Positions 1 through 51,998 of a stretch of 51,998 nucleotides of DNA are shown one piece after another (the stretch's first letter is position 1; each line of letters starts with the position of its first letter). The DNA is taken from positions 1-51,998 of the IMG/VR virus record IMGVR_UViG_3300017952_000014, one strand, 5' to 3'. The notes under the pieces were generated by a model that did not search any database, was not told the DNA's origin, and saw nothing but the letters and a program-made list of their open reading frames with translations. A program made the position numbers and the translations under genes. Source of the DNA: a virus.

Positions 1-655
1 CGGCACAACTAGGATCTATGTCAAAACTTCTAATTTTTGATATATGTAAATTACTTTCAAACAACATAGTTGCTAGTGTACCGTACCAACCAGCACATAA
101 AAATACTGTGCCTAGTGATCTATTAATTTTTTGAAGTTCGTCTACTAACCATATTTTACTTTTAAGTTGTCCTCTACTAAAACAATCATTATCTATCTCT
201 ATACTATCTGCTAAAATTCTTTTAAAGGCTTGAGTAAAGTCAGTTTGAACAAATCTGTCAAATATATCAAACAGTTTCCAAATGTTATCTTCAAGTACAA
301 GTTTACGAACATCTTCGTCGTATATAAATCTAAATATGCTGTAAAGATTTTCGCCTATTACAGCCTTTCTTAATTCTACATTATCAACAAGTCTAAAAAT
401 ACTGTGTAAATTATTTTCTAATATTGCTTTACGTAAATCATCAGCTTCGCCTTTTACTGTAACATCTCCAATAACACGAAACAAACTGTGTAGATTTTTT
501 TCTACAACTGCTTTACGTAGTTCTTCATTTGCATTAGTGACACGAAATATACTATTAAGGTCTTTATCTATATAGGCACGCCTTAGATTTGATATATTTG
601 TGTCGTTTGGATACAGCAACTCATATCTATCTAGCAGTTCATGAATTTCTAGCAT
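1..655 (-). CDS. Repeat protein fused to a methyltransferase-like domain (partial, runs off left edge)
   Basis: This reading frame is open from an ATG at 655 to the window edge, giving 218 codons; the C-terminus is missing. Residues about 23-132 are five tandem copies of a 21-28-residue unit of the form LRKAVxExNLHSIFRxV. After a linker comes a hydrophobic strand and a Gly/Ala loop (VFLCAGWYGTLATML, about residues 186-200), then SFDIDPS, which looks like motif I and the acidic strand-2 residue of a class I SAM-dependent methyltransferase. The start is supported by AAGGAA nine to ten bases upstream, and the gene overlaps the end of the glycosyltransferase-like gene upstream by 17 bp, so it is the distal known member of that operon. 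The methyltransferase call is inference from a partial fold; its substrate is unknown. The repeats match no family I can name. Confidence 0.75.
   Translation of the reverse strand, partial: MLEIHELLDRYELLYPNDTNISNLRRAYIDKDLNSIFRVTNANEELRKAVVEKNLHSLFRVIGDVTVKGEADDLRKAILENNLHSIFRLVDNVELRKAVIGENLYSIFRFIYDEDVRKLVLEDNIWKLFDIFDRFVQTDFTQAFKRILADSIEIDNDCFSRGQLKSKIWLVDELQKINRSLGTVFLCAGWYGTLATMLFESNLHISKIRSFDIDPSCA
260..589 (-). repeat. Five tandem protein-level repeats in the methyltransferase-like gene
   Basis: Repeat cores, read on the minus strand, are LRRAYIDKDLNSIFRV, LRKAVVEKNLHSLFRV, LRKAILENNLHSIFRL, LRKAVIGENLYSIFRF and VRKLVLEDNIWKLFDI. They begin at residues 24, 46, 74, 95 and 116, so the period is 21-22 with one 28-residue unit. 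The amphipathic pattern predicts paired short helices, that is, a small solenoid. The last copy is the most diverged. Confidence 0.8.
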
Positions 656-2246
656 TAAATTGTTCCTTCAACCAATCAAAGTTGTTAATTTTTTTGAGAG
701 CTTCAATATCACCTCTGTTACTTTCACCGTATTTTCTGCCGGCTCTTGCACCGTCAGTTACATAATTACCAAATGGCTCGTCCTTGCCTTTATCACTACA
801 CCATATATTTAGACGTAATTCCGTTTCGACATCCTTTTGTCTATCTATAACTTTGCTTGATAATTTGCAACATTCTCTAAAGCCACTTTTCCAAGCACTA
901 AACGGGTCTGTATTAAACTCGGTACTATTAGAAACTTCTTTTACCGCTTTAAAATGTCTACTTATACTTGTAGTCATATCCGGTTTAGATGTATCCATTT
1001 CTATTGTTGCTATCCTTGGAAATAATTTTACTCCGCCGTAGCCATATTCTAAACCTTTTACTTTGTTTTCACATCGCCAAACATGAACGTGATCTTTTTC
1101 CTTAGCTGGCACCACATAATCAAAATTAAAATCATCATTTATAACTGCGTCTCCATCTACAATCCATATCATATCTGTACTACACTGTTTTGCCGCTTCA
1201 ATATGTGCTTGATGGATTCCTTTTATCCCATGAACACGTTTTGCACGAGGAAATCTTTTAATTAAATTTTCATAGTTTTTGTCTGCGTTAACTTCATTGT
1301 AACTGATAAACACAATATCGTATTCTTCATTAGAAATACTTGAACTATTAGATATATTTTTGTAGCTAGATCGCTCTTGATTAATGTAAACAGTTTTAAA
1401 GAACTTGCTTTGATCTTCATCTAATGGTTCAACAGCTATAGGCAAATCTAATTCTTCTTTTAATTGAAATCCAAGATCTTCTATTGGACTATCTACGAAT
1501 GAAAAGTCCTTATTATTCCAATATTCATTCAGCCATTTAAAATCACGCACATTTACAAAGTTCCAATCTGTACACATAGTTTTGTACAAACCTTCTCTTG
1601 CACCATATATTGCCCATTTACCGTTTTCTACGTCTGCACCTACCATTAACCATACATAAAGTCTGTGCAAGTTTTTCCAATGTAAACCTTTTAGTCTTTC
1701 TTTAGAAACTTTTTGTCCTTCATTTAGTGCCATTTTAACACCTTCGCGGAATCCTGCTCTCCAGGCTTGTTGAGGTGTAGCATTATTCATAATAGTACTA
1801 TATGTTCCAGGCAAATGATAATAATTTATATCCCAACAAAAGTCTACCTGTGCTTGTAGGTTATCAGGGGCGGCGTTTTCATGTGTTTTCATGTTTAGTA
1901 TTATACTTTTAGGCCAACACTTTATTCCGCCGTTGCCATAAACTAATCCGTTGATGTTATTTTTTGCAGTAAAACTTATAACGGTTTTGTAAGGATTAAA
2001 ATCATTGCCTAATACAAATTCTTGATTAATAAAATCTTGATTTACTATATTGTCGCCGTCTACAATAATTAATCTATCAGTTTCACTAATATTTGCACAT
2101 GCTTTATGCGCCGCATCACTACCTTCAACACCATGAACACGTTTTGCCCAAGGAATTTTTTTGCATAAATCTGCATAATTCTTTTCTGCGTTTGGCTCGT
2201 CATACGACAAGTATATTACATCACAGTCTGGTACTCTAAGTTTCAT
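639..2246 (-). CDS. Tandem-duplicated glycosyltransferase-like protein
   Basis: This 535-aa protein consists of two copies of the same domain, at about residues 9-250 and 308-533. Each has a hydrophobic first strand (DVIYLSYDE / DIVFISYNE), the shared stretch AKRVHGxxG, a VDGD motif (residues 62-65 and about 361-364) after a hydrophobic strand, a G(N/Y)GG(I/V)K segment, W(R/K)xGFRE, GARxG, and a closing FxWL. The arrangement of strand, acidic DxD-type motif and Gly-rich segment fits a GT-A nucleotide-sugar transferase in which VDGD holds the metal; that role is inferred. It overlaps the upstream 189-aa gene by 11 bp and the downstream gene by 17 bp. Both copies keep VDGD, so both may be active. 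Sugar donor and acceptor are unknown. Confidence 0.75.
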   Translation of the reverse strand: MKLRVPDCDVIYLSYDEPNAEKNYADLCKKIPWAKRVHGVEGSDAAHKACANISETDRLIIVDGDNIVNQDFINQEFVLGNDFNPYKTVISFTAKNNINGLVYGNGGIKCWPKSIILNMKTHENAAPDNLQAQVDFCWDINYYHLPGTYSTIMNNATPQQAWRAGFREGVKMALNEGQKVSKERLKGLHWKNLHRLYVWLMVGADVENGKWAIYGAREGLYKTMCTDWNFVNVRDFKWLNEYWNNKDFSFVDSPIEDLGFQLKEELDLPIAVEPLDEDQSKFFKTVYINQERSSYKNISNSSSISNEEYDIVFISYNEVNADKNYENLIKRFPRAKRVHGIKGIHQAHIEAAKQCSTDMIWIVDGDAVINDDFNFDYVVPAKEKDHVHVWRCENKVKGLEYGYGGVKLFPRIATIEMDTSKPDMTTSISRHFKAVKEVSNSTEFNTDPFSAWKSGFRECCKLSSKVIDRQKDVETELRLNIWCSDKGKDEPFGNYVTDGARAGRKYGESNRGDIEALKKINNFDWLKEQFNARNS

Positions 2247-2805
2247 TTTTTACTCTAAATCCGTAGTCTTTAAAACGCTTAGGCGTATAGATACTTAACT
2301 TTGTAAGATTGCACTCGTCGTCAGTTGTGAACGGAATCTCAATTACACCAGTTTCACATAGTTCTTCTATGTCTACACGTAGTAATCTATACAATATGTT
2401 TAGATCACCATGTTTAGTAACACTAAAATTTAATGTTTCACCTACAAACATGCCTTTCATGTTAGTACACAATTCATCTGAAAGAATAATTCGCCAAACT
2501 TTAGTTGTATTATCCTTTTCTATAGTGCAATCTTTGTTACTATACGAATAAGGAATGCTATGATGGAAATCATTAATATCAAATGTAGTTTTATTAATAG
2601 AATCTGTTTCTTTTAACTCAAATTTTTTCGTTTCAGGATTATAAATTACCCTAAAATTGTTTTTTGATACTTTACCTTCAAGGATAGGTCCGGCTATTTC
2701 ATATGGAACTTGTATTTGCGAAGGAGCATCAATAGGAGGTGCGCCGATTTGCTTGATTTTACCAGTTTTTTTATCGAACCCTAGTGCAATATTACCCTTG
2801 TACAT
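2236..2805 (-). CDS. Hypothetical protein in the glycosyltransferase operon
   Basis: This 189-aa protein matches no family I recognise. It is predicted soluble, without signal peptide or membrane segment, and is rich in beta-type alternation (for example IILSDELCTNMKGMFVG and TLNFSVTKHGDLNILYRLL). The N-terminus (GNIALGFDKKTGKIKQIG) resembles the start of a structural or adhesin-like beta domain, but that is weak. GGAAG lies eight bases before the ATG. The gene overlaps its upstream glycosyltransferase by 14 bp and the downstream duplicated glycosyltransferase by 11 bp, so translation is probably coupled. The setting between three glycosyltransferase-like genes suggests a role in the same modification pathway. 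Confidence 0.75.
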   Translation of the reverse strand: MYKGNIALGFDKKTGKIKQIGAPPIDAPSQIQVPYEIAGPILEGKVSKNNFRVIYNPETKKFELKETDSINKTTFDINDFHHSIPYSYSNKDCTIEKDNTTKVWRIILSDELCTNMKGMFVGETLNFSVTKHGDLNILYRLLRVDIEELCETGVIEIPFTTDDECNLTKLSIYTPKRFKDYGFRVKNET

Positions 2806-3601
2806 CTTCGAACTTCCTAATTATATCCTCATTAACAAAACTATTATCTGTATAATGAAAAACAGTGTGTTGAGCATGATTTCCTATTTTTAAATTTGCA
2901 TCATCATCTACAAAAACGCTTACTCTTGTTGACCAATTATCACTATACTTTTCCCAATTTTGTATTGCAGGTTTCATATGTACTAAATTAGGCATAATGT
3001 TATTTTTTTGTCTAATATCTAATACAATATGGGTAATTGCTGTAATGATATCCATGCTAGGTTCTTTAGGCATGTTCTTAGGGCAGAATATCCTGTAGTA
3101 TTCTTGCCAATTATCAGCTATATGTTTTTGCGTAGTATAAAACTGTTTTGAATATTTGCTTTTTTTAAAGTAGAAAAATGCGTTATAAACGTTAGGTAAA
3201 TTATTACTAATAAATGCTTTCCTGTAAAACGTATCTTTTATTTTCTCGCCCCTATATGTAAAGACAGTATCACAATAATAAACATCAGTATTCATTGCTT
3301 GCCAGAAATAATCTAAATTATGCAATACTAATACATCACTATCCATTGAAATTGTTTCTTCGTAAGGAGACAGTTCATAGATAAACTGTCTAGCATAGGT
3401 TTTAAATCTACTATTATCGCCATTGTATGTAGGTACAGGAATTATTTTATCAAAAATATACTTGTAATTTGCTACATCAGTATTAGTAATTAGGCTTACT
3501 GGAATATGTTGATTAAATTTTTTTATACTTAATGCACACAGATATGCTTGTTGTATATATTGCTCACCTTCGGCATACAATACAAATCCTTTATTACTCA
3601 T
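2792..3601 (-). CDS. GT-A type glycosyltransferase, paralogue 1
   Basis: This 269-aa protein opens with a Rossmann-like strand (GFVLYAEGEQYIQQAYLC), then PVSLITN, and has a canonical DxD-type site in SMDSDVLVLHNLDYFW near residue 90. This layout, with a basic KTYARQFIYELSPY stretch before the DxD, is typical of GT8-like nucleotide-sugar transferases, in which the DxD aspartates hold the metal and sugar nucleotide. It is clearly homologous to the next gene upstream (YELSPYEETISMDSDV versus YELTPYDETLMLDTDV). AGAGG precedes the ATG by about seven bases, and the start overlaps the upstream stop by 8 bp. Substrate is unknown; host surface glycan, phage DNA or a virion protein are all possible. 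Confidence 0.82.
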   Translation of the reverse strand: MSNKGFVLYAEGEQYIQQAYLCALSIKKFNQHIPVSLITNTDVANYKYIFDKIIPVPTYNGDNSRFKTYARQFIYELSPYEETISMDSDVLVLHNLDYFWQAMNTDVYYCDTVFTYRGEKIKDTFYRKAFISNNLPNVYNAFFYFKKSKYSKQFYTTQKHIADNWQEYYRIFCPKNMPKEPSMDIITAITHIVLDIRQKNNIMPNLVHMKPAIQNWEKYSDNWSTRVSVFVDDDANLKIGNHAQHTVFHYTDNSFVNEDIIRKFEDVQG

Positions 3602-4424
3602 CTATACACCTCTGTAGACTAAATTTATTCATTACATGCACATTAGCGTTTTTTATCGATAATGGAGTATATTGATTTTTATAGGTTGGCTTTTCTAATA
3701 AAAACTTTAAGTTATTTTCTTGCACTTTATACAAAATGCTTTTGTCTGTGATATAATATAAAGTTCCGGGCATTTCTTTTGCAAAATCGCCTGCTTGAAA
3801 TCCATTCATAATATGAATAGCAATACTAAATGCATAGTCATTACGGAATTTTAATGATTCGATAAAATATGTAATTCTATAATGTTGATAATTTTCTTGT
3901 ATATGTTTTAATAAATCAAAGAAAATTTTGTTAGAATAAACTTTTCTAAAAAACACACATGTAGCCCAGTAAAAATCTATACTTATATCTGATATTCTTT
4001 CGAACTCGATACCTGTTGTCATGTCTACTAGATTATGACATTGTTTGTATATTAAAAAATTATTGGATTGATTAAAACATTGTAAAAAATTATTGTTGCA
4101 AATTACAACGTCAGTGTCTAACATTAAAGTTTCGTCGTAAGGAGTAAGCTCATATGCAAGGCTACGAGAATTATTCTTCCATAAAGACTTTACTGAAGTA
4201 CCTGAACCGTCATAGTGTGTTTTAAAATTGTTATCTACAGTATTTTCTAAGATAATAACTTTATCAAATGCAGATAAATCTGCATCTTCACAACTTTCTT
4301 TGTCTGTTACCAAAGATACTGGTAAATCTAAATGCTGTTTTGCACGTTTAGCAAGGTCTTTTGCTTGTGAAATATAATTTAATGTATTGCTATTTCTGGC
4401 AAACACTAAGATGCCTTTACTCAT
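3594..4424 (-). CDS. GT-A type glycosyltransferase, paralogue 2
   Basis: This 276-aa protein has the same fold as the following gene: an N-terminal strand GILVFARNSNTLNYI, PVSLVTDKES, and a DxD-type motif in LMLDTDVVICNN near residue 103. It differs from its paralogue by an insertion before the DxD (NNFKTHYDGSGTSVKSLW) and a shorter C-terminal part. Two diverged paralogues side by side suggest sequential sugar additions or two acceptors. It overlaps the 115-aa gene upstream by 8 bp, so it is part of the operon transcribed from the promoter near 4800. The enzyme class is well supported; the substrate is not known. Confidence 0.82.
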   Translation of the reverse strand: MSKGILVFARNSNTLNYISQAKDLAKRAKQHLDLPVSLVTDKESCEDADLSAFDKVIILENTVDNNFKTHYDGSGTSVKSLWKNNSRSLAYELTPYDETLMLDTDVVICNNNFLQCFNQSNNFLIYKQCHNLVDMTTGIEFERISDISIDFYWATCVFFRKVYSNKIFFDLLKHIQENYQHYRITYFIESLKFRNDYAFSIAIHIMNGFQAGDFAKEMPGTLYYITDKSILYKVQENNLKFLLEKPTYKNQYTPLSIKNANVHVMNKFSLQRCIDE

Positions 4425-4764
4425 CGTCTACTAGTTTCTCTACACTTCTGCTATTTTTTATGTTTTGATATTCTTGATAATATATACGTAGATTCTCGTC
4501 ATATTTTTTTGCAATTTCTGCAAGAAAACCTGTAACATCTTCGACTAGAATTGGAATACTGTTATCATCTAGTAAGATTGCATTATTAGTTACATTAGAT
4601 AATGCAGACAAATGACTCATTAATGACGTTTCAATTGTAAATTGCCCGCCCCCATAATAGTATTTTGTGTTTTCTTTAAATTGTTCTAACAATATACGCC
4701 TTTGATTATTAAGCGTTACCATATAATTTGAAAAATCTAAAGCATTTTTTAACTTTTCATCCAT
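4417..4764 (-). CDS. Hypothetical protein, first gene of the early operon
   Basis: This 115-aa soluble protein is predicted mostly helical, with an N-terminal helix containing KLKNALDFSNYMVTLNNQRR, a central YYYGGGQFTIE segment, and a C-terminal helix ending in acidic residues. I do not recognise a family. AGGAG lies six bases before the ATG, and the gene begins about 20 bases downstream of a consensus sigma70 promoter. Its stop overlaps the start of the next glycosyltransferase gene. Being promoter-proximal, it would be made first and in largest amount. It could be a small structural or regulatory protein; nothing in the sequence decides. Confidence 0.75.
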   Translation of the reverse strand: MDEKLKNALDFSNYMVTLNNQRRILLEQFKENTKYYYGGGQFTIETSLMSHLSALSNVTNNAILLDDNSIPILVEDVTGFLAEIAKKYDENLRIYYQEYQNIKNSRSVEKLVDDE

Positions 4765-4786
4765 AAGATACTCCTGTATTGTGTAT

Positions 4787-4815
4787 ATTATACACGAATA
4801 TCAGTACTATGTCAA
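4787..4815 (-). promoter_or_regulatory. Consensus sigma70 promoter for the glycosyltransferase operon
   Basis: On the minus strand a TTGACA box (4815-4810) is followed by exactly 17 bases and a TATAAT box (4792-4787). Both hexamers are perfect consensus. It lies between the end of a late structural gene and the 115-aa gene, whose AGGAG and ATG follow within about 25 bases. It predicts early transcription by host RNA polymerase. Confidence 0.9.
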
Positions 4816-4819
4816 GTAA

Positions 4820-5923
4820 TTATTCGAAAGTATTTGGATTTGCGAATGTAGGATACGGCAAAGTAAAGCGTCTTGTAGTGCCGTCTGTTTCAAAATCTAA
4901 TGATCTAGGACGTCTTGCACCATAATCAAACAAAATATTTGCTGTCACTGGCTCAGTTACACCAGGTTCGATACTTCCTTTTGCACCAGCATCAAGGTTA
5001 CTTTCTGGACCGTCATCTACTAGTGTTAGTTTAAATCTTAAACGTCTTGTAAGTGATGATTCTATTCTAGCTTCTATTGTCCAATAACTATCACCATAGG
5101 TGCTTGCACTTGCATCTCTTCTAAAAATAGTCTGGAAAGTTGTTGTTAATTGCCTTTGGCCTATTGCGCCATCTGGATAAGTAACTCCAGTGCTTTGGCC
5201 ATCAATTGTTGTATAGTTATAACCAAATGCTATTGTACCGGGATTTTCAATCATTGACTGCCAACCTTGATTTCTTAGTACAGCATTATCATTTGTTGCT
5301 GTAGTATCGCTTACGTTTTCAACTGTTCCTTCAATTAATATCTGTCCACCGGCATTAAAAAAATGACGTAGTGCATCATCACTAGAAAAAGTCACAGTAA
5401 ATTCTGAATCAATAGTACCATTAAAACTAGTTGTTCTTGCATCACCTCCGGGAACAATAGCACCATCTGACACTGTTTCTGCAACTGCGACTGTATCCTT
5501 GCCTGCTTCTAAGGCAGTCATAATTGTTAAGTAATCATTAAAACCCTGAGTATTATCTATGTTACTTAATGAGTAATCAATATTTCCGTCATTGTCTGCA
5601 TCTTCATCACTAAATGCTGGCAGATCGGATGTAGAAACATCGGCTCCTATCAAATCTCCGGTAGCTAATTGTGTTAGTCCTAAATTTGAGCCGTTTTGAT
5701 GCTTGTAAGCACGGTCCATGTCGTCCCATAGCTCTTGCATTCTTTCGTGATCAACAATATCTCCGTCGCTACTAGGACCAGGTCCTGCGACTTGTCCGCT
5801 AGTGACTGTTTGTCCATAACCAGTGTTTTCGATTGCACTACCTGTACCTAAAATTTGTTCAATACGGTTTTGTAGTGTATTGTAATCTGACGCTGTTATG
5901 ATTGCCTGCGGTAATACTGCCAT
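4820..5923 (-). CDS. Virion structural protein, fibre-associated (putative)
   Basis: This 367-aa protein starts MAVLPQAIITASDYNTLQNR and has a Gly/Ser-rich segment around residues 30-55, a WDDMDRAYKHQNG helix, then a long beta-rich region (TTSFNGTIDSEFTVTFSSDD, GYNYTTIDGQSTGVTYPDG). Proteins with this kind of N-terminus and beta-rich body occur among the tail-associated structural proteins of marine T4-like phages; that is from memory, and the exact role is not known. A late-type TATAAATA motif sits 29 bases upstream of the ATG, and AAGGAA gives a ribosome site eight bases from the start. It is the last late gene before the sigma70-driven operon. Confidence 0.7.
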   Translation of the reverse strand: MAVLPQAIITASDYNTLQNRIEQILGTGSAIENTGYGQTVTSGQVAGPGPSSDGDIVDHERMQELWDDMDRAYKHQNGSNLGLTQLATGDLIGADVSTSDLPAFSDEDADNDGNIDYSLSNIDNTQGFNDYLTIMTALEAGKDTVAVAETVSDGAIVPGGDARTTSFNGTIDSEFTVTFSSDDALRHFFNAGGQILIEGTVENVSDTTATNDNAVLRNQGWQSMIENPGTIAFGYNYTTIDGQSTGVTYPDGAIGQRQLTTTFQTIFRRDASASTYGDSYWTIEARIESSLTRRLRFKLTLVDDGPESNLDAGAKGSIEPGVTEPVTANILFDYGARRPRSLDFETDGTTRRFTLPYPTFANPNTFE

Positions 5924-5951
5924 ATCTTATGTTCCTTATTAAGTACGTAGT

Positions 5952-5959
5952 TATTTATA
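5952..5959 (-). promoter_or_regulatory. T4-type late promoter TATAAATA
   Basis: An exact TATAAATA lies on the minus strand 29 bases before the ATG at 5923. The TAA inside it is the stop codon of the fibre gene that ends at 5955. The leader would carry AAGGAA ahead of the start. Confidence 0.75.
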
Positions 5960-7469
5960 CCTTTAAAACGCACTCTATTAATTTTTCTGATTCCTCATTA
6001 CTAGATTCTAGAGCAATACCAACTAATCCTGTTGACGCAATAGTTGTGCATACACCGTCTTGCCAGGCATATACTGGTTGTCCTTTAGATACTGGTCCAC
6101 TAACACGCACCGGAACACGACCTTTTAGTCCTAAAATTTGACCTTCGGCTTCTGCATTCATCAAATAAGCAGGCTTATCTGAAATAACTCCTATGCACAT
6201 ACAACTAGTACCAGCCGCTGTAGCTTCTTGTTTACCGCCAACACACATTGCTGTGCCTACGGGGTATTCTTGATCTGTTAAATATTTTTCTGCTAAGTCA
6301 GCATAACGAGCAGTTAGTGCTGTACCAATAAATAGGTTTGCTTTTAAGTCACCCGAATTATCTCTTACAGCAATAGTATTCGCATTTGCTTCTATATCGC
6401 CTTGTCTATTATTACCATTTACAACTAATGCTGTAGATTTTTCTGCAAGTCCAGTAAAATTATTTGCAAATATTTCATTAAATGGGAAGTTTGCACTACC
6501 AATAGCAACTGTTTCGCTTACATATGCGTTTTCGTCTGTTTCTTCTATGTTTGTAACACCTGGAAGAAGTGCATCTGGTGTAATTCTTACAGTATTTTTA
6601 AGTGTTCCTGCGGCTGGCTTAGCTGATAAAAATATTGAATTACCAATTGTGTTTGCTATTGCTATTTTGTTGTCAGTTCCTGTAGGTACAAAAACTTGTA
6701 AGTCGTTAGAATCACCTACAGTAAAACCATCGTCTTTAAACTGAACTACATTTTCAAAGATAGTAGCCTGTCCTACAATAGATGTTACATATTGACTTGC
6801 ATCTATGCCATTTAATTTTAACGCATTTGATGATGTACCCCAAAAGATATGTTCTGAGGTTGTTGTTCCGCCAGTCGATGCTTGAGTATTAACTAAAGTA
6901 ATACCTCTTTTTACAATGTCAAAACCTGGAATTACATTTTCAGCATCTGTATTATCAATAGTAAATGCATCATTAGATATAATATGTACTACTGTATCAT
7001 TAACTACAGAAGTAATAATACTGTGCGAAACTCCTAAGTTGTCACGTATTGAACGTGATTGCATCTGTGTAACGCCTTCGCCAGCATCCTGAGGTCCAAT
7101 TAAAACCCAATCTGTTCCATTATAAGCATATAGCTGTTCGTTAGTTGTATCCCACCAAAAATCGCCTTCTGTTAGACCAGCAGGAGCAGTACCTGTAGTT
7201 TCTGCGCCACCTGTTGTTCGCCATTTTGAACCATCAAAAAACTTTAATTTAGCTAGGGAAGAATCGAACCAAATTTGTCCACTTATTGCTCTAGGAGGAG
7301 GATTTGCTCCTGCAAAGTTTTCTAGTAGGAATAAAAAGTTTTCATTGTGTATTTCACCATACCCTGCGTAGTTTTTACCGACAAAATTCAAATCGGTAGT
7401 TTGATCGATAGTACCGTCTTCAACTACAGTGAGTAATGTTTTATTATATCTATCTATTTGGTAAGCCAT
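5955..7469 (-). CDS. Tail fibre-like protein A with C-terminal peptidase-G2-like beta domain
   Basis: This 504-aa protein carries the N-terminal module shared by four fibres in this window: VGKNYAGYGEIHNENFLFLL, GQIWFDS, GDFWWD, LYAYNGTDWVLIGP (about residues 1-130). The middle is beta-rich and low-complexity. The C-terminus (about 385-504) contains ARYADLAEKYL, GVISDKPAYLMN, GLKGRVPVRVSGPVSKGQ and VGIAL, a pattern like the beta-barrel found at the end of many marine phage fibres and reminiscent of peptidase G2 (intramolecular chaperone) domains. The N-terminal module probably attaches to the baseplate or another fibre, and the C-terminus probably ends or processes the trimer; both are inferred. 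It is preceded by a late motif and AGGA ten bases before the ATG. Confidence 0.82.
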   Translation of the reverse strand: MAYQIDRYNKTLLTVVEDGTIDQTTDLNFVGKNYAGYGEIHNENFLFLLENFAGANPPPRAISGQIWFDSSLAKLKFFDGSKWRTTGGAETTGTAPAGLTEGDFWWDTTNEQLYAYNGTDWVLIGPQDAGEGVTQMQSRSIRDNLGVSHSIITSVVNDTVVHIISNDAFTIDNTDAENVIPGFDIVKRGITLVNTQASTGGTTTSEHIFWGTSSNALKLNGIDASQYVTSIVGQATIFENVVQFKDDGFTVGDSNDLQVFVPTGTDNKIAIANTIGNSIFLSAKPAAGTLKNTVRITPDALLPGVTNIEETDENAYVSETVAIGSANFPFNEIFANNFTGLAEKSTALVVNGNNRQGDIEANANTIAVRDNSGDLKANLFIGTALTARYADLAEKYLTDQEYPVGTAMCVGGKQEATAAGTSCMCIGVISDKPAYLMNAEAEGQILGLKGRVPVRVSGPVSKGQPVYAWQDGVCTTIASTGLVGIALESSNEESEKLIECVLKV

Positions 7470-7494
7470 GTTGTTCGATTCCTATTAACTACTG

Positions 7495-7502
7495 TATTTA
7501 TT
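7495..7502 (-). promoter_or_regulatory. Late promoter-like AATAAATA
   Basis: AATAAATA (one mismatch to TATAAATA) lies on the minus strand 26 bases upstream of the fibre A start, in the 45-bp gap after the 152-aa gene. Spacing to the AGGA and ATG matches the other late units here. Confidence 0.55.
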
Positions 7503-7514
7503 CCTATTTTCAAT

Positions 7515-7973
7515 TTATTGTAATTGCATCAAACAAGCCCAGCTTCTTGTACTACTTGCTATGTCAACTTTGTGTATTTGTTTTAGACTAAATTTTATAC
7601 CTTCGCCTTTTTGCAAAGTTACTGTTTGTCCTGCAACTGTAATTGAATTGTTGTTTACTAAAGAATATGCTACAACAGTTCCCGAGTCTGGCTTATCTAC
7701 CCAATAGTCCATTTCATCTAAAAATCCTGTATTTCCTGGAAATTCTAAAAACCAACCAACTATTGCAGTAGACATATGATCATTTAACAAAGTTTTAAAA
7801 TTATTCCTTTGTTCTAATGACCAGTCATGCCATTTTGATGTACTGTATACACTTAACTTGTCTAAGCCGTTAGTGCCTATTCTTACATTGTTAGAAGAAA
7901 ATGCAACATCAGCTTTAATATTAATTAAAGAATCTACAGTAGCATTATCTAATTGTTCTAGTGTTTCATGCAT
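7515..7973 (-). CDS. Hypothetical beta-rich protein in the fibre cluster
   Basis: This 152-aa protein has a helical first third and a beta-rich C-terminal half (WFLEFPGNTGFLDEMDYWVD, TVVAYSLVNNNSITVAGQTV, GEGIKFSLKQIHKVD, RSWACLMQLQ). The run of strands, a lone His in QIHKV and an Arg near the end faintly resemble a cupin or 2OG-oxygenase barrel, but no HxD motif is present, so an enzyme call is not supported. It lies seven bases after the 2OG oxygenase gene and just before fibre A. It might be a non-catalytic barrel that binds a fibre or assists its assembly. The ribosome site is weak (GAGAAAAAT before ATGCATG). Confidence 0.65.
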   Translation of the reverse strand: MHETLEQLDNATVDSLINIKADVAFSSNNVRIGTNGLDKLSVYSTSKWHDWSLEQRNNFKTLLNDHMSTAIVGWFLEFPGNTGFLDEMDYWVDKPDSGTVVAYSLVNNNSITVAGQTVTLQKGEGIKFSLKQIHKVDIASSTRSWACLMQLQ

Positions 7974-7980
7974 ATTTTTC

Positions 7981-8460
7981 TCACTCGTACAAATAAACTA
8001 AAGAGTATCTTAATTTTTTAGCAGGAGGAACAGAATGTATAGGTCCTATCCCTTCAATAAGCACTCCTTGTCCTATTTTGTCTTCTACAAATTTATCTTC
8101 CTCGTCAATATATAGACCATCTCCGCTTTCTTGTAAACTTATAACTAAGTTTCTTCTAAAATCGTGTTTGTCTTTGTGCTGGCCTATATAATCTCCTATT
8201 TTATATCTGTTAACTGCTAAATCAGCTAACTTAAAATCTTCGTATACAGGAGCAATTTCTTTTAATTGTTCCTTCATTTCTTTTTTCATTTGCATATGGT
8301 TACAATAATCGTAAGCACATGTAGAATTATTAATAGCTCTACCCGGCTGTAATTTAGTTCTTCTAATCCACCTAGGCTCTTCGATAGATTCAATGAGTTT
8401 ATAGACAGATTCTACTGTGTCTTTATCAAAAACCTCATAAATCACTAAATTGTCCTTCAT
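7981..8460 (-). CDS. 2-oxoglutarate/Fe(II)-dependent oxygenase (prolyl 4-hydroxylase-like)
   Basis: A 158-aa single-domain oxygenase. The iron ligands are visible as HxD (H95, D97 in IGQHKDKHD) and a distal His (H142 in GPIHSVPPAKK), with an Arg ten residues later (R152 in KLRYSLVYL) to hold 2-oxoglutarate. These are hallmarks of the 2OG-Fe(II) family, which hydroxylates proteins or small molecules; members are common in marine T4-like phages. I chose the ATG at 8460 because it places the first strand (NLVIYEVFD) where the family begins and reduces overlap with the upstream gene; the frame also has an ATG at 8481 and a TTG at 8493, and no start has a strong ribosome site. Position between fibre genes suggests a fibre substrate, but that is inference. 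Confidence 0.85.
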   Translation of the reverse strand: MKDNLVIYEVFDKDTVESVYKLIESIEEPRWIRRTKLQPGRAINNSTCAYDYCNHMQMKKEMKEQLKEIAPVYEDFKLADLAVNRYKIGDYIGQHKDKHDFRRNLVISLQESGDGLYIDEEDKFVEDKIGQGVLIEGIGPIHSVPPAKKLRYSLVYLYE

Positions 8461-8953
8461 AAGCCTGTATACTACCTTCATATTTTGTAGCAATCATTTC
8501 ATCTAATTCTTCAGTACTCTTATAATTGTATTCTGTACTGTTAGCATAGAATTGTTTGCGTATTGCATTGGCTCTTTTTATTTCGTTGATATAATCATTC
8601 ATAATTTTTATATCAGTTGAATCAACGCCTGCCGCATCGGCTAAACGCTCTATTGTATTGCCAATTATTGTTAATTGCTTTTCTATTGGATATTCTTTTA
8701 CAATTTTATTCCTAGCAAGTTCATTGAGCATATCTTCGTTTATTTCTAAAGGTTGCTCGTGTATATTTACTATAGAAAAATTATCGTATGTTCCTACAAC
8801 TGTTTCGTTGTCAATATCAATTTCTATTTCTTTGTAAAGGTAATAGTCATGATTTAACAAGGACATGTCTGGGACAGTTCCTAACACCATTGTAAACATA
8901 TTGTTTAACTTATTAAATTGGGCTAACGCTGTAATTCTTGTTATTTCTGTCAT
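8435..8953 (-). CDS. Hypothetical protein, possibly fibre assembly-related
   Basis: A 172-aa soluble protein with a beta-rich N-terminal half (YYLYKEIEIDIDNETVVGTY) and a mostly helical C-terminal half (KQLTIIGNTIERLADAAGVD, INEIKRANAIRKQFY, then an acidic EELDEMIATKYEG segment). I do not recognise a family. It starts three bases after the stop of fibre B, with an excellent GGAGG six bases before the ATG formed partly by the end of the fibre gene, so it should be co-translated with that fibre. Small genes directly behind phage fibres often encode assembly chaperones; this is a positional guess only. Confidence 0.72.
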   Translation of the reverse strand: MTEITRITALAQFNKLNNMFTMVLGTVPDMSLLNHDYYLYKEIEIDIDNETVVGTYDNFSIVNIHEQPLEINEDMLNELARNKIVKEYPIEKQLTIIGNTIERLADAAGVDSTDIKIMNDYINEIKRANAIRKQFYANSTEYNYKSTEELDEMIATKYEGSIQAYEGQFSDL

Positions 8954-8955
8954 AA

Positions 8956-10767
8956 TTAACCTCCGATGTTAGTCCAAGTATTTGCACCAGTCTTTTTGAC
9001 TGTACGTCTATATCTATCACTTATACTTACACTACCACCATTAGAGTTTGCAGGTCTTGTGTAGTTTCTTTCTTCCCAAAATGAAACTCTAGTACCATTA
9101 GGATAGTTTGCATAAGTTGCTTTTACATTACTGAATGTTGTAGCGCCTGCCCAAAGCGGATCACTTTGTGCAACTAAATCGTCTACATATTGTTTTGTAG
9201 CGGCATGCATGTCACTTGTAGGATCAGCATGTAAAGTAATGTAGCCGCTAACTGCGCCACCAGTTTTTCTATAAAACTGAGTTTGTGCAACGCCGCCGAC
9301 TGTATTTGAATCTCTAGCTAACGCGGCTTCGTCTGCAAAGTCTGCCGCTACTGCTTTACCGTCTACTTCTAAAAAATCTACTGCTTGTAATCCATCCAGT
9401 GTATCTGCGTTTAAACCTGAACCAGGGCCGTCATTACCGGCATGCCATATTTCATTGCCCTTCCATTCAAACTTAGCTGTGTCGATATACAATAATTCTG
9501 TAAGAGCATCACCCGGACTAACACTATCAGCTGTAATAAACAATGCTCCGTCAGTTGCAGGATTGCCATCTCTAAGGTTTATGATTCTACTGTCATTGTT
9601 TACAGTTCCGCTTAGTGATGTTCTTGCACCGCCGTTCTTAAATTCAAAACCTTCGCCTGCATTAATATACAATTCATTTACTGTTAATTTTCCATTAAGG
9701 ACATCATCTTCGTCGCTTCTTAAGAACTGTGTAGAATCTATACCATCTAATAGTTCTGAATCTACTGCCTTTGCACTTACTTTAAGAAAATCAGTATGAT
9801 TGTAACCATCTAACGTATCTGCATCTAATCCAGATCCAGATCCGTGATTACCGCTGTGCCAAATAGTATTTCCAAGATAAGTTAATCCTAATGTATTAGC
9901 ACTTGGATTAATTTTTAAAGTTTCTGTGTTACCTGCTAAAAATATTGTATTATCTGTACTTCTGTTTTGTAAAACTAATTTTTGTTCAGCATCATAACCT
10001 TTAATGTATATGTCACCTGCTACCCAATTTATTCCAGTGCCAGAAGTAGATAATGTAAATTCTCCGGTTAGGGCAGTGTTTTGATCACTTCTTAAAAATT
10101 GTGTGTTATTTAATCCGTCTAACAATTCAGCATTTGTTGCTGTTCCCCAAAACCAAGTTCCAGCAGGATCAGTTATTCCATCTGCAGATTGTGAATCAGC
10201 AAGTGTTATACCTTTTCTAATAATTGTGTAACCAGTAATAGGATTAGAAGCATTTAACGTGAATTCATCATCGCTTATAACAAACATTACTACATCGTCA
10301 ACTACTGCTTTTATAATTGCATGTTCTGTGCCTATTGTATCTAATACTAAAGCACTTACCATACGTGTAGTGTTTGGTCCTGCCTTTTCTGGTCCTATTA
10401 GCTCTAACGCTGTACCGTTATAAGCATACCATTGCTTTTTATCCGAATCCCACCATGCATCACCTTCTTGCAAATTAGTTGGTGCAGTGTCAGATACTTG
10501 GGTAACACCCAATGTTCTCCATATACTATTATCGTAAACTTTAATTTTTTTAGAACCGCTATCGTACCAAAGCTGACCGCTTAAAGGTTTGCTAGGAGGA
10601 TTGCCTCCTGCAAAATTTTCTAGCAAGTATAAGAAATTTTCGTTTTGTATTTCGCCATAACCGGCAAAGTTTTTACCAATGAACTGTAGTTCAGTAGTTC
10701 TATCTATTGTACCATCTTCTATAACTGCTAGAAGTGTTCTATCAAATCTATTAATTGAATACGACAT
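8956..10767 (-). CDS. Tail fibre-like protein B
   Basis: A 603-aa protein with the shared N-terminal module (IGKNFAGYGEIQNENFLYLL, GQLWYDSGSKK, GDAWWDSDKK, WYAYNG; about residues 1-130), closest to fibre A. The shaft carries repeated ADTLDGxxxxxFLxxxxxA units (for example LDADTLDGYNHTDFL, ELLDGIDSTQFLRSD, LNADTLDGLQAVDFL), a pattern of trimeric phage fibres. Near the C-terminus MHAATKQYVDDLVAQ is the ATKxYVD coiled-coil segment common in such fibres, followed by a short beta tip. A late motif and a TAGGG ribosome site precede it. It most likely recognises the host surface. Confidence 0.82.
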   Translation of the reverse strand: MSYSINRFDRTLLAVIEDGTIDRTTELQFIGKNFAGYGEIQNENFLYLLENFAGGNPPSKPLSGQLWYDSGSKKIKVYDNSIWRTLGVTQVSDTAPTNLQEGDAWWDSDKKQWYAYNGTALELIGPEKAGPNTTRMVSALVLDTIGTEHAIIKAVVDDVVMFVISDDEFTLNASNPITGYTIIRKGITLADSQSADGITDPAGTWFWGTATNAELLDGLNNTQFLRSDQNTALTGEFTLSTSGTGINWVAGDIYIKGYDAEQKLVLQNRSTDNTIFLAGNTETLKINPSANTLGLTYLGNTIWHSGNHGSGSGLDADTLDGYNHTDFLKVSAKAVDSELLDGIDSTQFLRSDEDDVLNGKLTVNELYINAGEGFEFKNGGARTSLSGTVNNDSRIINLRDGNPATDGALFITADSVSPGDALTELLYIDTAKFEWKGNEIWHAGNDGPGSGLNADTLDGLQAVDFLEVDGKAVAADFADEAALARDSNTVGGVAQTQFYRKTGGAVSGYITLHADPTSDMHAATKQYVDDLVAQSDPLWAGATTFSNVKATYANYPNGTRVSFWEERNYTRPANSNGGSVSISDRYRRTVKKTGANTWTNIGG

Positions 10768-10788
10768 GCCTAACCCTATCTATATTGG

Positions 10789-10796
10789 TATTTATC
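10789..10796 (-). promoter_or_regulatory. Late promoter GATAAATA for fibre B
   Basis: GATAAATA on the minus strand lies 22 bases before the ATG of fibre B, in the 33-bp gap after fibre C. It is identical in its eight bases to the motif at 15357-15364. Confidence 0.65.
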
Positions 10797-10800
10797 GGAT

Positions 10801-12657
10801 CTACGTAGTGCTTACCCAAACCCATGTACCTCCGCTTGTTCTAAATAACATATTACTTCTGTCAGGCACAAAAGATGCAGATCCTGCAACAGGATCAAAG
10901 TTAACATCTTCAACTACTGATACAGCAGAACTGTCATCTGCCATGACACTAATGTAACTCTTGTTCATTGCCCCTTGAACGTCAATACCAGTAACGTTAA
11001 CATTAGAATAAGAAGTACAATGTATTCTTGCTTCGACGCCATCTTCGAAATTAGCTGCCGTTGCAATGTCTTCTAAAATATCTCTTACATCTGTATAAGG
11101 ATTAGCTACTGACGGTACAGTCAATCCAGTAATATCAATTGATAGTGCAAAATTTTGACTTCTTAATTGAGTGTCAACATATGTTTTTGTTGTAGCGTCT
11201 TGTGCATTTGTAGGATTTGCTAGATTTGTAATTTTACTATTTGTTACAGAAATATCGCCCGAAGCATTTATGTTTAACGGTGTGCTTACTGTAATTGTGC
11301 TTCCATCAATATTAACGTTGTCTACGTCAAGCTCTACAAGTGTGCCTATACTAGTTAATCCATTAGCAGTAGTAACTGTAGACCCCAGTGTAGTTCTACT
11401 TAAAACTAATTGATCCTCAATCCTATAATCTTTTCCTAGCGGTATGTTTATAGTTTCTGTTAGATCAAAACTTTGAGTAGCATTATCAAAAGTAATTGAT
11501 TTATCACCATCAGTAGATTTCATAATAACGCCGGCACCGTCGATTTGAGCATCAGTGCCCGGTGTACCGCCTTCTACTACTCCTAGTTCTATGTTGATGT
11601 CTGCAATTTGTAAATTATCAATGTTAATATACGTTGTGTTACCGTTTACAGTTAAATTTCCATCAATTATTGCATCGCCAGTTGATCTAAATGTTCCGTC
11701 AACATCTAAAGTATACTCGGGATCATCTCTATAGATACCTACCCTACTAGTTGCACCATCTGCATAAAATGCATTTTCGAATCTGTTTGATGTTCTAGTT
11801 CTAATTGTTATAGCAGTTTCTTTTTGTTGCGTTTCTAAAGAAGTTGTAGTTCCTATAACTTTAAGAGTTGCATATTCTTCTTCCTCAAGTGCAATACCTA
11901 AACCTGCTGGATTTCTAATAATAATACTACCGGTTGTTTCACCATTTTCTGTAGTTGGTAAAAAGTCTGCACTAGTAAATGCATTACCCTGAACATCAAC
12001 AAGTGAACGTGATTTTGCCGCAGTTCCTTGATAAAAGAACGTAGAGTCTACTAAATTAAATCCTTTTAAAAATAACTGTCTTGCAGGAAAAACAACATCG
12101 TCAGGATCATCGGGGTATCCAGGCATTTTGTTTGTACCGCTTAATCTAAATTCTTCTTTGGTTATAACACCAAATAATGTTCCGCCTATCCAAATTTTAA
12201 GAACAACACGCTCTCTGGCAGAAATATCAATGACAGAAACAACTTCAAATCCTGTTTGCCCTTGGCCTGAATCATAATCTGGTCCTACTAGAACAAGATC
12301 AGTTCCGTCAAAGAAATACATTTTGTTATTTGCGTTGTCTATCCATATATCGCCTGCAACCATGTCTGGTCTAGTAGCAGATACAATCGGTCCTCCCGAA
12401 GTTCTAAAACTAGTACCATCATATAGTCTAAGTCTTTGCGAACTTGTATCATACCAAAGCTGTCCTACTAATGGATTGCTAGGCGCACCGGTTGATGCAA
12501 AATTTTCTAGAATTTTAATAAAGTTTTCGTTTACTGCTTCACCGAACCCTTTAAAATTTCTACCAATAAGAGTTACATCAGTTGTAGTAGTATCTATCTG
12601 TCCGTCTGCTAGTTCTACTAGTAATTCGCCATCAGTTTTATTTAATTTGTAACTCAT
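10801..12657 (-). CDS. Tail fibre-like protein C
   Basis: A 618-aa fibre with the shared N-terminal module in a more diverged form (LIGRNFKGFGEAVNENFIKI, GQLWYDTSSQ, GDIWIDNANN, MYFFDGTDLVLVGP). The central shaft has short strand-turn repeats typical of trimeric fibres (DAIIDGNLTVNGNTTYINI, LQIADINIELGVVEGG) and an ATTKTYVDTQLRSQN coiled-coil segment near residue 500 before the C-terminal tip. It begins with a TAATG overlap with fibre D, so the two are translationally coupled and made in similar amounts. Function as an adhesion fibre is inferred from architecture. Confidence 0.8.
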   Translation of the reverse strand: MSYKLNKTDGELLVELADGQIDTTTTDVTLIGRNFKGFGEAVNENFIKILENFASTGAPSNPLVGQLWYDTSSQRLRLYDGTSFRTSGGPIVSATRPDMVAGDIWIDNANNKMYFFDGTDLVLVGPDYDSGQGQTGFEVVSVIDISARERVVLKIWIGGTLFGVITKEEFRLSGTNKMPGYPDDPDDVVFPARQLFLKGFNLVDSTFFYQGTAAKSRSLVDVQGNAFTSADFLPTTENGETTGSIIIRNPAGLGIALEEEEYATLKVIGTTTSLETQQKETAITIRTRTSNRFENAFYADGATSRVGIYRDDPEYTLDVDGTFRSTGDAIIDGNLTVNGNTTYINIDNLQIADINIELGVVEGGTPGTDAQIDGAGVIMKSTDGDKSITFDNATQSFDLTETINIPLGKDYRIEDQLVLSRTTLGSTVTTANGLTSIGTLVELDVDNVNIDGSTITVSTPLNINASGDISVTNSKITNLANPTNAQDATTKTYVDTQLRSQNFALSIDITGLTVPSVANPYTDVRDILEDIATAANFEDGVEARIHCTSYSNVNVTGIDVQGAMNKSYISVMADDSSAVSVVEDVNFDPVAGSASFVPDRSNMLFRTSGGTWVWVSTT

Positions 12658-14720
12658 TAGGTTAACGCCCTCCCTGTGTAAATGATGTAGTTGATCGTCA
12701 TTGTAGGAGGCATAACATTAAACGGAATTTGATCTTCTGGATAACTTTGAATTCCTCCGCTGTTTGGAAGTGCCTGTCCTGATCCTGATCCTGTTGGTGA
12801 ATCATATGGTGTTGCATCTGAATCACTCGGTGTGCCGCTAATATCTCTAATTGCGTAATACTGAGCACCTTCTGAACCATCACCTTTTAAATCGTGTTTG
12901 TGATCAGGTAAGTTTCCAGTAATAAGCAACTTATCTTCTGCTCCGCCAACTTGTCCTAAACCATCTGCATAATCTGCTTGTACATTGTTAGCACTTGTGC
13001 CGCCCATGTTGTCTGCACCTAGGGGTAATCTGCCTCGTAAATCTGGTACTCTAAATAATCCTGCTTCTGCTAGTGTGTTTCCAGGACTTGTTACAGACTC
13101 TAGTGTTCTTGCTCCATATAAAAATTTAATTACATCATACAATTCACCAGGGTTGTTATAGTCAGAAATTCTGTGTTCTCCTCCGTCACACAATAACCAT
13201 GCACTGTTAGGAGGTGTAACGCCTGCATATGGTAAAATCATTCCTGCAAAGAAGCTAGGTACGGCAGCTAAAAAGTCGTCACGTTGTATTTTAAACAATC
13301 CTGTACTTTTATTGATCAAAATTTCATCTGTTCTTTCTGTTACAGATGTTTCATCCTGATCACCAATAAAATCATTTCGTAGTTTTGTATCAAATATCTT
13401 TAACGATCCGCCAGTTTGTCCATCAAATGTAACATCATCTGCTGTAATATCACCAATAAGTCTAAATGTACTTGCAGATGTTAGTTTATTTGCTGTACCT
13501 GCTGTACCAGATACTGTACCGTTAACATTACCTGTTACGTTTCCTACGAAAGTTGTAGCATAAACATTTTGCCATTTAGAAGTTGCTGAACCTAAATTCC
13601 TTGTGTTGTTACCATCAGGTATAGTATTACCTAACGTAGTAAGATTACTTACTTTTAAATCTCCTCCAACATTAACATTTTTTGCTATTCCAGCGCCGCC
13701 TTTGGTAATAAAACTACCTGTGCTAATAGTTTGACTTTCTGTTGTTCCGTTAATGAATACGCCTGAATCTGTCTGTATATTTCCTACAACATCTAGTGCT
13801 TCGTCAGGAGCTTCGTTGTTTATACCTAATCTTAATGCACTATCAACACGCAATACTGTTTTTGTAGATCCTTGATTTCTAACACGAACGTCAATATTAG
13901 ATCCTTCAATTTGGTGTTGTATTATACCTGCCTGTCCTTCAACTGCAAAGTTTAGGGCGGCATCTGTACCGACTGTTAATCCTGTATTGTTTTGTACATT
14001 CAAAGGAAATAGTGTTGTACTAGTTGTGTCGCCTCTTAAGAAGTTACCAGCTAAAACTGTATTGTTGTTAACAATCAAAGATTCTGCTTTTTCAGAAGTA
14101 CCAATGAATTTTGGAGTTCCTGTACCTGATATATCTCTAGTTGATAAATTTATACCAGGTTTAAGAGTAGTAAATCCTGGAATAACTGTTTTAGGTGTGA
14201 ATCCGTCTTTAGTTATAATTGCAACAGGTTGTGCCGCAACTTCAACTTGTATAACTGTATATGTTACATTATCAGTGCCAACAAGATTAGTAGGCGTTGC
14301 ACCTGTAACTAAACCATCACTAAAATTAGGTCCTACTAATACCCAGCCAGAACCTGAATTCAAATAAAGCTGTTGGTTATCAGTATCTACCCAAAGATCA
14401 CCAGTTTGCGACAATGCAACATCAGGTTCAGATGGTGATTTATTCAATCCGCCTGCTGGTACCCAACTTGTGCCATCATAAATTTTTAGTTGTTCAGATC
14501 CTACTGTACTGTTATACCATAACTGTCCTTCTGAAGGTCTTGCTGGCTCAGTTGCACTTGCAAAATTCTCTAACAAATGTAGGAAATTTTCTGCAATAGT
14601 TACACCGTAACTACTAGTATTTCTTCCTGGTAACTTTATAGTTGTTTCATTGTTAATAGTGTTATCTTCAACAATTAAAACACCTTTAGTTTGATCTGTA
14701 TAGGGTATTTGATAAGCCAT
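12657..14720 (-). CDS. Tail fibre-like protein D with phage tail collar domain (gp12-like tip)
   Basis: A 687-aa protein. The first 130 residues are the shared fibre module (YGVTIAENFLHLLENFA, GQLWYNS, GDLWVDTDNQQLY). The C-terminal 190 residues are a recognisable tail collar domain: GMILPYAGVTPPNSAWLLCD, LYDVIKFLYG, GLFRVPDLRGRLPLGAD, GGAEDKLLITGNLPDHKHDL, ending FNVMPPTMTINYIIYTG. The HKH near residue 606 matches the metal-binding HxH of T4 gp12-type short tail fibres. It is therefore the best candidate for the short tail fibre or receptor-binding tip. GAGGGG lies before the ATG, overlapping the end of the upstream 204-aa gene; the gene is in one unit with that gene and fibre C. Confidence 0.87.
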   Translation of the reverse strand: MAYQIPYTDQTKGVLIVEDNTINNETTIKLPGRNTSSYGVTIAENFLHLLENFASATEPARPSEGQLWYNSTVGSEQLKIYDGTSWVPAGGLNKSPSEPDVALSQTGDLWVDTDNQQLYLNSGSGWVLVGPNFSDGLVTGATPTNLVGTDNVTYTVIQVEVAAQPVAIITKDGFTPKTVIPGFTTLKPGINLSTRDISGTGTPKFIGTSEKAESLIVNNNTVLAGNFLRGDTTSTTLFPLNVQNNTGLTVGTDAALNFAVEGQAGIIQHQIEGSNIDVRVRNQGSTKTVLRVDSALRLGINNEAPDEALDVVGNIQTDSGVFINGTTESQTISTGSFITKGGAGIAKNVNVGGDLKVSNLTTLGNTIPDGNNTRNLGSATSKWQNVYATTFVGNVTGNVNGTVSGTAGTANKLTSASTFRLIGDITADDVTFDGQTGGSLKIFDTKLRNDFIGDQDETSVTERTDEILINKSTGLFKIQRDDFLAAVPSFFAGMILPYAGVTPPNSAWLLCDGGEHRISDYNNPGELYDVIKFLYGARTLESVTSPGNTLAEAGLFRVPDLRGRLPLGADNMGGTSANNVQADYADGLGQVGGAEDKLLITGNLPDHKHDLKGDGSEGAQYYAIRDISGTPSDSDATPYDSPTGSGSGQALPNSGGIQSYPEDQIPFNVMPPTMTINYIIYTGRALT

Positions 14721-14724
14721 TTAA

Positions 14725-15339
14725 TTACCCCTCGTTAAAACCGCTTAATGATTGTACACGAACTGTATAATCAATTTGTATTAATCTGTTAAGTGACTTC
14801 TGTACTGGATGGAAAATTACATGTGTTAGCAATCTACCTGTACCATCTGCAGAATAGCTTCTTAAACCTAGCTCATCAAAAATATACGAACTATTTTCAT
14901 CTGTGGCAGTATCAAATGCATCTTGTCCGCTTGGTTCGCTATAGTCTAATAAACATGTCACTAAAATATCTGTATAGTTTGTACCGCTGACATGACGTGT
15001 TTCAATTTTATTCCTTATAGGATCAATATTGTTTACGCTTCTGTCATCAATAACTTTTGAATAAGTTTGATTGTACAAACTTGCATTAGTTCCTGTGCTA
15101 TTTGGTGTGAGGTATGTAATTATTCCAGTAGGATCTACTGAAGTGCCTCCATTACCAAAACTCATTTCGTATATCCAACCGTCGCCCTTGTTTCCTATAG
15201 ACTCTGCAAGAGATATACTCATATTCTCATAGTGTATGGCATTACGTTTATCTATTAAAACTTCGCCCGATTTAGGGTCATGAATTTTAATATGTCCTTG
15301 TAGCAATACACCGCTTTGATCTTTAAAATTGTCTGCCAT
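14725..15339 (-). CDS. Virion structural protein, baseplate/fibre connector (putative)
   Basis: A 204-aa protein beginning MADNFKDQSGVLLQGHIKIH, with IYEMSFGNGGTSVDPTGIIT, IFDELGLRS and THVIFHPVQKSLNRLIQIDY. Proteins of this size and pattern sit next to the fibre genes of marine T4-like phages and are called structural; I have no firmer family. It starts a late unit (GATAAATA about 18 bases upstream, AGGA before the ATG) and is followed after four bases by fibre D, so it could link the collar fibre to the baseplate. The FGNGGTSVDPTG segment resembles the phage tail proteins that begin with a short N-terminal adaptor; this is weak. Confidence 0.72.
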   Translation of the reverse strand: MADNFKDQSGVLLQGHIKIHDPKSGEVLIDKRNAIHYENMSISLAESIGNKGDGWIYEMSFGNGGTSVDPTGIITYLTPNSTGTNASLYNQTYSKVIDDRSVNNIDPIRNKIETRHVSGTNYTDILVTCLLDYSEPSGQDAFDTATDENSSYIFDELGLRSYSADGTGRLLTHVIFHPVQKSLNRLIQIDYTVRVQSLSGFNEG

Positions 15340-15356
15340 TTTATTTTCCTATACAG

Positions 15357-15364
15357 TATTTATC
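15357..15364 (-). promoter_or_regulatory. Late promoter GATAAATA overlapping a stop codon
   Basis: GATAAATA on the minus strand; its TAA (15362-15360) is the stop codon of the 5368-codon gene. The ATG of the 204-aa gene follows at 15339 with AGGA between. Confidence 0.7.
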
Positions 15365-18300
15365 GTGGTACGTCAGTTGTGCTTGATAGTAAGAAATTAG
15401 CTACGTCACTATTTGCATCAACTAACCTCTGTCCTGGGTTTGACCATACAGTACCTATTTTTCTTACTATAGTCACATTTGTTCCGTTTTCAGGTGGATA
15501 TGTAAGTCTTACATATGCACCAATCGCTTTATTTACAGCAAATTCTGCTTCTACATTTTTATCACCTTCTGGCGAATCCTGCGCTGTATAATCATAAACA
15601 GCAATAGGTGTTTTACGAAGTCTACGACCTCCTGCAAATACTTCTATATCTTGTGCTTCCCAATATTCATATGGTATGCTTGCAAAATCAAGTAATCTAC
15701 CTGTACCTGTTAAAAGTGTTGTATCTACATCTCTTGGTATGATAAATTCTGTTCCAGATAAATTATTAGGTGCTCCAATTTGTGTAAAATCAGTAGTTCC
15801 TTTAGAATCAATTATATAACCTCGTCCCGGAATACCTTGACTTACTGGTATAGACACAAGTTCTTTATACCAACCTGTTTGTTCTAATTCGCTCCATTGA
15901 TCTTCTGATGCTGGATTAGGTGTAGGTGCAAACGGTAATAATATTTGCAAATAAGGTATTGCTTTAGGAACAACTACACTAGTCTGCGCTCTATCAATAG
16001 GAACATTAGTTGCAGGATTTACAATTACTAAATCATATGCTCCTACAGGTAATGCCGGAGTTTTAAAATACAATTCTGTGTCATTTACGTATGTAGTTTC
16101 GCACTCGGTTTCTCCTACAATAGCTTTTACATTAGTTTCAAAACCTGTACCATACACAACACAGCTTTGCCCAGGATATCCTATACTAGGTATTGGATCG
16201 CCTCCTAATGGAAATGCGCTATTGTTGTTGCTTGTAAAATAAAATCTTTCTACGGTTACACCCGGTGAATCTTCGTAAATGGTGCTTGCTATGTCATAGC
16301 CGCCGGCTTCTACTGTCACAACTTCTGTCTCGTCTTTGTATGGTAGATTAGTATCTGCACCTTGTTCGATAATTTTTGTTCCAGCTAGGTATAGATCCTT
16401 GACACCTGTACCTAATGTACCTCTACGTATTTGCAATAATTCATTTCCGTCGACTTGGAAATATTCTATACGCTCTCCTTCAATAAATATCACACCCGGA
16501 TATTCCGAATTAAACACAGGTACCGGAATATTTGTAGCATCTTTAAGTTTTATAGTTTTATCTGTCCATGCTAAATCTTCAGCCAATTCATATGACGTTT
16601 CTAACCTCTTATAATGAGTTCTGTTAAGCATGTCTTTAAATTGACGCCATCCAAATCTTTCTGTAATTTTAGCATTAGCAAAATGTTGTACAACAATTAC
16701 ATCATTTTCTTGAGGTATTTGCTGTAACTTAATGTATCTATTATCTAATGTTACACTATAATCTATACTTGGTGTTAATAGATTTCCGTTTACAGAAACC
16801 CATACATATTGAGCATCTTCTGCTGGTGTTGTAAGTTCTATAATACCTCTACTTAGTCTTCTATATTCATAGTAAGCAGTAGTGCCTTCTGTTAATTTAG
16901 TTTTTTCTGAAACTACAAATTTTTGTGTTTCTATGCCCTGACTGTCATGATTACTAAATTGATATACAGTTATTATATCGTCTTCGTTGAACGGTTCATT
17001 AAAATGAATTGTTCCGGGAGTTTTTATAAAATCGTTATCACTTTCATAATAACCTAATTTAAACTCAGCATCAGTAATTATATAAGCCTGTAGTTTATCT
17101 CCAGGATCGCCTACACCTCTTTCTAGTGTTATTGTGCTACCTGCTTGTTCATCTTCAGGTTTTGTATCGTCAAATGCTCCAGCGCCTTGATAAGTCCATT
17201 CTTGTAAGTATTCTAATTGTCTACCATTAAGATATAATTCAATCTCGTATGCATTAACAGCACCTACCGGAACTTGTGTTAAATCAAAGGTATAGTTTCT
17301 GTTTGATGTAACTTCAAACTGTTCTGTATATCCTGGATTTAAAAATCTATCATTTACTTTAACTAGCATAAATGCTCTGGACGGATTTTGCGTAAATGGT
17401 GCTTTACCTAAATCGTATTGCAGTGTACTTCCGTCGGCAACAATAGTGTCTATGGTTACCTGACTATATTCAACATTAATTAAGCCTTTAGAAGCTATAA
17501 GCAATTTAATAACTGCTGTATCAAAAGGTGCTTCTGCAAATTTAATCACATAGTTTCCTGGAAGTTCATATGTATCATCACTTTTAAACAGTTGTACATT
17601 AACAACCTTTCCATTGATAGTAACAAATGCTTCAGAATTTTCTTCAAACCTACTATTTGTTAAAAACTCTACAGTTTCTCCATCGCCTACAAAATCGTCT
17701 ATATCGATAATAGATATAGATGACAAACCTATAGAAGCAACAAATATAGTAGCATTATCTGCGGGTGCAGTATTAAACACAATATCTTTTGTGTTAAAAT
17801 CAATATAATAAGTATTCTTTTCTTGAATTATATTATCAATTTTTACAAAAAGATTATCTCTTGTAACTGGCGAATCGCCTATGTTAAATCTAACAGTCTG
17901 GCCGTCTCCCCTATAGTTTCTAGAAACTATTTGACTTGCTCCTCCTGTTGATTTTTCAAATACGGTAATATCTAAAGTATCAACAACTTGCCCTGGAACA
18001 ACTTCCTCAGGGCCTTGTGATGTTGTTACAGTAACAAAACCGTCTCCGTCTATGTTAATATCTGCAGAATTCAAGCCAGTAGCACTTTGATATGAAAGAT
18101 CGCCGCCTTGTATTAAAGCATCATAAGAATCATTATCAGGTTTAAATGCACCATCTGAAGTTATTTTTCTTACGTAGAATACATCGCTTTGTCCAAATGT
18201 TATATTGATATTATCTAAGTTAATTCTTGTAGTAACTCCGTCGCCTACTATTGACGCCATAACAACATCAGGTTTATTTAATAAAGGAGCTCCTTCATAA

Positions 18301-21300
18301 TCAGGATCATCAAGTCTAACTGCAATATCAGAGCCTGTAGCTTTGAAATATATGTTATATGTTACTCCGTCTTCTAAAGGCTTTGCTAATTCTAAATAGT
18401 TAACAATGCTACTAGGTATAGCATTTGCGTTTATACCTGTATCTATGTTTATGTTTGTATCAGTTGAATTTACAATTTGTGTACTTAATAATGTACTGTC
18501 ATCGTATCTTATTTCGCTTTGGGTATCAAATTCTTGATCGAACTGAGCCGAAACATTAAGAACATTTGCAGAACCTGTAACAGAAGCACTACCTTGTGCA
18601 TTAGTATTATCTTGAGTAATTCTTGCACTTCTTAGGTTAATATCTTCAGGGAATGTAATTTCTACTAATTTTCTATAAATTATTTCATCTTCAAAAGTAG
18701 TGTCATAAAGATCCCAGCCTCTACTCATCCAGGGCGCAGAATCCCATCCGCTTATTCCTCCAAAGTCAAATGATTTAACTTCTACACCTCCATAGTCAAC
18801 ACCTGTCATTAATTGACCTAATGTTTTACCAAACTGATCAACTGTAGGCTCATATGCTATGTTAATTCTATCCTGAGCATTTAACAAAGAAATATCTTTA
18901 TGATATTCTATTTTTATTTGCGCCTCGTCAGCTGGAGGATCTATAAATTCAATTTGACCATAATATCTATCATAACCTTTAGAAGTATCTAAAATATTTT
19001 TGTATGCATAATTTCCTGCTAACACTTCTGTGTTATCAATAGATACTGTAACTTTAGTTGTACGTAAATCCATTGGCCATAGTAAATTGAAGAATACTTT
19101 ACTACCTGTTGCTACAAAATTTTCTGTTGTAGATAGGTTAATAAATTCAAACTCTCCTGATACCCTGTCAAATTTTACTACAGTATTCATCGACCTTACT
19201 GGACTTCCGCCTAGAATTGCTACAGCCTTTGCACTACGACCTCCGTCTGCTATAGTTCCGTCTATAGATACTGTTGGCATGCTAAGATAACCTGATCCTT
19301 CTGTAACTATCTGTATAGAAGTAATCGTGCCTCCTCTACCAAGCGAGGCTTTTGCTATTGCTCCAGTGCCGCCGCCGCCGGTGACAGTTACAACAGGTGT
19401 AGTAACATAACCAGACCCAGGATCAGCAACTGCTATTTCTTTAATACTATAACCTGCATTATCCGCCCAATGCTTATCAGGATATGTTGTAATTGGTCCT
19501 TCTTGTGAAACTAAATTATCATCAATTACTTTTACAGTTCTTGTAATAATATTGTCAGTACCTTCTATATATAAAGGAGGCAAGTCAAAATCTGTAGTCA
19601 TTGACTGAGAATTATCTATTTTTTCGTAACTACTTAAATATTCTCTAATTTTAGTCTTATATGGTTTTACTTCTTTAATATATTTTTCGTAACTAGGCAA
19701 ATTATCGTTTTGGAAATTAATTTTTTGATCTAATTCTCCTACGTTATGCTGTGCTTTTATAAATGATGTTTTAAATGCCCAATCTACATAATTTTGCTCT
19801 GCAAAAACATAACGTAAACTTGAGAAAAACAATTTATTATATTCAAGTGCTAAATCATCAACAAAAATATCATCTCTAATTGCTTCTAGAACAATTCTTA
19901 ATTCTACGCTTGGCTGACCGTCAAATGTTAATGTATCAAATGTAGTTGTATCATAGCCTACTAAATTTTTTGACACATCATATAAAGTATCTGACAACTG
20001 GATTGTACCATTTTGTCTGCCAACTGTTTGATAATTTATAGTGTAGTCGACACCGGTTTGGTTATCAATTTTTTCTAGAAGTAACCATCCGCCTGTGCCT
20101 ACAGATTGAATTTTTACAATATCACCTATTTCATTGTCTAAGCCTTGTAGTTCGTAAGCAAAGTCTATAGATTGATTTATTTCTGTAAATTGACTATAAC
20201 CATCTTCGTACCAATCTACATATTGCCAGTATTGATTAACATCATAACTTTGACTTGCTACTCTAATCCATTCATCAGTAGTAGTATCTCTTTCATACAA
20301 TGCCCATCTACCGTTTACAGTTGAATCTGATTTGACTAAGACTGTAAATCTTCTTACTGAAATAGATGTATTTGAACTATTGTAATTTTCTCCAGCATTA
20401 ATAATATTTGTGTCTGTTATTTTTCCGTTACTATCTATAACGGTTTCTATAACAGCATTTTGTCCTGTGCCAAATACTTCTACTGTTGGTGCTTGTAAAT
20501 AACCTCTACCTGGTTGATTTATTTCTACTCTTACAATTTCGCCATTTTCTACAACAGGAGTTAGCGATGCTTGGTTAGCTTTAGACACACCTACAAACTG
20601 TAATTCAGTTACGGTGTCTACTGTTGTGTCAAAGAGTCTACTTGCAACACTAGGCTCTGCTTCTTTCTCAGTTAGCCTGTTAAGATTTTTATCATCGACT
20701 ATTAAGTTATCTAAAAGAACACTGTTTATTCTGTTTACTACTTCTTTTAGAGCTTCTACTCTATTGACAAACCAAGTTTGTCTAGGTCTATTTAAAATAC
20801 CATAACGCTCTTTTATACTTAATTCCGGAGCAGGTACAGGCCTATCTGCAAGATCCCAACCTATTAAACTGTCAAACCATTTTTGTTCAATATCTCTGTT
20901 AGGTTTGCTTGTTTCTAATCCATCAGATATAACTTGATACTGATTATGTATATTAATATCTTGATCTTCTATTGTCCAATATTGTACACTTATAGCAACT
21001 TCGTTGCCTCTAATTAACGATTCACAATTATAAAGAGCAAACTGTGTAGGACTAATAAAGCTAACAAATCTATATCCTTGTCCAGCAGGATCTTCTATTA
21101 GTTGTGCAATACTATTAGCACTTAAAGTTCTATCCTCTATATTAGGTACTGTTGTCTTTTGTCCTACCCAGAAATAATAATATGTTGTAAATGTTTTACT
21201 TGCTTTATCATAAACTTGCTTAGTAACATAAGCATTATTTCCGTATTTGCTTTTTCCGCTTATACCTTTAGATGCTCCGCGTTCAGTTCCTGCTTGCTTA

Positions 21301-24300
21301 TCCCATTCTTCAGGTAGTACTGTTGATTTTACCCATTCGTAAACATTAATGGAATTAGTATTTGAATACTTTTTGTTCCAATTGTTTGCACTAAAGATTA
21401 CATCAGACTGATAAGGATTAATAAATTTAGCAGTTGTTAAATCCCACCATAATTTACCTACTTGGATCTCGCCCCAACTATTTGTAGTATCTACATTTAC
21501 ACCTGTTCCAACTGTATAAGTTGCTGGATCATAATACGTTTTATAAGATAGTTCTTGTTCTGCAGGTCCTGGAATTTTACCTTGTAATACATCGACATAA
21601 TCTAAATATTGTATTATTTCGTTGTCCAAAGTATTATATAACATAACACGTTTTATTTTGTTTACATCGACAGTAGGTTTACTTTGTCTTAATACTGACC
21701 AAATATCTTTCTGTTTATAAAAATCAACAACTGTACCTGCCGTGTTTGCAGAATATTCAACTAATGGCATACCTGCATAAATGTGATTGTTTGAAACTTT
21801 AATATTAGAACCAAATAATATTGTAGAGCTATCATCAAAATCTATCATCTGTCCGTAAATTAAAGAATCGTCAATTCTTTCATATACCCTAATTACTCCA
21901 GAATTATTATCGTAAGACCTAATTTTAGTTAAGTCATTGTCAAAAGTTGTTGTATTACTATCAAATGTATCTTGTACAAAAGAGTCGCCATTTCTACAAC
22001 CAACAACAAGATTGTTCCCATCAAAATCAACTTTATAACCAAATAATTCTGCTTTGTCTTCTGCTGGACTATAGAGTTCTTGAGATAATTCAAATATTCC
22101 GTTTACTTGTTTGTATATGTAAACTTTTCCAAAATCAACACCTTTATCGTCGTTGAATGGCGCACCAACTGCTATGATTCTGCCATCAGCACTAATAGAA
22201 ATAGTAGATCCGTATTCGGTAGTTTTACTCGGAGCCGGTATTTTTTGATATCTTACAAAAGATCCGCCGTCGTTTCTATAAACAACTAAACTATTATCTT
22301 TACTATCTTCATACTTTACTGAAACAACTAAAACTTCACCATTCTCGCTTACATCAAAACTTTCTGCAAATTCTGCTAATAGATCTTGATCAAGCACTGT
22401 GCTGATGTCATCTCCGATTAAAAGTCCTGTATCATTAGGTATATAACCAAGGTAATCTTTGTTTGTTTCTAATAAAGTCCAATTTGAAATATCAAATAAT
22501 CCGGGAGCCATATTAGTAACAGATTCATACAAATTACCATCATAATATACAATATCATTTTCAAAATATGTTCTGGTGTTTTGATACTGTCCTCTGTATT
22601 GCTTATCTCTACTAAATTCCCAACCAAAAGAATAATCATCATTTACACCATTATTAATGATGTAAATCCTACCTTTGCTATCATCATAGACTAAATTGTT
22701 AGGTTTATCATTTTGCGGATAACTTCCTAAACTTTTAACAAACAACTTATACAAGTCGCCCGATTTAGACATTTTAAGTTGGTGACCAAGTTTATTATAA
22801 TTACTTCTATCTGGTATTGCAAATGCACCTAATTTGTTGTATAGGCCTGTACCTCGTCTTTCAAAGACAGTATACATTCCTTCTTTTTCAAGTCCGCTAC
22901 TTGTTCCGCCTGCAACTACTGGTAAATTAAATACCTCAGTCCAATCATTATTATTTTCTGCAGGAGCATTAGCTGTTCTAGGTATACCAAATACATCGCC
23001 TTCTCTGCTAAACCAATATTCCGGACCTTGAGCACCGTCTGATACATTTTGCCCAGTAACATTTACTAATACTTGTTGTTCTGTTACAGGTAAAGGGAAT
23101 CCTGCATCGATTGCAATTAACTTTCCTATACCAGCTTGAGGTAATGAAAAACTTCTCGTTCTAATTTGTCCGAATTCTGCTGAGCCTGGTGACCCGTCAT
23201 TTTTTGGAGGAAGATCATATTCTGTTCCTGCGTCGGCTGGGTCTGTAGAGCTTAGATATTCAACCGATCTATTATCTCCATATTTTTGTCCTGCCGCCCA
23301 AGTACCAGATACGTTTTTCAAATATAATCTAGTATCCTGACCGTTAAATTTCTGATAAAATGCTATTTCAGCTGTGCCGCCATTTACAGTATCTCTAATA
23401 GTAAGACCTACCTTTGGCTCTTTAAATAAATTTTGATCTAAGGGATTTGGTATTGTAAGTTCTACATCAATAAATCCGTCATAAATGTCATAGACTTTAT
23501 GTGTTTTATTCAATGTTTCTATAGCAAGACCGATATCGCTAGGGTCTTTAAATATTAATCCGTCTAACGGTTCATAAAACAAGCTATTAAATTGGTCATT
23601 ATTGTCTAAAAACTCTTCTGGACTTGTGTGAGCAGTTTTAACTCTCCAGTATATTGTATCATATGCACTAGTTGCATATTTTAAAACTGTACCAGAAACA
23701 TAATTTGTTAATGGTTGCCATACTCCGTCTTCAAATTGCGGAAGAGAATTGTAAAATAAATCAATAGTATCGTTATCGTCGTCACCAGGAGCAACTACAT
23801 TCAAATTATTAGTTAATTCATCTGGCGCTTTTACAACAAATATATTACTTGCAAAATCATCTGTTACATTTAACGGTCCTGGTGCTCCGTAATATGAAAG
23901 ATTAGCAATTCTAGTATAAATGTCGTCGTCTGAATAAAAAGGATTATTTGCTAAAACTTCGTCAGCTCTATAGTCTAAAATGTTATAATAGAATCTATTT
24001 GGATCAGCTTCTCCGTTTGGTACAATATCAAAATAAACTAAACCTCTACCAGTATCTGAATTAATTTGATCTACATTTACATTTGCAGGAAGATTAATTT
24101 TCCAATATCCTCCCCAATATTCATCATACCCAATTACTTCATCAATAGGTGCTACAGTTTCATATTCACCAACAAATTCACCAATAGTAGTAGTTAAAGA
24201 TCCAGCTGTTCCAAAACTACCATTAACATCTTTCAAATAAATTGTAGTATTTGCAGTAGCATCTTGTTCAGTAGAAGGATTAAATGTGTAACTTACAGTA

Positions 24301-27300
24301 CCAAATCCGCCAGCCACTTCTACAACTTGACCTATTAAAGGAATAACGTTTGCTTCTGGTACAAATAGTATCACATCTATTTTTTCTTGAATAGTATGAT
24401 CGCCTGAAATAAAAGAGCTATCTAATCCAGGAATATCTCCCTGGAACGGCTCTACTGCTTCTAATTCATCTTGTATCTGATCCTGATATGCATAACTTAA
24501 AGTATTCCATTTTAGTTTTAATGTATCTCCGATACCTGAACCTTGATACATATCTAACGGAGCTCTTACAATTATATGATCAACTTCTGTGCCAGTAAAT
24601 GGATAGTTACCTGTCATTAACGTAGGTGTATTTTCGCTGTCTGAAGCAGTAAGGTTTAGTTCTGTTCTAATACGTGCAATAGATTCAAAACTTCCAAATA
24701 CAATATTGTCAACTGCACCTAAAATGTCTGTAGTAGCTTGCCATAAACTGTCTTGGTACCTTACAATGTCTCTATCTGAGTAATTAGAAGACTCAACAAA
24801 ATTATCTTTAAACAATGTTGTTACATTAGACGCATCAGGGGAACCAATTACTAAGTATCTGCCGTCTGTAGATACCGCAAGTGCGGCACCAAATCGTTGG
24901 CCATTATCTGCTACACTATTATCAGCATCTAAAATCTGTGATACTTTCCAAGTACCTACAGAACCTGCTCTAGTATAAACAAATACTTTACCGTTGTTTG
25001 AATCAGGTGCTCCGATTACAAGTACAGTGTTAGCTTTATTGACTGCTAGTGCTACTCCAAAGTTGGCGTCTTCACCTGCTGTTTCATTTACTAATATTTG
25101 TTTTTCTTGGAATGCATCTGTTCTATCTAAAACTAGCCATTCTTCTTTAGCATCTTTATCTATCCAAAGTCTATTAATTGTTTCTTTATTTTGTTGTAAT
25201 AATTTATTTGCTGTATCTATATCGTCTACCCTAGAATCAACAAATTTAATAATTCTACCATTAAGATTTTCAGTTTCTGTTGCTGATGCAAGACCTGTAT
25301 CATCAAGTACTTCAATAGCTGTTCCCGATACAGAGCTAACTTTGTAAAAACTTGCAATTCCGTCTATGTTATAAACGCCTATAATATCATCTTTGGATAT
25401 ATCATCTATTCTTGTAGTATCTAGTATTAGTTTGCCACTCGATCCCAATTGTTCTATACTAGTAATATTATAATCTGTACGTAGAGCAGTATAAACATTC
25501 CAGATTAAATTATCATTGCCTATCCAGAATTTGTCACCTTCTCTAATATTTGCAAATGTTAAAGATAACAAACTATTATACTGATTTAGAACAAATTCTA
25601 CATCTTCTGAATTTACATAACCAGAATTTTTTGTGTATGTTTTAGTAACATACTTTTCAGGAAATGGTGCATGATTATAATTTTGCGGACGCAAATATGT
25701 TTCAAATGGCTGTATTCTGTAAACTAAATCAGTTTCTAATCCAGTGATTCTATCTACTAGTTCAAAACTTTGCGGACTTAGGCGCATTTTACTTTCGTCT
25801 AATTTATACTCAACTTCTTCAAATCCGTCGGCTGCGCCATACTGGCCGCATTTGATTGCCCATTCTTCATAAAATTCTAAACTATCTTTGTCTGCACTGC
25901 TTAATACATTAAACAATTTATCTAAGGCATTCTGTGTGCCTTTATCTTGTATCATTCCCTGATAAAACTTATACTGACTTACATCATCATTAATAATATT
26001 TGCTAGGTAGTCTCTATTTTGATATCCTATCAAATGCTGTGCAAATTTTTGCTGTTCTATATCAAAATTATCTGTGTCTAAATCATAAAAATCTGCAAAT
26101 TGATTAACCTTGTATTCAAAGTTTGGAATAAGTTTCATCTCTGGGTCTTCTGACAGACGTACCCATTGATTAGCATCAAATACATTATTACCCGGAACCT
26201 TATTTCTTGCAGTGTAGAAAAACTCTTTATACTTAACAAGGTCACCTATAGCATAATCTTTCCATTGTTCCCATTCGGTAACTCTTGCATTATCAAAAAT
26301 AAAACCTGGAACATTTAAACTACCGTCCCAGTCTGTAGTTCTATAACCTAGTACTTTAATTCTTTCTTGTCTATAGCCTGGTTCTTGATCATAAATTATA
26401 TCTCCAAACACTGTTTTGTTGTCTATTAAAACTACATGTTCTTTTTGAACAAGAGATAATCTAATTCCAAATATACCATCAGCAGTAGCCTTAGGCTTAA
26501 TTACAAATTCGTTTGGATTCTCTCTCGTTAGTCTAGCATTCTGCGGTTCTAACTTTTTGCCATCAGCTTTAAATAAACTGTATCCATAAAAAGTATCGTA
26601 AATATCATCTACTATAGAATACTCTGAATTAAATTTAATTTGAAATGCGCCCGGGCTTAGGGTAATAACACTGCCTGCTCCCCAATTTTGTGTTGTCCAG
26701 AACATAAATTCTTTGGAGCTAGTTTGCCAGTCTGCAATAAAACCATTTTCTTCGTCAAAATAATCAAAAACAAAGCCTTGACTTTCTAAATATTTTCCGT
26801 ATCCTAACAAAAAGTCAACAACCTGTTGTATAGTTGTGTAAACTGTTCCGTAAGAAACTTTTTCAGGAATTGTTGAGAATGTTCTCCTAAATACTGCTTG
26901 ACGACCACCTACAACTGGTAGTTCTGGAATTTTTGCAAATTTTGTACTATCAAATTCAGTTGTGCTAGTATGTGTTGTTGTTACACGATAATAATTATTT
27001 TCAAATTCTACAATAGATCCTGCACTATATAATTTATTAGAATCCCATAATATAAATGTTTGACTTACGCCGCCCACATTAATAACAGGATCACTTTCTA
27101 TTTCAAACGGTCTATAATATGTAAAATAAGGTTGTTGTACATTGTAGCCTTTTACAACAAAACCGTAACTTTGTTTTTCTATGATTACACCGCTATAGGT
27201 TATATTTTTTATAGGACTACTTGTGTTTAAAAATATTTTGTAATTTTCTTCAGGTACAAAAACATTTCCTTCGTTTAAAGGAGTTCTACTATCTAGCAAT

Positions 27301-30300
27301 AATTTAAATTTGTCTTTAGAAGTATATCCTCCTAATTTAAATCCTATAAAGTTTGAAATATTTTTTAAATTATTTTTATACGAATCATATGTTACAGTAA
27401 CATCAGAAGATAGATAATCAAAAACATAATTAACAAATCCACTTGTATAAACTCGTTGTGTATCCTTTATAGTATTTGGAAAAACAATATTAGATAGTTT
27501 TAATTGAACATTAGGATTATCATAGATAATGTCATCTACTAATCCTCTTTTTTGACGAAGTCTGTCCCATGCTACACTCATTGACCTATTAGGCTGGTTA
27601 ACAAATATAGACGCAACTAAAGCAAATGGATATTCTGAGCTATTTCTCCATGTAGTCTCTACAGGACTATGGTCGCCATATACAAAGTTAAAATCAAGGT
27701 CAGTTGTAATAAACTCTTTGACATAACCGCTGTATACAGGACTTACCAACTCGCCATTTTCGTCTACAGGCAAATGATCTAATAAATCCGGACGTTTGTA
27801 TTTTTCATTAACTGTATACGAACCTTGTGCGTTTCTAACTATACCGTTTTGAATATCTTCCCATAACAGGAAATTATTACTTGTATAAGGTGCTTCTCCG
27901 TACTGTTCGTCCCACCAAGTAGGTTTGATAGTAAAGCCTTGCATTTCCCAAGGATGAGTATGCGGACGGTCTGTATCATAGGCCCATTTATAAATTCCGC
28001 GCCACCAACCGCTAATTGCATTACCGCTTGGATCTAACATTCCTTTATGGTTAAATGTAAAAGAGTTTTCCCTAATATAGTTTATATTGTCTGTGTAATC
28101 GTTATCTACAAGTTGCAACCATTGAACAAAATCACTTAACATTGTGTCATCTAACTGCTTTTTAGTAACACCTGTATTTCTATATTCGCTAGGCACATAG
28201 TCGCTAATATCAAACAGATCCTTGTCATATTCAACTTTAAGGTTATTGTAAATTCTTCTTTCGAACTCAAGAATTAACTCATCTCTAAAATCGCCATAAG
28301 TTTTTATAATACTTCCGTCATGGCCTTGAATTACTTCAGTAGGTTCTAAATATCTATCGTCAATAAATTTAGTAGGAATATACTTAGGATATAACCCTAA
28401 TTTTGTTGGAGTAGCAGGACAGAAAGATCCGTTAGTTGATTCATATTCATAAATTTCTATGACATCGCCGATTTGCTTTATAGTTGTAATAATAGCAAAA
28501 CCTTCGCTGTTAAAAGTATAATCAACGCCGTGTACTAATTGAATGCCGTTTTGATATATCTGCACAGCTTTATCGCTTGCATTTTCTAAACTAAATGGAT
28601 AAGTCAATGCAAAAAATTGGAGATCGATGTCATTTATTTCAAATACATTACGAGTCGATGCTCCTGTAGGAATCATGTCTGTAAAATAAAACGGCATTGT
28701 ATTTGTTTTATCTTTAAGCATTTCACGTAAGATTAAATCTACGTGTGTTTTAACTGGTCCGTCAAAACCTAGTTCTTCGGCTTTTTTTATAAATGTTCTT
28801 TTATATTTTCCGTATTCTCTTCGAGCATATTTTATAGCCTTTACTAAATTAGATTCTTTGTCTAGTAAATGATATAATGCTAAGTTCATTGGTGCAGAAT
28901 GTTTTACAATTCTTTTACCATATTTTGTAATATCTGTAATATCACGTAAATTACTTACTCCGGGAAATAAACCATCAAAATTATCTGCTTCTTCTACGAT
29001 AGACCTTACATGGTCATTAACTTCGCCTAGTGTAAATTCAGTTATGTTTTCGTTTAAAGGATTTCTTTCAAAATTATTTGCTATTTCGTAGTAACCGTTT
29101 TCATTTTTTACAGCAGAACTACGTGTTTTTATTTTAATAACATCGCCATAATTAGGTGCTACTGTAAAATTAATTACAGATTGATTTTCGTTATTTGTTG
29201 TAAGAGTATAATCTATATTAGGTTGTTGAATTTGATTATTAACAAAAACTCTAATCCATAAATCTTCTAATAATGCACTTTCATCATATACATCAATAGG
29301 ATATGATATTCTTGTATTATCTACATCATACTGTCTAATAACATTTTGACTACTTAAAGTGTCTGCTTTTTTCCAACCGTTTACATACTCAAAGTCAGAA
29401 AGCCCGTTATACTTTCTTAAATAACCTATACCGGACAACGTTGTACTATAAGATTCATCGACATATGCAATGCCATCTGAAAGTAAGTCAAAGTTAAAAA
29501 CTAAATCACCTACGTTCTGTATGCTTCTATAAGATAAAGGAAATCCTAATTCTGTATCATTTGTGCCGCTGCCAACTTTATATGAAAAAAGTTTTGTTCC
29601 GGTAAAGTCTTGCGATTCGTAATAATTAGTATCTCCTAAACTGTTACCATTTACATCATAAATGTCAAATAAAGGCGACTGGTTAATTGTTGTTTTGTCT
29701 TGAGCTAGTTGCCAACGTGTTCCGTTGTAAAACAACATTTTACCTTTGTAAACTTCTCCATTTTTACAAAGAACAACTTCATTTTCGATTGGAGCAGAAT
29801 CTTCAACTTCTAAAAGCGCAATTTGTCTAGAATTTCCAAACAATATAAAACTTACTTCGTAAATTCTACCATTTACCCTTTCATCAGTATCTGCGGTAAA
29901 CATAACTCGCATACCGTTGGCTAAATCTACTCCGTCAACATTGTAACCTTCAGATCCTTCTATAGTACTAAAAACATCAATTGTAAAATCATCAACTAAG
30001 TCGATGTTACTTTTAACTTGTGTTCCAAAATTAAATAATTTTAAATTAGATTCAAACTCTATAATTGGTCTTACTGCTCTTTTTGTTTGATCTATATTAG
30101 CAGGTATACCATTTATACTTGCAGATTTTTCAATAATGCTTTTATGGAACCATCTATTATATTTTGACCAAAGGTTACCATCTTTACTACCGCGGTTAAT
30201 TGTAATATAATCTTTGTTGACAGGATAACCAATTGCTTCAGAATATGGCAAGTTGTCAAATCCGTCATTGTCAAAACTTACTTCAAGGTCAGTAGTAAAA

Positions 30301-31466
30301 GAACTAGGTACATTTAATTCTACTTCAGAAATAAGAACAATTTTGTCACCTACACCTTCTACATACCAATTTCCTGTATTATATTTTTCAGGTATTACAG
30401 TTCCTTGGAAAGAAAGTTTCATACCATTTGATATTTCTATACCACTATTAGTAGTATATGTCTTCTTTCCTAATATTTCTGTACCTACATCTAATGAAGA
30501 TGCTTCGTCAATATCGTAAATTCTTATTAAATTTCCTGCATTTACATCAGTGTCTGCAACATAGTAAATTTCATTAGGAGTGCCGTTGTCAGGAGTAAAC
30601 TCGATTACTCCTTTTTCTACTCCATTATCACTAACTTCCCTAGTTAAATTAAATGTAGTATCTATTTCCCACTTACTTGCATCATCGGTAAACTCTTTAG
30701 ATGCTCTAAAGTCTTGTAACGATTTATAAATTGTATTTTGATAAAAAACTCTTTCGCCAATAGAATACAAAGTTTCTGGCACCCAAGCTGGAGCATTTTC
30801 TCTTTTTGATCTTAGTGAAAACGGCAATCCTGGTGTGTCTATTTCAAATCTATAAGTAACACCTCTGTACAAAGTTAGTTGAGGATTTTGTGTAATACCG
30901 TCAGGAGATAAAATATATGCAAAATTATCTGTGTTGTCTATAGATCTTACAGTGTATGTGCTTACAACTAGATCGCTTACACCAGATACTGTGATTGCTT
31001 GAGGACCGTCTGGCAGCCAATAATATTCACGAAAGTTTACAAATTTATCCCAATTGATATGAGGATTCCATGCATAGTATTCTTGTCTATTTAAAATGCT
31101 ATGGTCATCTACTGTGCCGTCTAAGTTTTTAATTTGATTAATGTAATCATTATAGTCTCTATAAAAATTAACATTACCTAAATCGTCTTTAATTACTGCC
31201 GCTGGCTCAAGTTGATAATTTTCTCTTTGTTGATTTACATCGCCGATATAAAAATCATCTATAGCATGACCCGGAGAACTTTTTCTTCCGACATAGCCAT
31301 TTAGTTTTTCTGCAACACCGGGTTGTATAAGTTGATCAAGTGTGCTAGATAAAAACTTGTTGTTAACTTCAGACCTAAAGTAACGGGGCAGATGCTGAGA
31401 ACTTTTTCTGCGTTGTTTTCCATCGCCTGGCAACGGAAGCTCATTTTGATCTTTATTATAAGCCAT
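15360..31466 (-). CDS. Giant multidomain baseplate/tail protein (5368 aa)
   Basis: One uninterrupted 16.1-kb frame, about 600 kDa, starting at a TAATG overlap with gp6; it occupies the position of T4 genes 7-8. Visible modules: a basic N-terminus (KQRRKSSQHLPRYFRSEVNN); six carbohydrate-binding-like motifs of the form YxxGxxVxYxxxxY near residues 230, 1475, 1735, 2230, 2590 and 2970; FG-GAP-like propeller blades at about 2136-2210 and 2890-3240; Gly-rich GSGYxxxPxVxVxG segments near 3655 and 4020; repeated beta-sandwich units with FVxVNG-type strands near 730, 970 and 4400-4900; and an IPT/TIG-like Ig domain near 5090 (YPGQSCVVYGTGFETNVKAI). No enzyme motif is clear. It probably forms the baseplate periphery or a long adhesive arm; giant proteins are known in marine myoviruses, but this role is inferred. 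Confidence 0.85.
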   Translation of the reverse strand: MAYNKDQNELPLPGDGKQRRKSSQHLPRYFRSEVNNKFLSSTLDQLIQPGVAEKLNGYVGRKSSPGHAIDDFYIGDVNQQRENYQLEPAAVIKDDLGNVNFYRDYNDYINQIKNLDGTVDDHSILNRQEYYAWNPHINWDKFVNFREYYWLPDGPQAITVSGVSDLVVSTYTVRSIDNTDNFAYILSPDGITQNPQLTLYRGVTYRFEIDTPGLPFSLRSKRENAPAWVPETLYSIGERVFYQNTIYKSLQDFRASKEFTDDASKWEIDTTFNLTREVSDNGVEKGVIEFTPDNGTPNEIYYVADTDVNAGNLIRIYDIDEASSLDVGTEILGKKTYTTNSGIEISNGMKLSFQGTVIPEKYNTGNWYVEGVGDKIVLISEVELNVPSSFTTDLEVSFDNDGFDNLPYSEAIGYPVNKDYITINRGSKDGNLWSKYNRWFHKSIIEKSASINGIPANIDQTKRAVRPIIEFESNLKLFNFGTQVKSNIDLVDDFTIDVFSTIEGSEGYNVDGVDLANGMRVMFTADTDERVNGRIYEVSFILFGNSRQIALLEVEDSAPIENEVVLCKNGEVYKGKMLFYNGTRWQLAQDKTTINQSPLFDIYDVNGNSLGDTNYYESQDFTGTKLFSYKVGSGTNDTELGFPLSYRSIQNVGDLVFNFDLLSDGIAYVDESYSTTLSGIGYLRKYNGLSDFEYVNGWKKADTLSSQNVIRQYDVDNTRISYPIDVYDESALLEDLWIRVFVNNQIQQPNIDYTLTTNNENQSVINFTVAPNYGDVIKIKTRSSAVKNENGYYEIANNFERNPLNENITEFTLGEVNDHVRSIVEEADNFDGLFPGVSNLRDITDITKYGKRIVKHSAPMNLALYHLLDKESNLVKAIKYARREYGKYKRTFIKKAEELGFDGPVKTHVDLILREMLKDKTNTMPFYFTDMIPTGASTRNVFEINDIDLQFFALTYPFSLENASDKAVQIYQNGIQLVHGVDYTFNSEGFAIITTIKQIGDVIEIYEYESTNGSFCPATPTKLGLYPKYIPTKFIDDRYLEPTEVIQGHDGSIIKTYGDFRDELILEFERRIYNNLKVEYDKDLFDISDYVPSEYRNTGVTKKQLDDTMLSDFVQWLQLVDNDYTDNINYIRENSFTFNHKGMLDPSGNAISGWWRGIYKWAYDTDRPHTHPWEMQGFTIKPTWWDEQYGEAPYTSNNFLLWEDIQNGIVRNAQGSYTVNEKYKRPDLLDHLPVDENGELVSPVYSGYVKEFITTDLDFNFVYGDHSPVETTWRNSSEYPFALVASIFVNQPNRSMSVAWDRLRQKRGLVDDIIYDNPNVQLKLSNIVFPNTIKDTQRVYTSGFVNYVFDYLSSDVTVTYDSYKNNLKNISNFIGFKLGGYTSKDKFKLLLDSRTPLNEGNVFVPEENYKIFLNTSSPIKNITYSGVIIEKQSYGFVVKGYNVQQPYFTYYRPFEIESDPVINVGGVSQTFILWDSNKLYSAGSIVEFENNYYRVTTTHTSTTEFDSTKFAKIPELPVVGGRQAVFRRTFSTIPEKVSYGTVYTTIQQVVDFLLGYGKYLESQGFVFDYFDEENGFIADWQTSSKEFMFWTTQNWGAGSVITLSPGAFQIKFNSEYSIVDDIYDTFYGYSLFKADGKKLEPQNARLTRENPNEFVIKPKATADGIFGIRLSLVQKEHVVLIDNKTVFGDIIYDQEPGYRQERIKVLGYRTTDWDGSLNVPGFIFDNARVTEWEQWKDYAIGDLVKYKEFFYTARNKVPGNNVFDANQWVRLSEDPEMKLIPNFEYKVNQFADFYDLDTDNFDIEQQKFAQHLIGYQNRDYLANIINDDVSQYKFYQGMIQDKGTQNALDKLFNVLSSADKDSLEFYEEWAIKCGQYGAADGFEEVEYKLDESKMRLSPQSFELVDRITGLETDLVYRIQPFETYLRPQNYNHAPFPEKYVTKTYTKNSGYVNSEDVEFVLNQYNSLLSLTFANIREGDKFWIGNDNLIWNVYTALRTDYNITSIEQLGSSGKLILDTTRIDDISKDDIIGVYNIDGIASFYKVSSVSGTAIEVLDDTGLASATETENLNGRIIKFVDSRVDDIDTANKLLQQNKETINRLWIDKDAKEEWLVLDRTDAFQEKQILVNETAGEDANFGVALAVNKANTVLVIGAPDSNNGKVFVYTRAGSVGTWKVSQILDADNSVADNGQRFGAALAVSTDGRYLVIGSPDASNVTTLFKDNFVESSNYSDRDIVRYQDSLWQATTDILGAVDNIVFGSFESIARIRTELNLTASDSENTPTLMTGNYPFTGTEVDHIIVRAPLDMYQGSGIGDTLKLKWNTLSYAYQDQIQDELEAVEPFQGDIPGLDSSFISGDHTIQEKIDVILFVPEANVIPLIGQVVEVAGGFGTVSYTFNPSTEQDATANTTIYLKDVNGSFGTAGSLTTTIGEFVGEYETVAPIDEVIGYDEYWGGYWKINLPANVNVDQINSDTGRGLVYFDIVPNGEADPNRFYYNILDYRADEVLANNPFYSDDDIYTRIANLSYYGAPGPLNVTDDFASNIFVVKAPDELTNNLNVVAPGDDDNDTIDLFYNSLPQFEDGVWQPLTNYVSGTVLKYATSAYDTIYWRVKTAHTSPEEFLDNNDQFNSLFYEPLDGLIFKDPSDIGLAIETLNKTHKVYDIYDGFIDVELTIPNPLDQNLFKEPKVGLTIRDTVNGGTAEIAFYQKFNGQDTRLYLKNVSGTWAAGQKYGDNRSVEYLSSTDPADAGTEYDLPPKNDGSPGSAEFGQIRTRSFSLPQAGIGKLIAIDAGFPLPVTEQQVLVNVTGQNVSDGAQGPEYWFSREGDVFGIPRTANAPAENNNDWTEVFNLPVVAGGTSSGLEKEGMYTVFERRGTGLYNKLGAFAIPDRSNYNKLGHQLKMSKSGDLYKLFVKSLGSYPQNDKPNNLVYDDSKGRIYIINNGVNDDYSFGWEFSRDKQYRGQYQNTRTYFENDIVYYDGNLYESVTNMAPGLFDISNWTLLETNKDYLGYIPNDTGLLIGDDISTVLDQDLLAEFAESFDVSENGEVLVVSVKYEDSKDNSLVVYRNDGGSFVRYQKIPAPSKTTEYGSTISISADGRIIAVGAPFNDDKGVDFGKVYIYKQVNGIFELSQELYSPAEDKAELFGYKVDFDGNNLVVGCRNGDSFVQDTFDSNTTTFDNDLTKIRSYDNNSGVIRVYERIDDSLIYGQMIDFDDSSTILFGSNIKVSNNHIYAGMPLVEYSANTAGTVVDFYKQKDIWSVLRQSKPTVDVNKIKRVMLYNTLDNEIIQYLDYVDVLQGKIPGPAEQELSYKTYYDPATYTVGTGVNVDTTNSWGEIQVGKLWWDLTTAKFINPYQSDVIFSANNWNKKYSNTNSINVYEWVKSTVLPEEWDKQAGTERGASKGISGKSKYGNNAYVTKQVYDKASKTFTTYYYFWVGQKTTVPNIEDRTLSANSIAQLIEDPAGQGYRFVSFISPTQFALYNCESLIRGNEVAISVQYWTIEDQDINIHNQYQVISDGLETSKPNRDIEQKWFDSLIGWDLADRPVPAPELSIKERYGILNRPRQTWFVNRVEALKEVVNRINSVLLDNLIVDDKNLNRLTEKEAEPSVASRLFDTTVDTVTELQFVGVSKANQASLTPVVENGEIVRVEINQPGRGYLQAPTVEVFGTGQNAVIETVIDSNGKITDTNIINAGENYNSSNTSISVRRFTVLVKSDSTVNGRWALYERDTTTDEWIRVASQSYDVNQYWQYVDWYEDGYSQFTEINQSIDFAYELQGLDNEIGDIVKIQSVGTGGWLLLEKIDNQTGVDYTINYQTVGRQNGTIQLSDTLYDVSKNLVGYDTTTFDTLTFDGQPSVELRIVLEAIRDDIFVDDLALEYNKLFFSSLRYVFAEQNYVDWAFKTSFIKAQHNVGELDQKINFQNDNLPSYEKYIKEVKPYKTKIREYLSSYEKIDNSQSMTTDFDLPPLYIEGTDNIITRTVKVIDDNLVSQEGPITTYPDKHWADNAGYSIKEIAVADPGSGYVTTPVVTVTGGGGTGAIAKASLGRGGTITSIQIVTEGSGYLSMPTVSIDGTIADGGRSAKAVAILGGSPVRSMNTVVKFDRVSGEFEFINLSTTENFVATGSKVFFNLLWPMDLRTTKVTVSIDNTEVLAGNYAYKNILDTSKGYDRYYGQIEFIDPPADEAQIKIEYHKDISLLNAQDRINIAYEPTVDQFGKTLGQLMTGVDYGGVEVKSFDFGGISGWDSAPWMSRGWDLYDTTFEDEIIYRKLVEITFPEDINLRSARITQDNTNAQGSASVTGSANVLNVSAQFDQEFDTQSEIRYDDSTLLSTQIVNSTDTNINIDTGINANAIPSSIVNYLELAKPLEDGVTYNIYFKATGSDIAVRLDDPDYEGAPLLNKPDVVMASIVGDGVTTRINLDNINITFGQSDVFYVRKITSDGAFKPDNDSYDALIQGGDLSYQSATGLNSADINIDGDGFVTVTTSQGPEEVVPGQVVDTLDITVFEKSTGGASQIVSRNYRGDGQTVRFNIGDSPVTRDNLFVKIDNIIQEKNTYYIDFNTKDIVFNTAPADNATIFVASIGLSSISIIDIDDFVGDGETVEFLTNSRFEENSEAFVTINGKVVNVQLFKSDDTYELPGNYVIKFAEAPFDTAVIKLLIASKGLINVEYSQVTIDTIVADGSTLQYDLGKAPFTQNPSRAFMLVKVNDRFLNPGYTEQFEVTSNRNYTFDLTQVPVGAVNAYEIELYLNGRQLEYLQEWTYQGAGAFDDTKPEDEQAGSTITLERGVGDPGDKLQAYIITDAEFKLGYYESDNDFIKTPGTIHFNEPFNEDDIITVYQFSNHDSQGIETQKFVVSEKTKLTEGTTAYYEYRRLSRGIIELTTPAEDAQYVWVSVNGNLLTPSIDYSVTLDNRYIKLQQIPQENDVIVVQHFANAKITERFGWRQFKDMLNRTHYKRLETSYELAEDLAWTDKTIKLKDATNIPVPVFNSEYPGVIFIEGERIEYFQVDGNELLQIRRGTLGTGVKDLYLAGTKIIEQGADTNLPYKDETEVVTVEAGGYDIASTIYEDSPGVTVERFYFTSNNNSAFPLGGDPIPSIGYPGQSCVVYGTGFETNVKAIVGETECETTYVNDTELYFKTPALPVGAYDLVIVNPATNVPIDRAQTSVVVPKAIPYLQILLPFAPTPNPASEDQWSELEQTGWYKELVSIPVSQGIPGRGYIIDSKGTTDFTQIGAPNNLSGTEFIIPRDVDTTLLTGTGRLLDFASIPYEYWEAQDIEVFAGGRRLRKTPIAVYDYTAQDSPEGDKNVEAEFAVNKAIGAYVRLTYPPENGTNVTIVRKIGTVWSNPGQRLVDANSDVANFLLSSTTDVPR

Positions 31467-34400
31467 TAGTAACTAAGTCCTCCGGTATTTGATGAGCTAA
31501 AAGAACCACTTTGTATTCCTGTATTTGTTGTTGTTACTTCTGTAACAATATTACCGCTTGCTTTTAATCTATTTGCTGTTATAGCATCTATAATATCTAT
31601 GTCTGCAACTGTTGCCGCGCTAATAAAAATTTCGTCTGCTTCAGATTTTATTTCATACAATGAACCAAATGATTGATCTTCTTGTACTGGAACAATTACA
31701 AATGTAACTAAATCCGGAGATAATTCATTCATTACATAACTAGAAAGTTCTGAGAAATAAAACTTATCTCCAAAGTCCCAATTTTCAAGTGCAAAAAATC
31801 TGTTTACAGCACGAATTACATTAGACTTTAGTTCATTATCATTTATAACTAAATCAGGATTTTTAACTATTTTGAATCTAGCTTGCAAATCAGCCTCCGC
31901 CTTGTCTCCAAAAAGCACTTTATACTTAACCGGATGATAAATTACTTCATCGCTAAGTGATTTAATTTTGTTAATTTCAGACCCATAACTTATAAACAAA
32001 TCATCACTACTAGGAGGAAGAGGTTTATCATTTATACTGTCATCTAGATATTGCCTAAACAAAGAGTCGTATCCTCTTGTTAAGAGATAAGTGTCTATTA
32101 TATTACTTGCACTAGGATCAATTCTCGAATTTTGATCAGCGGCATGTAGGTATTGGAATTTAAAACCTGCACGGCCAATTTGCGCTTTATATTCACTAGT
32201 AACTGTAAGTTCACTATTATTATTCAAAACTTCAAAAATATCTTCTTCTAGATAGTAGAATGTAGTGCCTGCATCATATTGGCTAATGGCGCCAATAGTA
32301 GCTTTCGATGTAAAGATTTTTAAGTTTATAGAATCTTTATCTACATAAACAAAGTCATTTACTCCGTCAGTAGTTGTAATCTTTTTAAGAATAACTAGTT
32401 TATCAATAGCATTAGTTTCTTCATCTACAATTTCTGCAAATAAATCAGGGTTGTCAACTACACCATCATCGTCGGAATCAAAGAAACTAACTTGTATTTT
32501 TTTGCTATCTACATATCCTTCAGCATCTCTATATTCTTCAACTATTTCCCAGTCAAAATCATAATTAAAAGGATACAAGCTATCAGGTTTATTGTTTATG
32601 TTTAAGATACTAATTTTATCCTTAATAATTTTTCCGGTTTTATTGTTATAAATTTTATCAGTACTATCGTAATAAAATCTAACCTCTTGATCACTTTCAA
32701 AAACATACCTCATTGCTCTATAGGTAATTGTATATTTTTCACCATCAGTTTGGAATAGTAACAACCAACTACTATCAAGTTGTTGTCCTGTGCTATCGCC
32801 TGTTTTACCTGTGCTAAATTCACTCGAGATGTCTAAATTATCTTCAGTTACTATTCGCCATTCGCCATTTACTTGATCATATCTTAAACCAAAAGTTTGA
32901 TATGCAAAAATCTGTGTAACTGCCTGGGCTTTTACGTCAGCAGTTAATGCTGTTGGTAATGCTGTACGAATTTCTGTCAATCTTGATCCGGTAGGAATAA
33001 CATCGTTGAATACAATAGGACCTGTGCCGTCTTCTAATAGCTCAGTACCGTCGTCGCTTACGCTAACAACTTTAGTCCATTTGTATGTTGAACCTCCCCT
33101 GTAATCTGGTTCACCATCTACAAGTTCACCGTTTAAAAAATGTTTGCCGGCAGGCGGTTCAAATTTTAACAAACTGTTTAGTTTTACATATTTCATGTTA
33201 GAACCAGTAAATGTTCCAACTTTAACTTTTACAGAATTAGGATTTGTAAGATAACCTGTAACAGAATTAGTATCAGAAGTAATCTGATTCCAGACCGAAC
33301 CTAAATCATCAACAAACAAACGAGGATATTTGTCATAATAATAATTTCTAACTTTTATACTTCCTAATATTGGCTGAATAGTGTTAACAATAGCGCCTTC
33401 AATATCAGTTAATGTATCAAAACTAAATGTTTGTTTTAAGCTAAGGTAATCTTTGTAAATTGAACCATCTTTACCGTACAAGTTTGTAGTAGAATATTTG
33501 CCTGTTGCATCTACTAAATCAAAATATCTGCTTATACCACTAGAGGTTCTGTTAACTGCTTTTGCCTTTACAATTTCTTGACTTGTTGTAAGCGGTCCGA
33601 TTTGATAATCTTCTGCTGTAATTAATCTATTTTGAGTATAATAAGTTGCAGGAGCATTAGCTTTTATGCTTGCATTTGATTCAGATACTGTTGCGTTATC
33701 TACAGTATACTTTAATGATAAAGTTAGAGTAATTGTTTCTGCTTTTCCTGCTTTAGATACATATGGTATTCTTATTGAAATTCCTCGCATATCATCAGGG
33801 GTTACTAATACTCTTTGATTTTTACTAGTTCTATAGTAAACTCTAAAATTACCTTGAGGTAAATTACCAAATACACCATCTGAGAAGATTAAACTAATTC
33901 TATCTTCAATTCTTGTCAAGACACTGTATATGTTTCTTTGGTTTCTAGAAAGACTATTATAAATTATGTTGTTACCTTCGACCGAATCAACTTTTGTCCA
34001 TAACTCTTGCTCATTACCTAAACTATCTAATTTATAAAGCCAAACATCACTTTGATTAATATTCGTTGCATCAACTGCAACTACTTGGCTAGTACTAGGA
34101 TTGGTGACATTAAATGTGCCTGTGTCTAATGTACCTTGTCTAAAGTGTACAAAAAATCCTGTGTTTGAACTAGCAGAACCTTGTCCATCATCTCTATATA
34201 AAAATGCAAAGTTGTTTCCTGGAAACGGTGCTTCTTCAACAATTTCTGCATCAGTAATATCAGTAGAAATTATTTCAAAACTAGTGCTTCTACCATCTAC
34301 TGTTTTTGTAAAACTATAGGCTGGAACTTCAGTATTTGTACTATTAAATCTATATTGTTGAGTAGGAATATCATTTATTATTCCGCTTTTAACTGGACGG

Positions 34401-34912
34401 CCGACTGTACCGTTAACTGGTAATGCGGCATTTAATACTCTAGTATATTGCTCAAACCAATCTGGGTTACTTGGGTCATTCCATAGAATAGTTTGATTCT
34501 CTAAATTAATGTTATTACTGTCTGTTACTTCTTCAGTTGTAGATACTGAATCTATTTTTAGTAGGCCATTTGCACATCTATTTCTTTTAGGATTATACGA
34601 TAGTAATCTTGCTAAACGAAGTACGCTCTCACGACGCTCTGCAAGTTCTAAATAGTTTTCACGAGCATTAAGATCAATACGGAAAGCAATGTTTTGACCG
34701 AGGTAGGCAATAAGGTCAATAAGTGCAAGATATTCACTTGATTCTGTGTAGTCATTAAAGTCTTCTGGATAGTTTTCACGCAAGTATGCGATCATTGTAC
34801 GACGAAGATTATCAAAGTCATACGACTTAAAATCTGCGTTTCTAAAAGTTTGGTATACTCGCTTCCAATCTTCTGCAAGTAGTAGTCTATTTTGTCTATC
34901 TGTTGACGACAT
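31466..34912 (-). CDS. gp6: Baseplate wedge subunit gp6
   Basis: An 1148-aa homologue of T4 gp6, the wedge protein that dimerises to form the inner baseplate ring. The N-terminus is the diagnostic part: LRRTMIAYLRENYPEDFNDY, SSEYLALIDLIAYLGQNIAF, RIDLNARENYLELAERRESV, LRLARLLSYNPKRNRCANG. The central part has the baseplate-J-like beta domains (AVDATNINQSDVWLYK), and the C-terminal part has YHPVKYKVLFGDKAEADLQ and a final helical/beta segment. It is far longer than T4 gp6 (about 660 aa), as is usual in marine relatives. AGAGGAA lies before the ATG and a CTAAATA late motif upstream. Its stop overlaps the giant gene's start. Confidence 0.93.
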   Translation of the reverse strand: MSSTDRQNRLLLAEDWKRVYQTFRNADFKSYDFDNLRRTMIAYLRENYPEDFNDYTESSEYLALIDLIAYLGQNIAFRIDLNARENYLELAERRESVLRLARLLSYNPKRNRCANGLLKIDSVSTTEEVTDSNNINLENQTILWNDPSNPDWFEQYTRVLNAALPVNGTVGRPVKSGIINDIPTQQYRFNSTNTEVPAYSFTKTVDGRSTSFEIISTDITDAEIVEEAPFPGNNFAFLYRDDGQGSASSNTGFFVHFRQGTLDTGTFNVTNPSTSQVVAVDATNINQSDVWLYKLDSLGNEQELWTKVDSVEGNNIIYNSLSRNQRNIYSVLTRIEDRISLIFSDGVFGNLPQGNFRVYYRTSKNQRVLVTPDDMRGISIRIPYVSKAGKAETITLTLSLKYTVDNATVSESNASIKANAPATYYTQNRLITAEDYQIGPLTTSQEIVKAKAVNRTSSGISRYFDLVDATGKYSTTNLYGKDGSIYKDYLSLKQTFSFDTLTDIEGAIVNTIQPILGSIKVRNYYYDKYPRLFVDDLGSVWNQITSDTNSVTGYLTNPNSVKVKVGTFTGSNMKYVKLNSLLKFEPPAGKHFLNGELVDGEPDYRGGSTYKWTKVVSVSDDGTELLEDGTGPIVFNDVIPTGSRLTEIRTALPTALTADVKAQAVTQIFAYQTFGLRYDQVNGEWRIVTEDNLDISSEFSTGKTGDSTGQQLDSSWLLLFQTDGEKYTITYRAMRYVFESDQEVRFYYDSTDKIYNNKTGKIIKDKISILNINNKPDSLYPFNYDFDWEIVEEYRDAEGYVDSKKIQVSFFDSDDDGVVDNPDLFAEIVDEETNAIDKLVILKKITTTDGVNDFVYVDKDSINLKIFTSKATIGAISQYDAGTTFYYLEEDIFEVLNNNSELTVTSEYKAQIGRAGFKFQYLHAADQNSRIDPSASNIIDTYLLTRGYDSLFRQYLDDSINDKPLPPSSDDLFISYGSEINKIKSLSDEVIYHPVKYKVLFGDKAEADLQARFKIVKNPDLVINDNELKSNVIRAVNRFFALENWDFGDKFYFSELSSYVMNELSPDLVTFVIVPVQEDQSFGSLYEIKSEADEIFISAATVADIDIIDAITANRLKASGNIVTEVTTTNTGIQSGSFSSSNTGGLSY

Positions 34913-34933
34913 CGCCTATTCCTCTAATATAAA

Positions 34934-34941
34934 CTATTTAG
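34934..34941 (-). promoter_or_regulatory. Late promoter CTAAATAG for gp6
   Basis: CTAAATAG on the minus strand, 22 bases before the gp6 ATG, in the 56-bp gap after gp25. The same CTAAATA core recurs before gp48 and before the gene at 45685. A short leader with AGAGGAA follows. Confidence 0.6.
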
Positions 34942-34968
34942 CGTATTTGATAAAGTGCGTAGTTTATT

Positions 34969-35415
34969 CTATGCAAGAAAGCCAGCGTTTTCATCAAATT
35001 TTAGCCTCATAGATTCTGATATGTTATAAGGCAAATATGTTAAACTACACTCAATTTGAATTCCACTTTCATAAGTGTCTACTGTAATATTATCAACTGT
35101 TACTCTTGGGTCATAATTTATAATTTTTGACACATTTTTTATGATTGCATCTTTAAGAGGTTCGGTTAATGGTTCGTACAGTAAATCCCAAACAATCGTT
35201 CCGAATGACGGGTCACTTAACTTTTCGCCTTGTCTTATGTGAAAATGATTAATAATATCTTGTTTTATTAAGGCAATATCGTATAAAGTCCACGAAGTAG
35301 CATCAGGGTTTACTGTGCTTGTACCTACATATGCCCTACTTTCAGGAATTACTTTAGCCTTTTTACCTGAAGGGACAATAATTTGTTTGTATATGCTTTT
35401 TTCTAATGAACTCAT
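34969..35415 (-). CDS. gp25: Baseplate wedge subunit gp25
   Basis: A 148-aa homologue of the gp25/gpW family of contractile-tail baseplates. Visible family features are INHFHIRQGEKLSDPSFGTI, VWDLLYEPLT, an amphipathic helix LKDAIIKNVSKIINYDPRV, and the beta hairpin VDTYESGIQIECSLTYLPYN. The EKLSDPSFG segment corresponds to the conserved RxGERxxxPxFG core. gp25 joins the wedge to the sheath initiator and gp6. The N-terminal 40 residues (KKAKVIPESRAYVG) are an extension often seen in marine homologues. AGAGG is eleven bases before the ATG, and the gene starts seven bases after gp5 ends. Confidence 0.93.
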   Translation of the reverse strand: MSSLEKSIYKQIIVPSGKKAKVIPESRAYVGTSTVNPDATSWTLYDIALIKQDIINHFHIRQGEKLSDPSFGTIVWDLLYEPLTEPLKDAIIKNVSKIINYDPRVTVDNITVDTYESGIQIECSLTYLPYNISESMRLKFDENAGFLA

Positions 35416-35422
35416 AACGTAT

Positions 35423-36928
35423 TTAACCTCTATTTGGTTCTTGTATTACTTCTGTGTTTTGCGCCGGAGACTCTTGAGCAGGAGCCTCGGCTCTCTGTGT
35501 ATTCTTTGCAAACGTATCTGGAGTACCAATGCCAGGCTCGGCTCCATTTAAATGTTCATGACCGTCCCATGGCTCGTGTTCTGGCACACGTTGTGACGGT
35601 TCTGCGTCGGCTGCCTCTGATGGTTCAGTTGCAGTAGGACCGTTTTGTTCTATTGGTCCTGTGAATGTATGTTTACCTGCGGTCCAATGTGTATTGGCAG
35701 CGCCTAATCTAGTGTCGCCGCCAGATTTTACGTCAACTAATCCGCCTGTTGTAAGTTTTCCGTCTGTACCTACTTTTATTTCCCAATTTGCATCAGCAGA
35801 TTGAAAAATATTTGCGCCAGCTTTCATATGTATATCTGCGCCAGCTTCGAAATACATACTTCCATCTGCTTTAAAATTCATATTAGACTCAGTATGTACA
35901 CTTACATCACTAGCGGCATAAATGTCTACTTTACCATTACTGCTTAATTCTATCCATGCAGTGCCTCTGCTATTGCCTATATAGATAAAGTCTTCAGTAT
36001 TATGCATTAATATCTGATGGCCAGTTCTAGTTCTTAGTCTAACTAATTCGTTATGAGGTCTAGTTACATCACCGTCTGTTTCGCCACCTTCAGCATTTGC
36101 GTATTCTGGAGGTGTTGCATCTGGGCCGCCTGGAGGACCTTTTCTAAGTAACGATGGATCGCCGTCATCAAATACTAGACTAGTTCCGCCTAGTCTATTA
36201 TGAGCTGTTGTTGTTTGAGCAAATTTTTCTCCATACCTAGCTTTAGGTGCACCGTCTCTTCTATCTTGCGGTCCAGGTGTGCTTATACCAAAAACAGTAC
36301 TAGGTACTTCTCGTCTAGCACTAGAAGAAGTTAAACCTCTAAATTCATCTTCGAGTAATCCTTGTTCTTGCAAAAAATCTTGTGCATCTGTGTTGACTGG
36401 TTTAATAAATTTCGTTGCGTCTCTTCCGCTAGCTGTTTCTGTTTTTTTATTAAATTCTCCAACAGGCAATTTTTTAGAACTATCTTGATCATTAAACGTT
36501 GTTGCAGGAGCACCTGCCGGTAACATAAAATTAGTATATTCTTCTTGAATGCAACCTATCCAAAAGTACTGTCCGCCTTCTGCACAAATAACTAAAACCT
36601 GAGTTCCTATATCAGGAGGTACTGCCCAAAATCCGTAACTTTTTTGACTAAACTGATGTCCTCCGTTAGCTGTCAGCCCGTTATAAGGCGTAATACCATA
36701 AAACGGACTTAGGTAACTGCAAGGTACAGACTTACCCGGAGTATCTGGTGAGTTACCAGAACCTGCTTTAGTTTGTATTAATACTTCTAATCTACCTGCA
36801 TATGTAGTATCTAAATGATTAGTAACAACTCCAATAAACGGGCCAGGATTGTTAGCACCTGAGGTGTCAACAGCAGAGGATACTGTACGTGTTTCTTGTC
36901 CGGTATTTTGATTAACTGGGTCTGTCAT
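35423..36928 (-). CDS. gp5: Central spike gp5-like protein without lysozyme domain
   Basis: A 501-aa spike. Residues about 30-150 form the OB-fold of gp5 (FIGVVTNHLDTTYAGRLEVL, GFWAVPPDIGTQVLVICAEG, FWIGCIQEEY), which sits on the hub. From about 290 the chain shows the spike: LVRLRTRTGHQILMHNTEDF, WIELSSNGKVDIYAASDVSV, MYFEAGADIHMKAGANIF, DVKSGGDTRLG, the repeated strand pattern of the triple-stranded beta-helix. T4 gp5 has a lysozyme domain between these parts; here there is only a low-complexity linker, as in other marine T4-like phages. The C-terminal 70 residues are Pro/Glu-rich. It starts two bases after the hub gene. Confidence 0.9.
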   Translation of the reverse strand: MTDPVNQNTGQETRTVSSAVDTSGANNPGPFIGVVTNHLDTTYAGRLEVLIQTKAGSGNSPDTPGKSVPCSYLSPFYGITPYNGLTANGGHQFSQKSYGFWAVPPDIGTQVLVICAEGGQYFWIGCIQEEYTNFMLPAGAPATTFNDQDSSKKLPVGEFNKKTETASGRDATKFIKPVNTDAQDFLQEQGLLEDEFRGLTSSSARREVPSTVFGISTPGPQDRRDGAPKARYGEKFAQTTTAHNRLGGTSLVFDDGDPSLLRKGPPGGPDATPPEYANAEGGETDGDVTRPHNELVRLRTRTGHQILMHNTEDFIYIGNSRGTAWIELSSNGKVDIYAASDVSVHTESNMNFKADGSMYFEAGADIHMKAGANIFQSADANWEIKVGTDGKLTTGGLVDVKSGGDTRLGAANTHWTAGKHTFTGPIEQNGPTATEPSEAADAEPSQRVPEHEPWDGHEHLNGAEPGIGTPDTFAKNTQRAEAPAQESPAQNTEVIQEPNRG

Positions 36929-36930
36929 TA

Positions 36931-39624
36931 TTAGAATCCTATATTAGCACCGTTTTCTCTTGCTTGTAAAATATTATTAATTCTTTGTTCTTCATTTCTT
37001 CTTGCAATTATGCGCTGTGCCGCGGCTTCGTCGCCTGCGCCAGATTCAACATCAGCGCCGCTGTCGTCTGTGTTAGGATTTGCCGAGCCTGAACCGTTAG
37101 CATTTGTACCTCCAGTTCCTCCTTGACTTCCGCTTTCTGCGTCTGCACCGTTAAAGGTGCCTGCTGGGCTTGAAGGTGTTTCTGCTATAGATGCGCCTCC
37201 TGCACCTTCTACTACTACTTCGTTATTTTGACTTGTTGCATCAGCAGTTACGTCATCTTCTTGGTTTCTGCGTCTAATTGTTTTCATCTCTTGAGTAAAT
37301 TTTCCGCCGTTAAATTTGTTTAAAACATAAATTACTTGATATAATCCGCTAAATGCTCCAATTGGTTTTGTACCCAATCCCGGGAAGTCCATAAAGCCAT
37401 CTGCGCCAATATCTAAGGGAGTTCTAAAATTAATTAATACATCTACTTCACCGGATTGATAATCCATTGTACCATCAGTTGTAAGATTCATTGCTTCTGC
37501 AATTTCTCCTGCACTATAATTTCCCATTCCGCTATCTGCAATATAATAAGGGTCTCCCCATATTTCTAAATCTGCACTAATCAAATCAACAGGGGAGTTA
37601 ACTATTGCATCATTGAATGCTCTAGCAACTGCGGTCTCAGGATGATTTTGTACTGTTCCGCCTAAGCCTGTGTTAGATCTAGTACTTTGTCCTGTTGACG
37701 ATGTTCCTGAGCTAGATCTGTTAGCATTATTTCCTACATTTCTACGATGCAATGGATGATCAGGAGCTTGTGTTAGAGAACTCGATCCAGCAGTTTGCTG
37801 GTCTTGTCCTAATTGTCCCATATCACTTTGTATTGCTGTAAAGAAGGCGCCATCAACTTGTATGTCAAAGTTTATAATATCGTCGTTGTCTCCAGTATAG
37901 ATATAATCATACTGTTTTAATGCTTGACGTTTTAAATTTGATATACCCGGAGTAGGTGCTGTTGGCGAATTAATTCTTGAAGTATTAATTTTATAAGGAA
38001 CTACTCTATACACATAAACTTTTGGTGTCTTGCCTGTCTGATCAACATTTGCACTATCTGTTACATTGTAAACATCAGTTTCAATTCTAAACCAAGTTTT
38101 ATTTCCGTTTTCATCAGATGCTTCTGTAACAAATTGTCTACCATACTCCGAAAGTAAAACTAATTCTTCAATTATATCTTGTATTCTAGTTCCCTTTTTA
38201 AAGTTTATTCTACGGCCTTCGTCACTAATTTGCATAGGTCCTCTTGTAAATATACCTTCGTTATTTTCATCCCTCACAAATGCAGGCCTGCCAAAATACT
38301 GTTGTCCGCTATCGAGATAACTTTTTACAATAGAAGAAGTTCCTATAGCATTCATGTTTGACCCTTCTTCTGCAAAATCACGAATACTTTCACCTATAGC
38401 ACTACGTCTTACCGTAAGTCCAAGAATACTACTTAATTCTGCATCAAAATCATCAGGTATTTCTCCGCCTTGTATTCCAGATATTGTTTCGAAAATTTCT
38501 TGTCTTCTAGCATCGGTAAATTGTCTAAATTCAGTTGCAGTAGTTGCACCGCTGTCCTCTACAATTTGTCCTAGTAATCCTTCAGTTTCAGAACTTCTTT
38601 GTGTAGGGAAAAGAATAACAAACTGGTCAGCAGTAGAAACGCTTCCGGATTCTTCTTGTTCTACTTGTCTACTGTTTAACATTGTTGCTAAACTTTCTGC
38701 ACCTGTTTGTAAAAACTGACCTATTGTTTCACCTTTTATGTCTATATCTTCTTTAATAGTTTGAACAGAATCAGATAGAGCTTGTTCATGCCAGGGTATA
38801 CCGTCAACTTGATATATACTTCCTCCGGCACTTGTATTAAATGTTGCAAGAGCTAATTTCATTGGAAACATTCTTTTTGTTTGCGGAATAGAAATAGGAT
38901 TGCCATTGTCGTCCCAACCTACAAATTCAACAGTAAGTAGATAAGGTGCTTCTAAATAATTTTTATGACCAGCTTGTAATGCGCTTATTTGTAATGTTTG
39001 TAAAAACATCCCCATCGAATAAGGTTCCATTACTTCAAAAGATAAACTAGTTGCATTGGTTTGTTTAGTTTGCGGGGTAGGAGCAATTATTGTGTCAATT
39101 TGTACATTGTCAATAAAATATTCTGTAGTAATATTTCTTTCTTTTTCAAAAAGAGTTTTTACTTGATTGTTGCCTGTTCCGCCGCTTTTTAAAATAACAA
39201 TACTAGGTCCGTTTTTTCTATAAGTTGCATCAGGATAATTAATTTCAAAATTAGTTAATGGACCAAATGTGAAAATATAGTTATAACTTGCAAATTGTGC
39301 TAATTTGTTTTTTAAAGGTCCGCCTGTATATCCTATACCTTTAGCACCAGGTTGAACTCCATTGATGCCGCCGCTTCCAACTCTATTTCCGCCTGCACTA
39401 GTACTGCCCCTTCCGAAGTTAAGTAAACCTCCAAACGCATCTGAGATAGCACCTTTGAGCTGATTGGCAGCGCCTTCTACTGCACTGTTTATACCGTCAA
39501 CAAAAATATTAGGAGAATTCCTAATACCATTTATATCTGTCTCAATTTGTCTTCCAAAATCTTCTACAGACTGACCTAGCTGTCTAGCTCTTGCTTCTAA
39601 GTTTTGGATTCTAAAATCTGCCAT
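36931..39624 (-). CDS. Large baseplate hub-like structural protein
   Basis: An 897-aa protein between gp53 and gp5. Residues about 105-290 resemble a tail-tube/hub fold: FASYNYIFTFGPLTNFEINY, EYFIDNVQIDTIIAP, TSLSFEVMEPYSMGMFLQTL, YLLTVEFVGWDDNGN. A second beta-rich part follows (VYRVVPYKINTSRI, YDYIYTGDNDDIINFDIQVD), then GLYQVIYVLNKFNGGKFTQE, also typical of hub proteins. The segments near 625-660 and 805-865 are Ser/Gly/Asn-rich linkers, and the end is a charged helix (QRIIARRNEEQRINNILQA). By position and fold it may do the work of T4 gp27, forming the hub that carries gp5; homologues are usually just called structural, so the gp27 assignment is inference. Confidence 0.8.
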   Translation of the reverse strand: MADFRIQNLEARARQLGQSVEDFGRQIETDINGIRNSPNIFVDGINSAVEGAANQLKGAISDAFGGLLNFGRGSTSAGGNRVGSGGINGVQPGAKGIGYTGGPLKNKLAQFASYNYIFTFGPLTNFEINYPDATYRKNGPSIVILKSGGTGNNQVKTLFEKERNITTEYFIDNVQIDTIIAPTPQTKQTNATSLSFEVMEPYSMGMFLQTLQISALQAGHKNYLEAPYLLTVEFVGWDDNGNPISIPQTKRMFPMKLALATFNTSAGGSIYQVDGIPWHEQALSDSVQTIKEDIDIKGETIGQFLQTGAESLATMLNSRQVEQEESGSVSTADQFVILFPTQRSSETEGLLGQIVEDSGATTATEFRQFTDARRQEIFETISGIQGGEIPDDFDAELSSILGLTVRRSAIGESIRDFAEEGSNMNAIGTSSIVKSYLDSGQQYFGRPAFVRDENNEGIFTRGPMQISDEGRRINFKKGTRIQDIIEELVLLSEYGRQFVTEASDENGNKTWFRIETDVYNVTDSANVDQTGKTPKVYVYRVVPYKINTSRINSPTAPTPGISNLKRQALKQYDYIYTGDNDDIINFDIQVDGAFFTAIQSDMGQLGQDQQTAGSSSLTQAPDHPLHRRNVGNNANRSSSGTSSTGQSTRSNTGLGGTVQNHPETAVARAFNDAIVNSPVDLISADLEIWGDPYYIADSGMGNYSAGEIAEAMNLTTDGTMDYQSGEVDVLINFRTPLDIGADGFMDFPGLGTKPIGAFSGLYQVIYVLNKFNGGKFTQEMKTIRRRNQEDDVTADATSQNNEVVVEGAGGASIAETPSSPAGTFNGADAESGSQGGTGGTNANGSGSANPNTDDSGADVESGAGDEAAAQRIIARRNEEQRINNILQARENGANIGF

Positions 39625-39625
39625 G

Positions 39626-39928
39626 TTAGATTCCTAAAGTATTTTTTAAGTTACTTTGTTTTGGCAAATAAATTTCTGTACCTGCAACAAAATCATATAC
39701 AGGATCTTTTATGATATCCATATTTCGCTGTGCAAAGATCCAATATAATTTATGATCACCGTATAGGTCATAGGCAAGTAAATCTGGTCTATAAGTATAC
39801 TGCGGTTCAATAGTATATAATATATCGTCATTCTCAGCCGGTACAGGTCTGATATTCAACGGACCTAAGTATTGTCCGTTGACTACTTTAGTTTTATAAT
39901 AAGGACTGCTTTCGTTGTAAATTGCCAT
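39626..39928 (-). CDS. gp53: Baseplate wedge subunit gp53
   Basis: A 100-aa protein with the conserved core of gp53: SPYYKTKVVNGQYLGPLNIR, PQYTYRPDLLAYDLYGDHKL, YWIFAQRNMDIIKDPVYDFV, AGTEIYLPKQ. The last part looks like a LysM-type turn (aGteIylP), consistent with the LysM-like fold of gp53, which clamps neighbouring wedges together. T4 gp53 is about twice as long; the marine homologues are short like this one. It starts with a TAATG overlap with gp48 and ends two bases before the hub gene. Confidence 0.88.
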   Translation of the reverse strand: MAIYNESSPYYKTKVVNGQYLGPLNIRPVPAENDDILYTIEPQYTYRPDLLAYDLYGDHKLYWIFAQRNMDIIKDPVYDFVAGTEIYLPKQSNLKNTLGI

Positions 39929-40737
39929 TATAAATATCCTGTTCCGCTATTTAAAACATATCCGCCTGACACAAATCTATCTAGGCTAAACTTATTAACA
40001 GCATCTCTACTGTATGCAGGTACTAGTGTAACTGCAATAGTTGATCTAGCTGGTGCCCAAGAACCATTTGCACCTATGTCGGCTTTGATATAGTCAACTT
40101 CGCCGGTAAGTTCAACGTTAAAACTTTGTACTATTACTGGAACATTATTAAAAACATAATCACCGTATCCGTTGAGTTTCACAACTGGAGGAGGTGTACC
40201 TTTATTAGCACTATCACCGTAAGCCATTTTAGTAATACTTTTTAAATAATGTGTTGCCGCTATCCAATATAATGCTTCTTTAGAATTTTCAACTGTAAAT
40301 TCACCTGTAATTGTAAACTGATCAACTTGGGCCGCCTCGAAAGCATAGAAAGGATAATTACTATGAGTAGGTTGTAAAGCATTATAATTAGCAGAATGAG
40401 TTATGTAAACACTAGGTGTGTATGGAAAAACCATAGCATTGCCAGTTTCAGCTAATGGCGCAAGGAGAACACTATCAGTGAATGGATTAGTAGGAGGCAA
40501 ACTTAGACGTACACGCCAATCGGTACTGTTAGTTGAATTCCAAACAGCATTTGTAAATGAACCATCAGGTTTTTCAGCGCCAGGAAGCAGGTTTACTGCT
40601 CTTAGAACTTTTCCTAAATTAGTATCGTCGAGATAATCGACAACACCTTGTTTAGCTCTTTCTACTATGCGTGTTCCGAAAGTTTGTTCTTCAGAACCTT
40701 GTCTAACATCTCTACCTTGTGCGGGATTGTTTGCCAT
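39928..40737 (-). CDS. gp48: Baseplate tail-tube cap gp48-like
   Basis: A 269-aa protein resembling the tube initiator/cap family related to the tail tube: WRVRLSLPPTNPFTDSVLL, VFPYTPSVYITHSANYNALQ, DQFTITGEFTVENSKEALYW, IAATHYLKSITKMAYG, VPVIVQSFNVELTGEVDYI. The mix of tube-like strands and the ATHYLKSITKMAYG helix is typical of gp48/gp54 proteins, which cap the hub and start tube polymerisation. gp54 is not otherwise seen here, so gp48 versus gp54 is not certain. It is the first gene of the minus-strand baseplate operon, with CTAAATA and AGGAG in front of the ATG. Confidence 0.8.
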   Translation of the reverse strand: MANNPAQGRDVRQGSEEQTFGTRIVERAKQGVVDYLDDTNLGKVLRAVNLLPGAEKPDGSFTNAVWNSTNSTDWRVRLSLPPTNPFTDSVLLAPLAETGNAMVFPYTPSVYITHSANYNALQPTHSNYPFYAFEAAQVDQFTITGEFTVENSKEALYWIAATHYLKSITKMAYGDSANKGTPPPVVKLNGYGDYVFNNVPVIVQSFNVELTGEVDYIKADIGANGSWAPARSTIAVTLVPAYSRDAVNKFSLDRFVSGGYVLNSGTGYL

Positions 40738-40756
40738 AAGTTGTCTCCTATATACA

Positions 40757-40764
40757 TTATTTAG
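40757..40764 (-). promoter_or_regulatory. Late promoter CTAAATAA for the baseplate operon
   Basis: CTAAATAA on the minus strand, 19 bases before the gp48 ATG; AGGAG lies between. It abuts, base to base, the -35 box of the divergent gp55 promoter. Confidence 0.65.
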
Positions 40765-40793
40765 TTGACAAAATTAACTGCATATATTATAAT
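40765..40793 (+). promoter_or_regulatory. Consensus sigma70 promoter for gp55
   Basis: TTGACA (40765-40770), 17 bases, TATAAT (40788-40793), both perfect. It is followed by TTTTAGGAG and the gp55 ATG at 40818. It predicts early synthesis of the late sigma factor by host polymerase. Confidence 0.92.
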
Positions 40794-40817
40794 AGTAACA
40801 TAATTTTAGGAGTTTCG

Positions 40818-41651
40818 ATGAGAAAAGTTAATTATTTAAACAACAAGGACATTTTAGCGGAGATACACAAATCCAAAAGCTCTTTTTGCAGTTTTGTTGA
40901 CCCTGAATACCATCAATTTGACATAATTTTACCAAGTATAGACAAAATCAATATTAGAACCATTGCAGAAGCAAAACGTAACAAAGCAAAAAGGCTTACT
41001 GTTGCAGAATTTGATAGAAGAAAACAAGCAGGAGAAAAAGTCAAGCAATCAGAATGCGAACACGACTATAAAAAAATTACAAAAGAAGAACTAATTTTTC
41101 GTATTATGAGTTTTGACCATATTCCAGACGAACCTGGTCGCAAGAAAAATCCTAAAACAGTAGCAGACACAAAAGTAAAACTAAACTTTCCTCCATTTCA
41201 GCACTACAAATTTAATGATGAAGGAGAACTAGTATGTGTTGGTAAAAGTCATTGGGTAGGAGGAATGGAAAATGGAAATTTTGATCTTAGATCAGGAAAA
41301 GCAACAGAAAAATTAGCAAGAATGTGGATGAAGTTGTGTGATAGATATGCGACTAGAGGTAATGTTCGCGGATATACCTACAATGACGAAATGCGAGGAC
41401 AAGCGATACTACAACTTGCACAAATTGGACTACAGTTTGACGAGTCAAAGTCCAACAACCCGTTTGCTTACTACACTGCGGCGGTCACAAACTCATTTGT
41501 ACGTGTTATCAACATTGAAAAACGCAATCAAAACATTAGAGACGACATCCTCGAAATGAATGACCTAAATCCTAGTTATACTAGACAACACGCCGGAGAA
41601 TGGGAAGCCGCAGTTGCAAGAGAAAAGGCAAAAAGTACTAATAACGGTTGA
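40818..41651 (+). CDS. gp55: Late-transcription sigma factor gp55
   Basis: A 277-aa homologue of T4 gp55, the sigma-like protein that directs host RNA polymerase to TATAAATA late promoters. The C-terminal half is diagnostic: LARMWMKLCDRYATRGNVRG, YNDEMRGQAILQLAQIGLQF, DESKSNNPFAYYTAAVTNSF, VRVINIEKRNQNIRDDILEM, corresponding to sigma region 2 (core binding and -10 reading). The first 140 residues are an extension rich in Lys/Arg (RTIAEAKRNKAKRLTVAEFD); T4 gp55 is only 185 aa, and marine homologues carry such extensions. AGGAG lies seven bases before the ATG. Its TGA stop falls inside the -35 box of the gp47 promoter. Confidence 0.93.
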   Translation: MRKVNYLNNKDILAEIHKSKSSFCSFVDPEYHQFDIILPSIDKINIRTIAEAKRNKAKRLTVAEFDRRKQAGEKVKQSECEHDYKKITKEELIFRIMSFDHIPDEPGRKKNPKTVADTKVKLNFPPFQHYKFNDEGELVCVGKSHWVGGMENGNFDLRSGKATEKLARMWMKLCDRYATRGNVRGYTYNDEMRGQAILQLAQIGLQFDESKSNNPFAYYTAAVTNSFVRVINIEKRNQNIRDDILEMNDLNPSYTRQHAGEWEAAVAREKAKSTNNG

Positions 41652-41676
41652 CATTGCTTTAAAAATAGCGTATTAT
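41648..41676 (+). promoter_or_regulatory. Sigma70 promoter for gp47-gp46
   Basis: TTGACA (41648-41653), 17 bases, TATTAT (41671-41676; one mismatch to consensus). The TGA within the -35 box is the stop codon of gp55. GGAG and the TTG start of gp47 follow. Confidence 0.87.
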
Positions 41677-41705
41677 ATACTAGATCAATATGGAGAAATT
41701 ACGTT

Positions 41706-42716
41706 TTGTTTAAAAAAGCGGCTGTGTTTACCGATATTCACTTCGGTTTAAAAGGAAATAGCAGAGTACACAACGATGATTGTGAAGAATTTGTAGATTG
41801 GTTTATAGAACAGGCAAAAGCTAACGGTTGTGAAACTGCAATCTTCTGTGGAGATTGGCATCATAACAGAAATAGTCTAAATCTAACTACAATGGATGCA
41901 ACTATTCGAAGTTTAGAAAAAATAGGTAAATCTTTTGAGAAGTTTTACATGTTTGTAGGCAATCATGACTTGTATTACAAAGACAAGCGTGATGTAAGTT
42001 CAACTATATTCGGAAAACATATTGATGGTGTTACATTTGTAGATGAAATCTATGAACAAGACGATGTAGCACTTGTTCCGTGGCTTGTCGGCGACGAATG
42101 GAAGAAGATTGAAAAAATTAAAGCCAAATATATGTTTGGACATTTTGAACTGCCGAGTTTCTATATGAATGCTATGGTGCAAATGCCTGATCATGGTGAT
42201 CTACGTGCTGAGCATTTTAAAAATCAAGACTATGTTTTTAGCGGGCACTTTCATAAACGTCAAGTACAAGGCAAAATACATTACATTGGTAATGCGTTTC
42301 CTCACAACTATGCAGATGCATGGGATGACGAACGCGGTATGATGATACTTGATAAAGAAAATGGTAAAGAACCTGAGTACATTAACTGGTGGAACTGTCC
42401 TAAGTATCGTACAACTACACTAAGCAAACTGTTGGATCCAAATGCAGACATTATAAAACCTAAAATGTATTTGCGTGTTACTATTGATGTTCCTATTAGT
42501 TACGAAGAAGCACAGTTTATCAAAGAAACATATATTTCTCAATATAATTGTAGAGAAATAACACTAATACCGCAAAAACAAATTGAAGAAATTACAACTG
42601 ACTTAGATATCTCAGCATTTGAAAGTGTTGACGAAATTGTATCTAAAGAAATAACTGCAATTGATTCAGAAAACTTTAACAAAAAAATGTTACTAGACAT
42701 TTACAATGAGTTATAA
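41706..42716 (+). CDS. gp47: Recombination endonuclease subunit gp47 (SbcD/Mre11-like)
   Basis: A 336-aa metallophosphoesterase with all family motifs: TDIHFG (D10, H12), GDWHH (residues 49-53), GNHD (85-88), GHFELP and SGHFHKRQ. These bind two Mn ions for nuclease action. With gp46 it makes the Mre11/Rad50-type complex that resects DNA ends for recombination-dependent replication and host DNA breakdown. The start is a TTG ten bases after GGAG; no better ATG lies nearby and the first strand (KKAAVFTDIH) begins immediately. The stop TAA is directly followed by the gp46 ATG, so the two are co-translated. Confidence 0.95.
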   Translation: MFKKAAVFTDIHFGLKGNSRVHNDDCEEFVDWFIEQAKANGCETAIFCGDWHHNRNSLNLTTMDATIRSLEKIGKSFEKFYMFVGNHDLYYKDKRDVSSTIFGKHIDGVTFVDEIYEQDDVALVPWLVGDEWKKIEKIKAKYMFGHFELPSFYMNAMVQMPDHGDLRAEHFKNQDYVFSGHFHKRQVQGKIHYIGNAFPHNYADAWDDERGMMILDKENGKEPEYINWWNCPKYRTTTLSKLLDPNADIIKPKMYLRVTIDVPISYEEAQFIKETYISQYNCREITLIPQKQIEEITTDLDISAFESVDEIVSKEITAIDSENFNKKMLLDIYNEL

Positions 42717-44489
42717 ATGATAAAAGTAAAAGATCTTACAGTAAAAAACTTTATGAGTGTGGGTAATCAAACTCAGGCTGTTGATTTCAACAGAGAAAAG
42801 TTAACGTTGGTGCTAGGTGAAAACTTAGATCAGGGAGGTGACGATTCTGGCTCACGAAACGGTACAGGTAAAACTACGATAATCAATGCATTATCCTACG
42901 CCTTGTACGGCCAAGCACTAACAAACATCAAGCGAAACAACCTTATCAATAAAACTAACAGTAAAGGTATGGTTGTTTCGCTTGACTTTGAAAAGGATGG
43001 ACAAACATATAGAATCGAAAGAGGCCGTTCACCTACATTCTTAAAGTTTTATGTAAACGATCAAGAGCAAGAAGCTGAAGACGAATCGCAAGGCGACAGT
43101 CGTAAAACGCAAGAGTACATTAATGACTTGTTAGGTATGAGTCATGACATGTTCAAGCATATTGTTGCACTGAATACATATTCAGAACCATTCCTTGCAA
43201 TGCGTCAAAATGATCAACGTGCTATAATTGAACAACTTCTCGGTATTACTATATTATCAGAAAAAGCAGATGCTCTCAAAGAACAAATACGTGTTACTAA
43301 AGAAAGTATTACTCAGGAAACACTTAAGATAGATGCTATCAATAGTGCAAACGCACACATTGAAGATACTATTAAAAGTCTTAAAACTAAACAAAGTGCA
43401 TGGAACTCTAAAAAACAACAAGATCTTGGAAGATTACAACAAGGATTAGATGAATTAGAGCATCTAGACATTGATGCAGAACTAGATGCACACGAAAAAC
43501 TGTCTAGTTGGACAGAAATGAACAATGCTATTTTGGCTCTTAATAAAGAAAAAAGCACACTAGATGGTGCGTTACTACAAGCTGATAAACGTGTTAAAAA
43601 GATTGAAAAAGATGTCTTAGATCTTGAAGATGCAGTATGTTATACATGCGGACAATCACTTCATGAAGATAAAAAACAAGAAGTCTTATCACAAAAAGCA
43701 ACCGAATTAGAAGAAGCAATAGCTTATCAGACTGATGTTACTAATAAACTAAACGGAGTATTAAAGAATCTCGACGACATTGGTGATATTAACGGTAAAC
43801 CATCAACGTTTTACGAAACTGCTAAAGAAGCATACGATCATCGAAACAATGTGGATAATCTAAAACAAGCAGTTCGGACAAAAGAAGATGAAACAGATCC
43901 TTATGACAGTCAAATAAAAGAATTAACACAAGAAGCAATACAAGAAGTTGACTGGACACCTGTAAATGACCTTACAAATCTTAAAGATCATCAAGAATTC
44001 TTATTAAAATTACTTACAAACAAAGATAGTTTCATTCGTAAAAAGATTATTGAGCAAAATCTAGCATATCTAAACAACCGACTAACATATTATCTTGATA
44101 AACTAGGGTTGCCTCATCAAGTTCTTTTCCAAAACGATCTAAATGTTGAGATTACCCAACTAGGACAGGACTTAGACTTTGATAATTTGTCAAGAGGTGA
44201 GCGTAACAGACTTATTTTAGGTTTAAGTTTTGCATTCCGTGATGTTTGGGAAAGTTTATATCAAAATATTAATTTGTTATTCATTGACGAGTTGATTGAT
44301 AGCGGTATGGACACAGCAGGTGTTGAAGGATCTCTTGCTGTTCTCAAAAAAATTGCACGTGAACGTGATAAAAATATTTTCTTAATCAGTCACAAAGATG
44401 AACTAGTCGGTCGTGTAAACACGATATTAAAAGTTGTAAAAGAAAATGGATTTACAAGTTATGAAAACGATTTGGACGTAGTAGAATGA
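42717..44489 (+). CDS. gp46: Recombination endonuclease subunit gp46 (SbcC/Rad50-like)
   Basis: A 590-aa SMC-type ATPase. Walker A is GSRNGTGKTT (residues 45-54); the central coiled coils (about 165-300 and 315-440) meet at a zinc hook CYTC (C308, C311); the ABC signature is LSRGERNR near 490; Walker B is INLLFIDELIDSG near 515-527; the H-loop is LISHKDE. It pairs with gp47 and uses ATP to open and process DNA ends. Length is close to T4 gp46 (560 aa). There is no gap between it and gp47. The early promoter upstream of gp47 probably drives both. Confidence 0.95.
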   Translation: MIKVKDLTVKNFMSVGNQTQAVDFNREKLTLVLGENLDQGGDDSGSRNGTGKTTIINALSYALYGQALTNIKRNNLINKTNSKGMVVSLDFEKDGQTYRIERGRSPTFLKFYVNDQEQEAEDESQGDSRKTQEYINDLLGMSHDMFKHIVALNTYSEPFLAMRQNDQRAIIEQLLGITILSEKADALKEQIRVTKESITQETLKIDAINSANAHIEDTIKSLKTKQSAWNSKKQQDLGRLQQGLDELEHLDIDAELDAHEKLSSWTEMNNAILALNKEKSTLDGALLQADKRVKKIEKDVLDLEDAVCYTCGQSLHEDKKQEVLSQKATELEEAIAYQTDVTNKLNGVLKNLDDIGDINGKPSTFYETAKEAYDHRNNVDNLKQAVRTKEDETDPYDSQIKELTQEAIQEVDWTPVNDLTNLKDHQEFLLKLLTNKDSFIRKKIIEQNLAYLNNRLTYYLDKLGLPHQVLFQNDLNVEITQLGQDLDFDNLSRGERNRLILGLSFAFRDVWESLYQNINLLFIDELIDSGMDTAGVEGSLAVLKKIARERDKNIFLISHKDELVGRVNTILKVVKENGFTSYENDLDVVE

Positions 44490-44513
44490 GTTAATGTGTT
44501 ATATTAGGTTACC

Positions 44514-44723
44514 ATGAGTGAAATAAAAGACGATATACATGACCAACTAACAAAGGCATACATGGAATATTTTAAGGCAAACGAAAAGTTTGAGTCTAGA
44601 AATTCTGTGAGAACACATCGTGAAGCACGGAAATGGTTGCGAATTATTAGAAGTTTAGCAAAACAACGCATGGAAGAAATACATTCAAAACACACAACCA
44701 AAAAAGAAGGCAACAAAGAATAG
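44514..44723 (+). CDS. Small basic helical protein
   Basis: A 69-aa protein, almost entirely helical and rich in Lys/Arg (RTHREARKWLRIIRSLAKQR), with a Lys-rich tail. AGG lies eight bases before the ATG. It falls 24 bases after gp46 and 18 before the endonuclease gene, and looks like the small helical proteins found beside gp46 in marine T4-like phages. Charge suggests nucleic-acid binding, but no domain can be named. Confidence 0.75.
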   Translation: MSEIKDDIHDQLTKAYMEYFKANEKFESRNSVRTHREARKWLRIIRSLAKQRMEEIHSKHTTKKEGNKE

Positions 44724-44741
44724 GCACAGGTAAGTAAGTTC

Positions 44742-45191
44742 ATGCAGTGGACTTACAAAGGCAAAGTAATAGACAAAATACCAGACGAGTATGAAGGCTT
44801 TGTATATCTCATAACCAATCTTAAAACTGGGCAAAAGTACGTAGGCAAGAAACTAGCAAAGTTCAAAACAACAAAACCTCCGCTAAAAGGCAAAAAGAAC
44901 AAACGCAGAGGCTACAAAGAATCAGACTGGCGTGACTATTGGGGAAGTTCTGATAGATTAAACGCAGATGTAGCAAAGCTAGGCGAAAAAAACTTCACTA
45001 GAGAAATACTATACCTATGTAAAGGCAGGGGCGAAATGTCCTATATTGAGGCAAGAGAGCAATTTGACCGCCGTGTATTAGAGACGGATGAGTATTATAA
45101 TGGAATTATTAATGTTAGAGTTGGCGGTTCCGATAAATTGCGCAAGGCTTTGCTAGAACACACCATCAAGGCAAAACAATCCAACACATAA
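44742..45191 (+). CDS. SegE-like GIY-YIG endonuclease
   Basis: A 149-aa protein with a GIY-YIG core: GFVYLITN (the GIY strand, residues 19-26) and QKYVGKK (the YIG strand, 31-37) ten residues later. A basic loop (KGKKNKRRGYK), DWRDYWGSS and a later Glu-bearing segment SYIEAREQFDRRVL complete the fold; INVRVGG is near the end. This is the SegE-like form common in T4-like marine phages, some of which are freestanding homing endonucleases. There is no clear DNA-binding C-terminal module, so it may be either a reduced homing enzyme or a resident nuclease. A possible ribosome site, AGGT, lies thirteen bases upstream. The next 366 bases hold the structured RNA candidate. Confidence 0.87.
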   Translation: MQWTYKGKVIDKIPDEYEGFVYLITNLKTGQKYVGKKLAKFKTTKPPLKGKKNKRRGYKESDWRDYWGSSDRLNADVAKLGEKNFTREILYLCKGRGEMSYIEAREQFDRRVLETDEYYNGIINVRVGGSDKLRKALLEHTIKAKQSNT

Positions 45192-45557
45192 GGTTAGCGG
45201 GCCAGTTTAGAAATACCGCTGTGGAAAAAGCACTCGTATAGAGGCACACGTAACACGTTGAGCGGCGTTCGGTAGTAGAGCGTTTGATTGACGTAGATGG
45301 AATGTTGGCTGTCGAAAAACTGCAAAGTACATAAAAACCGTATGCACAGGAACGAAGCAACGGGTAGCGCAAGCGATGTCGACGTAGGTTGGGAAAGGTC
45401 AGAGCCCATTGTACAGCAGAAAATACCTACTTCCAAGTCTCGGCTGTGACGAACTCACATGAAGCGAATTTTGAGACAGGCTGGAACCGTAACAGGTTCC
45501 GTCTGACTGAAACAATCTACATGAAACTTAGACGCTTTACTTCGTAAAGCGTTTTTT
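45192..45557 (+). ncRNA. Unclassified structured RNA candidate
   Basis: There is no credible reading frame here, yet two sampled 60-base lines, 45241-45300 and 45361-45420, are 53% and 57% G+C in a genome near one third. Stems that can be seen: AGCGG/CCGCT (45196-45200 with 45216-45220); GTAGGT/ACCTAC (45384-45389 with 45425-45430) enclosing TGGG/CCCA (45390-45393 with 45405-45408); GTCTC/GAGAC (45437-45441 with 45473-45477) enclosing TGTGA/TCACA (45445-45449 with 45455-45459); and GGAACC/GGTTCC (45483-45488 with 45495-45500). It ends in a strong intrinsic terminator. I could not fit it to tmRNA, RNase P, 6S, SRP or group I/II intron cores. The 5' end is uncertain, since no promoter is obvious; it may be processed from the gp46-endonuclease transcript. 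Confidence 0.7.
45532..45557 (+). terminator. Rho-independent terminator
   Basis: A perfect 9-bp stem ACGCTTTAC (45532-45540) with GTAAAGCGT (45544-45552), loop TTC, followed by a run of six T (45552-45557). It closes the structured RNA and the gp55-endonuclease transcription unit. Confidence 0.93.
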
Positions 45558-45567
45558 CATATATAAT

Positions 45568-45638
45568 CACTTCTATCATACAAAACGAAGTGTATAGTTT
45601 GAGCGATAGCGAAAACAAATATCTACGAAGTAGATATT
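45568..45638 (+). other. Hairpin cluster between terminator and late promoter
   Basis: Three inverted repeats follow the terminator: CACTTC/GAAGTG (45568-45573 with 45587-45592); GTTT/AAAC (45597-45600 with 45613-45616) with a facing GA/GA pair and an inner GC/GC; and a perfect 9-bp AATATCTAC/GTAGATATT with GAA loop (45618-45626 with 45630-45638). None has a T run. They may be RNA processing or protein sites, or a backup terminator. Nothing else is seen between 45558 and the late motif at 45650. Confidence 0.6.
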
Positions 45639-45649
45639 CAAAAAGATAA

Positions 45650-45657
45650 CTAAATAC
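45650..45657 (+). promoter_or_regulatory. Late promoter-like CTAAATAC
   Basis: CTAAATAC lies 27 bases before the ATG at 45685, with AGGAAAAG between. The CTAAATA core is the same as in the gp6 and gp48 promoters. Confidence 0.6.
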
Positions 45658-45684
45658 ATTATAAGTTAGGAAAAGATTAAGCCG

Positions 45685-46827
45685 ATGAAAGTTTACGATA
45701 TTGTTTCTCTTAGAGAAGATGAATTGCCAAACGCTAGTATGAGCGATTTGCGTTCTATGCAGTTTGTTGCTGACAAGCAAATATTACCTGATGGAAAAGT
45801 AAGAGTTTTATTACCAGATGGTCAAATCTTAGATTTTGCCGACGAGGCTGAACTAGAAAGAGAAACACGAAGAGCTAAATCTAGACTAGCAACAAAAATA
45901 AGAGGGATACCTAGTTTAACTAAACTTGCATCAAGTGCCGCAAGAGTAAACTGGTGGATACAAATTTCGGAAGCAATATATTCAGCTTACACAGAATTTA
46001 GCACAAATGGAATTGACGGTAATTACGAAGCAGTAAAAATGGAACTGCTTGAAGTAGGTGTTGCCGCTGGTTTAAGAGTAGTAATAGGAACTGTAAGAAC
46101 ACTGGCTAAAGGAGCAGGAGCTCTTAAATGGATCAAACGTTTAACTACTGCTAAACGTTCAGCACAAATGGCAACAGCGGCGTTAGGCGCGGCAGGTTTT
46201 GCAACAGGAGGTATAACCTGGGTAGGTGCATTGATTACAGGTGCCGGTTGGATTGCTACGGAAGTTGCGCTATACCTAGCTACAGACTACATAGCCGACA
46301 TGATCGTGGATGAGTTTTTCAATCCTGATGAAGTTGAAAAAGAATTAGCAGAACAACTGCAAGATGAATTAAGTTTAATTTTAGGTTTGACTAGAAGTGC
46401 TAGACACGTAGACGCTGACGGTGATGGCGAGCCAGACAATATCAATCCAGAAACTGGCAATGTAGTAGATCCAGAAACTGGTCAGGATTACAAATATGAT
46501 TTAGGTGATTTAACTCCTGATGATATAGAAAGATTACGCAATGCTACTCCAGGTCAAATTAATCAACTAGCCGATGATCCAAGATTTTCTGATGTATTGT
46601 CAGACTATAGAAATAGGATGGACAGCATAGGCGGTCCTAATTCACGTCGTAGAAGTATAACTGATTTCGAAAGAGAATCAGTGCGTGAAGAATCTGACGA
46701 AGGAAAAGTAGCAGGTACTGAAGAACTACAAGGATTTGTAAACTTCTTAAAAGACAAAGGCTACGACAGAGATTTACGCACTAAAGTTGTAAAAGTTGCA
46801 CAGCATACTATGCGTCAATCAGATTAA
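45685..46827 (+). CDS. Putative virion protein with Gly/Ala hydrophobic segment and Ca-binding loop
   Basis: A 380-aa protein that I cannot assign to a family. Residues 1-75 include KVRVLLPDGQILDFADEAEL, a small beta motif, then a charged helix. Residues about 130-205 are hydrophobic and Gly/Ala-rich (ALGAAGFATGGITWVGALIT, GAGWIATEVALYLATDYIAD), able to form membrane-crossing helices. At about 248 is DADGDGEPDNINPETG, a DxDxDG calcium-loop pattern as in thrombospondin type-3 or dockerin repeats. The C-terminal 130 residues are charged and helical. A late-type motif upstream and baseplate, tape-measure and portal genes downstream suggest a virion component, perhaps one that meets the host membrane at injection. 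The last 9 bp overlap the convergent gene on the other strand. Confidence 0.72.
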   Translation: MKVYDIVSLREDELPNASMSDLRSMQFVADKQILPDGKVRVLLPDGQILDFADEAELERETRRAKSRLATKIRGIPSLTKLASSAARVNWWIQISEAIYSAYTEFSTNGIDGNYEAVKMELLEVGVAAGLRVVIGTVRTLAKGAGALKWIKRLTTAKRSAQMATAALGAAGFATGGITWVGALITGAGWIATEVALYLATDYIADMIVDEFFNPDEVEKELAEQLQDELSLILGLTRSARHVDADGDGEPDNINPETGNVVDPETGQDYKYDLGDLTPDDIERLRNATPGQINQLADDPRFSDVLSDYRNRMDSIGGPNSRRRSITDFERESVREESDEGKVAGTEELQGFVNFLKDKGYDRDLRTKVVKVAQHTMRQSD

Positions 46828-47040
46828 CGGCAATCCTGTTTTATTAGTAGTTTCAATATTATCTTTAATAATCTTAGATAGAACATCTCTATCGTCTACA
46901 CTTATTTTATAGAACAAGTCGTCGTAGCTTAGTGCGCCTCTCATATTCCAACCTATTCTATACAATGTATCTTTGAGTTGTTTTATATCGTTTTCGTATT
47001 GTACTGAAAGCTCTTGTATCGCCGAGACGGATAGATTCAA
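46819..47040 (-). CDS. Small protein coupled to gp26 (possible hub assembly factor)
   Basis: A 73-aa protein starting NLSVSAIQELSVQYENDIKQ after its first residue, followed by LYRIGWNMRGALSYDDLFYK and ISVDDRDVLSKIIKDN. The open frame extends further upstream inside gp26, but I chose the TTG at 47040-47038: it overlaps the gp26 stop as TTGA, a classic coupling arrangement, and the residues before it look like out-of-frame gp26. No strong ribosome site is visible, so it probably depends on re-initiation by ribosomes finishing gp26. T4 also has a small hub factor (gp51), but similarity cannot be claimed. Its stop overlaps the end of the convergent 380-aa gene by nine bases. Confidence 0.7.
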   Translation of the reverse strand: MNLSVSAIQELSVQYENDIKQLKDTLYRIGWNMRGALSYDDLFYKISVDDRDVLSKIIKDNIETTNKTGLPLI

Positions 47041-47864
47041 GAGCGTGTTACGAAAAAACTTGAGTAGTCCATGTTTACATTTGTAGTAAACGCATGATCG
47101 CATTCTGCACAATTTACAGTTTCTAAAGGATTGTTAAATGTTTTTTTAATTTCTTCAACATGTTTTTTTATTTCTCTATAAAACAATGAATCGCTTTGTG
47201 CAATGAAATCATTTATAGATTTTGGATCAGTTTCTTTTTCGTTTGTAGACTCGATGCTAGAAATATACTCTAACATTATTTCTAATTGAAGTGCTGTAAG
47301 CTCTTTCATTACTTCAGAAATATGAGCATCTTTTTGTTCTTTGGTCCAGTCTTCGGGCAATCCTACAACCTGTCTTTGGAAAGTATAGTTACGTAAATTA
47401 TACGCAGTCATTTGATCATAAGTCATAGGTTCATAATTAAATTTTAGACCCTCTATAACATTAGAATCAGGAAATGTTCTGTTTTGAAATTTTTCGAGAT
47501 AGGCTTGTAAATTTAAAGCAAACGAAGATTTAGCCTTACATTCAGGACATGTTACTTCCATATCTAGTGTTTCGCCATATGTAGCTATTCTAATAGCAAT
47601 TAACGCAAAGTCTATGTCAATAGTAGGCATTAGTCCTGGTTTTAATATTGTAGGAATACAACTTTGAATAACTTGCTTTGTAGCATCGCCATTAAAAAGT
47701 GCATCTGGTGTTTTAAGTAATATTTCGTCTGCCGCAGTCATTCCGAATACTGGCAGACTTACAGCTTGTCCATCAGCTAAAACCCCGTCGGGATAATAAT
47801 TAGGAGACGGTAGATCAATATATATCTTAGGCTGTCTTTTGTACGATTCAAGAAAACTGCTCAT
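47037..47864 (-). CDS. gp26: Baseplate hub subunit gp26-like
   Basis: A 275-aa protein of the T4 baseplate hub family. Visible features: LPSPNYYPDGVLADGQAVSL near the start; LLKTPDALFNGDATKQVIQS and CIPTILKPG; a first CxxC (MEVTCPECKAKSSFAL, about residue 113); the long helical middle MTYDQMTAYNLRNYTFQRQV; and a second CxxC (VNCAECDHAFTTNVNMDY, near 254). The two CxxC pairs could make a zinc site. Homologues act in hub assembly. AGGA lies about ten bases before the ATG, and the stop is fused to the start of the small downstream gene. Confidence 0.88.
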   Translation of the reverse strand: MSSFLESYKRQPKIYIDLPSPNYYPDGVLADGQAVSLPVFGMTAADEILLKTPDALFNGDATKQVIQSCIPTILKPGLMPTIDIDFALIAIRIATYGETLDMEVTCPECKAKSSFALNLQAYLEKFQNRTFPDSNVIEGLKFNYEPMTYDQMTAYNLRNYTFQRQVVGLPEDWTKEQKDAHISEVMKELTALQLEIMLEYISSIESTNEKETDPKSINDFIAQSDSLFYREIKKHVEEIKKTFNNPLETVNCAECDHAFTTNVNMDYSSFFVTRS

Positions 47865-47875
47865 ATTATAATTCC

Positions 47876-47883
47876 TATAAATA
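47876..47883 (+). promoter_or_regulatory. Late promoter TATAAATA for tape measure and portal
   Basis: An exact TATAAATA on the plus strand. A start about six bases downstream leaves a leader of about 46 bases that contains the AGGAG of the tape-measure gene. The motif overlaps the ribosome site of gp26 on the other strand. Confidence 0.72.
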
Positions 47884-47899
47884 CATTATGTTATATACT

Positions 47900-47907
47900 T
47901 TATTTAA
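47900..47907 (-). promoter_or_regulatory. Late promoter-like TTAAATAA for gp26
   Basis: TTAAATAA on the minus strand, 35 bases before the gp26 ATG. It matches the AAATA core of the other late motifs here with a weaker first half, and is the best candidate in this divergent gap. Confidence 0.45.
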
Positions 47908-47910
47908 GTC

Positions 47911-47918
47911 TATAAATA
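47911..47918 (+). promoter_or_regulatory. Second TATAAATA before the tape-measure gene
   Basis: Another exact TATAAATA on the plus strand, only three bases before AGGAG. A transcript starting six bases downstream would cut into the ribosome site, so this copy may be inactive or make a leader-poor mRNA. The upstream copy at 47876 fits better. Confidence 0.4.
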
Positions 47919-47934
47919 ACCAGGAGATTTAGAT

Positions 47935-50262
47935 TTGGCAGTAAGAATACAAGGTGGTGGTGAACTTGACGGTGCAATACTAGCAGGTGTAGCTACCGAA
48001 GATGGTCAAAACGCAATCAGACAGCTTTTAGGCGGTCTACCTGGTGAATTAGGCAGAACTACCGCAGATAATATCAACGCAGCCAACGATTCTGGCGCTA
48101 ACATGATCAGTCGCATGGCGCAAGGTACTATGACCGCTGTTACAGAAACGTTAACAGGAACTGCAAGTACGATTGCAGGAATAAGCGGTAACTTAATCCA
48201 AGGTAATTTTGCTCTTACTGATCAAACTAAAGTATTAAAAGATTCTTTTGGAAATTTAAACACAGGCTCTAATTTTCTAAACGGAGCCTTTGCAACTCTA
48301 GCAGGCGGTGCCGACAATGTAGTAAAATACATTCAAGATTCAGCAGATGCATTTAGGGGAATGAGTGATGCTGGCGGAGGTCTTGAAGGAGATTTAATTA
48401 CTCTTAGAGTAGCCGCGGCCCAAACTAGAATGCCTCTAGATGAATTTGCAGGAATGGTAACTGAAAATTCTGCAAAACTTTTAGCATTAGGTGGTAGTGT
48501 TGATCAAGGTACAAGAGCATTTGTAGAACAAAGTAAAGCATTTTATGATAGTAGACTAGGTTTAGGTGTTCAAGCTCTAGGTATAGGATTTGAAGAATCA
48601 AATCAATATCTAATGGACTATATGGATGCCCAGCGTAGAAATGATACCTATCAAAATATGACTACAAGTCAGAGAAATAAAGCCGCTCAAGATTATATCT
48701 ACGAATTAGATACACTAGCAAGACTAACAGGTAAAAGTCGTAAAGAACTTCAAGATGAAGCTAGGCAAAGAATGCGAGCAGGTCAAACTCAAGCCGCTCT
48801 AAGGCAGATAGAAAAACGCACAGGTCAAGATGTTACTGCGGCTTATCAAACAATGGCTAGAGATATCAACGGAACACTCGGTCCTGGTTTTGCAGATATG
48901 TTTGATAGCATGGTTGCACTAAATGGCGCAATTGACCCAACTAATGAAGCAATGAAAGGGTTGTATGCCGCGGCACCAGAGGCTGCTGAATCTATGAGTC
49001 AGGCAGCAAAATTAATGAACCAAGGTGACATTGAAGGTGCTAATCGAATGATGGAGCAAGCACAGGCTCAAGCACTAGCAAGAATGGATTCTGATGAATA
49101 CCTAAGTGTAGCAAGACTGGGCGGACTAGCAGGCGCAGTTGGTACAGCAAGTTCGGATTTACTAGAAGTTAATCAAGACTTTTTAGATGCAATTAAAACT
49201 CAAATTGATGGTAATAACAGAGCTGGTGCAAGTGCAGAAGAATTTGCAAATGCGTTAAACAGGGCAAGAGAAAATATTGCTACAGCACAAAATAACACGC
49301 AAAGCTCTCCAACTATGGGAGGTGTTGTTGCAACTGAAACAATGATTAGAGATACTGCTAGTGCTTTAGTAACAGAAATTGGCACTCAGTTTAGAACACA
49401 AATCGAAGGTGGAATGTTAGCTGTAAGAGATACAGTATTAAACAGCGAAATCGATCAAACAGTTCAAGATGTTATAAGAGGCGCAGGATCGATTATAGAT
49501 CCTTCTGGTGTAGATGGAATAATAAACGGATTACAAAATATTATTAATGATCCTGAAGCAAGCGAGCAATCTAAAGCCAATGCTCAACAATTATCAGAAA
49601 TACTACAAGAACAAAGAGCAATACTTGTTGATTTAAATTCTTCACAAGCAGAAAAAGAAGCGGCTCTAGCATCTATCCAAGCAATATCACTAGAAGCACA
49701 AAATGATGTTACAAGAGTTCGCGAAGATATGCAACAAAATGATATTAATTTGGTTAACAGTTTAGTTGAAAGTGTAGGCACTGCTATTACTGATGCATTT
49801 AATAGTATTTTTGGTAACGGAACTACAATACCAGACGCAGAATTTCCTAACGCACAATTTCCAGAAGGGTCACCTCCTACTCAGATGAACAACGGTACAG
49901 TTGGCGAATTTGGTAGACTATTTGCTGATTTTGGCGAAGGTACATCAGCAACATTACATAACAACGAAATGGTAGCAAACGAAGCTCAAATGCGAGAAGG
50001 TGTAAGAGAACTTACAAGTAGAATACAAAGTAGAGCAATTACTGCTCGTGCGAATCAACCTGCTCCTAACCAAGATTTTTCAGAAGTTATAAATCAACTT
50101 AGAACAATGCTTCAAGAATCAGGCAGTCAGGGACAAGAAATGTTAAATACTACACTACAAGAATTAGCTGGCGTAGCACATAGACAGCTTGATGTTCAGT
50201 CTAAGAACTTACGTGCTTCTAGAAATTTAAGTGGAAATGTGTTTAAAGGCTTAGGATTTTAA
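47935..50262 (+). CDS. Tail length tape-measure-like protein
   Basis: A 775-aa protein rich in Ala, Gln, Gly and long helices, with no enzyme motif. A glycine-rich start (RIQGGGELDGAILAG) is followed by predicted helices with hydrophobic stretches (LTGTASTIAGISGNLIQGNF, LNGAFATLAGGADNVVKYI), a long alpha-helical body (SMSQAAKLMNQGDIEGANRM), and a helical C-terminus. This composition and the position before the portal fit the tape measure (T4 gp29 role), but the sequence is far from gp29. The start is TTG, supported by AGGAG eight bases upstream. By the rule of 0.15 nm per residue it would set a tail of about 115 nm. It shares a late unit with the portal. Confidence 0.75.
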   Translation: MAVRIQGGGELDGAILAGVATEDGQNAIRQLLGGLPGELGRTTADNINAANDSGANMISRMAQGTMTAVTETLTGTASTIAGISGNLIQGNFALTDQTKVLKDSFGNLNTGSNFLNGAFATLAGGADNVVKYIQDSADAFRGMSDAGGGLEGDLITLRVAAAQTRMPLDEFAGMVTENSAKLLALGGSVDQGTRAFVEQSKAFYDSRLGLGVQALGIGFEESNQYLMDYMDAQRRNDTYQNMTTSQRNKAAQDYIYELDTLARLTGKSRKELQDEARQRMRAGQTQAALRQIEKRTGQDVTAAYQTMARDINGTLGPGFADMFDSMVALNGAIDPTNEAMKGLYAAAPEAAESMSQAAKLMNQGDIEGANRMMEQAQAQALARMDSDEYLSVARLGGLAGAVGTASSDLLEVNQDFLDAIKTQIDGNNRAGASAEEFANALNRARENIATAQNNTQSSPTMGGVVATETMIRDTASALVTEIGTQFRTQIEGGMLAVRDTVLNSEIDQTVQDVIRGAGSIIDPSGVDGIINGLQNIINDPEASEQSKANAQQLSEILQEQRAILVDLNSSQAEKEAALASIQAISLEAQNDVTRVREDMQQNDINLVNSLVESVGTAITDAFNSIFGNGTTIPDAEFPNAQFPEGSPPTQMNNGTVGEFGRLFADFGEGTSATLHNNEMVANEAQMREGVRELTSRIQSRAITARANQPAPNQDFSEVINQLRTMLQESGSQGQEMLNTTLQELAGVAHRQLDVQSKNLRASRNLSGNVFKGLGF

Positions 50263-50265
50263 TAG

Positions 50266-51998
50266 ATGAGTTGGAAAAAATATTTTACTCCTGTTCAAAC
50301 TGGTGATAATACATCAGGAAGCTTCTCTCCTTTTTCTAATACTAGAGGAGGACAGCCAGGACCTGCACGTACAAATTATAGTTCATATTTGCCAGATGTA
50401 TACGTAGGATCGCCCAACCGTGTTGAAAGATACGGACATTATAATACAATGGATTTAGATTCTGAAGTAAATGCGGCATTAGACATTCTTGCAGAATTTT
50501 GCACACAAAAGAATGACCAAAACGGAACAAACTTCAAGTTCGAATTTACCAAAAGTGCAACCAACTCAGAAGTACAAATTTTAAGTCAGTACCTCAAACA
50601 ATGGTACAAACTCAATAACTTTGAAACTAGAATGTTCAGAGTATTGCGTAATGTATTCAAGTATGGTGATCAAATCTTTTTAAGAGATCCAGAAACAAAA
50701 AAATTATTTCATATTGATCCAGCTAAAGTTAAAAGAATTATTGTAAATGAATCAGAAGGTAAAACTCCTGAGCAATATATTGTTAGAGATATAAACTTTA
50801 ACTTTAGAGATTTAGTAGCTACAACGCCTCATCAAACAAATGGAAACATTACTGGAGGCGGAGAAGGTTATATCACCGGCGGTGTTAGAGGCATGGTAGG
50901 ACAACCTAATCAAGCAACCTCCGGCAGTCGTTTTTCACTAGAAGATGGTGAAATAGCTATTGATGCAAAACATATTATACATCTAAGTTTATCAGAAGGT
51001 CTTGATAATAACTATCCATTTGGTAATAGCTTGCTTGAAACAGTATTTAAAGTGTACAAGCAAAAAGAATTGCTTGAAGATGCAATTATTATCTACAGAG
51101 TGCAACGAGCACCTGAAAGGAGAGTATTCTACGTTGATGTGGGCAACATGCCATCACACCTTGCTATGCAATTTGTTGAGCGTGTTAAAACGGAAATACA
51201 CCAAAGACGTATCCCATCCGCGACTGGGGGCGGTCAGAATGTCATAGACTCTAGTTACAATCCTCTATCAATCAACGAAGATTACTTTTTCCCTCAAACT
51301 GCTGAAGGCCGTGGCAGTAAAGTTGAAACACTACCAGGAGGAACTAATCTCGGAGAAATTGACGACTTAAGATATTTTACAAATAAACTTGTACGCGGTT
51401 TGCGTATACCTAGCTCATACTTACCAACAGGTGCAGACGATGGCGCAACATCTTATAATGACGGTCGTGTTGGTACTGCATACATTCAAGAACTTCGTTT
51501 TAACACATACTGTGAACGCTTGCAAGGTCTTGTAATAGAAGATTTAAATCAAGAATTTAAACGTTACTTGTTAGAAAAAGGTGTAAACATTGATACTAAC
51601 ATGTTTGATCTTGTGTTTGAACCTCCGCAAAACTTTGCTAGTTACAGACAGGCAGAACTTGACAACAGTCGTGTTCCAACATTTACACAAATGAGTGCTA
51701 TACCTTATGTTGCTAATAGATTTGCGTTAAAACGTTTCTTAGGTTTAACTGATGAAGAAATTGCAGAAAATGAAGTTCTATGGCGCGAAGAAAATGATGA
51801 AAACATTGAACCAAATGCCGAAGACGCCGCCGCCGAAATGAGAGGCGCAGGAATTAGTTCAGCAGGTATAAGTGCAGATCTAGGTGGACTTGAAGACGAA
51901 GCACCTGACACAGGTGGAGAACTAGACGGCGGTGACACTGCCGGACCAGAATCAGCTACAACCGCTCCTCCAGGAGGCGGAGGTGATACTGGTGGCGA
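50266..51998 (+). CDS. gp20: Portal vertex protein gp20 (partial, runs off right edge)
   Basis: 577 codons of a gp20 portal, which forms the dodecameric ring at the capsid vertex through which DNA passes and with which neck and terminase dock. Diagnostic stretches are LPDVYVGSPNRVERYGHYNT, MDLDSEVNAALDILAEFCTQ, LRNVFKYGDQIFLRDPETKK, FGNSLLETVFKVYKQKELLE, APERRVFYVDVGNMP, EIDDLRYFTNKLVRGLRIPS, YLPTGADDGATSYNDGRVGT, AYIQELRFN. The last 70 visible residues are an acidic Gly/Asp-rich tail (GGLEDEAPDTGGELDGGDTA) beyond the T4 length. AGGA lies nine bases before the ATG, and the gene starts three bases after the tape measure ends. The stop codon lies outside the window. Confidence 0.95.
   Translation, partial: MSWKKYFTPVQTGDNTSGSFSPFSNTRGGQPGPARTNYSSYLPDVYVGSPNRVERYGHYNTMDLDSEVNAALDILAEFCTQKNDQNGTNFKFEFTKSATNSEVQILSQYLKQWYKLNNFETRMFRVLRNVFKYGDQIFLRDPETKKLFHIDPAKVKRIIVNESEGKTPEQYIVRDINFNFRDLVATTPHQTNGNITGGGEGYITGGVRGMVGQPNQATSGSRFSLEDGEIAIDAKHIIHLSLSEGLDNNYPFGNSLLETVFKVYKQKELLEDAIIIYRVQRAPERRVFYVDVGNMPSHLAMQFVERVKTEIHQRRIPSATGGGQNVIDSSYNPLSINEDYFFPQTAEGRGSKVETLPGGTNLGEIDDLRYFTNKLVRGLRIPSSYLPTGADDGATSYNDGRVGTAYIQELRFNTYCERLQGLVIEDLNQEFKRYLLEKGVNIDTNMFDLVFEPPQNFASYRQAELDNSRVPTFTQMSAIPYVANRFALKRFLGLTDEEIAENEVLWREENDENIEPNAEDAAAEMRGAGISSAGISADLGGLEDEAPDTGGELDGGDTAGPESATTAPPGGGGDTGG

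Follow-up and report, generated by a model that had tools for sequence, protein, structure and literature searches.

A family of large, predicted structured phage RNAs carries two seven-nucleotide sites that are almost always identical to each other

The DNA analysed here (the window) is a stretch of 51,998 nucleotides, IMG/VR virus record IMGVR_UViG_3300017952_000014, from an uncultured phage with T4-type genes. The genes of interest run in the order late sigma factor gp55, gp47, gp46, a 69-amino-acid gene, a SegE-type GIY-YIG endonuclease, the RNA described below, a 380-amino-acid gene without a family, a baseplate hub gene, a 719-amino-acid gene without a family and the portal gene. The endonuclease gene (44742-45191, + strand; PF19835, E 1.1e-34) is the usual neighbour of the RNA, and the stretch under study (45192-45557) begins right after its stop codon. 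By portal and gp46, the closest records in the phage collection were jumbo phages, e.g. Phosso, Atu_ph07 and PA5oct, all with less than 50% identity. At the corresponding place in the same gene order, PA5oct (76516-77180) and Phosso (229758-230773) have no annotated genes over 0.66 and 1.0 kb, respectively, and these gaps contain inverted repeats. These syntenic gaps gave no match to the RNA by nhmmer (one chance hit, E 1.8, fell elsewhere), Rfam or covariance model. On the - strand of the window, an open frame of 5,368 codons (15360-31466) is unusually long for a phage gene. The gene directly after the RNA (45685-46827) seemingly differs among relatives when compared by eye; several of them share a start (MK.. 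or MR.., then DI and E), again by eye, and it looks as if a shared targeting start had been joined to changing cargo.

An initial annotation had described the stretch at 45192-45557 as a G+C-rich, gene-free structured region, and this description was borne out. Six overlapping open reading frames of at least 40 amino acids were found within it, ranging from 46 to 87 (the + strand pair being 50 and 52), and none is a credible gene. Indeed, the many insertions and deletions among the homologues argue against a conserved reading frame, the competing explanation that the annotation had named. The G+C content mostly lies above that of the surroundings, reaching 0.485 at 45200-45399, with windows over 42000 to 45099 ranging from 0.27 to 0.42; a G+C-rich window is also present downstream, at 46100-46299 within the 380-amino-acid gene, where the value reaches 0.495.

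Homologues at the same gp46-endonuclease junction, from which the annotation had proposed building an alignment, exist and could be aligned. A search of IMG/VR with the endonuclease yielded 597 loci, and in the best 80 of these, which were taken further, a profile detected the RNA in 79; the exception (L052) is a contig that ends at the gene. A search with a pattern of the core returned at least 120 stretches. The RNA was present in 202 of the 221 sequences collected, duplicates included (L001 being the window itself), and the remaining 19 comprise Melnitz-3 (L002), L052 and 17 bacterial contigs that the pattern had matched by chance. The matches in bacterial genomes lacked similarity to the RNA in 17 of 19 cases; the other two (L219 and L220) belong to a single Neomarinimicrobiota bin, and both contigs have gp46, the endonuclease and the RNA in the same order. 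In long records, the pattern matched once per contig in 19 of 22, and not at all in the other three. Run on the complete records of HTVC008M, PA5oct, Phosso, DSL-LC06 and Melnitz-3, the covariance model found a single weak match (E 0.175, in Melnitz-3), and further weak matches were obtained in L290 (E 0.02, with nothing recognisable by eye), L332 (E 0.069) and the minus strand of L331 (E 0.21).

For the structural analysis, 55 of the 202 RNA sequences were excluded before alignment as being cut off or having another 5' domain. Mutual information was calculated on the 147 left (111 distinct) and indicated most helices. A set of 87 sequences was picked at less than 88% mutual identity, and 85 of these were aligned (L102 and L157 were left out). 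The 67-pair structure was drawn from the mutual information and the window sequence, that is, partly from the same sequences, so the percentages of paired cells given here lean in its favour. Across the 85 distinct homologues, 44 of the 67 modelled pairs had changes on both sides and 88.1% of cells were paired. Compensatory cells numbered 588, versus 53-124 when the partners were slid by 1 to 3 columns, and 0 of 500 shuffles scored as high. The stretch does not stand out in folding energy (z -0.83, equalled or bettered by 21 of 100 shuffles), so that the case for structure rests on this covariation. Many of the pairs are G-U, equivalent to A-C on the opposite strand, so the + strand is that of the RNA. 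The element represents a large structured phage RNA of a new family, predicted to be about 360-400 nt long and encoded on the + strand, as are all the features listed below.

The stretch is preceded by a conserved 5' element (AGGCAAA...ACACATAAGG, roughly AGGCAAANCAANCCAACACATAAGG; 45163-45191) that overlaps the 3' end of the endonuclease gene. By eye, this element precedes the RNA in most of the 20 loci displayed, including those with no endonuclease codons at that place, and similar words also occur in the second phage group described below. Its conservation ahead of the stretch suggests that the RNA may start near 45163. The 5' domain (45192-45313) is made up of P1 (45196-200/216-220; 99.3% of cells paired), P2 (45221-223/247-249; 100%) with an inner stem (45230-235/241-245; 78.3%), P3 (45255-259/290-294; 98.1%) and P5 (45296-300/309-313; 98.6%), with two-sided changes in each; the interior of P3 holds at least two different modules among the homologues. 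It is followed by the H1 region (45320-45419), a long-range helix, supported by covariation, that encloses P6, P7 and P8. The inner part of H1 (45327-331/410-414) was 95.7% paired, with two-sided changes in 5 of 5 pairs; its outer part (45320-323/416-419) was only 49% paired, the two helix forms not being aligned to each other. P6 (45338-341/360-363) was 96.4% paired, P7 (45367-374) is a hairpin of variable length, and P8 (45391-393/405-407) is invariant in the 85-row alignment and hence uninformative there. The most conserved core, GTCGACGTAGGTTGGGAAAGGTCAGAGCCC (45379-45407), lies in this region, and the alignment contains long invariant core stretches.

The three helices that the annotation had named, and whose covariation it had set as a test beforehand, are all present and passed that test to differing degrees. 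H2 (GTAGGT/ACCTAC; 45384-89/45425-30), which forms a pseudoknot with H1, was 99.4% paired with two-sided changes in 2 of 6 pairs. The hairpin P9 (GTCTC/GAGAC; 45437-41/45473-77) was 80% paired with such changes in 3 of 5 pairs, and the hairpin P10 (GGAACC/GGTTCC; 45483-88/45495-500) was 99.8% paired with changes in 1 of 6; in two homologues (L306 and L248) hairpins of other letters stand, by eye, in place of P10. The annotation had also assigned a terminator to the end of the stretch. A terminator-like hairpin is indeed found in the window (45530-45554; shuffles gave a mean of 0.6), but it was only 53.5% paired in the homologues and, by this comparison, is not a conserved part of the RNA. The weak parts of the fold are therefore this hairpin, the outer part of H1, the inner stem of P2 and P9. 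Hairpins that recur in the homologues extend, by eye, past the terminator to about 45640. Over 45598-45650 and at the same place in homologues, we also noted by eye a small repeated hairpin, (A)GTTTGAGCGNNAGCGAAAAC, followed by another hairpin and a TAAATA-like late-promoter word.

The annotation had stated that the stretch does not fit tmRNA, RNase P, 6S, SRP or group I/II core motifs, and the searches for known classes agree with it. At the gathering score, Rfam 15 gave no match in the window (there was only a chance match to snR50, E 7, on 45100-45640), and none at E ≤ 1 in six distant loci. The same scan detected manA and freshwater-2 RNA in the contig of a relative, showing that it is able to see known phage RNAs. 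In that contig, which is 169 kb long (G001), the two RNAs (RF01745 and RF02980) lie in tandem at L325 7841-8199. A conserved leader of about 130 nt, perhaps itself a structured RNA, precedes a gene at about L325 16049-16194 and in matching stretches of G002, G004, G005 and G006; the motifs CTGTGGTTAGCC and GGGACAGGATCCCC are present in most, and it had no Rfam match at gathering score in L325. ARAGORN found no tmRNA or tRNA genes in the window or in seven long contigs. A blastn search of 50,697 phage records, from which those very near the window were possibly excluded, returned no match for the RNAs of the window, L117 or L312, and four short matches at E 0.4 for that of L306, none of them convincing. 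No isolated phage with the RNA came to light. A full-text literature search, in which few subscription papers are covered, found no description of the RNA. In the available part of the source on the isolate with the closest endonuclease (PMC9004378), a glutamine riboswitch and a tmRNA in two pieces are reported, and not the present RNA. Motifs of marine T4-like phages that have no Rfam number, e.g. Ocean-VI, fall outside this comparison (part of PMC2864571).

The position of the RNA next to an endonuclease gene, to which the annotation had drawn attention, holds for the window and for most homologues, but not for all. Of the 202 loci, counted with duplicates, 189 have the gene no more than 2.5 kb from the RNA. 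Among the loci displayed (those numbered above 82 in which the RNA is preceded by 500 bases or more), the gene was missing only from L117 and L125, both of which have terminase genes in its place. Searches with the L117/L125 proteins and a second pattern enlarged this second phage group to 26 loci on 21 contigs. These homologues are very diverged: in L248, for example, the core words are changed, and the 5' element and the twin site described below are kept (by eye; covariance model E 0.042). In the DNA covered, the endonuclease was found in 0 of the 26 loci and a related terminase in 22. The RNA is not universal next to this terminase, since no RNA was seen in most of the other terminase loci for which 1.2 kb or more precedes the gene. 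The endonuclease neighbour is thus not essential to the RNA. Its frequent proximity would fit a mobile element in which the RNA serves as partner or guide of the GIY-YIG enzyme, but its absence from the entire second group makes us regard such a role as highly improbable, and the endonuclease is probably not a functional part of the RNA system. Large structured phage RNAs are few and mostly unexplained. The retention of this one by two kinds of uncultured phage that differ in gene neighbourhood makes it likely that it is important to them.

Several contigs of the collection showed features of their own. In the first 100,000 bases of IMGVR_UViG_3300023105_001938, CATG occurs 0 times versus about 227 expected, and in L018 it is found 8 times from site 1 of the RNA onward; this contrast at the RNA could reflect a chimeric contig joined in the conserved RNA or phage recombination at that place. 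Two other contigs (L306/L342 and L308/L343) lack AATT, AGCT, CTAG, GTAC and TGCA altogether over 14 to 20 kb, with 14 to 104 of each expected (pieces above 6 kb), as if numerous restriction sites had been purged, and further contigs lack single palindromes such as AGCT.

A feature absent from the initial annotation is a duplicated site of seven nucleotides. In the window it reads ACATGAA in both copies, site 1 (45457-45463, preceded by CTC) lying in the loop of P9 and site 2 (45519-45525, preceded by TCT) after P10, so that P10 stands between them. The two sites were identical in 83 of the 85 aligned rows. At least one copy differed from ACATGAA in 33 rows, and 31 of these still had identical copies, with 10 variant words; shuffling among the 33 produced 5.7 matches on average and never more than 14. 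Moreover, windows slid by 4 to 10 columns gave 0 identical rows (21 to 85 rows usable). When scored by flank anchors, which took the best-matching pair, the sites agreed in 169 of 171 loci and differed by one letter in the other two; 31 of the 202 loci were left unscored, mostly because of a contig end and, in the case of L117, for its different word. The identity covers exactly 7 nt, the preceding letters being CTC at site 1 versus TCT at site 2 in nearly all of 118 rows preselected for a repeat. In these rows, whose preselection makes their 118/118 agreement no test of identity, the spacing of the sites was 48 to 68 nt and position 6 was always A; the remaining six positions vary, in both copies. 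The second phage group keeps the rule with other words (for example ATCATCAAGT, GCATAAT, ACATAAT, ACATGAT and ACATCAAG). There is therefore a near-strict rule that the 7-nt sites flanking P10 are identical to each other, whatever their sequence. Such a twin site is a sharp clue of a kind rare for orphan RNAs, since any mechanism must explain how the copies stay identical while both drift.

A dimeric protein with a specificity that differs from phage to phage might bind both copies, and short identical sites, similarly spaced on either side of a hairpin, would suit it. However, six of the seven positions vary in both copies, the neighbouring genes differ between the phage groups and no shared protein gene was seen beside the RNA, and we consider this reading unlikely. 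Cleavage at both sites, freeing a small RNA with P10, is a further conceivable function, either of a ribozyme or of a processing substrate. The long invariant core and the pseudoknot do recall catalytic RNAs, but there is no internal guide complementary to the sites and no match to an Rfam ribozyme family, which leaves this reading very unlikely. Also against a partnership with the endonuclease, the phages do not clearly avoid their own site word: in 19 records it was observed 142 times (the two sites removed) versus 166 expected, a small deficit only, and the other words 1068 versus 1096 times.

We also looked at whether the sites have a complement. A third stretch of the RNA pairing with both sites would covary with them, and none does; no consistent cis complement was detected by columns with G-U allowed, by mutual information or by anchors. 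Likewise, no complement conserved in phage DNA was found where seven long contigs from the phage group of the window could be aligned, which is a small share of their sequence (for G001, alignment with another contig was possible at only 8 of the 23 occurrences, among them the two sites). Neither the ORF starts, nor the conserved intergenic stretches checked, nor the endonuclease start contained a shared complement. A tRNA anticodon loop as partner was set aside on general considerations about position 37. Since the sites are identical rather than complementary to each other, and have no conserved complement in the RNA, both copies probably address one and the same partner.

That partner could be another RNA. 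An antisense or sponge RNA with two seeds, each pairing with the same 7-nt stretch of a host or phage transcript and tracking its changes, would account for identical sites without a cis complement as well as a DNA partner does. Additionally, the complement of most site variants contains AUG, by eye, like the start region of a gene. On the other hand, the searches of alignable phage DNA (a small part of these diverged genomes), ORF starts and the endonuclease start revealed no conserved complement, and the occurrence of variants like ACGTGAA in both copies is unexpected for a fixed AUG target. A trans RNA partner is possible, if doubtful.

The most economical partner, needing no further complement, would be the template strand of the DNA at site 2. 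We propose that site 1, in the loop of P9, might pair with this strand. The folded RNA would thereby be held at its 3' end in an RNA-DNA hybrid (R-loop), much like RNAII at the ColE1 origin. Cutting of the hybrid by RNase H could supply a primer; alternatively, the R-loop could serve recombination. The covariation, the twin rule in both phage groups and the absence of a conserved RNA complement are consistent with such a hybrid. Accessibility does not separate the sites clearly and counts against it: the mean predicted unpaired fraction was 0.56 for site 1 versus 0.51 for site 2, and a mostly unpaired site was predicted in 68% of 116 rows for site 1 and in 43% for site 2. The site words, moreover, are not G-rich, unlike the sequences of ColE1. 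An origin lying exactly at the RNA is unsupported, since the GC-skew minimum sits at the switch in gene orientation and precedes the RNA core by 5.1 to 6.1 kb (G001, G002, G004, G005 and the window; too little of G006 lies before the RNA for placing it), and the third-position skew of + strand genes does not change at the RNA (-0.183 before vs -0.182 after). We put the template-DNA hybrid forward tentatively, as a reading more likely to be wrong than right, and give a trans RNA partner about equal weight; protein binding, cleavage and partnership with the endonuclease stand lower. Its fuller version, in which a 7-nt copy would let the RNA read the DNA strand where its own 3' end lies, and the reprogrammable hybrid would prime replication or recombination in at least two phage groups, is in our estimation slightly more doubtful.

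To our knowledge, no known kind of RNA matches this one, nor any known kind of site a twin that changes in concert, and we regard the RNA as categorically new; if all orphan phage RNAs were counted as one kind, it would join that kind. Group I introns with GIY-YIG endonucleases share with it a structured RNA beside a GIY-YIG gene and a pseudoknot in the core. Their helix order differs, however; here P8 comes before the 3' strand of H1, no exons were seen and Rfam gave no match. GOLLD and ROOL are phage-associated RNAs whose function is not known, and the present RNA has about half the length of GOLLD, ROOL or OLE, or less, and has no Rfam match. Like it, these three are large structured RNAs, but a twin site does not figure in the available part of their description (PMC12286853). 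The manA, wcaG and PhotoRC RNAs of marine T4-like phages are likewise structured and were found by comparative genomics; manA and wcaG are placed in potential 5' UTRs (PMC2864571), whereas the present RNA follows a gene and has no Rfam match.

The nearest parallel to the proposed mechanism is RNAII of ColE1, a folded RNA that remains hybridised to its template DNA at the origin and that RNase H cleavage turns into a primer (parts of PMC3628316 and PMC4555960). No sequence relation to RNAII was seen, and no antisense partner like RNAI was found here. The present RNA also differs in its words, which are not G-rich, and in not lying at the skew minimum, and its hybrid is a proposal. Masukata and Tomizawa are said to have reported in 1990 that an upstream loop of RNAII pairs with the template DNA near the 3' end. 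In the present RNA, similarly, 83 of 85 rows have a loop that is equal in sequence to the DNA at the 3' end of the same RNA. If the hybrid model is true, this family would be a phage counterpart of plasmid RNA priming.
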